Shown here: positions 1 through 64,000 of the stretch, in pieces
Layout of the letters: each line of letters begins with the position of its first letter
Numbering within the stretch: position 1 is the first letter of the stretch
Assembly: GCA_020072805.1 (NCBI GenBank)
Contig: JAIQGC010000024.1
Location: 47,577-111,576 of the forward strand
Length of the DNA: 64,000 nt
DNA from: Terriglobia bacterium
GTDB lineage: Bacteria > Acidobacteriota > Terriglobia > Acidiferrales > UBA7541
Direction: 5' to 3'
Notes under the pieces: generated by a model
Told to the model about the DNA's origin: nothing
The model's database searches: none
The model's input: only the letters and a program-made list of their open reading frames with translations
Position numbers and translations under genes: made by a program

Positions 1-174
1 GGGGGGGGGGGTGGAGGATTCCGTGGAAGCCGCGGGGGCGGCGGGAGGTTTTTCCTGGCTGCGGAGGAGAGAGGAACGCCCGGCGAGAAGAACTACTCCC
101 GCACAGGATGCGAGAAGAATGGCGGTGCGGGTGAATTTAGCGAACGAGTGCAGAAGGGGATGGGACACGGGCAT
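1..174 (-). CDS. N-terminus of a membrane-anchored or secreted protein, partial at window edge
   Basis: Reverse strand from ATG at 174 reads MPVSHPLLHSFAKFTRTAILLASCAGVVLLAGRSSLLRSQEKPPAAPAAS..., a hydrophobic anchor then a Pro/Ala linker; open to window edge. Confidence 0.45.
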   Translation of the reverse strand, partial: MPVSHPLLHSFAKFTRTAILLASCAGVVLLAGRSSLLRSQEKPPAAPAASTESSTPPP

Positions 175-181
175 TCACCTC

Positions 182-1519
182 TCAGGTTGAAAAAACGCGG
201 TCGAGTGCAACGGAAATGGCATTGGCGATGATGCGGGCCTCGTCATTGGAAAGGATGAAGGGAGGGGCGAGGAGGAGATGGTCGCCGCGAACACCGTCCA
301 CAGTTCCCTGCGAGGGGTAGGTGAGAACGCCCGCGTCCATGGCGGCGCGGCGGATTTTTTCGGCGATGCCTTCGGAGGGTTCGAAAGGGGTGCGGGAGGC
401 TTTATCGCGAACGAATTCGATGCCCAGGAGGAGGCCGAGACCGCGGATTTCGGAGACATGAGGGTGCGCGGCAAGCGGTGCCAGGGCGGCGCGAAGAGCG
501 GCTGAGGCGGGAGCGACGCGTTCGAAAAGGCGATGGGCTTCAATGTAATCGAGCACGGCATTGCCGGCGGCGGCGGCAACGGGATGGGCCTGGTAGGTGA
601 AACCGTGAGCGAAAGCGCCAGAGCCGGAGGCGAAAGCTTCCACGACGCGAGGGCCGACGAGGATGGCGCCGAGAGGGGCGTAGCCGCCGCCGATACCCTT
701 GCCGACGGTGATGAGGTCGGGCTCTATGTTCCAGTGGTCCACGGCGAAATTTTTTCCGGTGCGGCCGAGGCCGGTCATGACTTCGTCGGCGATGAGGAGC
801 AGGCCGCGATTGCGGCAGATTTCGGCAATGCGCGCGGCGTAGCCTTCGGGAGGAGCGGCGGCGCCGAGAGTGGCGCCGACGACGGGTTCGAAAATGAAGG
901 CGGCGGCGTCCTTGTCGTCGTTTTCACGGAGATGGGTTTCGAGATCGTCGGCGCAGGCGAGTTTGCAATCGGGATAGCGGGCGTCGAAGGGGCAGCGGGA
1001 GCAGAAACAGGGAGCGATGTGGCCCCATTCGGGGAGAAGCGGGAGATAAGGTACGCGGCGGCCGACGTTGCCGGAGAGAGACATGGCGCCGAGAGTGCTG
1101 CCGTGATAGCTCTGGCGGCGGGAGAGGATGCGGAAGCGAGCGGAGTCGCCGCGTTCGAGATGATATTGGCGGGCGAGCTTGATGGCGGTTTCGTTGGCTT
1201 CGGAGCCGCCGGAGACGAGATAGACGCGGCCGCCGTTGCGGAAGGAGGGCGGAGCGAGGGCGAGAAGGCGGGCGGCGAGGCGTTCGGCGGCGTCGGTGTG
1301 AAATTGAGAGGTGTGGGCGAAGGCGATGCGGGAGGACTGCTCGGCCATGGCGCGGCCGATTTCGGGGACGCCGTGGCCGATATTGACGACGGCGGCCTGC
1401 CCCGCGGCGTCGAGATACTTTTTGCCAGATGCGTCGTGGATCCAGCAGCCTTCGGCGCGGACGGCGACGGGGTAGTCTTTTTTGAAATTGCGAGGGAAGA
1501 GGGCGGAGTGGGTGGTCAT
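182..1519 (-). CDS. PLP-dependent class III aminotransferase
   Basis: VSGGSEANETAIKLARQYH, LLIADEVMTGLGRTGK, DLITVGKGIGGGYAPLGA motifs; start trimmed to MTTHSALFPRNF. Confidence 0.9.
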   Translation of the reverse strand: MTTHSALFPRNFKKDYPVAVRAEGCWIHDASGKKYLDAAGQAAVVNIGHGVPEIGRAMAEQSSRIAFAHTSQFHTDAAERLAARLLALAPPSFRNGGRVYLVSGGSEANETAIKLARQYHLERGDSARFRILSRRQSYHGSTLGAMSLSGNVGRRVPYLPLLPEWGHIAPCFCSRCPFDARYPDCKLACADDLETHLRENDDKDAAAFIFEPVVGATLGAAAPPEGYAARIAEICRNRGLLLIADEVMTGLGRTGKNFAVDHWNIEPDLITVGKGIGGGYAPLGAILVGPRVVEAFASGSGAFAHGFTYQAHPVAAAAGNAVLDYIEAHRLFERVAPASAALRAALAPLAAHPHVSEIRGLGLLLGIEFVRDKASRTPFEPSEGIAEKIRRAAMDAGVLTYPSQGTVDGVRGDHLLLAPPFILSNDEARIIANAISVALDRVFST

Positions 1520-1740
1520 GCGGTGTCCGGAAGGCAATTGTAGCAGAGTCGGGGGGCGAGCTGAACCGGCGGGTAAGGAGAAGAAAAATACGCAGCCCGG
1601 CGCCACGTCAACGCATGAACAAGGAGGCGGGGCGGATGTGATAGGCTGGCAGCGATTCGCGAGTGACAGACCGGATTTCGCAGAAAGACAGGGGCGTAGC
1701 CGTAATTGCGGGGATACGGGGTTGAGATCCTGTGGCCGCA

Positions 1741-1764
1741 GGCGGGGCAAGCCCCCGCCCCTAC
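1741..1764 (-). repeat. REP-like hairpin with GTAG end
   Basis: ggcggggcaagcccccgcccctac; reverse strand GTAG + gggcgggggcttgccccgcc. Confidence 0.65.
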
Positions 1765-1811
1765 CGGAGGGATTCTTGCACGGCATGCGGGTAGGGTCAC
1801 GCGCGACTGCA

Positions 1812-1836
1812 GGGGCACGGCATGCCGTGCCCCTAC
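1812..1836 (-). repeat. REP-like hairpin with GTAG end
   Basis: ggggcacggcatgccgtgcccctac, perfect palindrome plus GTAG on the minus strand. Confidence 0.65.
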
Positions 1837-1869
1837 CAAGACGGTGATGAGGAGTGCGAGGGGAGCAGC

Positions 1870-3159
1870 GTGGGGGAAACACAAACGAGTTTGGTGAGGA
1901 CGATTGGGCGGGGGAGCTTGACGGCGCTGATGGTGAATTCGATCATCGGGGCGGGGATATTCGGTTTGCCGTCGCTGCTGGCGGGGAGATTGGGGGGATA
2001 TAGTCCGCTGGCGAGCATGGCGGCGGGGGCGGCGACTGTGCTGATCGCGGGGTGCATCGCGGAGGTTTCTTCGCGGTATGAGGAGACGGGCGGGGTTTAT
2101 CTGTATGCGCGGGACGCGTTCGGGAGGTTCGCGGGGCTGGCAATTGCGTGGCTGACGTGGGTGACGAGGATCGCGGCGCCGGCGGCGGCGGCGAATCTGT
2201 TTGTAATTTATGCGGCGCAGTTTTTTCCGGCGCTGGGGACGAAATGGGGAAGGCTGGGAGTGCTGGCGGCGCTGGTGGGACAGCTGGCGGTGGTGAATCA
2301 CCTGGGGGTGAAGCAGGGGAGCCGGGTGAGCAACGTGTTCACGGTGGTGAAGACGGGATTTCTGGTGTTTTTCGTGGTGGCGGGAGTGGCGGCGCTGCTG
2401 AGCAAGCCGGAGATGCGCGTGGCGCTGACCTATCCGGCGGTGAGGGTCAGCGACTGGATGGACAGTATTCTGCTGATGATTTATGCGTATGGCGGATTCG
2501 AGGGAGCGCTTTTTGTGGGAGGAGAGTCGTGCAATCCGCGGAGGGATACGCCGGTGGCGCTGCTGGCGGCGCTGGCGGTGGTGGCGGTGATTTACACGGG
2601 AGTGCAGTACGTGGTGATCCTGACGCTGCCGGGAGCGGCGGGTTCGGCGCGGCCGCTGGGAGACGCGGCGCGGATTTTTCTGGGGCCGGGCGGGGCAATG
2701 GCCATGGGAGTGGCGGCGCTGGTTTCGACATACGGATATTTGAGCGCGAATCTGCTGCATGCGCCGCGGATCACGTATGCCCTGGGGCGGCAGGGTGATT
2801 TTCCGGAATTTTTTGGCGCGGTGCATCCGGAGTTTCGAACGCCGTATGTTTCGATCTGGGTGTACGCGGCGGCGCTGTTCGCGTTTGCGGCGCTGGGGAC
2901 GTTCCGGTGGAACGCGGTGCTTTCGGCGGTGACGCGGCTGGGGATTTACGGGGCGATGGCGGTGGCGGTGGTGGTGATGAGGAGGCGAGACCCGGAGGGG
3001 GCGAGGTTCCGGTTGCCGTGGGTGTATTTGTTCGCAGTGGCGAGCGTGGCGTTTACGGCGGGGATGATGCTGGGGATGAAGAGGGGAGAGTTTTTGGTGG
3101 TGTGCGGGACGATGGCAGTGGCGATGGTGAATTGGGTGGCGGTGAGGGGAAAGAGATAG
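1870..3159 (+). CDS. APC-family amino acid permease
   Basis: Multi-TM; NSIIGAGIFGLPSLLAGRLGGYSP motif; GTG start at 1870 avoids reading through the REP at 1812-1836. Confidence 0.85.
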   Translation: MGETQTSLVRTIGRGSLTALMVNSIIGAGIFGLPSLLAGRLGGYSPLASMAAGAATVLIAGCIAEVSSRYEETGGVYLYARDAFGRFAGLAIAWLTWVTRIAAPAAAANLFVIYAAQFFPALGTKWGRLGVLAALVGQLAVVNHLGVKQGSRVSNVFTVVKTGFLVFFVVAGVAALLSKPEMRVALTYPAVRVSDWMDSILLMIYAYGGFEGALFVGGESCNPRRDTPVALLAALAVVAVIYTGVQYVVILTLPGAAGSARPLGDAARIFLGPGGAMAMGVAALVSTYGYLSANLLHAPRITYALGRQGDFPEFFGAVHPEFRTPYVSIWVYAAALFAFAALGTFRWNAVLSAVTRLGIYGAMAVAVVVMRRRDPEGARFRLPWVYLFAVASVAFTAGMMLGMKRGEFLVVCGTMAVAMVNWVAVRGKR

Positions 3160-3293
3160 TTTGCGGTTTTCAGTTGTCAGTTTTCAGTAACCCATATTCA
3201 GTTTTGAGATTTCAGTGGTTTGTTTTGGTTTTAGGTTGTAGGTTTTAGGCGGGGGGAAGAGCGGGCGGAAGTTTGCGGAAAAGGAGAGCGGAG

Positions 3294-5396
3294 ATGAAGA
3301 TGACGAAGAGGATTGTGGTGGCGGTAGTTTTTGTGATGGTGATGGGGCTGGGGATTGGGGCGGAGGCGCGGGCGCAAGAGAGCATGGCGGGGGCGCGGCA
3401 TGCGATTGGGTTTGCGGATTTGATGCGGATGCAAAGGGTGAGCGAGGCGCGGATATCGCCGGATGGAAAGTGGGTGGCGTATACGGTGGCAGAGGCGGAC
3501 GTGGAGGGCAACCGGTTCAACCGGAATATCTGGATGGTGGCGGCGGGGGGCGGAGCGGCGGCGCAACTGACGAGAAGCGGGAAGGATACGTCGCCGGCGT
3601 GGTCGCCGGACGGGAAGATGATTGCGTTTATCTCCGGGCGCGGAGGGAGCGGGCAGATTTATCTGCTGTCGATGGAGGGGGGAGAGGCGCGGCAACTGAC
3701 GCACATTTCTACGGAGACGGACATGGTGAAGTGGTCACCAGACGGGAAGACGATTGCGTTCACGTCAGCGGTCTATCCGGATTGCGTAAGCCGCTCAGCG
3801 GCTTCCCTGAATAATGATGATGCGTGCAACAGCGCGCGGAACGAGGCGCGGGAGAAGAGCAAGGTGAAGGCGCACGTGGCGGATGGGCTGCTGTACCGGC
3901 ACTGGACGTCGTGGAAGGACGGGAAGCGCGAGCATCTTTTTGTGGTGGCGGCAGACGGCGGCGCGGAACCGCGGGACATTACGGCGGGAGCGAATTATGA
4001 TGTGCCGCCGGATGAGCGGAGCGGGCCGGGGGACATCGCGTTTTCGCCGGACAGCCGGGAGATCTGTTTTGTGGCGGTGACGGACAAGGTGGAGGCGATC
4101 AGTACGAATGCGGATTTGTTCACCGTCCCAGTGGCGGGAGGCGAAGCGAAGCGGATCACGACGAGCGCGGGGTTCGATGGCGGGCCGGCGTATTCGCCGG
4201 ACGGGCAGTGGATCGCCTACCGTTCGCAGAAGACGGCGGGGTACGAGTCGGACTTGTGGCGGGTGATGCTGTATGAGCGGAAGAGCGGGACGCACACGCA
4301 ACTGGCTGCAAAATTCGACCGCAGCGCGGAGGATCTGAATTGGTCGGCGGATTCGAAGACGATCTATTTCACGGCGGAGAACGAGACGCTGAGTCCGGTG
4401 TATGCGCTGGAGGCCAGAGCAGGCACGGAGCCGAAGAAGATCGTGGGGGAAGGATTTAATTCGGGGCTGGAGGCGAGCAAGGACGGGAAGACGCTGGTGT
4501 TCACGCGGTCGAGCCTGGCGGCGCCGGCGGAGGTTTTTGCGGCGGGGAGCGACGGGAGCGGGGTGCGGCAACTGACGCAGCACAACGCGGCGGTGCTGGC
4601 CACGCTGGAGATGAACGCGGCGGAGACGTTCTGGTTCGACGGAGCAGGCGGGACGAAGGTGCAGGCGATGATGATTCGGCCGCCGAATTTCGATGCGGCG
4701 AAGAAATATCCGGTGCTGGTGCTGCTGCACGGGGGTCCGCAGACGATGTGGACGAATTCGTGGGGCTACCGTTGGAACGAGCAGGTATTTTCGGCGCCGG
4801 GGTACGCGACGCTGATGATCAACCGGCGGGGCTCGACGGGTTACGGGCAGAAGTTCACGGACGAAATTACGGGGGATTGGGGCGGGAAGGCGTACGAGGA
4901 CGTGATGAAGGGAGTGGACGCGGCGCTGGCGAAATATGCGTTCCTGGACGGGACGAGGATGGCGGCGGCGGGCGGGTCGTACGGCGGGTACATGGCGGAC
5001 TGGATCGCGACGCACACGGGGAGGTTCAAGGCGATCATTTCGCATGCGGGCGTGTATGACAAGGTGTCCATGTACGCGACGGAGGAGCTGTGGTTCGAGG
5101 AGCACGACATGCAGGGGACACCGTGGGGAAATCCGGAGGGGTATCGCAAGTGGGCGCCGGTGAGCTTCGCGGGGGATTTGGGGAAATACAAGACTCCGAC
5201 GCTGGTGATCGCCGGGGAGATGGATTACCGCGTGCCGTATACGCAGAGCCTGGAACTGTTTTCGGCGCTGCAGAGGCAGGAGGTGCCGTCGCGGCTGATT
5301 GTTTTTCCGGATGAGGGGCATTGGATCATGAAGCCGCAGAACAGCCGGTTCTGGTATGGGGCATTTCTGGGCTGGCTGGGGAAATACTTGAAGTAG
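3294..5396 (+). CDS. S9-family prolyl oligopeptidase-like peptidase, signal peptide and WD40-like propeller
   Basis: Repeated SPDGKW/IAF propeller motifs; C-terminal AAAGGSYGGYMADWIATHTGRFKAIISHAGVYD and FPDEGHWI catalytic motifs. Confidence 0.9.
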   Translation: MKMTKRIVVAVVFVMVMGLGIGAEARAQESMAGARHAIGFADLMRMQRVSEARISPDGKWVAYTVAEADVEGNRFNRNIWMVAAGGGAAAQLTRSGKDTSPAWSPDGKMIAFISGRGGSGQIYLLSMEGGEARQLTHISTETDMVKWSPDGKTIAFTSAVYPDCVSRSAASLNNDDACNSARNEAREKSKVKAHVADGLLYRHWTSWKDGKREHLFVVAADGGAEPRDITAGANYDVPPDERSGPGDIAFSPDSREICFVAVTDKVEAISTNADLFTVPVAGGEAKRITTSAGFDGGPAYSPDGQWIAYRSQKTAGYESDLWRVMLYERKSGTHTQLAAKFDRSAEDLNWSADSKTIYFTAENETLSPVYALEARAGTEPKKIVGEGFNSGLEASKDGKTLVFTRSSLAAPAEVFAAGSDGSGVRQLTQHNAAVLATLEMNAAETFWFDGAGGTKVQAMMIRPPNFDAAKKYPVLVLLHGGPQTMWTNSWGYRWNEQVFSAPGYATLMINRRGSTGYGQKFTDEITGDWGGKAYEDVMKGVDAALAKYAFLDGTRMAAAGGSYGGYMADWIATHTGRFKAIISHAGVYDKVSMYATEELWFEEHDMQGTPWGNPEGYRKWAPVSFAGDLGKYKTPTLVIAGEMDYRVPYTQSLELFSALQRQEVPSRLIVFPDEGHWIMKPQNSRFWYGAFLGWLGKYLK

Positions 5397-5604
5397 AAGC
5401 AAGCGAGGAAGCGAAGGGCGGGCGGGTGCGCGGATTGTGCGTACCCGCCCGTTTTGTATTTTACAGGAACAGTCCAAGCAAGCGCGGAGAGATTCCTTCC
5501 GACCGAGTCGGAATCTTCGATCCACTCTGGGCCGATAGAAAGCACCAGCCCTCCGGTCGGAATGACAATCGTATGGCCTTTTCCAGGGGTCTTCCGTGAA
5601 GAGG

Positions 5605-6192
5605 TCAATTTGCGGAGAAAAGGAGCGAGAGGCCGCGGCGAAGGAAGCGGAAGAGGTGGACGAGGAGGTAGATGCAGAGGGCGAGGAGGGCGGCGACTAC
5701 GGCGAGGGTGAGGAGAGGATGAGTGGAGGCGAGCCAGGAGAGCCAGACTGCGAGGACGTCTTCGCCGAAGCTGAGGGCCCAATTGGAAAAAGGTTCGGGA
5801 CTGGTGTTGACGGCGGCGCGGGTGGTGGCTTTCGTGCCGTGGGCGGTGAGGGCGACGCCTCCGGCAAGAAGGGCGGCAGCCCAGTGCCAATGAGGGGCGG
5901 CGGAGCCGAGAGCGCCAAAGGCGAGGAGAGCGGCGGCGGGCGGGCGGATGAAGGTGTGCACGGAGTCCCAAAGGGAGTCGAGCCAGGGAATTTTGTCGGC
6001 GAAGAATTCGACGAGGTAGAGAGCGACGGCGAGAACGAGAACGGCGGGGTGCGAGAGGACGCGGAGGGAGGCGGGGAGTTGGATGACGCCGAAGCGCTGG
6101 AGAAGGCCGAGAGTGGCGACGGTAGCGTAGAGATTGAGTCCGGAGGAGAAGCCGGAGCCGAGGACCAGGCCGAGAGTCTCGAGGGGATTCAT
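5605..6192 (-). CDS. DUF4126 family integral membrane protein
   Basis: MNPLETLGLVLGSGFSSGLNLYATVATLGLLQRFG... matches remembered DUF4126 pattern. Confidence 0.7.
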   Translation of the reverse strand: MNPLETLGLVLGSGFSSGLNLYATVATLGLLQRFGVIQLPASLRVLSHPAVLVLAVALYLVEFFADKIPWLDSLWDSVHTFIRPPAAALLAFGALGSAAPHWHWAAALLAGGVALTAHGTKATTRAAVNTSPEPFSNWALSFGEDVLAVWLSWLASTHPLLTLAVVAALLALCIYLLVHLFRFLRRGLSLLFSAN

Positions 6193-6302
6193 GGGGGGAT
6201 TGTACGGGAAACGGGGGACGGGCGGAAGCGTTGAAAGTGGCCACGGATTGTTTCGAACGGGACGCAAAGAACCGCAGATTCACGTTGTGCAACTGTGGGC
6301 AG

Positions 6303-6350
6303 TTGAGATCCTTCGCCCATCCTCATGGGATGGGCTCAGGATGACAATCG
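6303..6350. repeat. Second palindromic repeat family
   Basis: gttgagatccttcgcccatcctcatgggatgggctcaggatgacaatcg; resembles 18781-18828. Confidence 0.45.
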
Positions 6351-6366
6351 CTATTTTTTCAACCGA

Positions 6367-8886
6367 CTATGCAGATGCAACGGCGTGGGCGGCGAAGAGG
6401 CGGCGTTTGACGAGTTCGACGAGAGCGAGGTAGGTGAGGGAGGCGAAGGCGAGGAAGGCGAAGAATTTTGCGGGGAGCGGAGTGAGGCCGAGGGTGTGGG
6501 CAACCGGGGAGAAGGGGAGGAGGATGCCGACGAGGACGATGAAGAGAGTGGTGAGTGTGAGGGGGAGGCTGGGGCGGCTGCGTAGCGGATTGCCCATGGT
6601 GCGGATGACGAAGAGGACGAGGGTCTGAGTAGCGAGGGACTCGACGAACCAGCCAGTGTGGAAGAGGGTTTCGCCGGCGTGGAAGACGGCGAGGAGGACG
6701 TAGAAGGTGAGGAAGTCGTAGAGGGAGCTGACGGGGCCGATGAAGATCATAAAGTTGCGGATGAGGCGGAGGTCCCAGCGCTGGGGGGAGCGGAGCTGGA
6801 TGTCCTCGACGTTGTCGGTGGGGATGGTGACCTGGGCGAGGTCATAGAGGAAATTATTGAGCAAAATCTGAAAAGGGAGCATGGGGAGGAAGGGGAGAAA
6901 GAGAGAAGCGGCGGCCATGCTGAACATGTTGCCGAAATTGGAGCTGGTGCCCATGAGGAGATATTTGAGGACGTTGGCGGAGGCTTTGCGGCCTTCGAGG
7001 ATGCCGCGGTGGAGGACGCTCAGGCCGGGCTCGACAAGGATGATGTCGGCGGCGTCGCGGGCGATGTCCACGGCGGTGGAGACGGAGATGCCCACGTCGG
7101 CGGCGTGGAGCGAGGGAGCGTCATTGATGCCGTCGCCAATGTAGCCAGCGACGTGGCTGCGGTGCTTGAGGGCCAGGATGATGCGGTGCTTCTGCGTCGG
7201 GGAGATGCGCGCGAAGAGCATGGTCTGCTCGGCGACGTGGCCGATGGCGGCGTCGCTGGTGCGCTCGAGCTCCTCGCCAAGCATGGTGGGGGGATCCGCG
7301 ATGCCGAGCTGCTTGCAGACGTGGCGGGCGACGAGTTCGTTGTCGCCAGTGAGGATTTTGAGTTGAACACCGTCGCGGGCGAGTGCCTGTACCGCCGCGG
7401 CGGCGTCATCACGAAGCGGGTCGGAGAAGGCCAGGAAGCCGGCAAGGGTCAGTTCCCTTTCGTCCTGGACGGAGAGGCCATCGGTGAGTTGGACCTCGCG
7501 CCAGGCGACGGCCAGAACGCGGAAGCCGTCGGCGCAGAGGGACTGGTAGAGCTGCGAGGAACGGTCGCGGGCGGCGGCGTCCATAGGGACGGGCTGGCCG
7601 GCGGATTCGCAGGAGACGCACAGGGGCAGAATGCCTTCGGGTGCGCCTTTGGTGATGAGCAGATGGCGCGAGCCGGCGGCGGATTTCTGATCGACGACGA
7701 TGGAGAGGCGGCGGCGTTCGAAATCGAAGGGAATTTCGTCGCGCTTGGAATAGTCCTCGGCATGGGAGACCTGGGAGAGGAGGATGGTGGCGTCGAGGGG
7801 GCTGCGGATGCCGGTTTCGAATTTGCTGTTGAGCCAGGCGAGGAGGAGGGGGCGGTCAGCGGGTTGGCCGGCGGCGTCGAGAGATTTTTCGAGGGACATT
7901 TCGCCGCGGGTGAGCGTGCCGGTCTTGTCGCTGCAGAGGACGTCAATGCTGCCGAGATTCTGGATGGCCGAGAGGTGCTTGACGATGACTTTGGCCTGAG
8001 CCATGCGCACGGCGCCCCGGGCCAGGGTGACGGAAGTGATCATGGGAAGGAATTCGGGAGTAAGGCCGACGGCGAGGGCCACGGCGAAAATGAGGGATTC
8101 GAGGGCGTCTTTGTGGAGGGCCACGCGCAGAACGAGGATGAAGAGGACCAGAAAAAAAACGGTGCGCATGATGAGCAGGCCGAAGAGGCGCAAGCCGCGT
8201 TCGAATTCGGTCTCTTCGGGGCGCATGGCCAGGCGCTCGGCGATGGAGCCGAAGGCGGTGCGCGGGCCAGTGACGAGGACGCGGGCGAGGGCCGTGCCGC
8301 TGACGACGGAGGTGCCCAGGAAGACGAGGTCGGGAGCGGCGGGACCGGCGGAGAGGTCGCTGGGACGGGGGAGAGTTTCCTTGTCCACGGGCATGGATTC
8401 ACCGGTGAGGGCGGCTTGCTGAACGAAGAGGTCGCGGGCGAGAACGATGCGGGAGTCGGCGGGGACGAGGTCGCCGGCGGAGAGGCGGACGAGATCGCCG
8501 GGAACGATTTCGCTGCGATGGATTTCCCGCCAAGAGCCGTCGCGGAGAGCGGTGGCGGTGGGAGCGACGCGGGCGCGGAGCATTTCGACGGCGCGCCTGG
8601 AGCGGTAGGTCTGAATAAAGTTGATGCCCACGCCGACGAGGACCATGCCGGTGATGAGGCCGGCGTTGATGAGTTCGCCGAGGAAGGCGGCGACGGCGCT
8701 GGCGATGAGCAGGATGATAACGAGGGGATTGAAAAAGAGGCGGAGGAATTCGAGGAATTCGCCGCGGTGGACGCGCGGGCTGGGGTCGTTGGGGCCAACC
8801 TGGGCGAGGAGATCGGCGGCCTGCTGCGAAGTCAGGCCAACTTCTTGCGGCGTTTGGGTGAGATCGGGCTCGTGGAGTATGGGCAT
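6367..8886 (-). CDS. mgtA: Magnesium-translocating P-type ATPase
   Basis: SIDVLCSDKTGTLTRGEM, GDGINDAPSLHAADVGISV; MgtA-type C-terminus; start trimmed to MPILHEPDL. Confidence 0.9.
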   Translation of the reverse strand: MPILHEPDLTQTPQEVGLTSQQAADLLAQVGPNDPSPRVHRGEFLEFLRLFFNPLVIILLIASAVAAFLGELINAGLITGMVLVGVGINFIQTYRSRRAVEMLRARVAPTATALRDGSWREIHRSEIVPGDLVRLSAGDLVPADSRIVLARDLFVQQAALTGESMPVDKETLPRPSDLSAGPAAPDLVFLGTSVVSGTALARVLVTGPRTAFGSIAERLAMRPEETEFERGLRLFGLLIMRTVFFLVLFILVLRVALHKDALESLIFAVALAVGLTPEFLPMITSVTLARGAVRMAQAKVIVKHLSAIQNLGSIDVLCSDKTGTLTRGEMSLEKSLDAAGQPADRPLLLAWLNSKFETGIRSPLDATILLSQVSHAEDYSKRDEIPFDFERRRLSIVVDQKSAAGSRHLLITKGAPEGILPLCVSCESAGQPVPMDAAARDRSSQLYQSLCADGFRVLAVAWREVQLTDGLSVQDERELTLAGFLAFSDPLRDDAAAAVQALARDGVQLKILTGDNELVARHVCKQLGIADPPTMLGEELERTSDAAIGHVAEQTMLFARISPTQKHRIILALKHRSHVAGYIGDGINDAPSLHAADVGISVSTAVDIARDAADIILVEPGLSVLHRGILEGRKASANVLKYLLMGTSSNFGNMFSMAAASLFLPFLPMLPFQILLNNFLYDLAQVTIPTDNVEDIQLRSPQRWDLRLIRNFMIFIGPVSSLYDFLTFYVLLAVFHAGETLFHTGWFVESLATQTLVLFVIRTMGNPLRSRPSLPLTLTTLFIVLVGILLPFSPVAHTLGLTPLPAKFFAFLAFASLTYLALVELVKRRLFAAHAVASA

Positions 8887-9020
8887 ATGCGCGCGACCAC
8901 AAAAGGGGCCCAGTGCGCGTCCGGCGAGATGGAGAAGGCTGGGCGCGGGTTGAGTATGGCACGGGGATGGGCTGGGCTTCCAGAGGAGAGCGAACGGGGG
9001 CGAGGAATCAGGCGGAGGGG

Positions 9021-9077
9021 AAAGGCCCGCCCTCTCCGGCTGCTGCCCGGAGTCTTGCGACTGAACAGGGCGGCTAC
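9021..9077 (-). repeat. REP-like element with enlarged loop
   Basis: aaaggcccgccctct...(about 30 nt)...agggcggctac; same arms as 12416-12440. Confidence 0.5.
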
Positions 9078-9121
9078 AGGAGTTTGAGCGACGAAACATG
9101 AAATCGTGATGGTGCTGCAGC

Positions 9122-9145
9122 GGGCGGGGCAAGCCCCGCCCCTAC
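9122..9145 (-). repeat. REP-like hairpin with GTAG end
   Basis: gggcggggcaagccccgcccctac. Confidence 0.65.
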
Positions 9146-9193
9146 GCGTGATTCTTGTGAGAAATAGTAATTTGGGATGGGTAGAGTGAAGGA

Positions 9194-9934
9194 TCAGGCG
9201 GAGGCAAGCTGCTTGAGGAGGGATTTGCCTTTGCGGAACCAGGGGCGTTCGATGCGGCGCATGTAGCGAGGGAGGGTGCGCTGCTTGTGCAGGAGTTTTT
9301 GGGTCCACTCGCGGGACTCTTCGGGGCGTCCGATGGATTTCAGGAAGCAGGCGAAGTTGTAGAGGGTTTCGGGAGTGGTGGAGTACTGAGTGACTTCGGC
9401 GAAGAGCGGAGTGGCCAGGTCGGGGCGGCCGGTGCGGGCGTAGGCGTCGGCGAGGAGGCCGGCGGCGCGGTAGTAGTCGAGCTTGAAATCGGAGCGGACG
9501 GCGTGTTCGAGGTCGGGAATGGCGGCGGGAAGATCACCCAGGGCCAGAGCGCAGAGAGCGCGGCGGTAGAAGGCGTGGGGAGAATCGGAGCGGGCGGCGA
9601 TGGCGCGGTCGAAGGCGTCGCGGGCGCGGACATACTGCTTCTGGTCCCAGCAGAGTTCGCCCAGTTCCTCGTAGTTCCCTGCCGAAGGATTATCGAGGAT
9701 AACAGCTTCGAGAGAGGCGATGCGCGAGCGGCGGCCAAAGCCCTGAAAGACATCGCGGAGGAGCGAAGCGTCCGGGAGAACCTCAACGACGAAATAGGCG
9801 GCGGCGCCGAGAATGCCGCCCATGAGGATGATCCAGAACCAGTAGTATTCGGGGCGGCGGCGATAGAAATGGACAATGGCGAGGATCTGAAAGATGTATC
9901 CCCAGGGATAGTAAAGATGAAGAAGGTCCGACAT
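9194..9934 (-). CDS. Membrane-anchored tetratricopeptide repeat protein
   Basis: Two N-terminal hydrophobic segments then TPR-like repeats (YEELGELCWDQKQYVRARDAFDRAIAARSDSPHAFYRRALCAL). Confidence 0.7.
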   Translation of the reverse strand: MSDLLHLYYPWGYIFQILAIVHFYRRRPEYYWFWIILMGGILGAAAYFVVEVLPDASLLRDVFQGFGRRSRIASLEAVILDNPSAGNYEELGELCWDQKQYVRARDAFDRAIAARSDSPHAFYRRALCALALGDLPAAIPDLEHAVRSDFKLDYYRAAGLLADAYARTGRPDLATPLFAEVTQYSTTPETLYNFACFLKSIGRPEESREWTQKLLHKQRTLPRYMRRIERPWFRKGKSLLKQLASA

Positions 9935-10049
9935 GGTGGATTGTGCAGGGCCAGATTCGCAGAAGGGGCGGCATTGGTCAAATATAACGTGAACAAGCGT
10001 TACACGGCGGGTTACCTGTCCCTGGCGGGGGCGGAGAAAGGTAGGAGCG

Positions 10050-10073
10050 ATATTCGGACGACGGGGAGAATAT
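10050..10073. promoter_or_regulatory. Candidate PcaR-type paired operator (site E)
   Basis: atattcg-N10-agaatat, one mismatch to ATWWTCG-N10-CGAWWAT; upstream of the GMC operon. Confidence 0.4.
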
Positions 10074-10144
10074 GGTGTTCCCTGTTGGGGTGGATTGGTT
10101 TACGCTGAGGCGCTGAAGAATAGGCAACCGTGCTTGTGTGCAGC

Positions 10145-10168
10145 GGGCGGGGCAAGCCCCGCCCCTAC
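10145..10168 (-). repeat. REP-like hairpin with GTAG end
   Basis: gggcggggcaagccccgcccctac, identical to 9122-9145. Confidence 0.65.
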
Positions 10169-10225
10169 AGTGAACTGGGAATTAGGTTTTCAATGAGCGA
10201 AGAGGACGGAGAAGGAGGAAGAGTT

Positions 10226-10780
10226 ATGGAGACGCTGGTAAGACTGGACCGCCGGGAGATGCTGAAGACGGCGACGGGAGTGTTGACGGGGCTGGTGGTG
10301 GCGGGGAGTCCGCTGGCGCTGATTGCGGGAGGGCCGGCGTGGGCGGTGGACCTGGGGGCGCTGACGAGCGCGGAGGGAGCGGCGCTGATGGCCATGGTGC
10401 GGACGATTGCGCCGCACGACAAGCTGGAGGATGCGGCGTATGCGCTGGTGATTCAGGCGGTGGACAGAGAGGCGGCCAAGGATGAAGGGCTGCGCAAGAT
10501 GATCCGGGAAGGCGCGGCGGGGCTGGGGGCGGATTTCGCGGGGAAGGCGGAGAGCGAGCGCGTGGAAGCGCTGAAGAAGATCGAGAGCGGGGCGTTTTTT
10601 CAGACGATGCGGATCAAGACGCTGCTGACACTGTATGCAAGTCCGATTGCGTATGCGTATTTCGGGTATGAAGGCGAGGCGTTTTCGAAGGGCGGGTATT
10701 TGTACCGCGGGTTTAACGATTTGCGGTGGCTTGCGGAAGTGCCGGCGGAGGACAGTGGTCCGATGCCGGGGCAGAGATAA
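10226..10780 (+). CDS. Gluconate 2-dehydrogenase subunit 3 family protein
   Basis: LDRREMLKTATGVLTGLVVAG Tat-like leader; small subunit directly upstream of a GMC oxidoreductase; RBS ggaggaagag before ATG 10226. Confidence 0.7.
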   Translation: METLVRLDRREMLKTATGVLTGLVVAGSPLALIAGGPAWAVDLGALTSAEGAALMAMVRTIAPHDKLEDAAYALVIQAVDREAAKDEGLRKMIREGAAGLGADFAGKAESERVEALKKIESGAFFQTMRIKTLLTLYASPIAYAYFGYEGEAFSKGGYLYRGFNDLRWLAEVPAEDSGPMPGQR

Positions 10781-10789
10781 GAGGAGAGG

Positions 10790-12364
10790 ATGACCATGGC
10801 CCGCATAGAGCAGAACGACGCAAGCGCGGTGGTGATTATCGGATCGGGAGCCGGCGGAGGGACGCTGGCGTACGAGCTGACGCGGCAGGGGATTCCGGTG
10901 GTGGTGCTGGAGGCCGGGAAAAGGCAGTCCACGGCGACGTTTTCGCAGGTGCCGGGGGAGGCCTTCGGGCAACTGACGTGGCTGGACCGGCGGACGCAGA
11001 GCGGAAGCTGGGACGTGGCCAAGAGTTCGCCGAATATGCCGGCGTGGCACTGCAAGACGGTGGGCGGGACGACGGTGCACTGGACCGCGGCGTGTCCGCG
11101 GCTGGAGCTGTGGGAGATGAAGGCGCGGAGCGTTTACGGAAACATCGCGGGAACGTCGCTGATTGACTGGCCGGTTTCCCACGAGGAGCTGCTGAAATAT
11201 TACGAGATGGCGGAGAAGAAGATGGGAGTCACGCGGCGCAACGGGATACCAGGAATGCCGGCGTCGAATAATTTTAAGGTGATGTACGCGGGGGCGAAGA
11301 AGCTGGGATACAGAAAGGTGCACACGGGGCACCTGGCGATCAATCCGAAGACGTTTGACGGGCGGGGATTCTGCATCCAGCAGGGGTTCTGCGTGCAAGG
11401 GTGCAAGATGGGCGCGAAATGGAGCACGCTGTACACGGACATTCCGCGGGCGGAGCGCACGGGAAAGCTGGATTTGCGCAGCGAGTGCATGGCCTCGCGG
11501 ATCGAGCACGGAGAAGACGGAAAGGTGAACGCGGTGGTCTACCGCGACGCGCAGGGCCAGGAGCAGAGGCAGAAGGCGCGGATCGTGTGCGTGGCGGGAA
11601 ACGGAATCGAAACGCCGAGGCTGCTGCTGCTATCGGAATCGGCGAAGTTTCCGAAGGGGCTGGCGAATTCGTCGGATCAGGTGGGGAGGAACTACTGTCA
11701 CCAGATTAACGGGTTCGTGTGGGGATTTTTCGAAAAGCCGGTGTATTCGTGGCGCGGGGTGACGCTGGGGGGAGTGATCGAGGACGAAGTGTTCAACGAG
11801 CCGAAGCGCGGGTTCGTGGGCGGCTACCGGATGGAGCTGGTGACGCTGGACCTGCCGACGCTGCCGCTGGTGGGGCTGCCGTATGGATGGGGGCGGGACT
11901 TTGCGTGGATGCTGGAGAATTACCGGAACATGGCGGGGATGCTGATCAACGGGGAGGACATGCCGCGCGCGGAGAATCGCGTGACGCTGAACCGCGAGGT
12001 GAAGGACGCGCACGGGCTGCCCGTGCCGAACGTGCACGTCGACGAGCATGCCAACGATCAGGCGCTGCGGAAGCACGCGCAGGGACAGATGACGAAAGTG
12101 TTCGAGGCGGTGGGAGCGAAGCGCGTGGTGCTGGGGCCGCTGCCGCCGGCGACGCACAATACCTGCTCGGCGCGGATGAGCGAGAAGCCGGAAGAGGGAG
12201 TGACGAATGCGTGGGGGCGGACGCACGACGTGAAGAACCTTTATATTTCGGACGGGAGCGTGCTGACGACGCCGGGGTCGGCGAATCCGACGCTGACGAT
12301 CGTGGCGCTGGCGCTGCGGCAGGCGGAGCATATTGTAGGGGAGATGAAGGCGGGGAGGATTTAG
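10790..12364 (+). CDS. GMC-family FAD oxidoreductase
   Basis: VVIIGSGAGGGTLAYELTRQGIPVVVLEAG Rossmann motif; NLYISDGSVLTTPGSANPTLTIVALALR C-terminal GMC motif. Confidence 0.9.
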   Translation: MTMARIEQNDASAVVIIGSGAGGGTLAYELTRQGIPVVVLEAGKRQSTATFSQVPGEAFGQLTWLDRRTQSGSWDVAKSSPNMPAWHCKTVGGTTVHWTAACPRLELWEMKARSVYGNIAGTSLIDWPVSHEELLKYYEMAEKKMGVTRRNGIPGMPASNNFKVMYAGAKKLGYRKVHTGHLAINPKTFDGRGFCIQQGFCVQGCKMGAKWSTLYTDIPRAERTGKLDLRSECMASRIEHGEDGKVNAVVYRDAQGQEQRQKARIVCVAGNGIETPRLLLLSESAKFPKGLANSSDQVGRNYCHQINGFVWGFFEKPVYSWRGVTLGGVIEDEVFNEPKRGFVGGYRMELVTLDLPTLPLVGLPYGWGRDFAWMLENYRNMAGMLINGEDMPRAENRVTLNREVKDAHGLPVPNVHVDEHANDQALRKHAQGQMTKVFEAVGAKRVVLGPLPPATHNTCSARMSEKPEEGVTNAWGRTHDVKNLYISDGSVLTTPGSANPTLTIVALALRQAEHIVGEMKAGRI

Positions 12365-12415
12365 GGGGAGATTTTTTCAAGGATAGGTGAAGTTTGCGCC
12401 GGCCGCGCGGAAAGG

Positions 12416-12440
12416 CCCGCCCTCTGAAGAGGGCGGCTAC
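12416..12440 (-). repeat. REP-like hairpin; GTAG overlaps stop codon of the adjacent ligase gene
   Basis: gcccgccctctgaagagggcggctac; CTA 12437-12439 is the TAG stop of the minus-strand CDS. Confidence 0.65.
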
Positions 12441-13765
12441 AGACGCTCGGAGAGCGGAGGGTCGGGGATGCGTTTGAAGCGGCGGGCTTTGGCCTCGTAG
12501 CGGGGGAGCGCGCCGGCGGGGACGCATTCTACTCCGATGCGGATATTGAACTGGGCGCGGAAGGCTTCGACAAGAGTCTGCGCGGGGTCGCCAGAAGGGA
12601 GATCGGCGGCTTCGATCCGAAAGCGCAGGTCGTCCATGCCGGAGACGCGGCGGATTTCGACTTCGTATTCGAGGATGAAGGGCAGGCTGCGGACGAGATT
12701 GTCGATGGCGCTGGGATAGAGATTGGTGCCGCGGACGATGAGCATATCGTCGGCGCGGCCAATGACGCCGCCCTGGATGCGGGCGAGGGTGCGTCCGCAG
12801 GCACAGGGCGAGGTAACCATTTCGACGAGGTCGCCGGTGCGATAGCGCAGGACGGGCATGCCGGGGCGGGCAAGAGTGGTGATGACAAGTTCTCCGCGCT
12901 GGCCTTCGGCGGCGGGGCGAAGCGTGGCGGGATCAATCACTTCAAAAAAGAAATCGGTTTCGTTAAGGTGCATGGCGCCGGTGCGGGCTTCGCAGCCGAA
13001 GCCCCACGCGCCAACTTCCGTGGCGCCGGCGTGGTCGTAGCAGTGCGCGCCCCAGCCGTCCTCGATGGCGCGCTTGACGTTGGGAACGCTCGCGCCGGGT
13101 TCGCCGGCGTGGATGGTGACGCGGATGGCGGAGGAGCGCAGGTCAATGGATTCGCGGCGGGCAACTTCGATGAGATGCAGTGCGTAGGTGGGAGTGCAAA
13201 GGAGGACGGTACAGCGGCGGTCGAGGATGGCGCGGAGGCGCTGTTCGGAGCTGAGGCCGCCGCCGGCGATGGTAAGAGCGCCCATGTTGCGCGCGCCTTC
13301 GATGGCCGCCCAGTGGCTGACATAGGGACCGAAGGAGTAGGCGAAATAAATGATGTCGTTCTCGGTGACGCCGGCGCCGCGATAAACGAAGCCCCAGCAG
13401 CGCAGCCAGGAATCGGCCCAGTCTTCTTTGGTGTCCAGCCAGAGGAGCGGGCGGCCGGTGGTGCCGGAGGTCTGGTGGAGATGGGTGTAGCGGGAGAGCG
13501 GGTAGCTGAGGAGAGTGCCGTAGGGCGGAGCGGCGGCCTGGTCGGCGACGAGATCGCTCTTGGTGGTAAAGGGAATTTTTTGCAGGTCATCGAGGGTAAG
13601 GATTTCTTCGCGGCGGAGGCCCGCGGCGGCGAATTTGGCGGCGTAGAAGCGATTGGCGGACATTTCCCGGAGAAGACGGCCGAGGCGTTCGGTTTGCAGG
13701 GCGCGCAACTGCTCGCGGGGGAGGGTTTCGAGGCGCTGGTCGAAGAAATGAAAGTGGCTCATCAA
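12437..13765 (-). CDS. PaaK-like phenylacetate-CoA ligase family protein
   Basis: HQTSGTTGRPLLW AMP-binding motif; RYRTGDLVEM; GRADDMLIVRGTNLYPSAID. Confidence 0.85.
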   Translation of the reverse strand: MMSHFHFFDQRLETLPREQLRALQTERLGRLLREMSANRFYAAKFAAAGLRREEILTLDDLQKIPFTTKSDLVADQAAAPPYGTLLSYPLSRYTHLHQTSGTTGRPLLWLDTKEDWADSWLRCWGFVYRGAGVTENDIIYFAYSFGPYVSHWAAIEGARNMGALTIAGGGLSSEQRLRAILDRRCTVLLCTPTYALHLIEVARRESIDLRSSAIRVTIHAGEPGASVPNVKRAIEDGWGAHCYDHAGATEVGAWGFGCEARTGAMHLNETDFFFEVIDPATLRPAAEGQRGELVITTLARPGMPVLRYRTGDLVEMVTSPCACGRTLARIQGGVIGRADDMLIVRGTNLYPSAIDNLVRSLPFILEYEVEIRRVSGMDDLRFRIEAADLPSGDPAQTLVEAFRAQFNIRIGVECVPAGALPRYEAKARRFKRIPDPPLSERL

Positions 13766-13942
13766 ATTTCCATCAATTAAGTTAAAACAAGATTCCCGGT
13801 TCGAGGCTGAAGAGACTGGCCGCCATCGAGAGGAACAGAAACAATATCATCGTGCGGAAGGTGGATTCAAGGGCGGGAAGATGTGGGCCGCGGAGCAGTT
13901 GCTGATTCAGATGTCCCAACCAACGACACCCCGCTACACTGG

Positions 13943-15076
13943 TCATTTGGGAGTAAAGGCGCCGCACGTCAATCGATAGAGAAACTTGATGGGGAATCCC
14001 GCCGGCTGCCCCCGCGTCACCTTGAATTTCCAAGTTCGCACCGTGGCAATGGCCGCTTCATCGATCAGAGGGTCCACCGACTTTGTCACCCGCGCTCCAA
14101 GCACATCACCATCAGGCGCGACCGTGATGAACAGCTCCAAATCTCCCTCTATCCCGGCCTCTCTTGCCGCATCCGGATAAGGCGGCATGGGCGCGGACAC
14201 TTCGCCCACAACTTTCAACAGGCCCGCATGCTCCGTTTTCATGGGAAGGCGCTGAGCATAGAAAACATTGGACTGGTACGGCTTTACGCCGGGGGGACAT
14301 GGCTGCGGCGAAAGGCCGTAGCCCATCCGCAGTTGTGTTGTTACAGGAGCGTTTTGTGGCGGCTCGAATTGATACTGCTGCGCGGCATTGACAGCCGACG
14401 GATAAAGTTCGGGAGGCCCGTTCAATGCCTTGGCATCCGCAACCTTGCCGTTCTTGTCCACCACAATCCTTACGACCACCGTTCCTTCAATATGCTTGTT
14501 CACGGCTTCCTGCGGATAAACAGGATCAACGCTTTTGATTACTTTCAGGCTGGCCCTCCGTTCGGCCGCCTGCGTTTGCTTTTCAAATTCCTTGATCAGT
14601 TGCTCGCCCACACTGTCAAATCCGGTAAGCAAACCACCCCAGCGGTGAGATGCGCTCCAAAGATTGTTTCCGGTTCGGGAATCCACCACGGATAAAAATG
14701 CATAGCGGACGGGCGTCTGGTTGCCGTAACGGGGAACGGGATCTTCCTCAATGCGCCCCTTAGAATCGATCGCTCCCGTTTGTCCGCCCGAGATGATGAG
14801 ATTGCCTCCCCGCGGCGGGTCGGCCGAAAGCACGATGACGAGATCAGCGCTTTTCTTGTCTTGAACGATTTGAAACCGTCCCCACTTTTTCAACTCAGCC
14901 AACGCCATCCTGCCGACCGCGTCCGCGCCGGACTTGTCTTCGAACCAGACATTCTTTGCGGACACAATCGCCTCGGGATTGGCGATTTCTTCCTGGGCCT
15001 GCGCGGAACCAGCCGCCATCAGGCCCCCTGCGAAGAGCATCGCAAATAGAAAGGCTGAAGAGTGCATAGCAACCAC
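13943..15076 (-). CDS. Secreted or periplasmic protein with two TonB C-terminal-like domains
   Basis: Signal peptide MHSSAFLFAMLFAGGLMAAGSAQA; two segments YPQEAVNKHIEGTVVVRIVVDKNGKVADA and YPDAAREAGIEGDLELFITVAPDGDVLGA. Confidence 0.65.
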   Translation of the reverse strand: MVAMHSSAFLFAMLFAGGLMAAGSAQAQEEIANPEAIVSAKNVWFEDKSGADAVGRMALAELKKWGRFQIVQDKKSADLVIVLSADPPRGGNLIISGGQTGAIDSKGRIEEDPVPRYGNQTPVRYAFLSVVDSRTGNNLWSASHRWGGLLTGFDSVGEQLIKEFEKQTQAAERRASLKVIKSVDPVYPQEAVNKHIEGTVVVRIVVDKNGKVADAKALNGPPELYPSAVNAAQQYQFEPPQNAPVTTQLRMGYGLSPQPCPPGVKPYQSNVFYAQRLPMKTEHAGLLKVVGEVSAPMPPYPDAAREAGIEGDLELFITVAPDGDVLGARVTKSVDPLIDEAAIATVRTWKFKVTRGQPAGFPIKFLYRLTCGAFTPK

Positions 15077-15157
15077 CGAGCTAGCTATCGAGAGCGTACA
15101 CCCTCGACCGCGTTCGGCTCAACCCCCTCTTTTTCCTGGTTGGGAGACGATTGGCGC

Positions 15158-15172
15158 GGGCGATTACCGAAG
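15158..15172. promoter_or_regulatory. Weak single PcaR-like box
   Basis: gggcgattaccgaag resembles the reverse complement of GTTCGATAATCGCAC (12/15); no partner half-site. Confidence 0.2.
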
Positions 15173-15281
15173 CGTGCGGGAAACAGCGTGGGGGAGCGGA
15201 CGTTGCGGGCATTTCGCGGCGCGGCGGAATCGAGTAGTATGGCAAGGGAAAACAGCGGAATCTTCGGTGCGGAGCATAAGC

Positions 15282-16898
15282 GTGGCGACAGTCCGGGAAG
15301 TGACTTACCAACTATTGCGCGAGCTGGACATGAAGGTGATCTTCGGCAATCCGGGGTCCACGGAGCTGCCGTTTTTGCGGGACATGCCCGCGGATTTCCA
15401 GTACGTGCTGGGGCTGCATGAGCGATGCGCGGCGGGGATGGGGCTGGGATACGCGATGGCGCGGAATCGCGCGGCGTTCGTGAACCTGCATTCGATCGCC
15501 AGCGCGGGCAACGGGCTTTCCGCGCTGATTGACGCGCACTATTCGCACGCGCCGCTGGTGGTGACCACGGGGCAGCAGGACCGGCGGCAGATCCTGAAGG
15601 AGCCGTTCCTGGTGAGCCGCGCGGTGGAGGTGGTGAAGCCGTACGTGAAGTGGGCGTGCGAGCCGGTGCGGGCGGAGGACGTGCCGGCGGTGATTGCGCG
15701 GGGATATTACCTGGCGATGCAGCCGCCGATGGGGCCGGTGTTTATCTCGATCCCGATGGACGACTGGACGCATGAGTGCGAGCCGGTGGAGGTGCGCGCG
15801 GTGGCGCATTCGGTTCTGGCGGACCCGGCGGCGCTGGACGCGGTGGCGACGGCGGTGGACGGAAGCAAAAAGCTGGCGCTGGTGGCGGGAGCGGAAATCG
15901 AAGAGGACGGCGGTTGGGACGAGATGCTGGCACTGGCGGAGCATCTGGAAGCGGACGTGTACCAGGAGCCGATTGCGACGCGGTGGACGTTTCCGCGGAC
16001 GCACCGGCTCTTCCGCGGCGGGCTTTTGCCGGCGCAGAAGCCGCTGGCGGAGCAACTGGCGGGGTACGACACGGTGGTGGTGCTGGGAGCGCCGGTGTTT
16101 TTGTATTACGCATATGTGCCGGGGCCGACGATCCTGCCGGGGACCAAGCTGTTTCAGATCACGAATTCGCAGGCGGATGCGGTAGCGGCGCTGGCGGGTA
16201 GCAGCATCGTGGGAAATATCGCGGCGGCGGCGCGGCACATCCGCATGAACACGAAGAAGCGGGAACGGCGCGCGGGCAGCGAAGCGCAGGCGCCGGCGGC
16301 GCCGCCGGCGGAGTATCCGATCACGCCGGCGTATCTATTCAGCGTGCTGGACCGCGTGTTGCCGCGCGATGCGGTGATCGCGGAGGAGTGCCCGTCGTCG
16401 AAGGGGGATCTGGACCGCTATTTGCGCAGAGAAGTGCCCGGAGCGTTTTATTCGGTGCGCAACGGCGTGCTGGGATTCGGGCTGCCGGCGGCGGTGGGAT
16501 TGCAACTGGCGCTGCCGGAGCGGCGGGTGATCTGTCCGGTGGGGGACGGTTCCATCCAGTATTCGGTGCAGGCGCTGTGGAACGCGGTGCAGTACAAGGC
16601 GCCGGTGATTTTCATCGTGCTGCGCAACGGGGAATATTCGGCGCTGAAGGGCTTTTGCGATTTCACGCAGGTGGGGCGGAACGTGCACGGGATGGACCTG
16701 CCGGGAATCGACATGGTGAAGATCGCGCAGGGGTACGGGATGGAAGCGCGAGAGGTGGACCGGCCGGAGGAGCTGGAGGGATCGATCCGGGAAGCGCTGG
16801 CGGCGCGGGGGCCGCGATTGATCAGCGTGAATTTGGTGAGCCGCACGGCGAAGTGCATGGGGATGGATCAGTCGGTGAATCCGCCGAAGTATGGGTGA
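15282..16898 (+). CDS. mdlC-like: Benzoylformate decarboxylase-like ThDP-dependent enzyme
   Basis: FGNPGSTELPFLRDMPADFQYVLGLHE and FVNLHSIASAGNG closely resemble P. putida MdlC; GTG start at 15282. Confidence 0.85.
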   Translation: MATVREVTYQLLRELDMKVIFGNPGSTELPFLRDMPADFQYVLGLHERCAAGMGLGYAMARNRAAFVNLHSIASAGNGLSALIDAHYSHAPLVVTTGQQDRRQILKEPFLVSRAVEVVKPYVKWACEPVRAEDVPAVIARGYYLAMQPPMGPVFISIPMDDWTHECEPVEVRAVAHSVLADPAALDAVATAVDGSKKLALVAGAEIEEDGGWDEMLALAEHLEADVYQEPIATRWTFPRTHRLFRGGLLPAQKPLAEQLAGYDTVVVLGAPVFLYYAYVPGPTILPGTKLFQITNSQADAVAALAGSSIVGNIAAAARHIRMNTKKRERRAGSEAQAPAAPPAEYPITPAYLFSVLDRVLPRDAVIAEECPSSKGDLDRYLRREVPGAFYSVRNGVLGFGLPAAVGLQLALPERRVICPVGDGSIQYSVQALWNAVQYKAPVIFIVLRNGEYSALKGFCDFTQVGRNVHGMDLPGIDMVKIAQGYGMEAREVDRPEELEGSIREALAARGPRLISVNLVSRTAKCMGMDQSVNPPKYG

Positions 16899-16974
16899 GT
16901 GGTGGGGCGGGGATGGTGCGGTTCCCTGCCCTGTCGATGGAGTTGGTTGCCGGAAAATCAAAAAAAACAAAGAT

Positions 16975-16998
16975 GCCGGGCTAAAGCCCGGCGCCTAC
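16975..16998 (-). repeat. REP-like hairpin with GTAG end
   Basis: gccgggctaaagcccggcgcctac. Confidence 0.65.
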
Positions 16999-17018
16999 AT
17001 AAGCAAGACAAGAGCGGT

Positions 17019-17432
17019 TCAGGAGAGCTTGTCTTTCACTTCTCGCGGGATGGGAGCGCCTTTGAGGCGCTGGGAACCGTCTTCGGGGCGGACGACCCAG
17101 ACGCGCTTTTCGAAAACTTCTACGGCGAGGACGTCGCCGCGGAGCAGGCGGTGGTGAACTGTGAAGCTGCTCGTGCCCCATTCGGAGATGGAGGATTCCA
17201 CGACGACGGTTTCGGTATAGGCGCTGGGGACGAGAAATTGGGCGTTGATGCTGACCATGGGAATGCCGGCGATGCCGTAGCGTTTCATCATTTCGGGCTT
17301 GCTGAGGCCGACGGAAGTGAACAGGCGGAAGGTGCAGGAATCGAAGTATTCGAAATAGCGCGGGAAATAGACGATGCCCTCGGGGTCGCAATCGCCCCAT
17401 TCGATCATGATTTCCTTGCGGCTGGTCAGCAT
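17019..17432 (-). CDS. 4-hydroxybenzoyl-CoA thioesterase family acyl-CoA thioesterase
   Basis: IEWGDCDPEGIVYFPRYFEYFD, the 4HBT active-site signature. Confidence 0.8.
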   Translation of the reverse strand: MLTSRKEIMIEWGDCDPEGIVYFPRYFEYFDSCTFRLFTSVGLSKPEMMKRYGIAGIPMVSINAQFLVPSAYTETVVVESSISEWGTSSFTVHHRLLRGDVLAVEVFEKRVWVVRPEDGSQRLKGAPIPREVKDKLS

Positions 17433-17450
17433 GCGGTCCTCTTCCCTGCC

Positions 17451-18695
17451 TTAACTCGGATTTTCCAGGAGCATGGCGATGCCCTGTCCACCGCCGATGC
17501 AGGCGGAGGCAATGCCGTAACGGAGATTCGCGCGGCGGAGTTCGCGGGAGACGGTGACGGCGAGGCGGATGCCCGTGGCGGCCAGGGGATGGCCGATGGC
17601 GATGGCGCCGCCATTGACGTTGAGCTTATTGGGGTCGAGCTGGAGTTCGCGCTCGACGCTCATGACTTGCGCGGCGAAGGCTTCGTTGATTTCGAAGCGG
17701 TCGATTTTGTCGAGGGCCAGTCCGGCGCCATCGAGAACTTTGCGAATGGCGGGAGCGGGGCCAATGGCCATGATTTCCGGGGGAACGCCGACGACGGCGA
17801 CGGCAGCGACGCGGGCCAGCGGCTTGGCGGAGCGGGACTTGGCGTAAGCGCCGGAAGCGACGAGCGCGGCGGATGCGCCGTCCACGATGGCCGAGCTGTT
17901 ACCGCCGGTCTGCACGCCGCCGAAAGCGGGAGGAATCTTGGCGAGAACCTCGAAGGGCGAGGGGCGGATGTGGCTATCGGCGGAGAGAGCATCGATTCCG
18001 CGGGGGATGCGAATGCCGCGGGGATGATAGCCTTCGAGGACAAACTGTTCGGAGACGACGGGAACGATTTCGCCGGCAAGGAAGGAGGATTTCTGGGCTG
18101 CGATAGCGCGGTTGAAGCTGCGCTCGGCGAAGCGGTCGGCGTCTTCACGGGTAATTTTGTATTTGATGGCGGCCTTTTCGGCGGTGCCGCCCATGGTTAG
18201 GCCCGGAGCGGTGTCCATCAGGGCTTCCCAGAGGAAATCCTTGAATTCGACCTGGCCCAGGCGGAAGCCGGAGCGGTGGGTGAAGGCGGCGATGGGGTTG
18301 CGGCTCATGGATTCGGCGCCGACGCAGAGGCCCAGATCAATTTTTTTGAGGGTGATGGCGTCGGCGGCCTGGCTGATGGCTTCGATACCCGTGCCGCAGA
18401 CGCGCTGCACGAGGTGCGCGGGACGGTCCACGGGAACACCGGAATAGAGGCCGATATGGCGCGGGAGAACGTAGGCGTCGAAGCTGGCCTGGGCCACGCT
18501 GCCGGCGATGACCGAACCGACGTCGGCGGGAGAGATGCCGGTGCGTTCGAAAACGGCGCGGGCGGCCTTGATGCCGAGGTCGATGGGCGATACCAGCCCG
18601 AGCGGACCGTTGTAATCGATGAAGGGCGTGCGCACGCCGTCCAGCAGCCAGATGTCCTCGAAGGATTGAAAGAGACCGCCGCTTCCTTTTGTCAT
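17451..18695 (-). CDS. Thiolase / acetyl-CoA acyltransferase
   Basis: QRVCGTGIEAI, NVNGGAIAIGHPLAATG, SACIGGGQGIAMLLE motifs. Confidence 0.9.
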   Translation of the reverse strand: MTKGSGGLFQSFEDIWLLDGVRTPFIDYNGPLGLVSPIDLGIKAARAVFERTGISPADVGSVIAGSVAQASFDAYVLPRHIGLYSGVPVDRPAHLVQRVCGTGIEAISQAADAITLKKIDLGLCVGAESMSRNPIAAFTHRSGFRLGQVEFKDFLWEALMDTAPGLTMGGTAEKAAIKYKITREDADRFAERSFNRAIAAQKSSFLAGEIVPVVSEQFVLEGYHPRGIRIPRGIDALSADSHIRPSPFEVLAKIPPAFGGVQTGGNSSAIVDGASAALVASGAYAKSRSAKPLARVAAVAVVGVPPEIMAIGPAPAIRKVLDGAGLALDKIDRFEINEAFAAQVMSVERELQLDPNKLNVNGGAIAIGHPLAATGIRLAVTVSRELRRANLRYGIASACIGGGQGIAMLLENPS

Positions 18696-18780
18696 TTTCC
18701 GTTCTCCCCTTGCCACATTACAGAAAAACTCGCTTAACCCGGGCATCCTGCCTCAACGGTACTTGGCTGCAACACATGCC

Positions 18781-18828
18781 GTTGAGATTCTTCGTCCCGG
18801 TAAAAAGCACCGGGACTCAGAATGACAG
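18781..18828. repeat. Second palindromic repeat family
   Basis: gttgagattcttcgtcccggtaaaaagcaccgggactcagaatgaca; same framing as 6303-6350. Confidence 0.4.
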
Positions 18829-18877
18829 GTTTCTTTACTGCTGCAAACTGCTACACCTGCGAAATCACAAATTTCGC

Positions 18878-19903
18878 TCAATAGGCGCGCGGAATTGCTT
18901 CCAGCACCTTCAGCATGCGCTTCATGTCCGTGGCGGGAGGAATATCGCCCGCGGTAGTGAGAATGGCCGGACGGAGATCGGAAACGGTGCGGCGGAAGGA
19001 CGCGCGGAAGGAGTCCAGCGCGGCATCGTCCATTTCGAAGGCGGCGAGGGGCAAGCCGAGAGCCAGCGCGGCGCCAGCGGGAATTTTTCCCGAGAGTTCC
19101 GCCGAGGAGTCATGGAGCGGGGGGAAGAGCAGGCAGTCCCACTGGCGCTGGAAAATCAAGGAAGCGTTGCCGGCGAAAGAGGCAGCGTCGGAGAGTTGCA
19201 GAACCGGGAGAGCCTGGTAGAAGCGGATGACATTGAAGGCGGGTTCGAGCGCGGAGGCCCAGGAGGCGCAGAGATCTTCGGAAAGAGCGGGAAGCAGCGG
19301 CTCGTGGATAAAGATGAGATTGGCGCCGGCTTCGACGAAGGAGCGGGCCAGCTGGGTGAGAAGCGCGGCGGCGAGTTCGAGAGCGGAATCGGGAGGAGTC
19401 TGCGTGCGCCAGGCGTCGCCGCGGTCGAGTTGCGCGAGGCGCGCGGCGAGCGTGAAGGGCCCGGAGAGGCCGGCCATGAGGATGGAATCGTCGCGGGTCA
19501 TGGCATTCATGCGGCGGAGAACGTCAGCGGCGACGGCGGCGCGCCCGCTCTTGACGGCTTCTTCGGGGGAGCGCAGATCATCGGGAAGCTCGCCGGGCGT
19601 GGCGCCGTGGGGCCAGGAGATGGAAGGAGGCTGATTCTCCGCGCCCCACTGGAGCGAGGCGCCGAGGGCTTCGAGTTCGAGCGTGGGATCGAAATAGCAA
19701 GAAAAGCCGTCGGTGCGCAGAGGGCCGCGCAACTGGCGCTGCGCGCTGCAAATTTTCGTGGGATTGGAGAGAAACGCGGGAAGCGGCTGGCTTTCCACGC
19801 GCGCGCCGGGAGAAAAAACGAGCGGCAAGAACAGAGGCCGCGGCGGGGCCGTGCCTTGCAACAGCCCCTTAAGCATCTGCCGGGGAGTGGAATTCTCCGC
19901 CAT
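18878..19903 (-). CDS. Uroporphyrinogen decarboxylase-fold family protein
   Basis: TPRQMLKGLLQGTAPPRPLFLPLVFSPGARVE N-terminus and overall UROD-like pattern; 4 nt from the HyuB-like gene. Confidence 0.6.
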   Translation of the reverse strand: MAENSTPRQMLKGLLQGTAPPRPLFLPLVFSPGARVESQPLPAFLSNPTKICSAQRQLRGPLRTDGFSCYFDPTLELEALGASLQWGAENQPPSISWPHGATPGELPDDLRSPEEAVKSGRAAVAADVLRRMNAMTRDDSILMAGLSGPFTLAARLAQLDRGDAWRTQTPPDSALELAAALLTQLARSFVEAGANLIFIHEPLLPALSEDLCASWASALEPAFNVIRFYQALPVLQLSDAASFAGNASLIFQRQWDCLLFPPLHDSSAELSGKIPAGAALALGLPLAAFEMDDAALDSFRASFRRTVSDLRPAILTTAGDIPPATDMKRMLKVLEAIPRAY

Positions 19904-19906
19904 GGG

Positions 19907-21967
19907 TTATGGCCGGAAAACGGGTCCGGTGGATTTGGCGTCGGGCCAGGTGCCGTAATAGATCAGCGCTTCCTTGGGGGGAGACTTCTTGTTCCATTCC
20001 TTCTCGAACTCGCCGTAGGATTTGCCGCGAGCCAGGCGGGATTTCCGTTCCGCCGCACGTTGCTGATTTGTTTTTTCGATATCCACTTTTCTGCGCTCGT
20101 GGTCGTAGGCGATTTTATAGATTTCCGTCGCGGTCCAATCGGAGATGAGGCACTTCTTCAGGTCTTCCATCACGAACTCGGGGTCGCGTTCGAGGGGGTC
20201 GCCGTAACCGGGGCCGCCGCCGCTGAAGCCAAAGAGCAGATCGCCTTCCTGATAGACCTTGGGGGTGCGGGCGATGAGTTCGTAAGTCCAGTCGCCATGC
20301 ACCGTGGCTTTTTCCATGATCTCGCGGTGGTCCATGGTGAGTTCGGGATTGCCCTCCTTCATCTGCTTGAGGAGGTCGGTCTTTTTGACGCTGATGCCGG
20401 GAATGGGCGAAGAGGCGTAGCCGCCGAACATGGGCTGGCCGAGAGGCACCTTGCTGCCGTTGCCCATGCACAGGGAAACGATGTCGGGAACTTTGTGCAC
20501 CATCCATTGCTGGACGGCGCCGGAGCCGCCGCGGTGAATGCCGTGGCCGCAGGAGTCGCGCCAGTGCTGCGAGAGCATGACGGAGAGCGGGAGTTCGCTT
20601 TCGACCTGCTCGGAATCGGGAGCGCGGCCGAAGGCGCACCAGGCGAAGCCGTAGGAGTCCATGCCGTCGGTGGCGGCGCGGCCTCCCTGCCCCTGGGTGT
20701 TGAGGGAGAAGGAAAGCACGTCGGAGATGGCCAGCTTCCACTGGGAAACGCCGGCGCAGATCTGCGCGGTGTGCTGGCTGCCGGGAGAAGCGGCCACCTG
20801 CTGCCAGAGGCTGGCGCTCGAGAAGGTCATTTTGGCGAAAGCGTTGTGCGTGGCGCAGCGGGCCTGCATGCCGATATAGACGCAGCAACTGGTGGCGGCA
20901 AGCTTATCGGGGTTGAGGATGATGCCTTCGGGAAATTCGAAATCGATGGGAGCGAAGGTGGAGCTGCAGATGGGCAGGTCGTGGAAAAAATACTCGTACA
21001 TGAAATTGGCGATATGCCCAACGACGGCCTGGGTGTGCACGTTGTAGGAGGAGGGATTCTCGGGAGAGGTGCCCTCGAAATTGAAGACCAGGCGGCCGTC
21101 TTTCTTGGTGAGCGTAAGGAAGCAAGCGCGGACGAGCGCCGGGGTCCAGCCGATGGCGTCGTTGAAAACAACGGAGCGAAATTTTCCGTCGGGAAGGTGC
21201 TTGACCTTTTCGCGGGCGCCGGCTTCGGCGGTGTCCAGCATCTTGCGCATGAGGCCGATGACGAAATCCTCGCCGCGCTTCTTGACCAGTTCGAGGATGC
21301 GCACGCGAACGCGGTCGGCGGTGGTGCAGCGGGCGCGCAGGTCGGAGATGAACATGGCCGGGGCGCGCAGGCCGTAGACGGAATACATTTCCAAAAAGTC
21401 GTTGCGGATTTTGAAATTTTCGCCGATTTTGATGGGGGGCATGTTGAGCCCTTCCTCGAATCGGGATTTGGCGCTGACGGGCATGCCGCCGGGTTCGACC
21501 GCGCCGGTTTCGGTGGTGTGCAGAGCGGCGGTGGCCCAGGCGATGAGCCTGCCTTCGTGGAAAACGGGGATGAGGGCGACCTGGTCGGGATTGTGGATGC
21601 CGCCATAGAGGGCATCATTGGTGTACCAGATGTCGCCGTCGTGGATGCCGGGATTTTCGGCGTAATACTTCTGGATGAATTTGATGACGATGGGCTGAAT
21701 GATGGCGTGGAGATAGGTGCCGCAAGAGGCGTTGATGAGGTCGCCGTTGGCGGTGAAGATGGCCACCATGGAGTCGCCGGAAACCCCGAAATAGCTGCGC
21801 GAGGAGCGCACGAAGATTTCCATGGCCTCGTCGAGGATGTCGTTGGTGATCTGCGCGCCGATTTCGTAGTCGCCCTGAGCGAGCTTGGCGGCGCATTCGA
21901 TTTCATGGGGCGTGGGCGGGGACGGCTTGAGCCAAGCCAGTTTTTCCGCCAGTGTGGGTATGGGCAT
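19907..21967 (-). CDS. apc4-like: HyuB/acetone-acetophenone carboxylase-type large subunit
   Basis: DGDIWYTNDALYGGIHNPDQVALIPVFHEGRLIAWATAALH; GFSGGGPGYGDPLERDPE. Confidence 0.85.
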   Translation of the reverse strand: MPIPTLAEKLAWLKPSPPTPHEIECAAKLAQGDYEIGAQITNDILDEAMEIFVRSSRSYFGVSGDSMVAIFTANGDLINASCGTYLHAIIQPIVIKFIQKYYAENPGIHDGDIWYTNDALYGGIHNPDQVALIPVFHEGRLIAWATAALHTTETGAVEPGGMPVSAKSRFEEGLNMPPIKIGENFKIRNDFLEMYSVYGLRAPAMFISDLRARCTTADRVRVRILELVKKRGEDFVIGLMRKMLDTAEAGAREKVKHLPDGKFRSVVFNDAIGWTPALVRACFLTLTKKDGRLVFNFEGTSPENPSSYNVHTQAVVGHIANFMYEYFFHDLPICSSTFAPIDFEFPEGIILNPDKLAATSCCVYIGMQARCATHNAFAKMTFSSASLWQQVAASPGSQHTAQICAGVSQWKLAISDVLSFSLNTQGQGGRAATDGMDSYGFAWCAFGRAPDSEQVESELPLSVMLSQHWRDSCGHGIHRGGSGAVQQWMVHKVPDIVSLCMGNGSKVPLGQPMFGGYASSPIPGISVKKTDLLKQMKEGNPELTMDHREIMEKATVHGDWTYELIARTPKVYQEGDLLFGFSGGGPGYGDPLERDPEFVMEDLKKCLISDWTATEIYKIAYDHERRKVDIEKTNQQRAAERKSRLARGKSYGEFEKEWNKKSPPKEALIYYGTWPDAKSTGPVFRP

Positions 21968-22001
21968 GTTTCTCCTCGCCTTGCAGCGTGCAGTCTGACG
22001 C

Positions 22002-24125
22002 TTACTTCTTCTCCAGAATTCCCAGGCCGCGCTGGTCCACGGAAAATTTCATGGACGGAGGCACGACCAGAGTGGTGTATTCGCCTTCGACGATGGCCGG
22101 GCCTTCGATGAGGTTGCCGGGGCGCAGCGATTCGTAGGCAAAGAGCGGAGTGGGAACGTAGGCCTTGGTTTCGGCCCAATAGACGGGGCGTTCGCCCTTG
22201 CGCGCCGCGGAGGCATCCGGCCCTTCGAGCGGCATAATCGGCATTTCGATTTTCTTGGTCGGGACGATGGCTTTGAGAATAAAGCTCTCGATGAACACGC
22301 CGCCTTCGGGATTGACCACGTACGGGCTGAAGGCCTCGCTGAACTCTTTTTCGAACGCGGCGCAAATGGCGCGAACGTCTTCGGCGGACTTCAGGGCGAG
22401 GCGCGGGGAGAGCGTGCGCTTTACGTGGAACTGCCCGCCATAGAGCATGTCCAGTTCGAGAACGAAGCCGGCGGCGTCGGGACTGAGGCCGTCGGCGACG
22501 AGGTCGCGGCGGGCCTGCTCGATGAGCATTTCGACGGAGCGGTTGAAGGAAGAAAAATCGTCGGTGAGTTTCTGAGTGCCCGGTTCGAGCAAAGTAATTT
22601 TCTTCGAGTTTTCATAGACGTGCATGATGTCCATGGTCGAAGAGCCGAAGGCGCAGAAGACGGGAGAAAAATTGAAGATGACGGCTTTGGGAATATCGGC
22701 CATGTAGCCTTCCACGTGGGTGGCCCCGGCGCCGCCGCCGACGAAGAGAATAAACTCCTCGGGGCTGTAACCGCGCAGATGGACTTCCTTCATGATGGCG
22801 GAGGCCATATTGCCGTTGACGATTTTGCGGATAATCAGCGCGGCCTGTTCGACCTCCATGCCCAGGGGCTTGGCGATTTTGTCGCGGATGGCCTGGACGG
22901 AGCGTTCGCGGTTGAGCTTAAGCTTGCCGCCGTAATAAAAATCGGGATTGAGGTAGCCGAGGACAACGTCGGCATCGGTGACAGTGGGTTCCGTGCCGCC
23001 CTGATTGAAGCAGGCGGGGCCGGGCATCGAGCCGGCGCTCTTGGGGCCGACCTGAACCTGATTCTGGAGAAGTTTATTGAGCCAGCCGATGGAGCCGCCG
23101 CCGGCGCCGATGGAGAGCGTCTTGATCATGGTGATGCCGACCATCCAGCGGTCGATGATGGGGCGGAAATCGTAGCTGCGCACGCTGTCCTCGACAACCA
23201 GACCGACGTCGAAGCTGGTGCCGCCCATGTCGCTCATGACCACGTTCTTGTGGCCGAGGATTTTGGCGACGTGGTGCGCGCCCATGAGGCCGGAGACGGG
23301 GCCGCTGTTGAAGGTGCGGCTGGCGGCGGTGCGGAAGACTTCGGCGATGCCGCCGGAGCTCTGGATCATTAGCAGGGGCTTGGTATAGCCGCGGTCGCGC
23401 AGCTTGTCCCACATGGCGGAAAGCTCGATCTGCATGGAGCGCTGGAGATAGGCGTCGAGAATGGCGGCCAGGGTGCGTTCGTATTCGCCGAGCTTGCCGA
23501 CGACCTGCCCGCCGAGAACGACGGGAAGGAAGCCGATGTGGAACTCCTTGTACTCGTCGCGAATGATCTCCTTGATGCGTTTTTCGTGAATGGGATTCAG
23601 GAAGCCCCACAGCAGCGAAACGACGAAGCCGCGCACGCCCTTGGCGATGAGCGAGCGCACCTTGGCGCGCACGTCCTCCTCATCGAGCGGGCGAAGGATC
23701 AGTCCGCGCGAATCCACGCGTTCCTTCACGCCCACAATGCGGTCGCGGGGAATGAGCGGGTCCGGTTTTTTCTGGATGGAGAGGTTGCGGCGTTCGGTGA
23801 CGCGCGTGCCGTCAATCCATTGCGCGCCGCGTCCGATGAGCACAACGTCTTCATGGCCTTCGGTGGTGATCAGTCCGAGCCGCGGCCCCTTTTTCTCGAT
23901 GAGGCGGTTGAGGGCGATGGTGGTGGAATAGCGGATCATGTCGATGGCGGGAAGCAACTCCTCCATCTTCAGGCCCACGGCGGCGGCGCCCTCTTCGATC
24001 ACTTTGGTGAAGCAGACGGAGAGGTCGTAGGGCGTCGTGGGAACTTTTTTGATCAGGCTTTTCCCGCGGTAGTTGAGAACGAGATCGGTAAACGTTCCGC
24101 CCACATCGATGTCGATGGAATTCAT
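22002..24125 (-). CDS. apc3-like: HyuA/acetophenone carboxylase-type ATPase subunit (second copy)
   Basis: IDVGGTFTDLVL, MSDMGGTSFDVGLV, LFVGGGAGATHVEGYM; ATGA overlap with the upstream gene. Confidence 0.85.
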   Translation of the reverse strand: MNSIDIDVGGTFTDLVLNYRGKSLIKKVPTTPYDLSVCFTKVIEEGAAAVGLKMEELLPAIDMIRYSTTIALNRLIEKKGPRLGLITTEGHEDVVLIGRGAQWIDGTRVTERRNLSIQKKPDPLIPRDRIVGVKERVDSRGLILRPLDEEDVRAKVRSLIAKGVRGFVVSLLWGFLNPIHEKRIKEIIRDEYKEFHIGFLPVVLGGQVVGKLGEYERTLAAILDAYLQRSMQIELSAMWDKLRDRGYTKPLLMIQSSGGIAEVFRTAASRTFNSGPVSGLMGAHHVAKILGHKNVVMSDMGGTSFDVGLVVEDSVRSYDFRPIIDRWMVGITMIKTLSIGAGGGSIGWLNKLLQNQVQVGPKSAGSMPGPACFNQGGTEPTVTDADVVLGYLNPDFYYGGKLKLNRERSVQAIRDKIAKPLGMEVEQAALIIRKIVNGNMASAIMKEVHLRGYSPEEFILFVGGGAGATHVEGYMADIPKAVIFNFSPVFCAFGSSTMDIMHVYENSKKITLLEPGTQKLTDDFSSFNRSVEMLIEQARRDLVADGLSPDAAGFVLELDMLYGGQFHVKRTLSPRLALKSAEDVRAICAAFEKEFSEAFSPYVVNPEGGVFIESFILKAIVPTKKIEMPIMPLEGPDASAARKGERPVYWAETKAYVPTPLFAYESLRPGNLIEGPAIVEGEYTTLVVPPSMKFSVDQRGLGILEKK

Positions 24126-24508
24126 TCAGAGACCTCGAGACGCTGCTTGCGAATTTTGTATTCCCCGCTCTGCAGCCGCTTTTTCAGGCTGTCCAGATCA
24201 ATTTCGATGTCCCAGGTGAGGGGATGTCCGGGGGGCAGATATTCGGTCTCCATCTGCACGCCGCAGCCGGGGCAATAAAACTCGACGATGCGCACCCACA
24301 GCGGGTCGGGGGAAAAGTTATATTCGCCGGAGACCAGCGGGGGATGAATCTCGCGGGGGTCGCGGTCGTGAATCAGGAGGCACCGCTTATAGTTCTCGCG
24401 GGCGGCGCCGAGTTCCTTGCCGCAGCGGTTGCAGTGCCATTTTTCCTTTTCGATGTCCAGGTCGAGATACTCGGTGACCCGGATTCGGTTTTGCTGTTCT
24501 GCCGCCAT
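24122..24508 (-). CDS. apc2-like: Small zinc-ribbon subunit, acetone carboxylase gamma-like
   Basis: WHCNRCGKELG ... FYCPGCGVQMETEYLPPGHP, two CxxC pairs; sits between two HyuA-like genes. Confidence 0.8.
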   Translation of the reverse strand: MAAEQQNRIRVTEYLDLDIEKEKWHCNRCGKELGAARENYKRCLLIHDRDPREIHPPLVSGEYNFSPDPLWVRIVEFYCPGCGVQMETEYLPPGHPLTWDIEIDLDSLKKRLQSGEYKIRKQRLEVSE

Positions 24509-24554
24509 GGTTCTCCTCGTGCGCAAAGCGCGAGACACGCTGTCCGCGCGTTTG

Positions 24555-26561
24555 CTAACTTCGGGTCAGTTTCGCGTTGCCGTGCTGGTCCATGACCAGC
24601 GTCCAGCCTTCGGGAACGAAAAATGTGCTGTTGGCGCCTTCCAAAATGGCGCAGCCTTCCACCTTGTTGCCGGGCTCCAGCTTTTCCCAGGTGTAGAGCT
24701 GGGCTTCGCCCTTCTTGCTGCCCCAGGCGACGGCGCGCTGGCCCTTGAGGGCGGCGGATGCGCTGGCGCCCCTGTCCTGTTTTTTCGCAAGGGCCGGCTT
24801 GGGCATGGGCTTCTTGATGCGCACGCGGATCAGGCCGATGGCAAAGGTTTTCTTCGCGCCACCGACGGAATCCTCCAGGGAAGTTTTGAGCGCGGCGGCG
24901 TTGGTGAAGGCCAGCGGCGAGCAGGCGAGGGTTTCGAAAGGTTTTCCCGCGCGGGAAATTTCCAGCTCCACCGAATATTCGATGCCTTGAGGTTTGATGC
25001 CTTCGCCGAGAAGGTCGCGCGTGCCTTCGGCCTTGCAGTCATGGAAAGCGTCGAAGACGCGCTGGACGCCGGCTTCGTCGAGGGCGGTGACGTGCAGGGC
25101 GCGCTCGTAGAGATGGGAGATGTCCGAAACGGACGAACCGAAGGCGCTGAAGACCGGGCCGAGGTTGAAAAAATACACTTCGCGCAGGCCGGCTTTTTCG
25201 GCGACGCCGCAGGCGATGAGGCCGCCGTTGCCGCCGTAAGCGAACAGCGCGTGCTTGGCGAAATCCTGGTGCAGTTCCTTGCCGGCCGCGGCGATCATTT
25301 CGGCAACCATTTCATAGGCGCGTTCGATGATGGCGCAGGAAACTTCCTCGGGAGTTTTCTTGAGCGGCGTGGCAACGCGCTGCTCGATGGCCTGGCGGGC
25401 CGCATCTTTGCTGATGGATTTTGCGCCGCCGAGGAAATAATCGGGATTGATCAGCCCGGCGGTGACGAAGGCGTCGGTGAGCGTCGGTTCTTCTCCGCCG
25501 AGCGTATAGCAGGCCGGGCCGGGATAGGAGCCCATGCTCTCGGGACCGAGCGTGACCGGGGAATCCTTCCCTTTTCCCTTCCCTGCCGCGGGGCGGACGA
25601 TGCTGCCGCCGCCGAGAGCAATCGAGCGCAGATAGGGCAGAGAAATTTCCACGGGAATGCCGAAGAAATCGGACGGCTTGATCTGCACCGGGGCGGAATT
25701 GCGCAGGACGCTGACCTTGGCGGTGGTGCCGCCGACGTCGAGCGCGACGACGTCCTTCACACCATAGAGGGCGGCCAGATGCGCGCTGCCGTGAATGCCC
25801 AGGATGGGGCCGGATTCGATGGTGTCAATGGCCTTGGTCTTGGCGATGCCGGAAACGCCGCCGTTGATATGGCTGACGAGGAAGGTGCCGTCGTATTTGT
25901 GCGCGTCGCGGAGATCGTCTTCGGCCTTGAAGAGCGTGGCGGCGAGAGCGCCGTGGGTATAGGCGTTGATGAGCGCGCAGTCGGTGCGGGTCATGTCGTC
26001 GTAACTTTTGGAGCTATCGCTGCCGGCGAGAACCGGAACGGAGCCGAGAAAATGGTCGGGATATTGCTGGCCGACGATTTTCTTGATGCGGATTTCCAGT
26101 TCGGGATTGCGGTGAGCGCCCTCGAAGGAGACGCAGATGCGGCGGACGCCGGTCTCGAGCAGCGAGCGCACCGCGTTCATGACTTCGGCGTCGGACGCGG
26201 CGGGGTCAATGCCAATGACGTCGCGCTCGGAAAGGATGCGGCCCATGACCACGCTCCGGGCGTCCTTGCTGTAGATATTCTTTTCGTGGCCGGGAGAGAT
26301 GAGCAGGCCGATGCGCGGCCCGCGAAGCTCGGCCAGGACGTTCGAGGTGATGGTGGTGGACCAGCGGATCAGGTCCACTTTTTCGAGGAAGAGGTCCACG
26401 TCGGAATAGCCCAGTTGCACGGCACCCTGCGTGAGGCAGTCGAACAGGCAGATGGTCAGGTCGTGGGGAGTGGTATCCACCTTGGCGCAGACAATTTTCC
26501 CGCCATCGGTGAAGATGCCGTCCGTCAGTGTACCGCCGATATCGATATCAACAGTCAGCAC
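24555..26561 (-). CDS. apc1-like: HyuA/acetophenone carboxylase-type ATPase subunit (first copy)
   Basis: VDIDIGGTLTDGIF, VALDVGGTTAKVSVL, FAYGGNGGLIACGVAEKAG. Confidence 0.85.
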   Translation of the reverse strand: MLTVDIDIGGTLTDGIFTDGGKIVCAKVDTTPHDLTICLFDCLTQGAVQLGYSDVDLFLEKVDLIRWSTTITSNVLAELRGPRIGLLISPGHEKNIYSKDARSVVMGRILSERDVIGIDPAASDAEVMNAVRSLLETGVRRICVSFEGAHRNPELEIRIKKIVGQQYPDHFLGSVPVLAGSDSSKSYDDMTRTDCALINAYTHGALAATLFKAEDDLRDAHKYDGTFLVSHINGGVSGIAKTKAIDTIESGPILGIHGSAHLAALYGVKDVVALDVGGTTAKVSVLRNSAPVQIKPSDFFGIPVEISLPYLRSIALGGGSIVRPAAGKGKGKDSPVTLGPESMGSYPGPACYTLGGEEPTLTDAFVTAGLINPDYFLGGAKSISKDAARQAIEQRVATPLKKTPEEVSCAIIERAYEMVAEMIAAAGKELHQDFAKHALFAYGGNGGLIACGVAEKAGLREVYFFNLGPVFSAFGSSVSDISHLYERALHVTALDEAGVQRVFDAFHDCKAEGTRDLLGEGIKPQGIEYSVELEISRAGKPFETLACSPLAFTNAAALKTSLEDSVGGAKKTFAIGLIRVRIKKPMPKPALAKKQDRGASASAALKGQRAVAWGSKKGEAQLYTWEKLEPGNKVEGCAILEGANSTFFVPEGWTLVMDQHGNAKLTRS

Positions 26562-26580
26562 AGGAGCCTCGGGAGAAAAC

Positions 26581-27249
26581 CTATCTTACCGCTTTCAAAA
26601 ACTCTTGCGAAGAAACCGTCCACCCAAAGAAACTTTCCACATTGAACACGGTGGCTTCCTGCAGCGCGGGCGGCCCGGCCTGCATGGCGGCGTCGGTGAT
26701 GAGCACGGGCCAGTAGTCCAGGAAATAGCCGTGGCGCAGCGTGGATTCCACGCAGACGTTGGTGGCGATGCCGGTCATGAAGAGGTACTGGATGCCGCGC
26801 ATGCGCAACTGGGAATCGAGCGTGGTGCCCTGAAAACCGCTGTAGCGCGTCTTGATGATGACGATGTCTTGCGGCTGGGGCTTCAGTTCGTCCACGATCT
26901 CAAAATCCCAGGTGCCTTCGGTGAGCAGCTTGCCCTTGAGTTCGGGGCGGCAGTTCATCAGGTGCATGGCCAGTTCTTTGTGGAAATTGGGAGAACCCGG
27001 ACCTCCGCTGTTGCTCAGGTCGGGCTTGTAGCCCATCTGCAGATGCACAACGGGCATGGAGGCGCGCCGCGCGGCCTCGGCGATGCCGCGGATGGCGCTG
27101 ATGACCTGAGCGGCGCCGGAGATGTCCACGCCGGCGATATCCAGCATGCCGCCCTTGGTGGCGAAGGCGTTCTGCATGTCCACGATGACCACGGCGGCCT
27201 TTTTCAGGTCGATTTCCACCGGGGCGGGCTTGGCATTAAGAACAGGCAT
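26581..27249 (-). CDS. Isochorismatase-family cysteine hydrolase
   Basis: AAVVIVDMQNAFATKGG; KTRYSGFQGT; MTGIATNVCVESTLRHG catalytic Cys motif. Confidence 0.85.
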   Translation of the reverse strand: MPVLNAKPAPVEIDLKKAAVVIVDMQNAFATKGGMLDIAGVDISGAAQVISAIRGIAEAARRASMPVVHLQMGYKPDLSNSGGPGSPNFHKELAMHLMNCRPELKGKLLTEGTWDFEIVDELKPQPQDIVIIKTRYSGFQGTTLDSQLRMRGIQYLFMTGIATNVCVESTLRHGYFLDYWPVLITDAAMQAGPPALQEATVFNVESFFGWTVSSQEFLKAVR

Positions 27250-27391
27250 GGTTTTTACCGCTTTTTGCCAGACAGATGTTCGGCGTTTATTTCCAAAAAC
27301 ATGCGAATCGAAGACCAAAGCTCCCGGATGTAAATGGCTCCGGGTAGGAATTTAAGGAATCTAGCGTCAAAAGGAGAGGGCGTCAAGGCCG

Positions 27392-27415
27392 ATAATCGTG
27401 CAACCGTGCGAATAT
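27392..27415. promoter_or_regulatory. Candidate PcaR-type paired operator (site A)
   Basis: ataatcg-tgcaaccgtg-cgaatat inside ccgataatcgtgcaaccgtgcgaatatcgg; about 140 nt upstream of the isochorismatase-apc operon. Confidence 0.6.
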
Positions 27416-27427
27416 CGGACGTTCCTC

Positions 27428-28759
27428 CTATCCTTCATATAGCTTCTTGATCAACTGCCCCTTCATCTCGAATCTCGGCAGCGTGCCTGCGGGAACCAGC
27501 TGCACGGAGGCGGGCACGGTCAGCATGCCTTTAATCTTATCTTCCAGTTGTTTTTTCAGGACGGGCTGGTCGGCCGAGCCATTGGCGCATTCGGCGACAA
27601 CTTTGAGGGGCGGCTTCACCCCGGGACCGGGCTGATCGAGCAGAATCTGTATCTCGCCGGTCACCTGCGGATAGAAGCTAGAAACGATATCGCGGACGGC
27701 GGAGGGGAAGACGTTGACGCCCAGGACGATGAGCATGTCATCGGTGCGGCCGACGCAGCGCATCTTGTAGCTGGTGCGGCCGCAGTTGCAGGAGGTGGCC
27801 AGGATGGAGACGCGGTCGCGAGTGCGGAAGCGCAGCAGCGGGACGCATTCGCGTTCGAGAGAAGTGTAGACCAGTTCGCCGGAAACGCCCGACTCGATGG
27901 GAAGAACCGCGCCGGTCTCGGGGTCAATGATTTCCGTATAAACGTACTCCTGGCCGCAGTAGTGCATCCCGGTCTGCTCCGGGCATTCGCCGAAGATGAT
28001 CGGACCCATGTCGGCATTGCCGAGTCCCTCGGTGACGCGCGCGCCCCACTCTTCGGTGAGCTTGGCGCGAATTGAGGGGATGCCGGCGCCGGGTTCCGCT
28101 CCGCAGACCAGTTTCTTAATGCCGAAATCGCGCGGGTTCATCTTGGCTTCCCGGCGGATGTATTCGGCGAGATAGATGGCGTAAGAAGGCGTGCAGTGGA
28201 TGACGTTGGCGCCCAACGAGCGGGCGTAGAGGACCACCTTTTCGGACGCGCCGGTGCCCAGGGGCACGAAGGTTGCGCCAATGAGCTCCATGGCGTCCTT
28301 CGAAGGCAGGCCGCCGACGAACATGGTAAGCCCTGCGGCGTGAATAACGATATCCGAGGGGCGAATGCCCTGGGTATAGAAGGAGCGCGCGGTCATGTTG
28401 GTCCAGCACTGCGCGTCCTTGCGGGTGACGCCGACGAAACTGGGCCGTCCGGTGGTGCCGGTCGAGGAATGCAGGCGGACGACGTCCACCATGTCGGCGG
28501 CCATGTGGCGGCCGAGAGGCGGGCTGGCCAATTGGCTTTCGCGCAACTCTTCCTTGGAAGTGAAAGGAAAGCGGGCCAAGTCGTCGAGCGAGCGGAAATC
28601 GGCACGGCGAAGGCCGGCGGCGGCGAATTTGTCCTGGTAGAAGAGCGAGCGGGCGAAAAGGTAGTCGAGTTGAGTGGAAAGTTTCTGCACCTGCAACTGG
28701 CGCAGGGCGGCGGGGCTCATCGTTTCTATTTCGGGGTCCAGGTATTGCTCGGTTCTCAT
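27428..28759 (-). CDS. PaaK-like phenylacetate-CoA ligase family protein
   Basis: LHSSTGTTGRPSFVGVT; CNCGRTSYKMRCVGRTDDMLIVLGVNVFPSAV. Confidence 0.85.
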   Translation of the reverse strand: MRTEQYLDPEIETMSPAALRQLQVQKLSTQLDYLFARSLFYQDKFAAAGLRRADFRSLDDLARFPFTSKEELRESQLASPPLGRHMAADMVDVVRLHSSTGTTGRPSFVGVTRKDAQCWTNMTARSFYTQGIRPSDIVIHAAGLTMFVGGLPSKDAMELIGATFVPLGTGASEKVVLYARSLGANVIHCTPSYAIYLAEYIRREAKMNPRDFGIKKLVCGAEPGAGIPSIRAKLTEEWGARVTEGLGNADMGPIIFGECPEQTGMHYCGQEYVYTEIIDPETGAVLPIESGVSGELVYTSLERECVPLLRFRTRDRVSILATSCNCGRTSYKMRCVGRTDDMLIVLGVNVFPSAVRDIVSSFYPQVTGEIQILLDQPGPGVKPPLKVVAECANGSADQPVLKKQLEDKIKGMLTVPASVQLVPAGTLPRFEMKGQLIKKLYEG

Positions 28760-28921
28760 CGTGATGGTACGTCGCAGCTCCGGAGGGGCTGGGGCTTCTA
28801 CTGCTTGTCACTGTACCGCACTCAACCAACTGCTCAAATCGGACGGTCCGCGACGGGTGGAACAAAAGCCCGGAGAAACGAGTGGCCGGCAGATTTCGCC
28901 GGCCACTCGGTCCCCGCGGGG

Positions 28922-31900
28922 TTAGAAGGAGTACTTGAGCGAGATCTGGAGCTGGCGCGGATTGAACATGGTGCGCGCCGAACCAAAGCTCGGGTTGGGG
29001 ACCGGGGGGCCGGCCACCGGGCAGCTGAAAACTGTGATTTGCTGTATGGCAATCGAGGTAGCGTCCTTATAGCTGACGGGAACCTGGCCGTTGCAGAAGC
29101 CGTAGGTTCCGTAAACAGAGGTGACTTCGTTCACGTTGGGCCGGTTGAGGGCGTCGAAGACGTCCAGGGCCAGATCGATCCTCTGCTTCTCACGGAACTT
29201 AAAGTGCTGCGTGAGGCGCAGGTCAACCGTCTTGAACTTGTCGCCCCAGTAGGTGTTGCGGGCGGAAAGACCGACGCGATCGGTGACCGGGTTGGTGTCA
29301 TTGTTGGCGTCAAAGCCCACGAACATGGTGAAGGGGCGGGCGCCTTGCAGGGTGACGATGCCGCTCAACTCCGTATTGCGCAGGAAGGTCTCCTTCGGTC
29401 CGGTGGCGGTAAAGTTGGCCACGAAGCGGTGACGCACGTCCTGGTTGGAGTTTCCGCGTTCGGCGGCCCGGTTATAGAGATCCTGAGGGGTGCTGACGAA
29501 GGTGGTGAACGTGCCGTCATCCAGGGTCTTGGAGTAGGTGTAGTTGGCGTTCCAGCTCAGATTCTGGCCAATCCGCTGCTTCGCGGTAAAGGTCACACCG
29601 TGATAGACGCTGTTCCCGCTGTTGTCGGTGTAATAGAGCAGACCGACAGGGATGAGCACGCTTTGGAAGTAGCTCTTGCCGGCCGGGAAATCCGGCGGCG
29701 GAGCGGCGTAGTTGCCAAACGCATTGGAACCGCACTCATACCAGCCGGTGGTCATGGAAGGCGTCACACCGCCGGTGGAGTTTGACGGGCAGACGTTCAA
29801 GTTTTCCGCGCGCACCTGATGGTGAGCGGAAACGAAGAGATAGCCAATGTTGAGCACCAGGCCATGTCCGATTTCGCGGTCAATTTCAAAACTGCCCTGC
29901 TCGGCGTAGGGCATCTTGCTGGCGGTTTCAACCGTGCCGTCACCCACGGTGGAGAATTCCGGTTTGGTGACGTCGGTGACTAGTTGAACGGGAGTATAGA
30001 GGCCATTGATGAGAAGATTCGCGGCCGTGTTCGCCGGTATCCAGCCGAGGCTCGGAACGAAGGGCTGCTGGTTGAGCGCGTAGGTGGCGTTCGGCCCGCC
30101 CTGGCGGATGCCCGGCAGGTCATAGTTGGTTCCGGAACAGTTCGCAGTGGGCACCACGCAGACGAACGTCGTGGGGCGCTGCGGCCGGGTGACGAAGAAG
30201 AACGACGTGTTATACCGGTCGCTGAAGAGACCGAAGCCGGCGCGCACAACGGTGTGCTTGTCCGGCGAATAGGCGAAGCCGACGCGCGGCTGGAACGCCT
30301 TGTAGTAGTGATTGACGGTATCGCTGATGCCCGGCTCGAAATCCCAGCGCACCCCGTAATTCACTGTGAATTTGGAGCTGACGCGCCACTGGTCCTGCGC
30401 GTAGAAGCCCAGGTAGCCGTGCTTCATGTCCGAGAAATAATTCGGAGTTTGGCTGTCCTGATAGGCCTTATCCCAATTCAAAGGCAGGGAAAATGCCGGA
30501 GCCGTGGCTGCGGTGCCATCCACCACCGAGGTGTCCGCCGAACCCAGCGGAGAGGGCCAGAAGACGATCGGGGTGCCGTTCATGAACCCAGGAAGCGGAC
30601 AGGTGTCACCCGGGTTGGCCGTATATCCCAAAGCGGGCATCGGAGATCCCCTTTGGATATTGATGAAATTGGCGAAGTCCACCAGGCAGTCAACGCTGGG
30701 CAGAACGATGCGCATCGGAGAGAAACCCGGCCAGATGATGTGGTCGTCGACACGGTTATAGTCGGCGCCAAACTTGGCTACGTGCGCTCCCTTAACCCAC
30801 GAAACGTTGTCCGAAAGCTGGATGCGGCTCTCGTAGGTGGCGTCGAATACGCCGAAGTTATGCCCCATCAGCAGCGAGTTGGGGATATCCAGACCGGGCT
30901 GGCCCGTGACGCCGGGGAAAGTGGAGTGGCGCCGGCCATACTGAACGAGCACCGAATTCATCAGATTGGGAGAAAATTGCGTATTGAGCGTGCCCACCAG
31001 GGACTGATCGCGCAGGAAGTTATCGTGCGCGCTGCTGGGAGCGGCAATGCCTCCTCCGTCCAGCGTGTCGCCCATGAGCACGTTCAGGCTGCGGCCATCC
31101 TCGATGCTGTAGCGCAGGGCCAGACGGTTGTTCTTGTTGATTTCGTGGTCCAGCTTGATGAAGCCCTTGTCGGTATCCTGGGTCTTCAGGTTGCCGGTGA
31201 GCTCGTCGAATTGACCCGGCGCGCCGCCATACAGCATTGCCTTCGCCGTATTGATCAACGCCAGATTGGCCATCAGCACCGGGGACTGCACCGGCGCTTC
31301 CGCGCGGCGCTGTCCTTCGTAGTTCATAAAGAAGAACGTCTTATCCTGCTTGATGGCGCCGCCCAAGGTGCCGCCAAACTGGTTCTGCCGGAACGTCTTC
31401 GGCAGCGGGTCAGGCAGAAGCATGGGGCGCGCGTTCATGGCGCTGTTTTCCAGGTAATCGTAGAGTGAGCCGTGCCGGTCGTTGGTCCCGGACTTGGTGA
31501 TGATGTTGACGATGCCGCCCATGGCCCGGCCCTGTTCCGCCGAGAAGCCGTTGTTGACCACGCGGAATTCGCTGACCGCCTCCTGCGAAGGAGTGGCGCG
31601 CTGCGAACCGGTGGCGGAGTTGATGGTGTCCGCTCCGTCCACGGTAACCAGGTTGCTCAGGTCGCGCATGCCGCCAAACGAGATGCGCGTAACTTCCGTC
31701 TCGGTGATGGTGGACTGCAGCGAGGTGCGGCCGGTGGTGACGCCGGGGGTGAGCAGGGCGAAGTCGGTGAAGAGGCGGCCGCTGATGGGCAGCGAGCCGA
31801 TCTGCTTCGAGTCAATCACCTGGCTGACTTCCGTACGCGTGGGCTCGACGGGCGGGGTCTCGGTGCTGACTTCGACTTTTTCGCCGACCGCGGCGACCTT

Positions 31901-32236
31901 GAGATCGATGTCAATGGTGGCCACCTGACCGACGCTCAAGACGATTCCGGTGTGCGTGGACTTGGCGAAACCGGTGGCATCCACGACCAACTCGTAATGA
32001 GCCGGCGACAGATTGGGCAGAACGTAATAGCCCGTATCCGTGGAAACGGCCGAATAGGTGCGGCCAGTATCCACGTCGCGCAGGGTGACCGTGGCCTTGG
32101 CCACGGAACCACCGCTGGCGTCACGGATTGTGCCGTTCAACTGCGCGCCGCTGCTGCCCTGCGCGTAAGCGGCAGGCATGCCAGCTACCAAGAAGACTAT
32201 CGCGAAAACGACTAAGAGCATTCCCCGTAGTTTCAT
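28922..32236 (-). CDS. TonB-dependent receptor, Oar-like with carboxypeptidase-regulatory N-domain
   Basis: Signal peptide; GTIRDASGGSVAKATVTLRDVDTGRTYSAVSTDTGYYVLPNLSPAHYEL; plug FGGMRDLSNLVTVDGADT; C-terminal LQISLKYSF. Confidence 0.9.
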   Translation of the reverse strand: MKLRGMLLVVFAIVFLVAGMPAAYAQGSSGAQLNGTIRDASGGSVAKATVTLRDVDTGRTYSAVSTDTGYYVLPNLSPAHYELVVDATGFAKSTHTGIVLSVGQVATIDIDLKVAAVGEKVEVSTETPPVEPTRTEVSQVIDSKQIGSLPISGRLFTDFALLTPGVTTGRTSLQSTITETEVTRISFGGMRDLSNLVTVDGADTINSATGSQRATPSQEAVSEFRVVNNGFSAEQGRAMGGIVNIITKSGTNDRHGSLYDYLENSAMNARPMLLPDPLPKTFRQNQFGGTLGGAIKQDKTFFFMNYEGQRRAEAPVQSPVLMANLALINTAKAMLYGGAPGQFDELTGNLKTQDTDKGFIKLDHEINKNNRLALRYSIEDGRSLNVLMGDTLDGGGIAAPSSAHDNFLRDQSLVGTLNTQFSPNLMNSVLVQYGRRHSTFPGVTGQPGLDIPNSLLMGHNFGVFDATYESRIQLSDNVSWVKGAHVAKFGADYNRVDDHIIWPGFSPMRIVLPSVDCLVDFANFINIQRGSPMPALGYTANPGDTCPLPGFMNGTPIVFWPSPLGSADTSVVDGTAATAPAFSLPLNWDKAYQDSQTPNYFSDMKHGYLGFYAQDQWRVSSKFTVNYGVRWDFEPGISDTVNHYYKAFQPRVGFAYSPDKHTVVRAGFGLFSDRYNTSFFFVTRPQRPTTFVCVVPTANCSGTNYDLPGIRQGGPNATYALNQQPFVPSLGWIPANTAANLLINGLYTPVQLVTDVTKPEFSTVGDGTVETASKMPYAEQGSFEIDREIGHGLVLNIGYLFVSAHHQVRAENLNVCPSNSTGGVTPSMTTGWYECGSNAFGNYAAPPPDFPAGKSYFQSVLIPVGLLYYTDNSGNSVYHGVTFTAKQRIGQNLSWNANYTYSKTLDDGTFTTFVSTPQDLYNRAAERGNSNQDVRHRFVANFTATGPKETFLRNTELSGIVTLQGARPFTMFVGFDANNDTNPVTDRVGLSARNTYWGDKFKTVDLRLTQHFKFREKQRIDLALDVFDALNRPNVNEVTSVYGTYGFCNGQVPVSYKDATSIAIQQITVFSCPVAGPPVPNPSFGSARTMFNPRQLQISLKYSF

Positions 32237-32381
32237 TCCAGCACCCCTTTATGTGTTAGGCAGCCGTTAAGCGCCTATTCCCAAATCACTGCTTACCTAA
32301 GATAAAAAATCCCATGGGCCTCGACAGACCCATCGCAACGTGAGGGATGATTTACAACGGGCGGAATTGGTTGTCAAGGCA

Positions 32382-32405
32382 ATAATCGAGCATTCGTGCG
32401 ATTAT
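32382..32405. promoter_or_regulatory. Candidate PcaR-type paired operator (site B)
   Basis: ataatcg-agcattcgtg-cgattat; reverse strand contains CGATAATCGCAC. Confidence 0.6.
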
Positions 32406-32428
32406 CGTTGTTTCGCCTTTTCCCTTGC

Positions 32429-32455
32429 TTGACATCTCAATCTCCTGGGGATAAT
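32429..32455 (+). promoter_or_regulatory. Putative sigma70 promoter of the PQQ dehydrogenase gene
   Basis: TTGACA (32429-32434)-N15-GATAAT (32450-32455). Confidence 0.4.
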
Positions 32456-32505
32456 CAACTGTTACACGCCTGTGACTGGCACGCCCACGGGTCAGGAGAA
32501 TCCAC

Positions 32506-34710
32506 ATGGATCGAAGGACAATTTCCGTCATCGCGGTGGGACTGGCAATGGCAGTGGCAGGGCTTTACGCACCGAGTTCCGCTTTCGCGCAGGGCGCGAA
32601 GAGCGCCGGCGCGAAAAAGCGCGCGAGCGCGGTCAAAGCCGCCGCGGTGAATGGAAAGCGCATCGCCCAGGCCGACCAGGAGCCGGGAAACTGGATGAGC
32701 CAGGGGCGCACCTACAGCGAGCAGCGCTTCAGCCCGCTGAAGCAGATCAATGAGAAAAACATCGGGGAACTGGGGCTGGCGTGGTCCTACGACCTGGACA
32801 CGCATCGCGGGCAGGAGGCCACGCCGCTGGTGGTGGATGGAACGATGTATTTTTCGACGGCGTGGAGCAAGGTGGTGGCCCTGGATGCGGCCAGCGGAAA
32901 ACTACGCTGGGAGTATGACCCCAAAGTGCCGGGGGAATGGGCCATCAACGCCTGCTGCGACGTGGTCAACCGCGGCGTGGCCGTCTGGGAAGGAAAAGTT
33001 TTCGTGGGCACGCTGGACGGGCGGCTGGTGGCGCTGGATGCGGCCACGGGCAAGCTGCTCTGGGAAACGCTGACGATTGATCGCAACTGGCGCTATACGA
33101 TCACCGGAGCGCCGCGCGTGGTCAAGGGCAAGGTGCTGATCGGCAACGGCGGAGCGGAAATGGGCGTGCGCGGGTATGTCTCGGCTTACGATGCCGCGAC
33201 GGGCAAGATGGCGTGGCGTTTCTACACCGTGCCGGGTGATCCCTCGAAGCCCTTCGAGAGCCCGGCAATGGAAAAGGCCGCTAAAACCTGGACGGGCGAA
33301 TGGTGGAAGTACGGGGCAGGCGGAACGGCATGGGACGCGATTGTGTACGACCCGGACCTCGATCTGGTGTATATCGGCACCGGGAACGGCTCGCCGTGGG
33401 ACCGCCGGGTGCGCAGCCCGCAGGGCGGCGACAATCTCTACCTCAGCTCCATCGTGGCCCTGAATCCGGATACCGGCGAATACGTCTGGCACTACCAGGA
33501 AACGCCGGGAGAGAGCTGGGACTTCACCGCCTGCCAGCCCATTATCATTGCCGACCTCAAGCTGGATGGGCGGACGAGGCGCGTTCTGCTGCATGCGCCG
33601 AAGAACGGGTTCTTCTACGTGCTGGACGCCAAAAGCGGCGAGCTGATTTCGGCCACGGCGTACACGAAGACCACCTGGGCCACGGGAGTGGACCTGAAGA
33701 CGGGGCGGCCAATAGAAACGCCCGTGGGGCGCTACCCCGGCACCAGCCCCGAGCCCACGCAGCCGGGCCCGCTGGGCGGGCACAACTGGCAGTCCATGTC
33801 CTATAGCCCGCTCACCGGCCTCGTCTACATTCCCGTACACGAATCGGGTTTTCTGTACAAGTCCGACCCGGAGTTCACGCCCAAGAAGCTGGCATTCAAC
33901 ACCGCCACGGACGGCGTAGCCGCGGGCATGCCGCAGGATCCCAAAATCAAGAAAGCGATTCTGGAGGGGATCAAGGGGCGGCTGGTGGCCTGGGACCCGG
34001 TGCAGCAGAAGAAAGTGTGGGACGTGGAACGGCCCGGACCGTGGAACGGAGGAATCCTGTCCACGGCGGGAAACCTGGTCTTTGAAGGAACGGCGTCGGG
34101 AAATTTTGAAGCCTACCGCGCGAATAGCGGCGAGAAGCTCTGGTCGGCGCCGGCGCAGACCGGAATCATCGCCGCGCCCATCAGCTATACGGTGAAGGGC
34201 GAGCAGTACGTAGCGGTGCTGGCGGGTTTGGGCGGAGCCTTTCCGCCGAACACCGGCGAGGTGTCGCACAAGCGCGGGCTGATGCTTCCGCTGATCACCG
34301 GCGAGGTGTCGCACAAGTCCGGGCTGATGCACAACGTGAGCCGCATGCTGGTGTTCAAGCTGAACGGCAAGGCCACGCTTCCGCCGCGCAAGGTGGTCGA
34401 GCCGGTGCTGAATCCCCCGCCCTCGACGGCCAGCGCGGAGGAGATTCACAAGGGCGAAAAACTGTTCCAACGCTACTGCTCGGCCTGCCATGGAGACGTC
34501 GCGGTGGGGGGCGGAGTCCTGCCGGACCTGCGCTATTCGGGGACGCTGACGGATGACACCTTCTACAGCGTGGTTCTCGACGGAATCCTGAAACAGGCAG
34601 GGATGATCGCCTTCGGCAAGGAACTCTCGAAGGAAGATGCCACGCTCATCCGCGAGTACGTGATCTATCGGGCGAACCAGAGCGTGGAGGAGAGCAAACA
34701 GAAGAATTAG
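32506..34710 (+). CDS. PQQ-dependent quinohemoprotein alcohol dehydrogenase with C-terminal cytochrome c
   Basis: NDAxx-type PQQ propeller, [11 protein letters not shown] vicinal Cys pair, [39 protein letters not shown] heme domain. Confidence 0.9.
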
Positions 34711-34758
34711 CAGGCATTTCTCACGAGCAGCGGCACGCCTGCGCCATCGGATTGAAAA

Positions 34759-34785
34759 GGCCCGCCCTCTGAAGAGGGCGGCTAC
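34759..34785 (-). repeat. REP-like hairpin with GTAG end
   Basis: ggcccgccctctgaagagggcggctac. Confidence 0.65.
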
Positions 34786-34851
34786 AGAAATTCCAGGATT
34801 GCGATTGAACAAACAGTCGCGCTGACGACGCAGCGGGTGGGCCGTCTGCGG

Positions 34852-35817
34852 CTATTTGCCCAGGACGGCCTTGACCGCCTTGACGATCTTGGCTTCGTCC
34901 GGGAGCACGAACGTCTCCATCGGCTCGCTGTAGGGGATGGAGGTATCCAGCGCGGTCACCATCCTGACCGGCGCCTTCAGCAGATCAAATCCGTGTTCGG
35001 CCACTTCGGCGGCGATGATCGCCGAAACGGAAGCATGGCGCGGGGCCTGATCCACCAGCACCAGCCGTCCGGTCTTTTTGAGCGAAGTGAGAATGGTCTG
35101 CACATCGAGAGGAGCGATCGTGCGCGGGTCAATCACCTCTACGCTGATGCCCTCCTTGGCCAGCGCTTCGGCGGCGGCCAGGGAATGCTTGACCATCCAT
35201 CCAGTGGCCACGAGCGTGACGTCCGAACCGGTGCGCTTGATATCGGCCACGCCGAAGGGGATGACGAACTCGCCGTCGGGCACCGGGCCTTTGTCGATCG
35301 TCAGCATGTAGTGGTGCAGGTACACGACCGGATTGTCGTCGCGGATGGCCGCAGCCATCAGTCCCTTGGCGTCGGCGGGCGTGGAGGGAAGAACCACTTT
35401 CAGACCGGGAATGCCCATCATGGTGTGATAGATGCAGTTGGAATGCTGCCCGGCCCAGCCCGCGGCGAATCCGTATCCCGCCTTGAAGACCAGGGGCACC
35501 TTGACCTGCCCGCCGGTCATGTAGCGGATGCGCGGCGCCTCGTTGAGCACCTGGCCCATGGCCACCAGCATGAATTCGCTCATCCACAGTTCGACGACGG
35601 GGCGCAGGCCGGTCATGGCCGCGCCCACGGCGATGCCCATCTCCGCGGTTTCCGAAATGGGGGTGATGCGCACGCGGTCCTTGCCAAACTGGCGGACCAT
35701 GGGATCGCGCTCGGTCATGCCCAAATTCTGGCCGTAGAAAATCACGTCGGAATCGCGCTTCATCTCTTCCACCAGGGCGGTGGCCATCGCTTCGGCGTAC
35801 ATCATTTCGCGCGGCAT
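34852..35817 (-). CDS. 2-oxo acid dehydrogenase E1 component, beta subunit
   Basis: MYAEAMATALVEEMKRDSDVIFYGQNLG; VIDPRTIAPLDVQTILTSLKKTGRLVLVDQAPRHASVSAIIAAEVAEHGFD. Confidence 0.9.
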   Translation of the reverse strand: MPREMMYAEAMATALVEEMKRDSDVIFYGQNLGMTERDPMVRQFGKDRVRITPISETAEMGIAVGAAMTGLRPVVELWMSEFMLVAMGQVLNEAPRIRYMTGGQVKVPLVFKAGYGFAAGWAGQHSNCIYHTMMGIPGLKVVLPSTPADAKGLMAAAIRDDNPVVYLHHYMLTIDKGPVPDGEFVIPFGVADIKRTGSDVTLVATGWMVKHSLAAAEALAKEGISVEVIDPRTIAPLDVQTILTSLKKTGRLVLVDQAPRHASVSAIIAAEVAEHGFDLLKAPVRMVTALDTSIPYSEPMETFVLPDEAKIVKAVKAVLGK

Positions 35818-35831
35818 CGGTTTCTCCCTCT

Positions 35832-36864
35832 CTAGGCGTACACGTACTTGAGTGCGTCTTCGGGCGCCGGGAAGGGGCTTTTCAGCGCGAACTGCACCAC
35901 CTCTTCCATCTCCGCGCGAACGCCTTCTTCGATTTTCTTGGCCGCTTCGTCGCTCAGCGTAGCGTTGCCAGTTAGCTTGGCGCGGAACTGCAGAATGGGA
36001 TCGCGCGCGCGCGCCGCCGCGTATTCCGCTTTCCGCCCGTAGGTTTCAATCGCTTCGTGCTCGGGGGAACTGCGTGGGCACGGGAGGCACGGTGATAGCG
36101 TTGCCGTGCGCGCTGAAACGGTAGAACTTGGATTCGATCAGGCTGGGCCCGCGTCCGGCGCGCGCGCGTTCCACGGCCGTGCCCACTGCTTCAAACACCT
36201 TCAGCACGTCCGTTCCGTCCACGGTCACGCCGGGAATGCTGTAGGCCTGGGCCTTCTGCGAGAGCGGGTCGCCGGCGGCTTCGTTGGCGTCTTCCAAGCT
36301 GACGTGCGTATAGACCTGATAGCCGTTGTTTTCGAGGATGTACACGATGGGCAGCTTCCACACCGAAGCCATATTGAGCGACTCATGGAACGCGCCCTGC
36401 TTGCTCGCTCCATCGCCGAAAAAGCAGTAGACCACCTGCCCCGTCTTTTTCACCTGCGCCGTCAGCGCCGCTCCGGTAGCATGGGCGATGGATTGGCCGA
36501 TGATGCCCGAAGTTCCCGGAAAGTGATGGGCGGGATCGGCCAGGTGCATCGAGCCGCCGTAGCCCTGGCACAGCCCGTCCTTGCGGCCATAAATTTCGGC
36601 CATGATTTTCTTGGCCGGTGAGCCCAGCACGATGGGATAGCCGTGGCAGCGGTAGGTGGGCATGGCCAAATCTGTTTCGTTGCGCGTGGCCAGCGAACCC
36701 ACAATGGAGGCTTCCGCGCCGTCGGCCAGATGCGAGTGCCCGCGAATCGCTCCGGGATGCTCGATGAAGGTGCGCTTGATGCGCTCCTCGAACTCGCGAA
36801 TGCGCACCATCTGCGTGTACATCCAGATCAGGCGCTCTTGGGAAAGTGCTTCCCGCTTTTCCAT
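35832..36864 (-). pseudogene. 2-oxo acid dehydrogenase E1 alpha subunit, frameshifted near the C-terminus
   Basis: MEKREALSQERLIWMYTQMVRIREFEERI...; in-frame stop after TQFPRARSD, but shifting one nt at the G5 run 36063-36067 continues FPEHEAIETYGRKAEYAAARARDPILQFRAKL... to a stop at 35832. Confidence 0.75.
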
Positions 36865-36883
36865 GACTGGCTCCCTCCTGCGT

Positions 36884-37147
36884 TCAGGACTGCGGAATAA
36901 CGTCGCCGGGCTGCCCGATATGGCCGAGCAGGTCGCCCACCGGAACTTCCGAGTCTTCCTTGGCGACAATCGCAAGCAGCACGCCCCCGGCGGGGGCGTC
37001 CAGCTCATAGTTCACCTTGTCGGTCTGCAGTTCGACGATGGGCTCGCCGGACTGGATGGCGTCGCCCACCTGCTTGAGCCACTTGATGACGATCACCTTG
37101 GTGGTGGGAATTCCGCCGGTTTTGGGAACTCGAACGCTGGTAACGAT
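36884..37147 (-). CDS. Stand-alone lipoyl-domain protein
   Basis: VRVPKTGGIPTTKVIVIKWLKQVGDAIQSGEPIVELQTDKVNYELDAPAGGVLLAIVAKEDSEV lipoyl domain; start uncertain (ATC after SD, or upstream ATG at 37234). Confidence 0.7.
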   Translation of the reverse strand: MVTSVRVPKTGGIPTTKVIVIKWLKQVGDAIQSGEPIVELQTDKVNYELDAPAGGVLLAIVAKEDSEVPVGDLLGHIGQPGDVIPQS

Positions 37148-37312
37148 GGATTCCTCCCGCCACGAATGTGCGCCGCAAGCGCACGCGTGGGTCCGCAAAA
37201 ATCTCTCAAATTTTGGCGCTCTTCGCGCGGCCATCGAACGGCCGTTCAAATTGCCTACAGCGATTTGTAAACCCAATTCAGGCGTCTGTCAATTCACCCT
37301 CGCGCGCGCCGG

Positions 37313-37326
37313 CCGATAATCGCCAC
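37313..37326. promoter_or_regulatory. Single PcaR-like box (site D)
   Basis: ccgataatcgccac; upstream of lipoyl-E1 genes. Confidence 0.35.
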
Positions 37327-37332
37327 GCAAGT

Positions 37333-38901
37333 TTAATGCACGCTGCGCTCTTTGCCCGCCCAGTAGCGCTCGCGAATCTTTTTCTTGTCGGTCTTGCCCG
37401 CGCCGGTCCGGGGAATTTCCGGCCAGAACTCCGCCGACTTGGGCGCTTTCACCCCGCCCAGCCGCGCTTTGCAGTGAGCAATCAGCGCTTCTTCGCTCAG
37501 CGGCTGGGCCTCGCGCAACGCCACAATAGCCTTCACCGCTTCGCCCCACTTGGGGTCGGGCACGCCCACCACAGCGCAGTCGCGCACCTGAGGAAGCTCC
37601 ATGACACAGGCTTCCACTTCCGCGCAGTACACGTTGAAGCCCCCGGTGATGATCATGTCCTTCTTGCGGTCCACGATGTAGAAGAATCCGTCGGCGTCGC
37701 GGTAGCCGACATCCCCCGTGTGGTGCCAGCCGAACGTGCGAATCTCCGCCGTGGCTTCCGGCATCTGGTAATAGCCCGGCGTAACCAGCGTTCCACGGGC
37801 CACGATTTCCCCGCGCTGGCCCGCCGGGAGAATTTGTCCATCGTCGTCCATGGCCGCCAGGCGCACCGCTGAAGTGGCTTTTCCGCAACTGCTCAGCCGC
37901 TCCGGATGATCGCCCGCGGCGGCCGCCGCGAGAGTTTTCGTATCCAGCCAGGTCAGCAGCATGGGCGCTTCCGTCTGACCGTAGCATTGGCACATGCACG
38001 GGCCGAAAACTTCCACGGCGCGCTTGAGCTTGTCCGGGGAGACCGGAGCGGCCGCCAGGAGAAACCGGCGCAGGCTGGAATAGTCGTGCCGGCCGAGTTC
38101 CGGATGGGCCAAAAGAGAATAGAGCGCGGTGGGCGGAAGAAAAAGATGGGTGACGCGGTGGCGCTCGATATTGCGCAGCACTTCCCCGGCGTCGAAGCCG
38201 GGCATGACCACATTGGTGGCACCCAGCGGAAACAAGGCAAAAGCGACGGTGCCGGCGGCATGGGAAAGCGGAGCGGTGCTCAGGCAAACGGGGTCGCGGT
38301 CGTCAATGCGCCAGTAGTGCGTGGCCATTTCGATCATGGAGCCCCAGGCCAGATTGGTGACCATGACGCCCTTGGCGGGACCGGTCGTGCCCCCGGTGGG
38401 CACTAAACCCATGAGCTTTTCCGAATCGCCGCAGGCGCCGCCCCAGTCCTCTTCGCGCGCCGCGCTTCCCTGCTCGAGGAAAGTTTCCAGCGATGGATTT
38501 TCGCCGTCGCGCGCATCAATGCAGATCATGTGGCGGAGCGTGGGCGTGCGGCTCTGCAGCTCGCGCGCCTGCGCGGCAAAACTGCTGTGATAGAAGAGCA
38601 GGGACACTCCGGCGTATTTCATGTATTCGGCGTTGGCGTCGAGAGCGTTGCGGAAATTGATGGGCACCCAGACGCAGCCCGCGCGCAACAGCCCCACCAT
38701 GCAGAACAGCACCCGCGGGTCATTGGGCGAATAAATGGCCACGCGCTCTTCGTTGCGCAGCCCGGCGGCGCGCAGCGCGGCGGAGATGCGCCGGCTGACG
38801 GCCTGCATTTCGCGGTAGGTGTAGCTGCCGGAGGAAACCAGTATCGCGATTCGCTCGGGAAACGCTTCCGCGCCCTTGTCAAAATAATCGATGGCCCGCA
38901 T
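37333..38901 (-). CDS. AMP-forming acyl-CoA/aryl-CoA synthetase
   Basis: LVPTGGTTGPAKGVMVTN; GWHHTGDVGYRDADGFFYIVDRKKDMIITGGFNVY. Confidence 0.9.
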   Translation of the reverse strand: MRAIDYFDKGAEAFPERIAILVSSGSYTYREMQAVSRRISAALRAAGLRNEERVAIYSPNDPRVLFCMVGLLRAGCVWVPINFRNALDANAEYMKYAGVSLLFYHSSFAAQARELQSRTPTLRHMICIDARDGENPSLETFLEQGSAAREEDWGGACGDSEKLMGLVPTGGTTGPAKGVMVTNLAWGSMIEMATHYWRIDDRDPVCLSTAPLSHAAGTVAFALFPLGATNVVMPGFDAGEVLRNIERHRVTHLFLPPTALYSLLAHPELGRHDYSSLRRFLLAAAPVSPDKLKRAVEVFGPCMCQCYGQTEAPMLLTWLDTKTLAAAAAGDHPERLSSCGKATSAVRLAAMDDDGQILPAGQRGEIVARGTLVTPGYYQMPEATAEIRTFGWHHTGDVGYRDADGFFYIVDRKKDMIITGGFNVYCAEVEACVMELPQVRDCAVVGVPDPKWGEAVKAIVALREAQPLSEEALIAHCKARLGGVKAPKSAEFWPEIPRTGAGKTDKKKIRERYWAGKERSVH

Positions 38902-38977
38902 CCGGAAAAATCCTCCCCGGCGGGAATCGCGTGCGCGACTCCCGCCGCCGCTCCTTCATTTTCCGTTCAGCACTTTC

Positions 38978-40090
38978 TTACGAGGTTACCTTGGCGCGGG
39001 AAAGCCCGAAGTTCTCGAGCGTGCGCAGCAGATCGCGATGGCCCAGAGCCGCGCAGGGCGAAGCATAGCCCACCGTGCGCGGGGAGCCGTGCACCAGCAC
39101 GTGCGCCGCGTAGGCCTGCACCAGCCCGGTCTGGCGGTAGGTGCAATTCCCCACCATGGTGCACTGCACCGAAGTCATGCTGCCGCGCGCGTAGACCACG
39201 TCAATGGTGCGGTTCACGCGCGAATTTTCCCGCGGCGGCGTTCCCGCCTGCACCGAACTGGCCATTTCCGCCAGGACCTTCTCCTGCTCCGCCTTGGGCA
39301 GCGGGCGGATATTTTCCTCGAAATGTTTTTCCGTGGCCAGAACCTTTTCCATGATTCCGCGGTCGAGCAATCCGCCGAGCGTTTTCACGTTGGCGATTTG
39401 CGGATGGTCCTTGTACCAGACCGGGTGCGGAAAGCCGCCCCAGGGAAGAACCAGTTGCGTGAGCGCCTGGCCGGGCACGATCGCTTCATGCGCGGTGGCG
39501 CGGGCCCACGGCTTGTACTCGTTCTGCTCCAGATAATAAGCGTCGGTGGGAATCGCCGCGAAAATCGTCTGCGTCGAACCAAACGTGGGCATGCCCTTGA
39601 ACATGGAAATAATCTCGACGGTGTCGATTCCTTCCGTCTCCAGGCACAGGCGCACGGCAATATCGCTGGCCGCGGACATATAGGCCATGCCGGGGGCCAG
39701 CAGCAGCCCCTTCTGCGCGAATTTATCGCCCCAATTTTCCGCGGCGTTGCGGTGCCAGGCCTGCTCTCCGCCGATGTCGATGTAATGGCAGCCGGCCTTG
39801 AGGCAGGCTTCGACGACGCGCGGGCCGTTGTAGAGGAACGGGCCCACTGTGTTGCAGACAACCTTGGCCCCAGTGAACAGCTTGGTGAGTTCCTCGACGG
39901 AGCCGCCGGTTTCGGCCACCTCGTAGTTGGCCGTCTCGATGCCCGGGACGCGGCTCATCACGTCCTCGATTCGCGCGCGGCTGCGCCCCGCGGCGATGAA
40001 GGGCAGGTTATACTCGCGCAGGAATTCGACAACCAGGCGTCCGGAAAATCCGTTCGCTCCGTATACGATGACTGGCTTCTTGCTGCTCAT
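38978..40090 (-). CDS. Saccharopine dehydrogenase-like NAD(P)-binding protein / trans-acting enoyl reductase family
   Basis: KPVIVYGANGFSGRLVVEFLREYNLPFIAAGRSRARIEDV; GPFLYNGPRVVEACLKAGCHYIDIGGE. Confidence 0.75.
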   Translation of the reverse strand: MSSKKPVIVYGANGFSGRLVVEFLREYNLPFIAAGRSRARIEDVMSRVPGIETANYEVAETGGSVEELTKLFTGAKVVCNTVGPFLYNGPRVVEACLKAGCHYIDIGGEQAWHRNAAENWGDKFAQKGLLLAPGMAYMSAASDIAVRLCLETEGIDTVEIISMFKGMPTFGSTQTIFAAIPTDAYYLEQNEYKPWARATAHEAIVPGQALTQLVLPWGGFPHPVWYKDHPQIANVKTLGGLLDRGIMEKVLATEKHFEENIRPLPKAEQEKVLAEMASSVQAGTPPRENSRVNRTIDVVYARGSMTSVQCTMVGNCTYRQTGLVQAYAAHVLVHGSPRTVGYASPCAALGHRDLLRTLENFGLSRAKVTS

Positions 40091-40169
40091 GGAGGTCCTC
40101 CGATGGGCCGGGGCGGTCACACTCCGCATCCCCTGGCACTGCAAGCCATTTTAGTCTAAAGTCTCTTTT

Positions 40170-40550
40170 ATGCCAGTAGGCACCTTTTCGAAACCAGGTA
40201 CCCCGGTAAAGCCCCAGGGAGGTTCCCGCATGGAAGAGTTCGATTGCCCGGTTCAGCTCACCACCAACATCATCGGCGGAAAATGGAAACCGCTGATTCT
40301 CTATTATCTTCAGGCGCACACGCGGCGCTTCGGCGAACTGCAGCGGCTGGTTCCCGCGGCCACCAAAAAAATGCTCACGCAGCGCCTGCGCGAACTGGAA
40401 AAGGACGGCATCATCCTGCGCAAGGTCTATGCCCAGGTGCCTCCGCGCGTCGAATACTCGCTCACCCGCCACGGCCAGAGCCTGCGCCCCATCCTGGAAT
40501 TGATGTCCGCCTGGGGAAAGAAGCACCGCGTGCGCCACAGCGGAAATTAG
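40170..40550 (+). CDS. HxlR-family transcriptional regulator
   Basis: CPVQLTTNIIGGKWKPLILYYLQAHTRRFGELQRLVPAATKKMLTQRLRELEKDGII. Confidence 0.9.
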   Translation: MPVGTFSKPGTPVKPQGGSRMEEFDCPVQLTTNIIGGKWKPLILYYLQAHTRRFGELQRLVPAATKKMLTQRLRELEKDGIILRKVYAQVPPRVEYSLTRHGQSLRPILELMSAWGKKHRVRHSGN

Positions 40551-40569
40551 TCCCGCCCCGCGCCGCCCG

Positions 40570-41502
40570 CTATTTCAGCAGGCCGGAAATCTCCTCCGCC
40601 GCGCTCTGCAAGTGCGGCAGAAACGTTCCCACCATATCCTGCACGGAAACCCGCTGCGCGTGCGCCCCCACGTTCAGCGCGGCAATCACCTTCCCCGAGG
40701 AATTGCGGATGGGCACCGCCAGCGCGCGCAGTCCGATCTCCAGCTCCTGGTCCACCAGCGCATACCCGTTGGTGCGCACAAACTGAATCGCATGGCGCAA
40801 ATCGGCCATGCTCACGATCGTGCGCGCCGTGTGCGGAACCAGTTCGGCGCGGGCCAGTTGCGCTTCCAAATCTTCGGGAGAAAGGCTCGCCAGCATCACC
40901 CGCCCCAGCGACGTGTTAATCGCCGGCAACCGGCTGCCCATGGACAGGTCAATCGCCAGGATGCGAGTCACATTCGAATGCGCCACGTGGATCACGTCGC
41001 TGCCGTCCAGCATGGCAATCGAGCAGCTTTCGCGCAGCGTCTGGCTCAAGCGGTCCAGGATGGGCTGCGCCAGCTTGGCCACCGGCAACGACGAAATATA
41101 CGAATGCCCCAGCGTCAGTATCCGCGGCCGCAGCGAAAAATGCCGCCCGTCTTCGCTGACCGCCAGCCCCAGCTTGGTCAGCGTGTACAGGCAGCGGCGC
41201 ACCGCGGCCCGCGAAAGCCCCGTCGTCACGCTCAACTGCGAAATGGTCAGAAAGGACTTGGCGTGAGAAAACGCTTGAATCACCGCCAGCCCCCGCGCCA
41301 GCGAAGTCATGAAGTTGGGGTCGCCGCTAAAAACGTCAATCAGCGCCGCGGGGAGCACGGAAGGATTCGAGGAGTCCCCCAGCGGGATCACGTCTGGTCG
41401 TTGCGGTTTGATCTTCGTACTCAGAACAGCACCTTCCCGTGAGCTTGCTAATCGCCAGGGAACAGAAAAAAGGATAATACACCCGATGTCCAATATTCGC
41501 AC
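40570..41502 (-). CDS. pcaR-like: IclR-family regulator, PcaR/PobR/PcaU-like (start more likely near 41391)
   Basis: FMTSLARGLAVIQAFSHAKSFLTISQLSVTTGLSRAAVRRCLYTLTKLGLA; divergent from pcaHG; track start lies inside operator C. Confidence 0.8.
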   Translation of the reverse strand: MRILDIGCIILFSVPWRLASSREGAVLSTKIKPQRPDVIPLGDSSNPSVLPAALIDVFSGDPNFMTSLARGLAVIQAFSHAKSFLTISQLSVTTGLSRAAVRRCLYTLTKLGLAVSEDGRHFSLRPRILTLGHSYISSLPVAKLAQPILDRLSQTLRESCSIAMLDGSDVIHVAHSNVTRILAIDLSMGSRLPAINTSLGRVMLASLSPEDLEAQLARAELVPHTARTIVSMADLRHAIQFVRTNGYALVDQELEIGLRALAVPIRNSSGKVIAALNVGAHAQRVSVQDMVGTFLPHLQSAAEEISGLLK

Positions 41503-41516
41503 ACGTTTTCGATAAT
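41493..41516. promoter_or_regulatory. Candidate PcaR-type paired operator (site C)
   Basis: atattcg-cacacgtttt-cgataat; contains TTCGATAATCGC, adjacent to the -35 of the pca promoter. Confidence 0.65.
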
Positions 41517-41521
41517 CGCCA

Positions 41522-41550
41522 TTGACACTTTTTCCTTAATTTAATACATT
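41522..41550 (+). promoter_or_regulatory. Putative sigma70 promoter of the pca operon
   Basis: TTGACA-N17-TACATT. Confidence 0.55.
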
Positions 41551-41641
41551 TTCCTCTACATTTTATTGCTCCCTGATTTTGAGGATGCGTGCTCCATCCC
41601 CCTGCGTTACTGTTTTCGGGCACTACAGGAGATCATCACCC

Positions 41642-42349
41642 ATGTCGAACATCGCCGGCTACCGCAGACCCATGGCCGGGACGCAGCCCAATCACCTGCA
41701 CCCTCCCTACGCCTCCAGCGTGGCACGCTCTCCCCGCCAGCCGCTCGTCTACCTGCCACACACCCTGTCCGAGGTGACCGGCCCGATCGTCGGGCCAGAG
41801 CGCGTGGACGTAAAAGCCTTTGACCTCACCAAGCAGCACAAAGGGGAGCCCCTCGGCGAGCGCATCGTGGTCAGCGGGCGGGTGATTGACGAAAACGGCC
41901 GCCCCGTGCCGCACACTCTGGTGGAAATTTGGCAGGCCAATTCCGCCGGGCGCTACCTGCACAAAGTAGACCAGCACAACGCTCCGCTGGACCCGAACTT
42001 CACAGGCTGCGGGCATACCCTGACCGACAGCGAAGGCCGCTACCGCTTCGTCAGCATCCGCCCCGGCGAATATCCCTGGAAAAATCACTACAACGCCTGG
42101 CGCCCCGCGCACATCCATTTTTCGCTCTTCGGCCCGGCCTTCGCCACGCGTCTGGTCACGCAGATGTATTTCCAGGGCGATCCGCTCATCCCCTACGATC
42201 CCATCTTCAACTGCACCAGCGACGAAAAGGCCCGCAACCGGCTGATCTCCCAGTTCGACTGGGAATCCACGATTCCCGAGCAGGCCCTCGGCTACAAGTT
42301 CGACATCATCCTAAACGGACGCGACTCCACACCCTGGGAGAATAAATAA
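41642..42349 (+). CDS. pcaH: Protocatechuate 3,4-dioxygenase beta subunit
   Basis: GRVIDENGRPVPHTLVEIWQANSAGRYLHKVDQHNAPLDPNFTGCGHTLTDSEGRYRFVSIRPGEYPW; RPAHIHFSLFG. Confidence 0.95.
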   Translation: MSNIAGYRRPMAGTQPNHLHPPYASSVARSPRQPLVYLPHTLSEVTGPIVGPERVDVKAFDLTKQHKGEPLGERIVVSGRVIDENGRPVPHTLVEIWQANSAGRYLHKVDQHNAPLDPNFTGCGHTLTDSEGRYRFVSIRPGEYPWKNHYNAWRPAHIHFSLFGPAFATRLVTQMYFQGDPLIPYDPIFNCTSDEKARNRLISQFDWESTIPEQALGYKFDIILNGRDSTPWENK

Positions 42350-42350
42350 G

Positions 42351-42911
42351 ATGAGCCTCGTGAAAACCACTTCGCAAACCGTCGGCCCTTATTTCGCCAT
42401 CGGCCTCACGTGGCTGAACAAGAGCGACCTGACCGCTCCGGGCGTCTCCGGCAAAAAGGTCACCATCGAAGGCCGCCTCCTCGACGCCGACGGCAAACCC
42501 ATTCCGGACGGCCTGATCGAAGTCTGGCAGGCCAACTCTCACGGCAAATACGCCCATCCCGAAGACAAGCAGGACAAGCCTCTCGAAAAAGGTTTTCAGG
42601 GATTTGGGCGTATCCCCATGGACGGCAACGGCTGCTTCCGCTTCACCACCATTCAGCCCGGCCCCGTCCCCGGCCCGGACGGCAAGCCCCAGGCGCCGCA
42701 CATCCTGGTCTCCGTCTTCGCCCGCGGCATGCTGGACCGCCTCGTGACCCGCATTTACTTCCCCGACGAGCCGCTCAACAACAGCGACTTCGTCCTCAAC
42801 CTGATCGAGCCGGCCCGGCGCGGGACGCTGATTGCCAGGAAAAAGGGCGAAGGCCTCGAGTGGAACATTGTCGTACAAGGACCCGAAGAAACAGTTTTCT
42901 TCAACTGCTAA
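42351..42911 (+). CDS. pcaG: Protocatechuate 3,4-dioxygenase alpha subunit
   Basis: SQTVGPYFAIGLTW; LIEVWQANSHGKYAHPEDKQD; PHILVSVFARGMLDRLVTRIYFPDE. Confidence 0.95.
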   Translation: MSLVKTTSQTVGPYFAIGLTWLNKSDLTAPGVSGKKVTIEGRLLDADGKPIPDGLIEVWQANSHGKYAHPEDKQDKPLEKGFQGFGRIPMDGNGCFRFTTIQPGPVPGPDGKPQAPHILVSVFARGMLDRLVTRIYFPDEPLNNSDFVLNLIEPARRGTLIARKKGEGLEWNIVVQGPEETVFFNC

Positions 42912-42930
42912 GAGTGTTTACACTCTCTGC

Positions 42931-44304
42931 ATGAGATTGCTGCAGCCACTGTTCCGCTGGGACCCCGTCGAAGCGGAATTCTCCAATCACGCGCGCGTGC
43001 AGGGCATGCTCGATTTCGAAGCCGCCCTCGCCCGCGCCGAAGCTCGCGCCGGTGTCATCCCCGCCTCCGCCGCTCCGCTCATCGCCGCGCAATGCCGCGC
43101 CGAACTTTTCAACATGGATGAACTCGCGCAATCCGCCGCGCGCGCCGGCAATCTCGCCATTCCCCTCATCAAGCGCCTCACCGCCCTCGTCGCCGCCACC
43201 GACAACGACGCCCAGCGCTTCGTCCACTGGGGCGCCACCAGTCAGGACGCCATCGACACCGGCCTGGTCCTGCAACTCCGCGCCGCACTCCTCCTCATGG
43301 AATCCGAATTCGAAACGTTTTCCAGCGCGCTCGCCCATCTCGCCGAAACGCACCGCGCCACTCCCATCGCCGCGCGCACCTGGATGCAGCAAGCCCTCCC
43401 CACCACCTTCGGCATCAAGGCCGCCGCATGGCTCGACGCAATCAACCGCGATCGCCTCCGCCTCGCCGCCGCCCGCCGCAACGCCGAAGTTTTGCAGTTC
43501 GGCGGCGCCGTCGGCACCCTCGCCTCGCTCGGCGCCAAGGGCCTCGACGTATCCAAAGCCCTCGCCGAAGACCTGCACCTCGCCCTCCCCGATCTTCCCT
43601 GGCACACCCAGCGCGACCGCATCGCCGAAGTCGCCACCGCGCTCGGCCTCGCCACCGGCACCCTCGGCAAAATCGCCCGCGACATTTCTCTCCACACGCA
43701 AACCGAAGTCGCCGAACTCTTCGAGCCTGCCGCCCCCCGCCGCGGCGGCTCCTCCACCATGCCCCACAAGCGCAATCCCGTCACCTGCGCCGTCGTCCTT
43801 TCCGCCGCCGCTCGCGTCCCCGGCCTCGTAGGCACCATGCTCTCAGCCATGGTCCAGGAACAAGAACGCGGCCTCGGCGGCTGGCACGCCGAATGGGAAA
43901 CGTTTCCGGAAATCATCAGCCTAGCCGCCGGCGCTCTCCATCACCTCACCGCAACCGTGAGCGGCCTCGAAGTGGACACCGCGCGCATGGCCGCGAATCT
44001 CGAACTTACCCGCGGCCTCCTCTTCGCCGAAGCCGTCCAGATGGCCCTCGGAAAAACCCTCGGCCGCCAGCAGGCCCACGACCTGATCGAAGCCGCCTGC
44101 CAGCGCGCGCAAAAAGAAAATCGCCACCTGCGCGACGTCCTCGCCGAAGACGCCGCAGTCTCCAAGCACCTGAACAAGGAAGCCTTGGCCAAACTTTTCG
44201 ACCCCGCTCAGTACCTCGGCGTGGCCGAGCAATTCATCAACCGCGTGCTCGCGGCTCATGCCGCGCAGAACGCGAAAAAAAATCCGGCGAAAGAAGGTAG
44301 GTAA
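42931..44304 (+). CDS. pcaB: 3-carboxy-cis,cis-muconate cycloisomerase
   Basis: HWGATSQDAIDTGLVLQLR; GGSSTMPHKRNPV fumarase/aspartase signature; operon context. Confidence 0.93.
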   Translation: MRLLQPLFRWDPVEAEFSNHARVQGMLDFEAALARAEARAGVIPASAAPLIAAQCRAELFNMDELAQSAARAGNLAIPLIKRLTALVAATDNDAQRFVHWGATSQDAIDTGLVLQLRAALLLMESEFETFSSALAHLAETHRATPIAARTWMQQALPTTFGIKAAAWLDAINRDRLRLAAARRNAEVLQFGGAVGTLASLGAKGLDVSKALAEDLHLALPDLPWHTQRDRIAEVATALGLATGTLGKIARDISLHTQTEVAELFEPAAPRRGGSSTMPHKRNPVTCAVVLSAAARVPGLVGTMLSAMVQEQERGLGGWHAEWETFPEIISLAAGALHHLTATVSGLEVDTARMAANLELTRGLLFAEAVQMALGKTLGRQQAHDLIEAACQRAQKENRHLRDVLAEDAAVSKHLNKEALAKLFDPAQYLGVAEQFINRVLAAHAAQNAKKNPAKEGR

Positions 44305-44305
44305 A

Positions 44306-45085
44306 ATGCCCTTTGCGGACTTGAACGGCTTGCGCGTGCACTATTCCCTCTCGGGAGCGGAAAACGCCCCCGTCCTGATCTTCTCCAATTCCCTCGGCAC
44401 CAATTTCTCCATGTGGAACCCGCAAGCGGCCGCGCTAGAAAAAGACTTCCGCATCCTCCGCTACGACACCCGCGGCCACGGCCAAACCGCCGTGCCCCCC
44501 GGCCCCTACTCCATCGAACAACTCTCCCGCGACGTTCTCGCCCTGCTCGACCATCTCCATCTCGACCGCGTCAACTTCTGCGGCCTCTCCATGGGCGGCA
44601 TGATCGGCATGTGGCTGGGCATCAACGCCCCGCAGCGTTTCCACCGCATCGTCCTCTGCAACACCGCCGCCAAAATTGGCACTGCCGAGATGTGGAACGC
44701 CCGCATCGCCACCGTGCGCAAGGGCGGCACAAGATCCGTCGCGGGCGCCGTCGTCGAGCGCTGGTTCACTCCCGAATTCCGCGCCGCGTCTCCCGCTCTC
44801 GTCGCCACCGCTCTGCACATGCTCGAAAACTCCCCCACGGAAGGCTACGCCGAATGCTGCGCCGCCATCCGCGACATGGACCAGCGCGAAACCATCAAAA
44901 ACGTGCGCGTGCCCACCCTCGTCATCGCCGGATCCAGGGACCCCGTGACTCCTCCCGCCGAAGGCCATTTCCTCGCCGACCACATCCCCGGCGCAAAATA
45001 CGCCGAACTCCCCGCCGCCCACCTTTCCAACATCGAAGCGACAGCCCAATTCAACGCGGAATTAACAAAATTCCTGAACTCCTGA
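44306..45085 (+). CDS. pcaD: 3-oxoadipate enol-lactonase
   Basis: HYSLSGAENAPVLIFSNSLGTNFSMW; VNFCGLSMGGMIGMWLG alpha/beta hydrolase; operon context. Confidence 0.93.
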   Translation: MPFADLNGLRVHYSLSGAENAPVLIFSNSLGTNFSMWNPQAAALEKDFRILRYDTRGHGQTAVPPGPYSIEQLSRDVLALLDHLHLDRVNFCGLSMGGMIGMWLGINAPQRFHRIVLCNTAAKIGTAEMWNARIATVRKGGTRSVAGAVVERWFTPEFRAASPALVATALHMLENSPTEGYAECCAAIRDMDQRETIKNVRVPTLVIAGSRDPVTPPAEGHFLADHIPGAKYAELPAAHLSNIEATAQFNAELTKFLNS

Positions 45086-45086
45086 T

Positions 45087-45110
45087 GTAGAGGCCGGGCT
45101 TTAGCCCGGC
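45087..45110 (+). repeat. REP-like hairpin with GTAG end
   Basis: gtagaggccgggctttagcccggc, starts 2 nt after the pcaD stop. Confidence 0.75.
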
Positions 45111-45174
45111 TCTTGGGTTTGACTCTGCTCTTCCCCCCCAACCACCCACTCCGCCAATCGCTCCTTCTACACCC

Positions 45175-45198
45175 GCCGCCCTAAAGGGCGGCCTCTAC
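45175..45198 (-). repeat. REP-like hairpin with GTAG end, inverted relative to 45087-45110
   Basis: gccgccctaaagggcggcctctac. Confidence 0.75.
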
Positions 45199-45238
45199 AA
45201 ATTCCCCTAAATCCCCCATCCCATGCTAATTTCCCCCC

Positions 45239-45763
45239 GTGCCGTTCTTCCAAAAACGCCTGCGCCTTCCCTCCAGCCAATACCGCGGCCGCCGCATCTA
45301 TTTCATCACCATCGGAACCGAAAACCGCGCTCCCTTTTTCGCCGACCCCGCCGCCGGCCATTGGCTGCTCGCTCATCTCCTGAAACTCGCCCCGCAACAC
45401 GATTTCCTGCTCGATGGCTATTGCCTCATGCCCGACCACATCCATTTCGTTTCCGAAGGCATTTCCGACACCTCCGATCTCGTCCGCTTCGTCAACGATT
45501 TCAAGCAGCGCACCGCCTATGAATTCCTCAAGGCCCACAACACCCGCCTCTGGCAAAGGCGTTTCTACGACCACATCCTGCGCCCCGACGACGCCCTCGA
45601 AGACGTCGCCTGCTACATCTGGCTCAATCCCGTCCGCAAAGGCCTCTGCTCCAACCCCCGCCTCTACCCCCTCTCCGGCTCCCAAACCATCGACTGGAAA
45701 ACGCGCATCCCCGCCACCCTATCCTGGACTCCCCCCTGGAAACCCCCGCTCCCGCCTTTGTAG
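45239..45763 (+). CDS. REP-associated tyrosine transposase (RAYT, Y1 family)
   Basis: YCLMPDHIHFVSEG HUH motif; LWQRRFYDHILRPDDALEDVACYIWLNPVRKGL catalytic Tyr region; flanked by REP hairpins. Confidence 0.9.
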   Translation: MPFFQKRLRLPSSQYRGRRIYFITIGTENRAPFFADPAAGHWLLAHLLKLAPQHDFLLDGYCLMPDHIHFVSEGISDTSDLVRFVNDFKQRTAYEFLKAHNTRLWQRRFYDHILRPDDALEDVACYIWLNPVRKGLCSNPRLYPLSGSQTIDWKTRIPATLSWTPPWKPPLPPL

Positions 45764-45783
45764 AGGCCGGGCTTCAGCCCGGC
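45760..45783 (+). repeat. REP-like hairpin whose GTAG supplies the RAYT stop codon
   Basis: gtagaggccgggcttcagcccggc; TAG 45761-45763 is the stop. Confidence 0.75.
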
Positions 45784-45972
45784 TCATGCTCTTGCCTTTG
45801 CTCTTATTCTTGCCCTCGCCTCTGCTCTTCCCACCTATCTCCTCCACCCAACCCTTGCATTCCCTCCTCCACCTGACCCAAAATAACCGCCACACAACTT
45901 CCCTGGCCTTTCTTCCGCAACCAGCCAGCACCGCCAGGCGCCAAACGTCTTGCACCACCGAGGAGCGAACCA

Positions 45973-46371
45973 ATGGACGACCGCGAAAAACACGAGCAGG
46001 GAATGAAAATCCGCCGCGCCGTCCTGGGCGACGCCCACGTGGACCGCGCCCAGAGAAACAAAAACGCCTTCAACGAAGAGTTTCAGGACCTCATCACCCG
46101 CTACGCCTGGGGCGAAATCTGGACCCGCCCGGGCCTCCCCCCCCATACCCGCAGTTGCATCACCATCGCCATGATGGTCGCCCTCAACCGCGGCGACGAA
46201 CTCCGCATGCACATCCGCGCCGCCTTCAATAACGGCGTCACCCGCGAGGAAATCAAGGAAGTCCTCCTCCAAACGGCCATCTACTGCGGCGTCCCCGCGG
46301 CCAACACCGCCTTCCACATCGCCGGCGAAGTTTTTGCTGAAATGGAAGCCCAGGGTGATTCGCGGCGCTGA
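45973..46371 (+). CDS. pcaC: 4-carboxymuconolactone decarboxylase
   Basis: YAWGEIWTRPGLPPHTRSCITIAMMVALNRGDELRMHIRAAFNNGVTREEIKEVLLQTAIYCGVPAANTAFHIA. Confidence 0.95.
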   Translation: MDDREKHEQGMKIRRAVLGDAHVDRAQRNKNAFNEEFQDLITRYAWGEIWTRPGLPPHTRSCITIAMMVALNRGDELRMHIRAAFNNGVTREEIKEVLLQTAIYCGVPAANTAFHIAGEVFAEMEAQGDSRR

Positions 46372-46721
46372 AGCACGGGTGCCCCAGGCGTCGTTTCTAC
46401 GCCTGAGCCTTTTGACTTTGATTCTCCACCTCGCCCTTTCCCCATCCCCACTCCGCGCCCTCTGCGTCTCTGCGTTCCACTCCTTCTTCCCGCTCCTCCA
46501 CTATCTTGCTCCATTCAGACCAGTGCTAACTCTCTTACGATCTGCAGTTACAGGAAAACCGGGGGGTTGGGGGGGGTATTGTTTACTTGCCCCGATGCAA
46601 TCGGGACCAGAGAACCGGCGAAGGGTATCTTTCTTGAGCGATCAGCGGGAGCCGAGATCTCCCTAGCCCGTCCGGCCAGCCAGCGATTGGGCTAGCCGCA
46701 GCACACGGCCACGGCGGCCCA

Positions 46722-46743
46722 GTGGCACAGGCTTTAGCCTGTG
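46722..46743 (+). repeat. REP-like hairpin with GTGG end
   Basis: gtggcacaggctttagcctgtg. Confidence 0.6.
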
Positions 46744-46773
46744 CGGGTTCTGCCTTCCTGTCATTGGAAAAGC

Positions 46774-46796
46774 GCACAGACTGAAGTCTGTGCCAC
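46774..46796 (-). repeat. REP-like hairpin with GTGG end, inverted partner of 46722-46743
   Basis: gcacagactgaagtctgtgccac. Confidence 0.6.
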
Positions 46797-46851
46797 CAAA
46801 ATCACGCGCGTCTCTTACTTTCAACTGTCAACTTTGAACTTCCCGCCATCC

Positions 46852-48198
46852 CTAAAACGGATACGGATGCTTCCCCATCTGAATCGTGATCCACTTCGTC
46901 TCCGTCATTTCGTCAATGGACCAGCGCCCGCCTTCGCGCCCGCTGCCGGAGTCCTTCACGCCGCCGAAGGGCACGATGGCGTCGTCATGGATCGTCGGGC
47001 CGTTGAGGTGCACCATGCCGGCTTCCAGTTCCAGAGCGAAGCGCATGGCCAGTTGCAGGTCATTGGTGATCACCGCGGAGGAAAGTCCGTAGACCGAGGA
47101 ATTGGCCAGCTTCAAGGCGTGCTCCGCGTCGTTGGCCCTGGTCACCGCAGCGACGGGGCCGAACAGTTCGTCCTTGAAGACGGCCATCTCCGGGGTGACG
47201 TCTGCAATCACCGTCGGATGATAGAAATTCCCTTCGTATTTTCCGCCGGTCAGCACGCGCCCGCCCGCGGCCACCGCGGCCTTCACCTTGCCGTCAATCA
47301 TGGGGCACTGCGAAGTGCGGATGAGCGGGCCAATGACCGTGTGCGGATCGCGCGGGTTGCCGACGGTCATCTTCGCGGCCTTGGCCGCGAATCGCTTGAG
47401 GAACTCGTCATAGACCGGCGCTTCCACGATGATGCGCGAGCCGGCCATGCAGATCTGCCCCTGGTGGATGAAGATGCCGAAGCAGGCGGTGTCCACGGCG
47501 TAATCCAGATCAGCGTCCTTCAGCACAATCACCGGGCTTTTGCCGCCCATTTCCAGCACGACGCGCTTGCCGCGCCGCGCGCATTCCGTGGCGATGATGC
47601 GGCCCACGGCGGTCGAGCCGGTGAAGGTCACCAGCTTCACGCGCGGGTCTTCGAGAATCACCTTGGCCATGGCCGGGCCGTCGCCGGGGACGACGTTGAA
47701 AACGCCCGCGGGCACTCCCGCCTTATGGAAAACTTCCGCCAGCTTGAGCACCGTGAGCGAAGTCTCTTCCGACGGCTTCAGCACAAACGTATTGCCGGCG
47801 GCCAGCGCGAAGGCCACTTTCTTGAGCGAAAGAATCACGGGAAAGTTGAACGGCGAAATGCCTGCCACCACGCCCAGCGGACGGCGCACGGCCATCGAGA
47901 AAAGACCCGGCTCGTTGTTGAAAACTTCGCCCTGAATGCGCCGCGCTTCTCCGGCAATCGAATGCACCATGTTGGCGGCGAAGGGCACTTCGAACATGGC
48001 CTTGCCGAACGTGGCCCCGCCTTCGTCAATCAGCAGGTCCACGATCTCCTGCCGCGCCGCCATCAGTCCATCGGCGGCCTGGTGCAGGATGCGTTCGCGT
48101 TCGGCCGGTGGCGTGGCCGCCCACGACGCGCGCGCCGCGTCGGCGGCGTCTGGAACCTGTCCTCCTCCGGAATTTAAACACAGACGCGCTTGCTGCAA
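46852..48198 (-). CDS. NAD(P)-dependent aldehyde dehydrogenase, apparently lacking its N-terminus
   Basis: ISPFNFPVILSLKKVAFALAAGNTFVLKPSEETS, VLEMGGKSPVIVL, HQGQICMAGSRIIVE; begins abruptly at about residue 45-50 of a normal ALDH. Confidence 0.85.
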   Translation of the reverse strand: MQQARLCLNSGGGQVPDAADAARASWAATPPAERERILHQAADGLMAARQEIVDLLIDEGGATFGKAMFEVPFAANMVHSIAGEARRIQGEVFNNEPGLFSMAVRRPLGVVAGISPFNFPVILSLKKVAFALAAGNTFVLKPSEETSLTVLKLAEVFHKAGVPAGVFNVVPGDGPAMAKVILEDPRVKLVTFTGSTAVGRIIATECARRGKRVVLEMGGKSPVIVLKDADLDYAVDTACFGIFIHQGQICMAGSRIIVEAPVYDEFLKRFAAKAAKMTVGNPRDPHTVIGPLIRTSQCPMIDGKVKAAVAAGGRVLTGGKYEGNFYHPTVIADVTPEMAVFKDELFGPVAAVTRANDAEHALKLANSSVYGLSSAVITNDLQLAMRFALELEAGMVHLNGPTIHDDAIVPFGGVKDSGSGREGGRWSIDEMTETKWITIQMGKHPYPF

Positions 48199-48205
48199 AA
48201 ACCGT

Positions 48206-49306
48206 TTACTTCCAGACGCGGCGCGCCGTTTCGGCCACCAGCCGCATCTTGGCCCACTGATCGTCCTCGGTCAGCAGATTCCCTTCCATGGTGGAAGCGA
48301 AGCCGCACTGGGGGCTGAGCGTCAGATTTTCGAGCGGCACGAACTTCGCCGCTTCCTCGATGCGCTTCACCAGATCGTCGCCGCTCTCCAGCTTGGCGAT
48401 CTTGGAACTCACCAGCCCCAGCACCACGGTTTTTCCGCGCGGCACGAAGCGCAGCGGCTCGAAGGTTCCCGAACGCGCGTCGTCGTATTCCAGCAGGAAA
48501 CAGTCCACGGCGAGAGTGCCGAATAGTTTTTCCGCGATGGCGTCATAGCCGCCCTCGGCGTACCAATGGCTGCGATTGTTGCCGCGGCAGAGATGAATGG
48601 CCAGCGTCACGCCGGGGCGGCGCGCGGCTTCGAAGCAGGCGTTGTCCGCGCGCACCGCTTCGTCCAGCAGCGCGTCGGGGTCGGCCTGCATCTCCGCGCG
48701 AATCCATTCGCGCCACTTGGGGTCCATGTAATAGCTGTAGCGCGGCGCGTCAATCTGAATGTAGCTGACGCCCTCGGCGCTCAGCTTGGCGAGATCCGCC
48801 TTCATGATGCCCACAATGTCCCAGAGCAGCGCGGAGTGGTCCTTATATACCTTGTCGGTGACGCCGCGCTTGAAGGAGATGGCCGGAAACTGCGTGGCGC
48901 TGGGCAGGGTCATCTTGATCGCGCCGGGGCTGTTTTTCTTCAGAAACGGCAGCTCATGGCCGGTCAGAGGACGCGCCTGGCGCAGCTTGGCGCCGACGAT
49001 TCCGGTGACACTGCTGACGTGCGCGTCTTCTTTTTCGCCGGCTTTCCACGCGCGCGCCACGGCATCGCCCAGGTCGAATCCCTCGACGGCGTCGGTAAAA
49101 TCGCTCATGAAGTTGCGCCGGCGCAGTTCGCCGTCGGTGAAAATCTCGAATCCCAGTTCTTTCTGCTTGGCCAGGACCCGCAGGATGTGGCGGTCTTCGA
49201 TGGCCTTCAACTGCTCGGGGGTAACGGCGGGATTGCGCCGCGCCTCCAGAATTTCGGCGGGCCGCAGAAAACTTCCGATATGATCGGCTCGGTAGCGCAC
49301 TGGCAT
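48206..49306 (-). CDS. Cobalamin-independent methionine synthase (MetE C-terminal domain)-like protein
   Basis: RADHIGSFLRPAEILEARR; YIQIDAPRYSYYMD; AIHLCRGNNRSHWYAEGGYDAIAEKLF; LGLVSSKIAKLESGDDLVKRIEEA. Confidence 0.8.
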   Translation of the reverse strand: MPVRYRADHIGSFLRPAEILEARRNPAVTPEQLKAIEDRHILRVLAKQKELGFEIFTDGELRRRNFMSDFTDAVEGFDLGDAVARAWKAGEKEDAHVSSVTGIVGAKLRQARPLTGHELPFLKKNSPGAIKMTLPSATQFPAISFKRGVTDKVYKDHSALLWDIVGIMKADLAKLSAEGVSYIQIDAPRYSYYMDPKWREWIRAEMQADPDALLDEAVRADNACFEAARRPGVTLAIHLCRGNNRSHWYAEGGYDAIAEKLFGTLAVDCFLLEYDDARSGTFEPLRFVPRGKTVVLGLVSSKIAKLESGDDLVKRIEEAAKFVPLENLTLSPQCGFASTMEGNLLTEDDQWAKMRLVAETARRVWK

Positions 49307-49400
49307 TTCGTAATCCTCTTTCCCGAATTCCTTGAAACTTTTCGATTTCACGCCGCGCGGCAGCCTCGGCGGCTCCGCGCAACCCATCCACTATGCCAAA

Positions 49401-50237
49401 TTAGTGCACTCCGGGCCAGTCCGTGTGATCTCCCAGATTGGCCGCGATTTTCCGCGCCGTTTCCCGCACCAGGTCGATCTTTTCGCCCAGTTCCCGGCCC
49501 TGAAACCGCTGCGTGGGGCCGGAAATTCCCACCGCGCCGACGACGTGGGCATCCTGAAGAATGATCGGAGCGGCCACTCCGTTGAGCCCGCGCTCGAGTT
49601 CCTGCTCGTCCAGGGCGTAGCCCCTTTGCCGGACGCGCCGCAGATCGTTCTTCAATTCCTCGATGCGCGCATGCGTGCCGGCGGTATAGCGCTGCATTCC
49701 ATTGCGCTGAACGATCTCGCTGACGTCCTGCTCGCTGAGGTAGGCCAGCACGGCCTTGCCGGCAGCCGTGCAGTGCGCCGGAAAAAGCGAGCCCACCGGC
49801 GTGCGCACGGTGATCCGCGCGCCGGGAGAATCGAAGCGCTCCACGCACACGACGCCGCTTGATCCCGGCACGGCCAGGCTGACGGCCTCGTTCGAAACGC
49901 GCGCCAGATCCGCCAGGAATCGCCGGGCTTCGCTCTGCAGGGTTCTGGCTTTCAGCGCCTTGGTTCCAAGATCGTGCAGCTTCAGTCCCAGCCGGTATTT
50001 CTCGCCTTCCGGGTCCCGTTGAATCAGGTCGAATTTCTCCATGGCGCCCAGCAAGCGGTAGACCGTGGTCTTGTTCAGACGGAGGCTTGCGGCAATTTCG
50101 GAAATGCGCAGTTCGGGACCGTTCTGGCCCATGTGCAAGAGGATGCGGATGGCCTTCTGCAGCGACTTGCTGGCGCCGGACGCCGACTCGCGCCGTCTGG
50201 CTACCGGAACTCGTCTGCGCAAAGAAGCTAACGCCAT
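49401..50237 (-). CDS. IclR-family transcriptional regulator
   Basis: SLQKAIRILLHMGQNGPELRISEIAASLRLNKTTVYRLLGAMEKFDLI; start trimmed to MALASLRRR. Confidence 0.9.
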   Translation of the reverse strand: MALASLRRRVPVARRRESASGASKSLQKAIRILLHMGQNGPELRISEIAASLRLNKTTVYRLLGAMEKFDLIQRDPEGEKYRLGLKLHDLGTKALKARTLQSEARRFLADLARVSNEAVSLAVPGSSGVVCVERFDSPGARITVRTPVGSLFPAHCTAAGKAVLAYLSEQDVSEIVQRNGMQRYTAGTHARIEELKNDLRRVRQRGYALDEQELERGLNGVAAPIILQDAHVVGAVGISGPTQRFQGRELGEKIDLVRETARKIAANLGDHTDWPGVH

Positions 50238-50308
50238 GGCAACCTCCCTCCCCCGAAAGGAACGGGCCTTTGGAGGATGGGGCATTGTAGTAGAAAGCAG
50301 ATTTCTGT

Positions 50309-50337
50309 CAATATGAAACTTCAATTCACAATATGAA
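50309..50337. promoter_or_regulatory. Candidate operator: direct repeat CAATATGAA at 20-nt spacing
   Basis: caatatgaaacttcaattcacaatatgaa between divergent IclR and MFS genes. Confidence 0.35.
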
Positions 50338-50444
50338 TTCCTCGGCGGGCGCGGCGGCGGCGCGATTTCGTGTATACTCACCGGCGCGAAACGATTCACG
50401 GGCCGGACAGGAGAACGAAGGGGAACTCCCCGGGGAAGCCAACG

Positions 50445-51734
50445 ATGACCGAGAAACAAAGGTTTTACGGGTGGACGCTGGTTGCAGTGCTGTTTGCCAT
50501 GGACTTCCTGAACATGGGATTTCCTCTTTATGGCGGGAACGTCATCAACACCTACATGCTGAAAGAGATTGTGATGAGCCGGGGCACCTACGGCCTGGGC
50601 TTCACCTTCATCAATTTGTTCATCGGCGTGCCCTCGATCCTGGTGGCCGCTTGCATCCTGAAATGGAGCATCAAGCGGGCATTCGCCATGGGATCGGCGC
50701 TGCTGCTATGCGGCGCGCTGTGGATGTCCTTCTTCGCCAGCAAGCCCTGGCACTATCTGGTGGGCTTCGGGGTGATCAACGGCACGGGCATTTGCTTCGG
50801 CACGATCGTTCCGGTCTCGACCGCGGTGACGCGCTGGTTCAAACGCTACCGCGGGCGGGCCATGGCCATCGCCCTGAGCGCTTCCGGCTTCGCGGGATTT
50901 TTTATCGCGCCGCTGATTAACCGCGTCCTGGCGGCCAACGGCGGCAACTGGCGGCAGGCCTGGCAGGTGGTGGGCGGCGCGGCGGTACTCTCCGCAATTC
51001 TGGCTTATCTTTTTGTGCGCGAGAGACCGGAAGAGCTGGGGCAGTTCCCCGACGGCTCTCTGGAATCTTCTTCTGCTGTGCAGACCGGCGCGAACCAGGG
51101 CCTGACCACGCGGCATTCGTGGACTCCGCAGGAGGCCTACAGAACGCGATCATTCTGGCTGATGCTGATCGGTGGATTCGGCTGCCAGTTCCCTTTTTTC
51201 TTCTTTACCGCGCATTGGATTCTGCACCTGCGCGGCGCGGGGATTTCTCCCGCGACGGCGGCCTGGGCCATGGGGCTTTTTACGCTGGGAGGAATCGGCG
51301 GGCGGGCCATTGGCGGATGGATGATGGACGTCCTGCCGGCGCGCTATGCGTACATGATCGGACTGTGCTGCTATCTAGTGGGGTCGGTCCTGGCGATTCA
51401 AGTTAGTCCCAGCGCATTGCCTATCGCGTTCGCGGCGGCCATTCTCTATGGCGCGGGATTTGGCTGGACCTTCGTTTGCGCCAACACCATCACCGGACAT
51501 TTCTATGGACCGCTGGCTTTCCCCAAGGTGAATGGAATGATGCTGGTGGTGACGGGGGCGGTGTGCTCTCCAGCCGGGGTGATCGGCGGGAGAATTTTTG
51601 ACCGCTTCGGAAGCTACAAGATGGCTTTTGAACTGAACATGCTGATCAGCTTGATTGGCATCATCGCGCTGGCTTTCGCGACCATGCCGCGGCCGCGCAC
51701 GCTTGGAAGCGAGAACGAGGCCGGGGCAGCCTAG
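50445..51734 (+). CDS. MFS transporter
   Basis: 12-TM-like; RFYGWTLVAVLFAMDFLNMGFPLYGGNV; ALSASGFAGFFIAPLINRVL. Confidence 0.85.
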   Translation: MTEKQRFYGWTLVAVLFAMDFLNMGFPLYGGNVINTYMLKEIVMSRGTYGLGFTFINLFIGVPSILVAACILKWSIKRAFAMGSALLLCGALWMSFFASKPWHYLVGFGVINGTGICFGTIVPVSTAVTRWFKRYRGRAMAIALSASGFAGFFIAPLINRVLAANGGNWRQAWQVVGGAAVLSAILAYLFVRERPEELGQFPDGSLESSSAVQTGANQGLTTRHSWTPQEAYRTRSFWLMLIGGFGCQFPFFFFTAHWILHLRGAGISPATAAWAMGLFTLGGIGGRAIGGWMMDVLPARYAYMIGLCCYLVGSVLAIQVSPSALPIAFAAAILYGAGFGWTFVCANTITGHFYGPLAFPKVNGMMLVVTGAVCSPAGVIGGRIFDRFGSYKMAFELNMLISLIGIIALAFATMPRPRTLGSENEAGAA

Positions 51735-51785
51735 CCCGCATTTCTTACGCGGAAGGCAAGTCCGCGCTGGCGGGGCGTGCCAGGC

Positions 51786-54476
51786 TCAGTGTGCCGGGAA
51801 AACGTTCCAGCCGTCGACGGCGAGAATGGGCTGGGCGCCGGGAGCGTCGCTGGTTCTATAGTGCACGGAAATTTCCCGCCGTTCGCCCGGCAGCAGCGAG
51901 ATGTAATTATCCTCCCACCAGACGGGCAGGATCTCTTCCCCTCCGGGTCCTTTCAGCAGGCGCAAGCGGACAAGAAACGCCAGGGTTTTGCCGGTGTTTT
52001 CCACGGTCACCTGCGCCGGGGTCATCGTGCCGGGTTCTCCCATTTTCAGGACAGCGTTCACTGTAACTTTGGGCAGGTTTTGCAGGGCGGAGAAATCCGC
52101 GTAGGCGGTTTGCGGGGTGTAATACCACTCGCCTTTGGGCCAGTCCAGGACGTCGGGTTTGGTGGAGAGCCAGTAGAAGTTGCGGCTGACCAGAGCGCCG
52201 GAGGGATTGAGCAAGCGCAGGGTCAGAAAGTATGTGGTGGAAATGCCGGCGGGTTGGGGAAGGACGAAGGCACGAACCACGCCATCGGCGGGAATGTCGA
52301 CGACGGCTGCGGCGGCAAAGCGTTCGCGCATGTCCAAGTCGTAGAGCTTCGCTTCGACCTTCATGCCGCGGAGCGGAGTCTGGCGGTCGCTGACGACGGC
52401 GACGGAGCGATCGTCGTAGGAAAATTGGACGTGGACGGGTTCGAGGGCTTTTTTGGAGCCGAAGTAGCCGCCGCCGGGGCGCAGGTAGTAATCGTAGAGG
52501 TGCCAGATAATGCCCGGCCAGGCGTTGTTGAGCATCCACTGGATAACGCCGGTTGCGTGGTATTTGTTGCGGGCAAAAGCCTCGAACATGGCCCGCTCGC
52601 CCTCGTAGGCTGCGGCCTGGGATTTCCAGGCGAAATCGGCGGCGTCCCTGGACGTGCCGTAGCGCAGGTCGAGCGCGCTGGTATATTTTTCAATGTTTTT
52701 GAAGGCGCCGCCGCCGGCGTGAAAATTCCAGGCGTCCTTCACCGGCCAAAGTTTGTCCGCGGGAAGCATGGTTTGCAGCGATTCGAGAGGAGGAACGGCG
52801 GGGCCGGGGCTGGTCTCCGTGTTGAAGCCGTGAGCTCCGCCGGTCTTGGTGTCCAGCAACCAGTAGTTGGGCGGGACGTAATCGTAGGGGCCGGTCATCT
52901 TGACGCCGGACTTGCCGGTAACTTCCGTGGGCTTTTCCGTGGCGGAAGAAACGACGGAGTAGGGCCAGTTGGTCTGCTGGAGGACTTCGAGATAGGCGCG
53001 CTCGCGGTCGGGCGGCGGGGGGTTGTCGCTGCCGTTGAGCCAGACGAAGACGCTGGGATGAGCGCGGAGGCGGAGGGACTGGTCGCGCAAGGAGTCCAGG
53101 GAAACGCGGCGGTGCTCGTCGCCCCACTTGGCCCATTTTTCCCAGGCGTCACAGCAGCACCAGCCGGCCATGATCAGGATTCCTTCGCGGTCGGCCATTT
53201 GGAAAAAGTTTTCATCCTCGAGTTTGCCCTCGAGGCGAATGGTGTTCAGTCCTATGTCCTTCACGTAGCGGAATTCCGCCTCGCGCCGGCGGGCATCCAC
53301 GCGCAGCATCATGTCCGGAGCCCATCCGCCACCGCGGATGAGCACGGGCTTGCCGTTGACGCGGAAGAGGCGATGACCCTCGTCGGTCATCCGCGAATCG
53401 TGCTGCACAATGCCGAATTCGATGGACTGGCGGTCGGAAACGGCACCGCTCGAACTGGCGAATTCGAGAGTGAGCGTGTGCAGGAAAGGCTCGCCCAGGG
53501 TGTAGGGCCACCAGAGGCGGGGATGGGGGACGACGAGGGCGGCGATGGTGTCCGGCGAGAGAGTCACCGTGCGCTGTTCGCCGGGCGCAAGAGTCACTGC
53601 CTGGCTGAACTCGATGGGCTTTTCCTCTCCCAGGATTTTGCCGCGCAGGGTTCCGTCAATTTTTTCGGTGCTGGTGTTGGCCAGCTCGGTGCGAATCGTG
53701 AGCCGGGCGGAGTCCGTTGCGGGCAAATTCAGTTTGGTTTCGACAAACGGATGGCGAACCGCCACGGGCCCGCTCGCGCTGACCACCACTTCCTGCCACA
53801 AGCCCATGTCCTTGTCCGGGGGCGTGGGGTTCCAGTCCACCCAGGTGATGCCCAGATCGCCGGCCGCCGGGGCGAAGACCTTGACCGCCAAGGCATTCTT
53901 CGCGCCCGCCCGGACGTAGCGCGTGACATCCAGTTCGTAGCGCCGGAAGGCGCCGACGATGCGCTCTCCACCCGCCAGTTTCCTGCCGTTGATCCAAATT
54001 TCAGCGCGGTAGTTGATGCCGCGGAAAGCAATGCGCACCGTCTTGCCTCCATAGCTTGCGGGCAATTCGAATTCGGTGCGGTACCACCACGGTTTCGCGT
54101 AGGGACTCTCGGCGGGAATTTCCTGATTGGCGAATTGCGAGCCGATCTCGTATTTCACGCCGGGAATGGAGCGCAGATTATTTCCGAAGTAGGGGTCGGG
54201 GTAGACGCCGTTTTCGACGAGCGCGGCGAATACGGTTTTGGGCAGCAAAGTTTTGTACCAGCCCGCAGCGTCGAATCCGGCGCGGGAGACTTCTTCGGCG
54301 CGCGCGGCAACTTTCTCCAAAGACTGAATGGCCCAGCCGTTTTGCAGCACCATCTCTTCGCCGCCGCGCGCCGGACCGGAGAAGAGGGCAAAGGCCGCAG
54401 CAACCCCAGCGGCACGGAGCAGCCACCTCGAGGAACACAGTGTTCCGCACGCCGGCAAGGCTTTCAGGATGTCCAT
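51786..54476 (-). CDS. Glycoside hydrolase family 2 protein (exo-beta-glucosaminidase/mannosidase-like), secreted
   Basis: Signal peptide; YRTEFELPASYGGKTVRIAFRGINYRAEIWINGRKLA; DIGLNTIRLEGKLEDENFFQMADREGILIMAGWCCCD. Confidence 0.85.
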   Translation of the reverse strand: MDILKALPACGTLCSSRWLLRAAGVAAAFALFSGPARGGEEMVLQNGWAIQSLEKVAARAEEVSRAGFDAAGWYKTLLPKTVFAALVENGVYPDPYFGNNLRSIPGVKYEIGSQFANQEIPAESPYAKPWWYRTEFELPASYGGKTVRIAFRGINYRAEIWINGRKLAGGERIVGAFRRYELDVTRYVRAGAKNALAVKVFAPAAGDLGITWVDWNPTPPDKDMGLWQEVVVSASGPVAVRHPFVETKLNLPATDSARLTIRTELANTSTEKIDGTLRGKILGEEKPIEFSQAVTLAPGEQRTVTLSPDTIAALVVPHPRLWWPYTLGEPFLHTLTLEFASSSGAVSDRQSIEFGIVQHDSRMTDEGHRLFRVNGKPVLIRGGGWAPDMMLRVDARRREAEFRYVKDIGLNTIRLEGKLEDENFFQMADREGILIMAGWCCCDAWEKWAKWGDEHRRVSLDSLRDQSLRLRAHPSVFVWLNGSDNPPPPDRERAYLEVLQQTNWPYSVVSSATEKPTEVTGKSGVKMTGPYDYVPPNYWLLDTKTGGAHGFNTETSPGPAVPPLESLQTMLPADKLWPVKDAWNFHAGGGAFKNIEKYTSALDLRYGTSRDAADFAWKSQAAAYEGERAMFEAFARNKYHATGVIQWMLNNAWPGIIWHLYDYYLRPGGGYFGSKKALEPVHVQFSYDDRSVAVVSDRQTPLRGMKVEAKLYDLDMRERFAAAAVVDIPADGVVRAFVLPQPAGISTTYFLTLRLLNPSGALVSRNFYWLSTKPDVLDWPKGEWYYTPQTAYADFSALQNLPKVTVNAVLKMGEPGTMTPAQVTVENTGKTLAFLVRLRLLKGPGGEEILPVWWEDNYISLLPGERREISVHYRTSDAPGAQPILAVDGWNVFPAH

Positions 54477-54617
54477 GATCGTTCTCCAACGAAGGACTGG
54501 CCGGCCGAAGCAACGGGTCTTGCCGGATGCAGGCCATGTTATTGCATGGTGGAAGGGCGTGCAATCGGAAGGAGTTGTACGCAAGTTATACCGAACGCGG
54601 TGGGGTGAACCCAATTC

Positions 54618-55742
54618 TCAATCGGGTTCTTGCGTGACGATGTGGACGTCCACGGCGGGAGCTTGGCTGAGAAAGCGATTGATGGCGTTCATGTAGAGGA
54701 ATTTCCTCCAGCCGTCGACTGCGGACCTGCCAAAGATCACTTGGGTGATGTGCTTATCGCGCGCGAAAGCCGCGACAGGATCGGCCACGTTGCCGCCCTT
54801 CAGGCGCACCATGGTGGCGCCCAAACTCTCCGCAAACTGCACATTGGCTTCCAGTGTCTTCCGGTCTTCCTCGTCCGCATCCTCGCCAAGGTCCACATAC
54901 ACGGCATAAAGCTCCGCGTCGACTCGCCGGGCCATACGCGCTGCCCGCGCGATCAGGTATTGAGTTCTCGGGTGCGGGCTGATGCACACGGCAATTCGTT
55001 CGCGGACGGGCCAGGTCTCCTGAATGTCCTTCTGCTCCATGTAGGATTCCAGCGTGCGGTCCACTTGCTCGGCCACTTGCCGCAAGGCCAGTTCGCGCAG
55101 GGCGATCAGGTTGCCGCGCCGGAAAAAATTCCTTAGCGCTTGGTCCACCTTTTCAGTGGCATAAACATCGCCGCGTTTCATGCGGTTCTGCAGGGCTTCC
55201 GGCGTCAGGTCCACCATCACCGCTTCTTCCGCCGACTGCACGACCCAGTCCGGCACGGTCTCCCGCACCTTGATTCCGGTAATCGCTCCGACCGTAGGGG
55301 CGATGCTTTCCAGATGCTGAATATTGACGGTGGAAAGAACGTCGATTCCCGCCGCGACGAGCTCGAGCACGTCCTCGTAGCGCTTGCGGTGTTTGCTGCC
55401 GGGAATATTGGTGTGCGCTAATTCATCGACAACGACGACGTGGGGCTTACGGCTGAGGATGGCGTCGGTGTCCATTTCCTCGAAGGGCGTGCCTTTGTAT
55501 TCGATTTTCTTGCGCGGGATAGCAGTCAGCTGCTCGGACAGTTCCGCGATGGCCTTGCGGCCATGCGTTTCCACCACTCCGACAACGACATCTTCACCCC
55601 GGGTAGAACGGCGAATCGCCTCGCTCAGCATCGTGAACGTCTTGCCCACGCCAGGGGCATACCCCAAAAATACCTTGAAGCTGCCGCGAACCTTTTTCGG
55701 CGGCGAAGCCACTTCCAACCATTGCTCCGGTGTCTTGGGCAT
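54618..55742 (-). CDS. kdpD-N: KdpD N-terminal sensor half (KdpD domain + USP-like domain), no kinase
   Basis: FLGYAPGVGKTFTMLSEA Walker A, VVVVDELAHTNIPGSKHRKRYEDVLELL-type motif; ends after USP-like domain. Confidence 0.9.
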   Translation of the reverse strand: MPKTPEQWLEVASPPKKVRGSFKVFLGYAPGVGKTFTMLSEAIRRSTRGEDVVVGVVETHGRKAIAELSEQLTAIPRKKIEYKGTPFEEMDTDAILSRKPHVVVVDELAHTNIPGSKHRKRYEDVLELVAAGIDVLSTVNIQHLESIAPTVGAITGIKVRETVPDWVVQSAEEAVMVDLTPEALQNRMKRGDVYATEKVDQALRNFFRRGNLIALRELALRQVAEQVDRTLESYMEQKDIQETWPVRERIAVCISPHPRTQYLIARAARMARRVDAELYAVYVDLGEDADEEDRKTLEANVQFAESLGATMVRLKGGNVADPVAAFARDKHITQVIFGRSAVDGWRKFLYMNAINRFLSQAPAVDVHIVTQEPD

Positions 55743-55792
55743 ATCTCTCTTCTCGTCAGCGGAACATACGAGAGCTAAGCTACAATGAAGCC

Positions 55793-57253
55793 ATGCGCGG
55801 CATCCTTACCAGCCGTTTACCCGGCTTTGTCGTCGCTTTGGGGACTGTAGCAGCGATCACCTTCCTCTGCTACAGGACCGCTCACGTCAACGCGACGACC
55901 GTTGCGCTGATCTTCCTGCTGGCTATTTTAGCAGTCTCTACGGTTTGGGGCATCCTTGTTTCCGTGGTGATGTCTCTCGCGGCGGTCTTCGCGTTCAACT
56001 TCTTCTTCATGCCTCCCGTCCTGACGCTCACCATTGCTGACCCCCAGAACTGGGTGGCCCTGTTCGCCTTTCTGGTCACTGCCGTCATTGGCAGTCATCT
56101 TTCCTCCAAGGCCCGGAACCAGGCCGAGGAAGCAGACCGGCGCCGGCGCGAGATCGAGAAGCTATACGAATTCAGCCAAAGATTGCTCAGCGCCGGGAAC
56201 GTCATCGAACTCATGAATGCCATTCCGCGCCAAGTCGTGGAATCCTTTGAAGTGGGCGCCGCCGCGCTGTTTTTGACGGAAAAGCAAAAGGTATACCGTT
56301 CGGGCCTGCTGATTCCTCAACTGGATGCGGAGAAGCTGAAGGCCGTGGTTGCCCGCGAAGAGTTACAGGTAGATGAAACACAGAGTCTGTGTTTCGTCCC
56401 CGTCCGTCTGGGTGTGCGCGTCATCGGCTGCCTGGGGATTTCCGGCCAAATCCTTTCCCGGCAGTCCCTGGAAGCGCTCGGCACACTTATCGCCGTCGGC
56501 ATTGAGAGGGCCCGGGCCATCGAGCAACTGGGCAAGACCGAGGCCTCCCGCGAGGGAGAGCGGTTGAAGTCAGCCTTGCTGGACTCCATTACCCACGACT
56601 TCCGGACTCCGCTCACTTCGATCAAAGCTTCGGTAACGAGCTTGCTCTCGGACTCCCGCCTGGATGCGGCGCACCGGACGGAACTACTCACGATCATTGA
56701 GGAAGAGACCAACCGGCTGAATGCCTTGATCGGAGAAGCGGCCGAGATGGCCCGCCTGGAGGCTGGGGAACTTAAGCTGGACTTGCAACCTCACCCCATT
56801 TCCGAGCTGGTCTCCGCTGCTCTCGAACAGTGCAAGGGATTGCTTGGCAACCGGCCTGTACAGATTCAAATGCCGGAGAACCTCCCTTCCGTGCGCGCGG
56901 ACATGAACAGCGCGAAGCAGATTCTGGTCCAGCTGCTGACGAACGCTCACAACTATTCGCCTTCGGAACTCCCGATCACGATCAGTGCGGAGGCGAACGG
57001 CAATTTCGTGGTGTCGAGCGTGGCCGACCGGGGGCCCGGAATTGAAGAGATGGAGCTCGGATTGATCTTCGACAAATTTTACCGCGGCAAAGACCAGCGA
57101 TACCGCGTGCATGGAACGGGGATGGGCTTGCCGATCGCGAAGGCTATCGTAGAAGCCCATGGCGGCACAATTAGCGTCGTCAGCCAACTGGGACACGGCT
57201 GCGTATTTTCCTTTAGCTTGCCCGTAAACCATAGCCAAAGCAGGCGGCAATGA
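55793..57253 (+). CDS. kdpD-C: KdpD C-terminal half: DUF4118, GAF, HisKA, HATPase
   Basis: Hydrophobic N-terminus, DSITHDFRTPLTSIKASV H-box, VADRGPGIEEMELGLIFDKFYRG, GTGMGLPIAKAIVEAHGG. Confidence 0.9.
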   Translation: MRGILTSRLPGFVVALGTVAAITFLCYRTAHVNATTVALIFLLAILAVSTVWGILVSVVMSLAAVFAFNFFFMPPVLTLTIADPQNWVALFAFLVTAVIGSHLSSKARNQAEEADRRRREIEKLYEFSQRLLSAGNVIELMNAIPRQVVESFEVGAAALFLTEKQKVYRSGLLIPQLDAEKLKAVVAREELQVDETQSLCFVPVRLGVRVIGCLGISGQILSRQSLEALGTLIAVGIERARAIEQLGKTEASREGERLKSALLDSITHDFRTPLTSIKASVTSLLSDSRLDAAHRTELLTIIEEETNRLNALIGEAAEMARLEAGELKLDLQPHPISELVSAALEQCKGLLGNRPVQIQMPENLPSVRADMNSAKQILVQLLTNAHNYSPSELPITISAEANGNFVVSSVADRGPGIEEMELGLIFDKFYRGKDQRYRVHGTGMGLPIAKAIVEAHGGTISVVSQLGHGCVFSFSLPVNHSQSRRQ

Positions 57254-57960
57254 GTTCCGCGAATATTCTGGTGGTTGACGATGAGCCCCAGATTCGGCGG
57301 GTGATGCGCACCACCCTGTCGAGTCAGGGTTACACCATCATGGAAGCGCGCAGCGGTGAAGAGGCCCTGGAACTGTTCGGGAGCGAGCGGCCCGATCTGG
57401 TTCTGCTTGACGTGAATATGCCGGGTATGGGCGGGCTGGCCGCCTGCCGGGAAATCCGAGAACGCTCCGACGTCCCCATCATCATTCTTACGGTCCGCAA
57501 TACGGAAAAGGACAAGGTGCAGGCACTCGACGCGGGAGCGGACGACTATGTCGTGAAGCCCTTCGGGATCCAGGAACTTCTCGCGCGCATCCGCGCCGCT
57601 CTCCGCCGCACGTCTGTCGCGGAGCCCCTGGCTCCGGTCGATTCGCCCGAGCTTCACATTGATTTTGAGAGCCGGAAGGTCCTCGTCCAAGGGCAGCCGG
57701 TCCGGCTGACACCCAAGGAGTTTGGCCTGCTGCAGCAACTGGCCGCCAATTCAGGCAAGCCCATTTCGCACCGCACTTTGCTGCAAGCCGTCTGGGGGCC
57801 GGACTACGGAGAGGAAACTGAATACCTTCGCGTGTTCATTAATCAGCTTCGCAAGAAAATCGAGCCTGATCCGCGCCACCCTCGCTATATTTGCACCGAA
57901 CCCTGGGTCGGCTACCGCTTTGAATTGCCCCGGCCCAGCTCCGCAAAAACTCGCCGTTGA
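57250..57960 (+). CDS. kdpE: OmpR-family response regulator KdpE
   Basis: VDDEPQIRRVMRTTLSSQGY, LVLLDVNMPG, ADDYVVKPFGIQELLARIRAALRR, winged-helix C-terminus; overlaps the kinase gene. Confidence 0.93.
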   Translation: MSSANILVVDDEPQIRRVMRTTLSSQGYTIMEARSGEEALELFGSERPDLVLLDVNMPGMGGLAACREIRERSDVPIIILTVRNTEKDKVQALDAGADDYVVKPFGIQELLARIRAALRRTSVAEPLAPVDSPELHIDFESRKVLVQGQPVRLTPKEFGLLQQLAANSGKPISHRTLLQAVWGPDYGEETEYLRVFINQLRKKIEPDPRHPRYICTEPWVGYRFELPRPSSAKTRR

Positions 57961-57973
57961 TTGAGATGCTTCC

Positions 57974-58546
57974 TTAGTGAAGAGGGGGATGCTGATCCAA
58001 GTCGAGATTCAGCTCCAGCACGTTTACGCGTGGCTCGCCAAGAAATCCCAGATCGCGATCTTTTGTATATTTCTTCACTAAACCACGCACCTCGTCCTCG
58101 TGAATACCGCGGGCCCTGGCCACGCGCGGTATCTGGAACTCCGCTGCCGCGGGAGAGATGTCCGGGTCCAGCCCGGATCCCGATGTCGTCACCAGATCCA
58201 CGGGAATCGACGCACCTGGATTCTCGCTTTGAAGCTTTTGCACGTCGCCTTTCACTCGCTCCAGCAGAGCCTTGTTCGTGGGCGCCAGATTCGAGCCACC
58301 GCTGGCCGTGGGATCATATCCGGTTCCGGCTGCGGACGGGCGCGGATGAAAGTAGCCGGGGCCGGTGAAGGCCTGCCCGATGATTCTCGAGCCTACGAGT
58401 TTGCCGTCCTTTTCGACCAGTTGCCCGTTCGCCCGCTCGCGAAAGAAAAGCTGCGCCAGGCCCGTGACTCCGAGCGGGTAGATCAGCCCAAAGATCATGG
58501 TTGTCACCAGCGTGAACCAAACGGCGATGATCAGGTTCTTTTTCAT
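57974..58546 (-). CDS. kdpC: Potassium-transporting ATPase KdpC
   Basis: LVGSRIIGQAFTGPGYFHPRPSAAG, DLVTTSGSGLDPDISPAAAEFQIPRVARARG. Confidence 0.95.
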   Translation of the reverse strand: MKKNLIIAVWFTLVTTMIFGLIYPLGVTGLAQLFFRERANGQLVEKDGKLVGSRIIGQAFTGPGYFHPRPSAAGTGYDPTASGGSNLAPTNKALLERVKGDVQKLQSENPGASIPVDLVTTSGSGLDPDISPAAAEFQIPRVARARGIHEDEVRGLVKKYTKDRDLGFLGEPRVNVLELNLDLDQHPPLH

Positions 58547-58555
58547 GAGTTCCTC

Positions 58556-60610
58556 TCAGACAATCCCGGCGTACGTGAGCAGCACGTCAATGAGCTTGAT
58601 CCCGAAGAACGGGGCGATCACTCCGCCGGCGCCATACAGCAGCAGATTGCGGCGGAGCAGCGCCGCGGCCCCTACCGGCCGGTAGCGCACGCCGCGCAGA
58701 GCCAGCGGAACCAAAGCAATGATGATCAGCGCGTTGAAAATAACTGCCGACAGAATTGCGGACTCCGGAGTGCGGAGCCGCATGATATTCAGAATACCGA
58801 GCTGCGGAAATGCGCCGGCGAACATCGCGGGAATGATGGCGAAGTACTTGGCCACATCATTCGCAACCGAAAACGTGGTCAGCGCGCCGCGAGTAATCAG
58901 AAGTTGCTTGCCAATTTCCACGATTTCGATGAGCTTGGTCGGGTTGGAGTCGAGGTCCACCATGTTGCCGGCTTCTTTCGCCGCTTGCGTGCCGGTATTC
59001 ATGGCAACTCCCACGTCGGCCTGTGCAAGCGCCGGAGCGTCGTTGGTGCCGTCGCCGGTCATGGCCACCAGTTTTCCCTTCGCTTGCTCTTTGCGAATGA
59101 GCGCCATCTTGTCTTCCGGCTTGGCTTCGGCGAGAAAATCGTCCACGCCCGCTTCCCGGGCGATCGCCGCCGCAGTTAGCGGATTGTCCCCGGTGATCAT
59201 CATCGTGCGAATGCCCATGGCCCGGAGGTGATCGAATCTTTCACGCATCCCGCCTTTAACCACATCCGTCAGAGCGATGGCGCCCAGCACGCGGCGGTCC
59301 TGTGAAACAAGCAGCGGAGTCCCGCCGGCATTGGAGATGTCCTTGACGATCTCCAGAATCTCGGCAGGCACCTCCTGGCCCCTCTCCGCGACGTATTTCG
59401 CAATGGTTTCCGGAGCCCCTTTGCGAATTTCGTGGACGTCCATGTCCACGCCGGACATGCGCGTCTGCGCCGAAAATGGAATAAACGTGGGATTGTGCGC
59501 CGCCAGCTCACGGCCGCGCAGCCCGTATTTTTCCTTAACCAGGACGACAATGGAACGCCCCTCGGGCGTTTCATCCGCTAAGGATGCCAGTTGTGCCGCG
59601 CTGGCCAGCTCTACCTCCGTGATATTCGGGCAAGGGTGCAGCGCCGTCGCCTGACGGTTGCCCAGCGTAATCGTCCCGGTTTTATCCAACAAAAGTACGT
59701 CCACGTCTCCCGACGCCTCGACGGCGCGTCCGGACATCGCGATGACATTTCTCTGAATCAGGCGGTCCATGCCCGCGATGCCTATCGCGGACAGCAGCCC
59801 GCCGATCGTCGTCGGAATCAGACAGACAAGGAGAGAAACAAGGACAAAGATGCTCTGCGGCGCGCCGGCATAGATGGCAAACGGCTGCAAGGTCACGACG
59901 GCGAGCAGGAAGATGATGGTCAACCCCGCCAGAAGGATATTGAGCGCGATCTCGTTGGGTGTTTTCTGCCGGGATGCGCCCTCGACAAGGTGAATCATAC
60001 GGTCGAGAAACGTCTCACCGGGATTTGAAGTGATGCGCACCCGGATCTCATCCGAGAGCACGCGCGTGCCCCCGGTAACCGCCGAGCGGTCTCCGCCGGA
60101 CTCGCGGATCACCGGCGCGGACTCCCCGGTAATCGCGGACTCGTCCACCGAGGCCACGCCCTCGATCACCTCCCCGTCTCCCGGAATGAATTCTCCGGCG
60201 CACACCAGAACCTCATCTCCGGCACGCAGCGCCGAACTCACGATGACCTCCGTGGAACCGTCCGGCAGCAAACGGCGCGCTTCCGTCTCTGCCCGGGCTT
60301 TGCGCAGAGTCTCCGCCTGCGCCTTGCCGCGCCCCTCCGCCATGGCCTCGGCAAAATTCGCAAACAGCACGGTAAACCATAACCACAGACTGATCTGCAG
60401 GCCGAAACCGATCTGTCCCGCGTGATGAACGGCATTCCACACGAGTTGCACCGTGGTCAGTACGGCACCAACCTCCACCACAAACATAACGGGGTTCTTG
60501 ACAATCGTCCGGGGGTCCAACTTTACAAAGGAGTCCACTACTGCCCCAGAAAGAATCTTCCTGTCCCCAAACGACTTTTTTCTGATTTGACCGGCTGAAC
60601 TCATAAACAC
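58556..60610 (-). CDS. kdpB: Potassium-transporting P-type ATPase KdpB
   Basis: [78 protein letters not shown]. Confidence 0.97.
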
Positions 60611-60611
60611 C

Positions 60612-62384
60612 TCAGAAAGATTTTCCTGCGAGCATCAGCAGGTGTTCGAGAATCGGCCCCAGACTAAGAGCCGGGAAAAAGGTAAGAGCACCCACGATCA
60701 GAATCGTGGAAACGAGCAAACTCGCAAACAATCCGCCTGTTACGGGAAATGTCCCAGCCGACTCGGGAACAATCTTCTTCTTGGCCAGGTTTCCGGCTAT
60801 GGCCAGCACGGGAATGACCATGAAGAACCGCCCGAGCAATTGGGCGATGGCCGTGGAAGTGTTGTACCACATGGTATTGGCGTTCAGACCGGCGAACGCC
60901 GAGCCATTGTTGCCGGCGGAGGAGACATAGGCGTAGAGCACCTGGGAAAGCCCGTGCGGTCCCGGGTTCGAAATACTGGAAGTGCCAAAAGGCTTCACCA
61001 CGGCGATTGCCGAGAAGCCCAGAATGGTAAACGTCAAGATGAGAATCGCCAGCATGGCCATCTTCACGTCGTAGGATTCGATCTTCTTCCCCAAGTACTC
61101 CGGAGTTCGGCCCACCATCAGCCCGGCGATGAACACCGCGAGGATCACAAACACCACGATCCCGTAGAGCCCGGCTCCGACGCCGCCGAAGACAACCTCT
61201 CCCAGCATGATGTTGATCAAAGGGACCATGCCGCCAAGCGGCGTGAACGAATCATGCATGCTGTTCACGGCGCCGCAGCTCGCGTCGGTCGTCACCGTCG
61301 CGAACAGCGCGGAGTTCGCAATTCCGAAACGCACCTCTTTCCCTTCCATGTTCCCGCCAGATTGCAGCGCGCTCGCCCGCTGATCCGTGCCGGCCAAAAG
61401 TGGATTGCCTCTAGCCTCCGCCCAGTACACTGTCGTCACACCGACAAAAAACAAAAATGCCATCGCGGCCCACACGGCCCAGCCATGCCGCTGCGACCCC
61501 GTCATGCGGCCCAGTGTGTACGTGAGACCGGAGGGAATCGCGAAAATCAGCACGATCTGGAAAAAGTTCGAGAATGGCGTGGGATTTTCGAAAGGGTGTG
61601 CACTGTTGGCGTTGAAGAATCCGCCGCCATTCGTGCCGAATTCCTTGATGGCTTCCTGCGAGGCCACGGGGCCCTGCGCAATCACCTGTTGCGTCACCGT
61701 TTGTGTCGTGGTCTTACCGTCCGGGCCGGTCACCTGCACGGTCTGCGGTTCGATCAGTTGCACGGTGGCGTAGGGCTTCAGATTCTGTACGACCCCCTGA
61801 GACACGAACACCAGCGAGCTCACCAGGCAAATGGGCAGCAGAACCCACATTAGACAGCGCGTGGCATCCACCCAGAAGTTTCCGAGCTTGTCCGTTTCCT
61901 TGCGGGCGATGCCGCGAATGACCACGATGGCCAGAACGATACCGACAGCCGCCGAGGCGAAGTTGTGGTACGCCAGCCCCGCCATCTGCGTGAGATAGCT
62001 CATCGTGGACTCGCCACTGTAGGCCTGCCAGTTCGTATTCGTCGTGAACGAGGCCGCTGTGCCAAACGCCAGGCCTGGTTCCACATTGGGAAAATTCTGC
62101 GGGTTGAGCGGCAGCCACTTCTGCGTGCGCTCGATGAGATAGAGAAGCGCCATGGAGACGCCGCTAAACAGAAGCATGGCCATGGCGTACTCCGTCCAGC
62201 GCATCTCGTGCTTCTCGTCCACGCCGGTCAGCCGGTATACGATTCTTTCGACCGGCCGCAGGATCGGGTCGAGAAATGTCTTTTCCCGGTTGAATACTCG
62301 CGTCATGAAGATGCCGAGCGGCTTGGTGAGCAGAACAATCACCAGAAGGTAGAACGCAATTTGGAACCAGCCATTGGCCGTCAT
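60612..62384 (-). CDS. kdpA: Potassium-transporting ATPase KdpA
   Basis: [59 protein letters not shown]. Confidence 0.97.
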
Positions 62385-62386
62385 GA

Positions 62387-62476
62387 TCAGAACTCCTCCG
62401 CCTTCAGCAGGGCATAGAGCAAATACCCAAAGAGAAGGACACAAATGATCAGCAACACCGCATTCCCTGTATTCAT
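62387..62476 (-). CDS. kdpF: KdpF-like 29-aa membrane peptide
   Basis: Hand translation [29 protein letters not shown]; immediately upstream of kdpA. Confidence 0.85.
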
Positions 62477-62486
62477 AGGCTCGCTC

Positions 62487-62573
62487 CTACCTCAGCCGTT
62501 CGCATGCGCGAACGTAGAGAATGGCTACTCCGACAAACAGCGCCGTCGCGGCGATGAAAATGACGTCTAGCAT
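62487..62573 (-). CDS. Second 28-aa single-TM microprotein upstream of kdpF
   Basis: Hand translation MLDVIFIAATALFVGVAILYVRACERLR; SD-like aggaaga upstream. Confidence 0.65.
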   Translation of the reverse strand: MLDVIFIAATALFVGVAILYVRACERLR

Positions 62574-62616
62574 GATTCTTCCTCTCTTCCGCCTGAATCA
62601 TCCGGCAGTTGATGCT

Positions 62617-64000
62617 CTACCACGATCCCTGCTTCTGTCCCCACCACCAGACCAGGCCCACGGTCGCTGTGTTCTGTTCCTTCTTTAATTGGCCGGGCGT
62701 TTCTGTCAGGAAGAACGCCTGGTTGGAGAAATCTCGCCGCCATTCAAAACGCGTCAGGAAACCGTCGGCCAGTTTGTATTCGTAAGTAAGAGTAGTCTCT
62801 TTTAGGGCCTGGGTAACTCCACTGAACATCCCGCCACGATCCGACAAATATTCGGCACGAGCCGCGACCCCCGATTTCCGGATGAACTGATAATGCACGT
62901 ACGCCGCACCTCCGCTGACATGCGCGGGCGCTGAAGTTTCAAATTGCCGGTTGATGACGTAATCCGCCTCACCTACGAGTGTGAGCTTCGGTGACGCATT
63001 CCAGCAGATATAGGTATCCAGAAGGTGGAACCGGCCGTCAGGCGTCGGCACAATGGGCGTCGTGGAAAGACCGGGCTGGGTTGGGAGCGCAGGAAATCCC
63101 GGATTCAGCGCGGGTTGCAGGTCCCGCTGCTCCCTTCCGATGTGATAGATGAAATTCCACTGTACGGTTTTCGCGGGCTTGACGATCACCTGAACAACTT
63201 GCGACTTGAAGCCATTAAAGTCTTCTGTTTGCTGTACCCCGTTTATGAGCCAGTAGCTCAGCGTCAGTTTATCGTTGACGGTATACGTATTTCGGAAACC
63301 CATGTGATAAAACGGCAGGAAATTGAAGAAGTACGCCCGCGAATAGTTGAATTGATCCTTGGAATAGTTACCTTCGTAGCCCATCGCGCTGGCAAACTTC
63401 CCAAAATCAATGGTGAGCCCTTTCCCGATGGGAGCCACGTAGGTTCCGTAGGCTTGAAAAACAGGACGGTAGACCTGAGGCCGTGGTTCGTTTGCAGCAT
63501 TCCCCTGCAAAGTCTCCGTCGCTTGTCCATATTGAAGGTCCATCCGGGCTCCAAATCGCCTGCCGGCTGTCGGGTCTGCTGCTCGCTCAAGAATCACCGT
63601 CGCCTGATTCAGACTGAAGCTGTTGCTGCTGACGTCATAGGGGCGGAGCAGATTCACACGACCGATGGGCCGGTTGAAATTGTAGGCATAATAGCCATCG
63701 ATTGTGAGGTTCAGTGTGGCCCCCTGAAGAAAATCGTTGGAACTGCGCTCTGAAGCAGTCGCCGCCGGAACGCCCGGTCCCGCCCCAGCGGCCTGGACGA
63801 CCGGCTTCAAATCCGTAGTTTCCGGAGCAGCAGAGGACGCATCGAGCGAGCGTTTCTGTTTCAACTGCTCTTCGAGACCGTTGATTCGCGTGGAGAGCTG
63901 CACAACGAGCCTCCGCAACTCATCGAGCTGTTTTTGAACAGCCTCCTGGCCCGCCGGAAACGCCGCAGGTGTAGCTTGTGTTTGCCCATGTGCAACCCCG
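62617..64000 (-). CDS. Putative beta-barrel porin with N-terminal coiled coil, partial at window edge
   Basis: GATLNLTIDGYYAYNFNRPIGRVNLLRPYDVSSNSFSLNQATVILERAADP, C-terminal TATVGLVWWWGQKQGSW; frame stays open past 63918 (...GVAHGQTQATPAAFPAGQEAVQKQLDELRRL). Confidence 0.8.
   Translation of the reverse strand, partial: GVAHGQTQATPAAFPAGQEAVQKQLDELRRLVVQLSTRINGLEEQLKQKRSLDASSAAPETTDLKPVVQAAGAGPGVPAATASERSSNDFLQGATLNLTIDGYYAYNFNRPIGRVNLLRPYDVSSNSFSLNQATVILERAADPTAGRRFGARMDLQYGQATETLQGNAANEPRPQVYRPVFQAYGTYVAPIGKGLTIDFGKFASAMGYEGNYSKDQFNYSRAYFFNFLPFYHMGFRNTYTVNDKLTLSYWLINGVQQTEDFNGFKSQVVQVIVKPAKTVQWNFIYHIGREQRDLQPALNPGFPALPTQPGLSTTPIVPTPDGRFHLLDTYICWNASPKLTLVGEADYVINRQFETSAPAHVSGGAAYVHYQFIRKSGVAARAEYLSDRGGMFSGVTQALKETTLTYEYKLADGFLTRFEWRRDFSNQAFFLTETPGQLKKEQNTATVGLVWWWGQKQGSW

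Follow-up and report, generated by a model that had tools for sequence, protein, structure and literature searches.

Acetophenone carboxylases and the operon in the window

The family of the ATP-dependent acetophenone carboxylases (Apc) is recognized by the gene order apcABCD(E), the cysteines of the gamma subunit, a fingerprint in the alpha subunit, the ATP motifs and the placement in trees (PMC5214803). The only biochemically described Apc enzyme in the paper defining the family is ApcABCDE of Aromatoleum aromaticum EbN1 (core structure 5l9w, ApcE structure 9fou; PMC5214803), which leads to benzoyl-CoA. This enzyme is reported to be highly specific for acetophenone and is also employed aerobically, and 4'-hydroxyacetophenone is broken down in that strain through another pathway (PMC4729919). 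The known hydroxyacetophenone carboxylase accepts its ketone only after phosphorylation. In the Hpe system of Rhodococcus GD02 (HpeHI, HpeCBA, HpeD; PMC9618137), as with XccBCA of Aromatoleum, carboxylation of a hydroxyacetophenone gives a beta-keto acid, which is then cut to the corresponding benzoate. HpeCBA is biotin-dependent and non-homologous to Apc, and its phenol is phosphorylated beforehand. Hpe works under aerobic conditions, and its authors were not aware of any further aerobic pathway for aromatics with a carboxylation (PMC9618137), although the Aromatoleum Apc is aerobic too (PMC4729919). A search covering neither subscription journals nor preprints found no papers on Apc in Acidobacteria or on Apc acting on hydroxyacetophenone.

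The window is the whole stretch of 64,000 nt analysed here, from a Terriglobia bacterium (Acidobacteriota; Acidiferrales; UBA7541; GCA_020072805.1, contig JAIQGC010000024.1) whose genome is 99.8% complete. The host is a soil Acidobacterium. The window contains the following operon:

apcA, 24555..26561, minus strand: Apc alpha' subunit, HyuA-like ASKHA ATPase, candidate bicarbonate kinase (668 aa, GTG start)
apcB, 24122..24508, minus strand: small Zn subunit with four Cys, structural name gamma (128 aa)
apcC, 22002..24125, minus strand: Apc alpha subunit, HyuA-like ASKHA ATPase, candidate ketone kinase (707 aa)
apcD, 19907..21967, minus strand: Apc beta subunit, HyuB-like (686 aa)
apcE, 18878..19903, minus strand: epsilon subunit of UROD/MtaA fold (NCBIfam ApcE; fold match 9fou)

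The original prediction had described a four-subunit module on one strand, which is the minus strand. Its two HyuA-like genes, its HyuB-like gene, the small two-CxxC gene between them and the ATGA coupling were all found where it had placed them, but the module comprises five genes, apcE (18878-19903) having been missed. The ATGA overlap was read directly in the sequence at the apcB/apcC junction (24125-24122), and apcE starts 3 bp downstream of apcD. For apcB, a GTG located upstream at position 24538 is an alternative start that would give 138 aa.

The gene order apcABCD(E), that is alpha', gamma, alpha, beta and epsilon, is found in the window and in its relatives, and recurs in Acidobacteriota, Myxococcota/'Deltaproteobacteria', Chloroflexota, Actinomycetota, Dormibacterota and Pseudomonadota. 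With this recurrence across phyla and Pfam E-values from 1e-35 to 1e-77 for the proteins of the module, the five-gene arrangement is far beyond chance. The scan for promoters and terminators gave motif counts no greater than in shuffled sequence; a hairpin with a T-rich tail, suggestive only, lies at 16992-16975, directly past the last gene. The plasmid search recovered distant homologues only (best 42%).

Subunits and placement in the Apc family

The best PDB matches of the four core proteins are all chains of the Aromatoleum structure: 5l9w_A for ApcD (2.8e-254, 52% identity), 5l9w_B for ApcC (1.5e-298, 61%), 5l9w_C for ApcB (1.4e-47, 59%) and 5l9w_b for ApcA (2.8e-161, only 43%). ApcB also matches the Pfam family Acetone_carb_G (5.6e-35), and its two CxxC motifs (C26/C29 and C79/C82, numbered from the start at 24508) have their Cys in 35/35 aligned sequences. 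The fingerprint R/KERiDsxG is present as KERVDSRG at position 134 of ApcC and absent from ApcA. The three ATP-site motifs are found in both HyuA-like chains (positions 7, 299 and 365 in ApcC; 7, 275 and 344 in ApcA), and the bicarbonate-site residues Glu248, Asp274 and Lys281 of ApcA are invariant in 31/31 sequences. The AlphaFold (AF2) model of ApcE has a pLDDT of 90.9, and its top Foldseek matches are the ApcE of 9fou (7e-17).

All five proteins score below the curated cut-offs of the strict acetophenone carboxylase equivalogs of NCBIfam (score/cut-off: ApcD 902/1500, ApcC 1076/1500, ApcB 188/250, ApcA 651/1250, ApcE 84/450), ApcA despite an E-value of 2e-195 against its model and ApcE with 1.1e-23. 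These cut-offs were set for acetophenone carboxylase.

In the tree, obtained by a quick method with SH-aLRT as the only support, ApcC and ApcA belong to separate Apc clades, each with a support of 100 and each including the matching Aromatoleum chain. Both are apart from the branches of the N-methylhydantoinases, 5-oxoprolinases and acetone carboxylases; the grouping with N-methylhydantoinases that would have spoken against the original prediction did not occur. One paralogue (L003) entered the tree in a wrong reading frame and forms an artefactual long branch, which was disregarded; the window sequences were placed identically in both runs.

The acetone carboxylase AcxABC (5m45, 5svb) also combines HyuA-like, HyuB-like and small Zn subunits and carboxylates a ketone, but it has a single HyuA chain and no ApcE, is 32-33% identical to ApcC and forms its own branch. 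The ATP-dependent hydantoinases, 5-oxoprolinases and caprolactamases (7hk5, 6yra, CapAB) share the HyuA and HyuB folds and lack gamma, alpha' and epsilon subunits. Judged from gene order, the four Cys, the fingerprint, the ATP motifs and the tree, the operon almost certainly encodes a true member of the Apc family, as had been proposed in preference to a hydantoinase/oxoprolinase pair. The hydantoinase/oxoprolinase identity was rejected on the subunit set (five genes, not a hydAB pair) and on the position in the tree outside the Hyd references. We regard the operon as a new, aerobic variant of Apc that would act on hydroxyaryl ketones.

The catabolic island and the proposed pathway

The genes surrounding the operon are the following:

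17019..17432, minus strand: 4HBT-fold thioesterase, candidate 4-hydroxybenzoyl-CoA hydrolase (Pfam 4HBT_2, 1.3e-13)
17451..18695, minus strand: BktB-like beta-ketothiolase, candidate 4-hydroxybenzoylacetyl-CoA thiolase (TIGR01930, 371 bits, cut-off 240.55)
26581..27249, minus strand: RutB-like cysteine hydrolase (about 52% identity to E. coli RutB)
27428..28759, minus strand: PaaK-like aryl-CoA ligase, candidate aroylacetate-CoA ligase (TIGR02155, 2e-84, under the curated cut-off)
28922..32236, minus strand: TonB-dependent outer-membrane receptor of Acidobacterial type, proposed for uptake (Pfam OMP_b-brl_4, 2.6e-98)
32506..34710, plus strand: PQQ alcohol dehydrogenase with a cytochrome c domain, proposed to convert a 1-arylethanol into the ketone (TIGR03075, 661 bits, cut-off 480)
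41642..45085, plus strand: pcaH, pcaG, pcaB and pcaD of the protocatechuate 3,4-cleavage branch (pcaH TIGR02422, pcaB TIGR02426 and pcaD TIGR02427, all over their cut-offs; pcaG Pfam Dioxygenase_C)
45973..46371, plus strand: pcaC, 4-carboxymuconolactone decarboxylase (TIGR02425, 193 bits, cut-off 155.7)

The ligase, thiolase, thioesterase and protocatechuate genes had been correctly named in the original prediction, and pcaC is present in addition. The thiolase gene lies next to apc in the window as well as in seven related islands, the TonB receptor gene is conserved upstream in most related islands, the PQQ alcohol dehydrogenase is conserved in four of them (G303, G305, G347, L031), and pcaHGBDC share the island with apc in the window and in relatives. 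A CoA ligase is also encoded near the Aromatoleum operon; in the window the ligase gene is upstream, and the 4HBT thioesterase, the RutB-like gene and the TonB receptor are additional.

The RutB-like hydrolase has no place in the pathway proposed below. It keeps the triad Asp24/Lys133/Cys166, has a loop that differs from that of E. coli RutB, and its gene is found in 9/9 Apc genomes versus 2/92 others. It could be the amidase following an ATP-dependent amidohydrolase of hydantoinase, oxoprolinase or lactamase type, since HyuA and HyuB belong to the same superfamily and the neighbour is close to RutB with an intact triad. However, hydantoinases possess neither two HyuA chains, nor a four-Cys gamma, nor ApcE, and the tree separates them from the window proteins. 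Moreover, in two genomes that have no Apc at the applied cut-off, the RutB-like gene occurs with an aryl-CoA ligase gene (with the thioesterase too in one of them), so that it gives no evidence for a ureide pathway, and its value as a mark of ureide or pyrimidine degradation is weakened. An amidohydrolase is therefore extremely improbable.

We consider it fairly probable that the operon encodes a five-subunit, ATP-dependent and biotin-independent aryl methyl ketone carboxylase through which a 4-hydroxylated ketone is converted to 4-hydroxybenzoate. Gene content, family membership and the conserved motifs and neighbourhood were observed, whereas every reaction, the ketone acted on and the sequence of the steps are inferred. 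By analogy with the Aromatoleum enzyme, ApcC (alpha) would phosphorylate the enol of the ketone and ApcA (alpha') bicarbonate; the core would be formed by ApcD together with the Zn protein ApcB, and ApcE (epsilon) would let both activated substrates react, at the expense of two ATP per carboxylation. The resulting aroylacetate would be activated with CoA by the PaaK-like ligase, the thiolase would split the aroylacetyl-CoA into acetyl-CoA and 4-hydroxybenzoyl-CoA, and the 4HBT thioesterase would release 4-hydroxybenzoate, on which PobA and then PcaHGBDC would act in relatives. Among the window genes annotated by Pfam/NCBIfam, we recognized neither an HpeHI-like kinase nor a biotin carboxylase or biotin-dependent three-subunit carboxylase; the island would employ CoA ligation and thiolysis instead of the beta-elimination of Hpe.

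The related islands agree with this sequence of steps, which the original prediction had outlined down to protocatechuate. In five related genomes, pobA comes 33-133 bp after the thioesterase gene, and the PobA of G303 scores over the 4-hydroxybenzoate 3-monooxygenase cut-off; of the roughly 15 to 19 Acidobacterial islands seen, no more than these five show such direct adjacency. Three sister islands contain homologues of 2,4'-dihydroxyacetophenone dioxygenase (PDB 5bpx, 2.5e-26), and in some relatives an unrelated aryl-CoA ligase takes the place of the PaaK-like ligase. The position of pobA and the dioxygenase homologues make 4-hydroxybenzoate the probable product of the pathway, and a 4-hydroxyaryl methyl ketone its probable substrate. 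The acetophenone-type lignin monomer first suggested is thus kept as a type of ketone and narrowed to this group.

In the window genome itself, PobA has no homologue at E<=1e-5 (family and protein searches) and VanA is absent; the original prediction had seen no pobA or O-demethylase in the window. 4-Hydroxybenzoate would consequently be a dead end there unless another hydroxylase exists. Alternatively, the ketone of the window strain could be doubly oxygenated (3',4'-dihydroxyacetophenone or acetovanillone); thiolysis and hydrolysis would then give protocatechuate or vanillate directly, and PobA would not be needed. A genome with pcaHGBDC and with neither pobA nor VanA fits such a substrate, and the MTHFR and/or methionine-synthase-like genes of the sister islands G305, G338 and G402 and of the RutB island of G334 could handle the methyl group. 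On the other hand, no O-demethylase was found, and the window genome also lacks C54, a methyltransferase-like gene of the sister islands that occurs together with the methyl-handling genes in relatives. Furthermore, the pobA-bearing G303 and G305, of the same genus, have ApcD and ApcC 86-90% identical to those of the window with the same pocket residues, so that the substrate is likely shared. We therefore hold a doubly oxygenated ketone to be rather unlikely.

The ketone pocket of ApcC and the substrate

Six of the seven residues of the ketone pocket are the same as in Aromatoleum, whereas the seventh is changed from Gln to Lys (Lys335 of ApcC, Gln344 in Aromatoleum); Lys recurred in six further relatives. 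Altogether, this position is Lys in 19/19 sequences examined from the window clade and Gln in 20/21 sequences outside it. As the change is fixed in one clade, shared ancestry alone could account for it.

The six identical residues, together with a closest similarity to the acetophenone enzyme, would also suit a plain acetophenone carboxylase. Unsubstituted acetophenone, derived from ethylbenzene or 1-phenylethanol and possibly provided by the PQQ alcohol dehydrogenase, would yield benzoyl-CoA and, through the 4HBT thioesterase, benzoate, and the aerobic setting is compatible with the use of Apc in Aromatoleum (PMC4729919). But no benzoyl-CoA- or benzoate-specific gene was recognized in the window, all members of the clade differ at the pocket residue, and pobA, pcaHGBDC and the dihydroxyacetophenone dioxygenase of the relatives indicate 4-hydroxybenzoate and protocatechuate, not benzoate. 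Unsubstituted acetophenone is thus an improbable substrate.

For the hydroxylated ketone, the acetophenone specificity of the Aromatoleum enzyme and the other 4'-hydroxyacetophenone pathway of its host (PMC4729919) were counted as opposing evidence, as were the scores under the equivalog cut-offs and the RutB-like gene that has no part in the scheme. On balance, the assignment of substrate and pathway as a whole is favoured, and the most likely substrate is 4'-hydroxyacetophenone or a close relative. Its probable reaction is the carboxylation of a hydroxylated ketone of plant type, for instance 4-hydroxyacetophenone, a task so far known only for unrelated biotin enzymes. If this is true, a biotin-free carboxylase would give direct access to ketones derived from lignin and plants, and a catabolic role would be assigned to Acidobacteria known largely from metagenomes.

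More tentatively, a branch of Acidobacterial Apc, spread in one family from soil and peat, may have gained, by the exchange of Gln for Lys in the pocket, the ability to carboxylate hydroxylated aryl methyl ketones directly, using neither phenol phosphorylation nor biotin, and would feed aerobic ring cleavage. It would represent a second, independent hydroxyacetophenone route. The fixed pocket difference offers a clean test of substrate choice in the Apc family.

Composition and family of the operon

The original prediction placed an acetophenone-carboxylase-like module of four genes at 19907-26561, and all four are found there. The predicted ATGA coupling is an overlap visible in the sequence itself, and the alignment bears out the two CxxC pairs of the small gene, the four cysteines being kept in 35 of 35 relatives. 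However, the set is not complete at four subunits, as an adjoining ORF extends the module.

Features at the ends of the four-gene core
18878-19903, minus strand: apcE, starting 3 bp past the HyuB-like gene (NCBIfam ApcE, 1.1e-23; Pfam URO-D)
26581-27249: RutB-like cysteine hydrolase, Asp/Lys/Cys triad intact, loop altered

The AlphaFold model of ApcE (pLDDT 90.9) has as top Foldseek match 9fou, the epsilon subunit of acetophenone carboxylase. Since this ORF adjoins the HyuB-like gene and displays both ApcE profile and fold matches, the module is, as judged from sequence and predicted structure, apcABCDE. Intergenic gaps are short throughout. Upstream of the operon lie the RutB-like gene and the genes for a PaaK-like ligase and a TonB-type receptor; the downstream side encodes a thiolase and a 4HBT thioesterase.

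For every core subunit, the top PDB sequence match is the Aromatoleum Apc core (5l9w), with identities of 61% (ApcC), 59% (ApcB), 52% (ApcD) and 43% (ApcA), whereas ApcC displays only 32-34% identity with N-methylhydantoinase, 5-oxoprolinase and acetone carboxylase. A quick maximum likelihood method with SH-aLRT support values gave a tree of 73 HyuA-like chains, in which one paralogue row is an artefact of the reading frame. Both window chains are included in Apc clades with a support of 100, each with its Aromatoleum counterpart; outside these clades lie the reference sequences of hydantoinases, oxoprolinases and acetone carboxylase, which is the grouping the original prediction expected. The gene order, fingerprint motif, cysteines and ATP motifs used for Apc annotation in the structure paper (PMC5214803) are all present in the operon. 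These matches, the tree and the published criteria sustain the assignment to Apc rather than to hydantoinases or oxoprolinases. None of the window Apc subunits reaches the stricter NCBI equivalog cut-offs, which is consistent with a divergent branch. The window Apc represents a five-subunit, biotin-free Acidobacteriota variant of this known kind of enzyme, wired to a protocatechuate route.

Putative substrate pocket and predicted route

The putative bicarbonate-site residues Glu248, Asp274 and Lys281 of ApcA are identical in 31 of 31 sequences. In ApcC, six of the seven positions of the putative ketone pocket are as in Aromatoleum, the exception being Gln344. The equivalent residue is Lys in all 13 sequences of the window clade (Lys335 in the window) and in six further Acidobacterial genomes retrieved later, and Gln (one Glu) in the other 21 sequences. 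Only 11 of about 700 ApcC positions separate this clade equally cleanly. The replacement may bear on substrate choice; it is a lead and not proof, because the Lys clade is a single lineage.

The simplest reading is a predicted pathway from ketone to protocatechuate via 4-hydroxybenzoate. Apc would convert an aryl methyl ketone into an aroylacetate, which would be esterified with CoA; the aroylacetyl-CoA would yield 4-hydroxybenzoyl-CoA and acetyl-CoA, and the former would give 4-hydroxybenzoate, then protocatechuate. The most likely substrates of the Acidobacterial branch are 4-hydroxyaryl methyl ketones. High specificity for acetophenone is reported for the Apc of Aromatoleum, 4'-hydroxyacetophenone taking another pathway in that strain (PMC4729919); a hydroxy-specific Apc would therefore be a real departure.

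Related genomes largely bear out the pathway logic of the original prediction. In five of them (G303, G305, G348, G336 and G350) the thioesterase gene is followed on its own strand, after 33-133 bp, by pobA, and the G303 protein exceeds the PobA equivalog cut-off. The islands of G350, G336 and G338 contain a cupin whose best PDB match (2.5e-26) is 2,4'-dihydroxyacetophenone dioxygenase, an enzyme that converts a hydroxyacetophenone to 4-hydroxybenzoate. The aryl-CoA ligase beside the operon differs in some relatives, belonging to the PRK12582 family, and two of these relatives retain thiolase and thioesterase. The genes pcaHGBD and pcaC share one island with Apc in the window, G303 and G305, and a partial set occurs in other relatives. 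In the window genome itself neither PobA nor VanA was found, although a PcaI-type CoA-transferase is encoded outside the window. In this strain the ketone may bear a second oxygen; alternatively, 4-hydroxybenzoate may be passed on, or a hydroxylase that escaped recognition may act on it.

2,4'-Dihydroxyacetophenone dioxygenase homologues were observed near Apc operons at L010 16842, L059 17901, L062 5707 and L022 2173; one of them (56%) sits in a Burkholderiales locus outside the Lys clade. An IS200-like (Y1) transposase-family gene (45239-45763) is inserted between pcaD and pcaC in the window. Several relatives (loci L057/L072 in G305, L010 in G338, L087, L092 and L094) encode all or some of MTHFR, a methionine-synthase-like protein and C54 close to Apc or to the RutB-like gene, and these proteins possibly handle methyl groups. 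C54, an unassigned 464-aa protein with no Pfam match, was not found in the window genome.

RutB-like hydrolase and distribution

The RutB-like hydrolase retains its triad, and its loop is changed from QNGWDE to QMGYKP. In a sample of 101 genomes, copies with at least 66% identity were detected in 9 of 9 Apc genomes versus 2 of 92 others (Fisher p ~3e-11 on genome counts, kinship ignored). Some Apc islands have no adjacent copy. In those two genomes devoid of Apc the gene lies beside an aryl-CoA ligase, with the thioesterase also adjacent in one. The RutB-like gene travels with the aryl-CoA route; such a hydrolase is not known to take part in any aryl ketone pathway.

Across the phylum the Apc operon is rare, with 1 of 297 sampled genomes carrying it, but 17 of the 89 genomes in the window's family have it, spread over 6 of 13 genera. 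Beyond this family, when 84,980 species genomes were scanned once with a pattern built on short conserved peptides, at least 28 loci in several phyla were recovered, this number being a lower bound. G305 also contains a second, divergent Apc-like operon (L064, C2:550400-570300; identities of 33% for HyuA, 55% for the Zn subunit, 44% for ApcC and 36% for ApcD), in which no ApcE was recognised; it is possibly another type of ketone carboxylase.

Other genes of the window

Just past the Apc operon, a benzoylformate decarboxylase above the NCBIfam cut-off is encoded on the opposite strand (15300-16898), as is a GMC oxidoreductase preceded by a small protein (10226-12364). A second PaaK-like ligase lies at 12437-13765. 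The region 34852-37276 encodes E1 beta and E1 alpha of the 2-oxoacid dehydrogenase type, together with a protein of 130 aa that consists of a lipoyl domain standing alone; no acyltransferase domain was seen with this set. G303, G305 and G312 have the set conserved in their islands, and the E1 genes also occur in that of G347. Beside kdpA/kdpB (54618-57253), KdpD appears to be split: the minus strand encodes the sensor domain with Usp, and the histidine kinase with DUF4118 is a separate gene on the plus strand.
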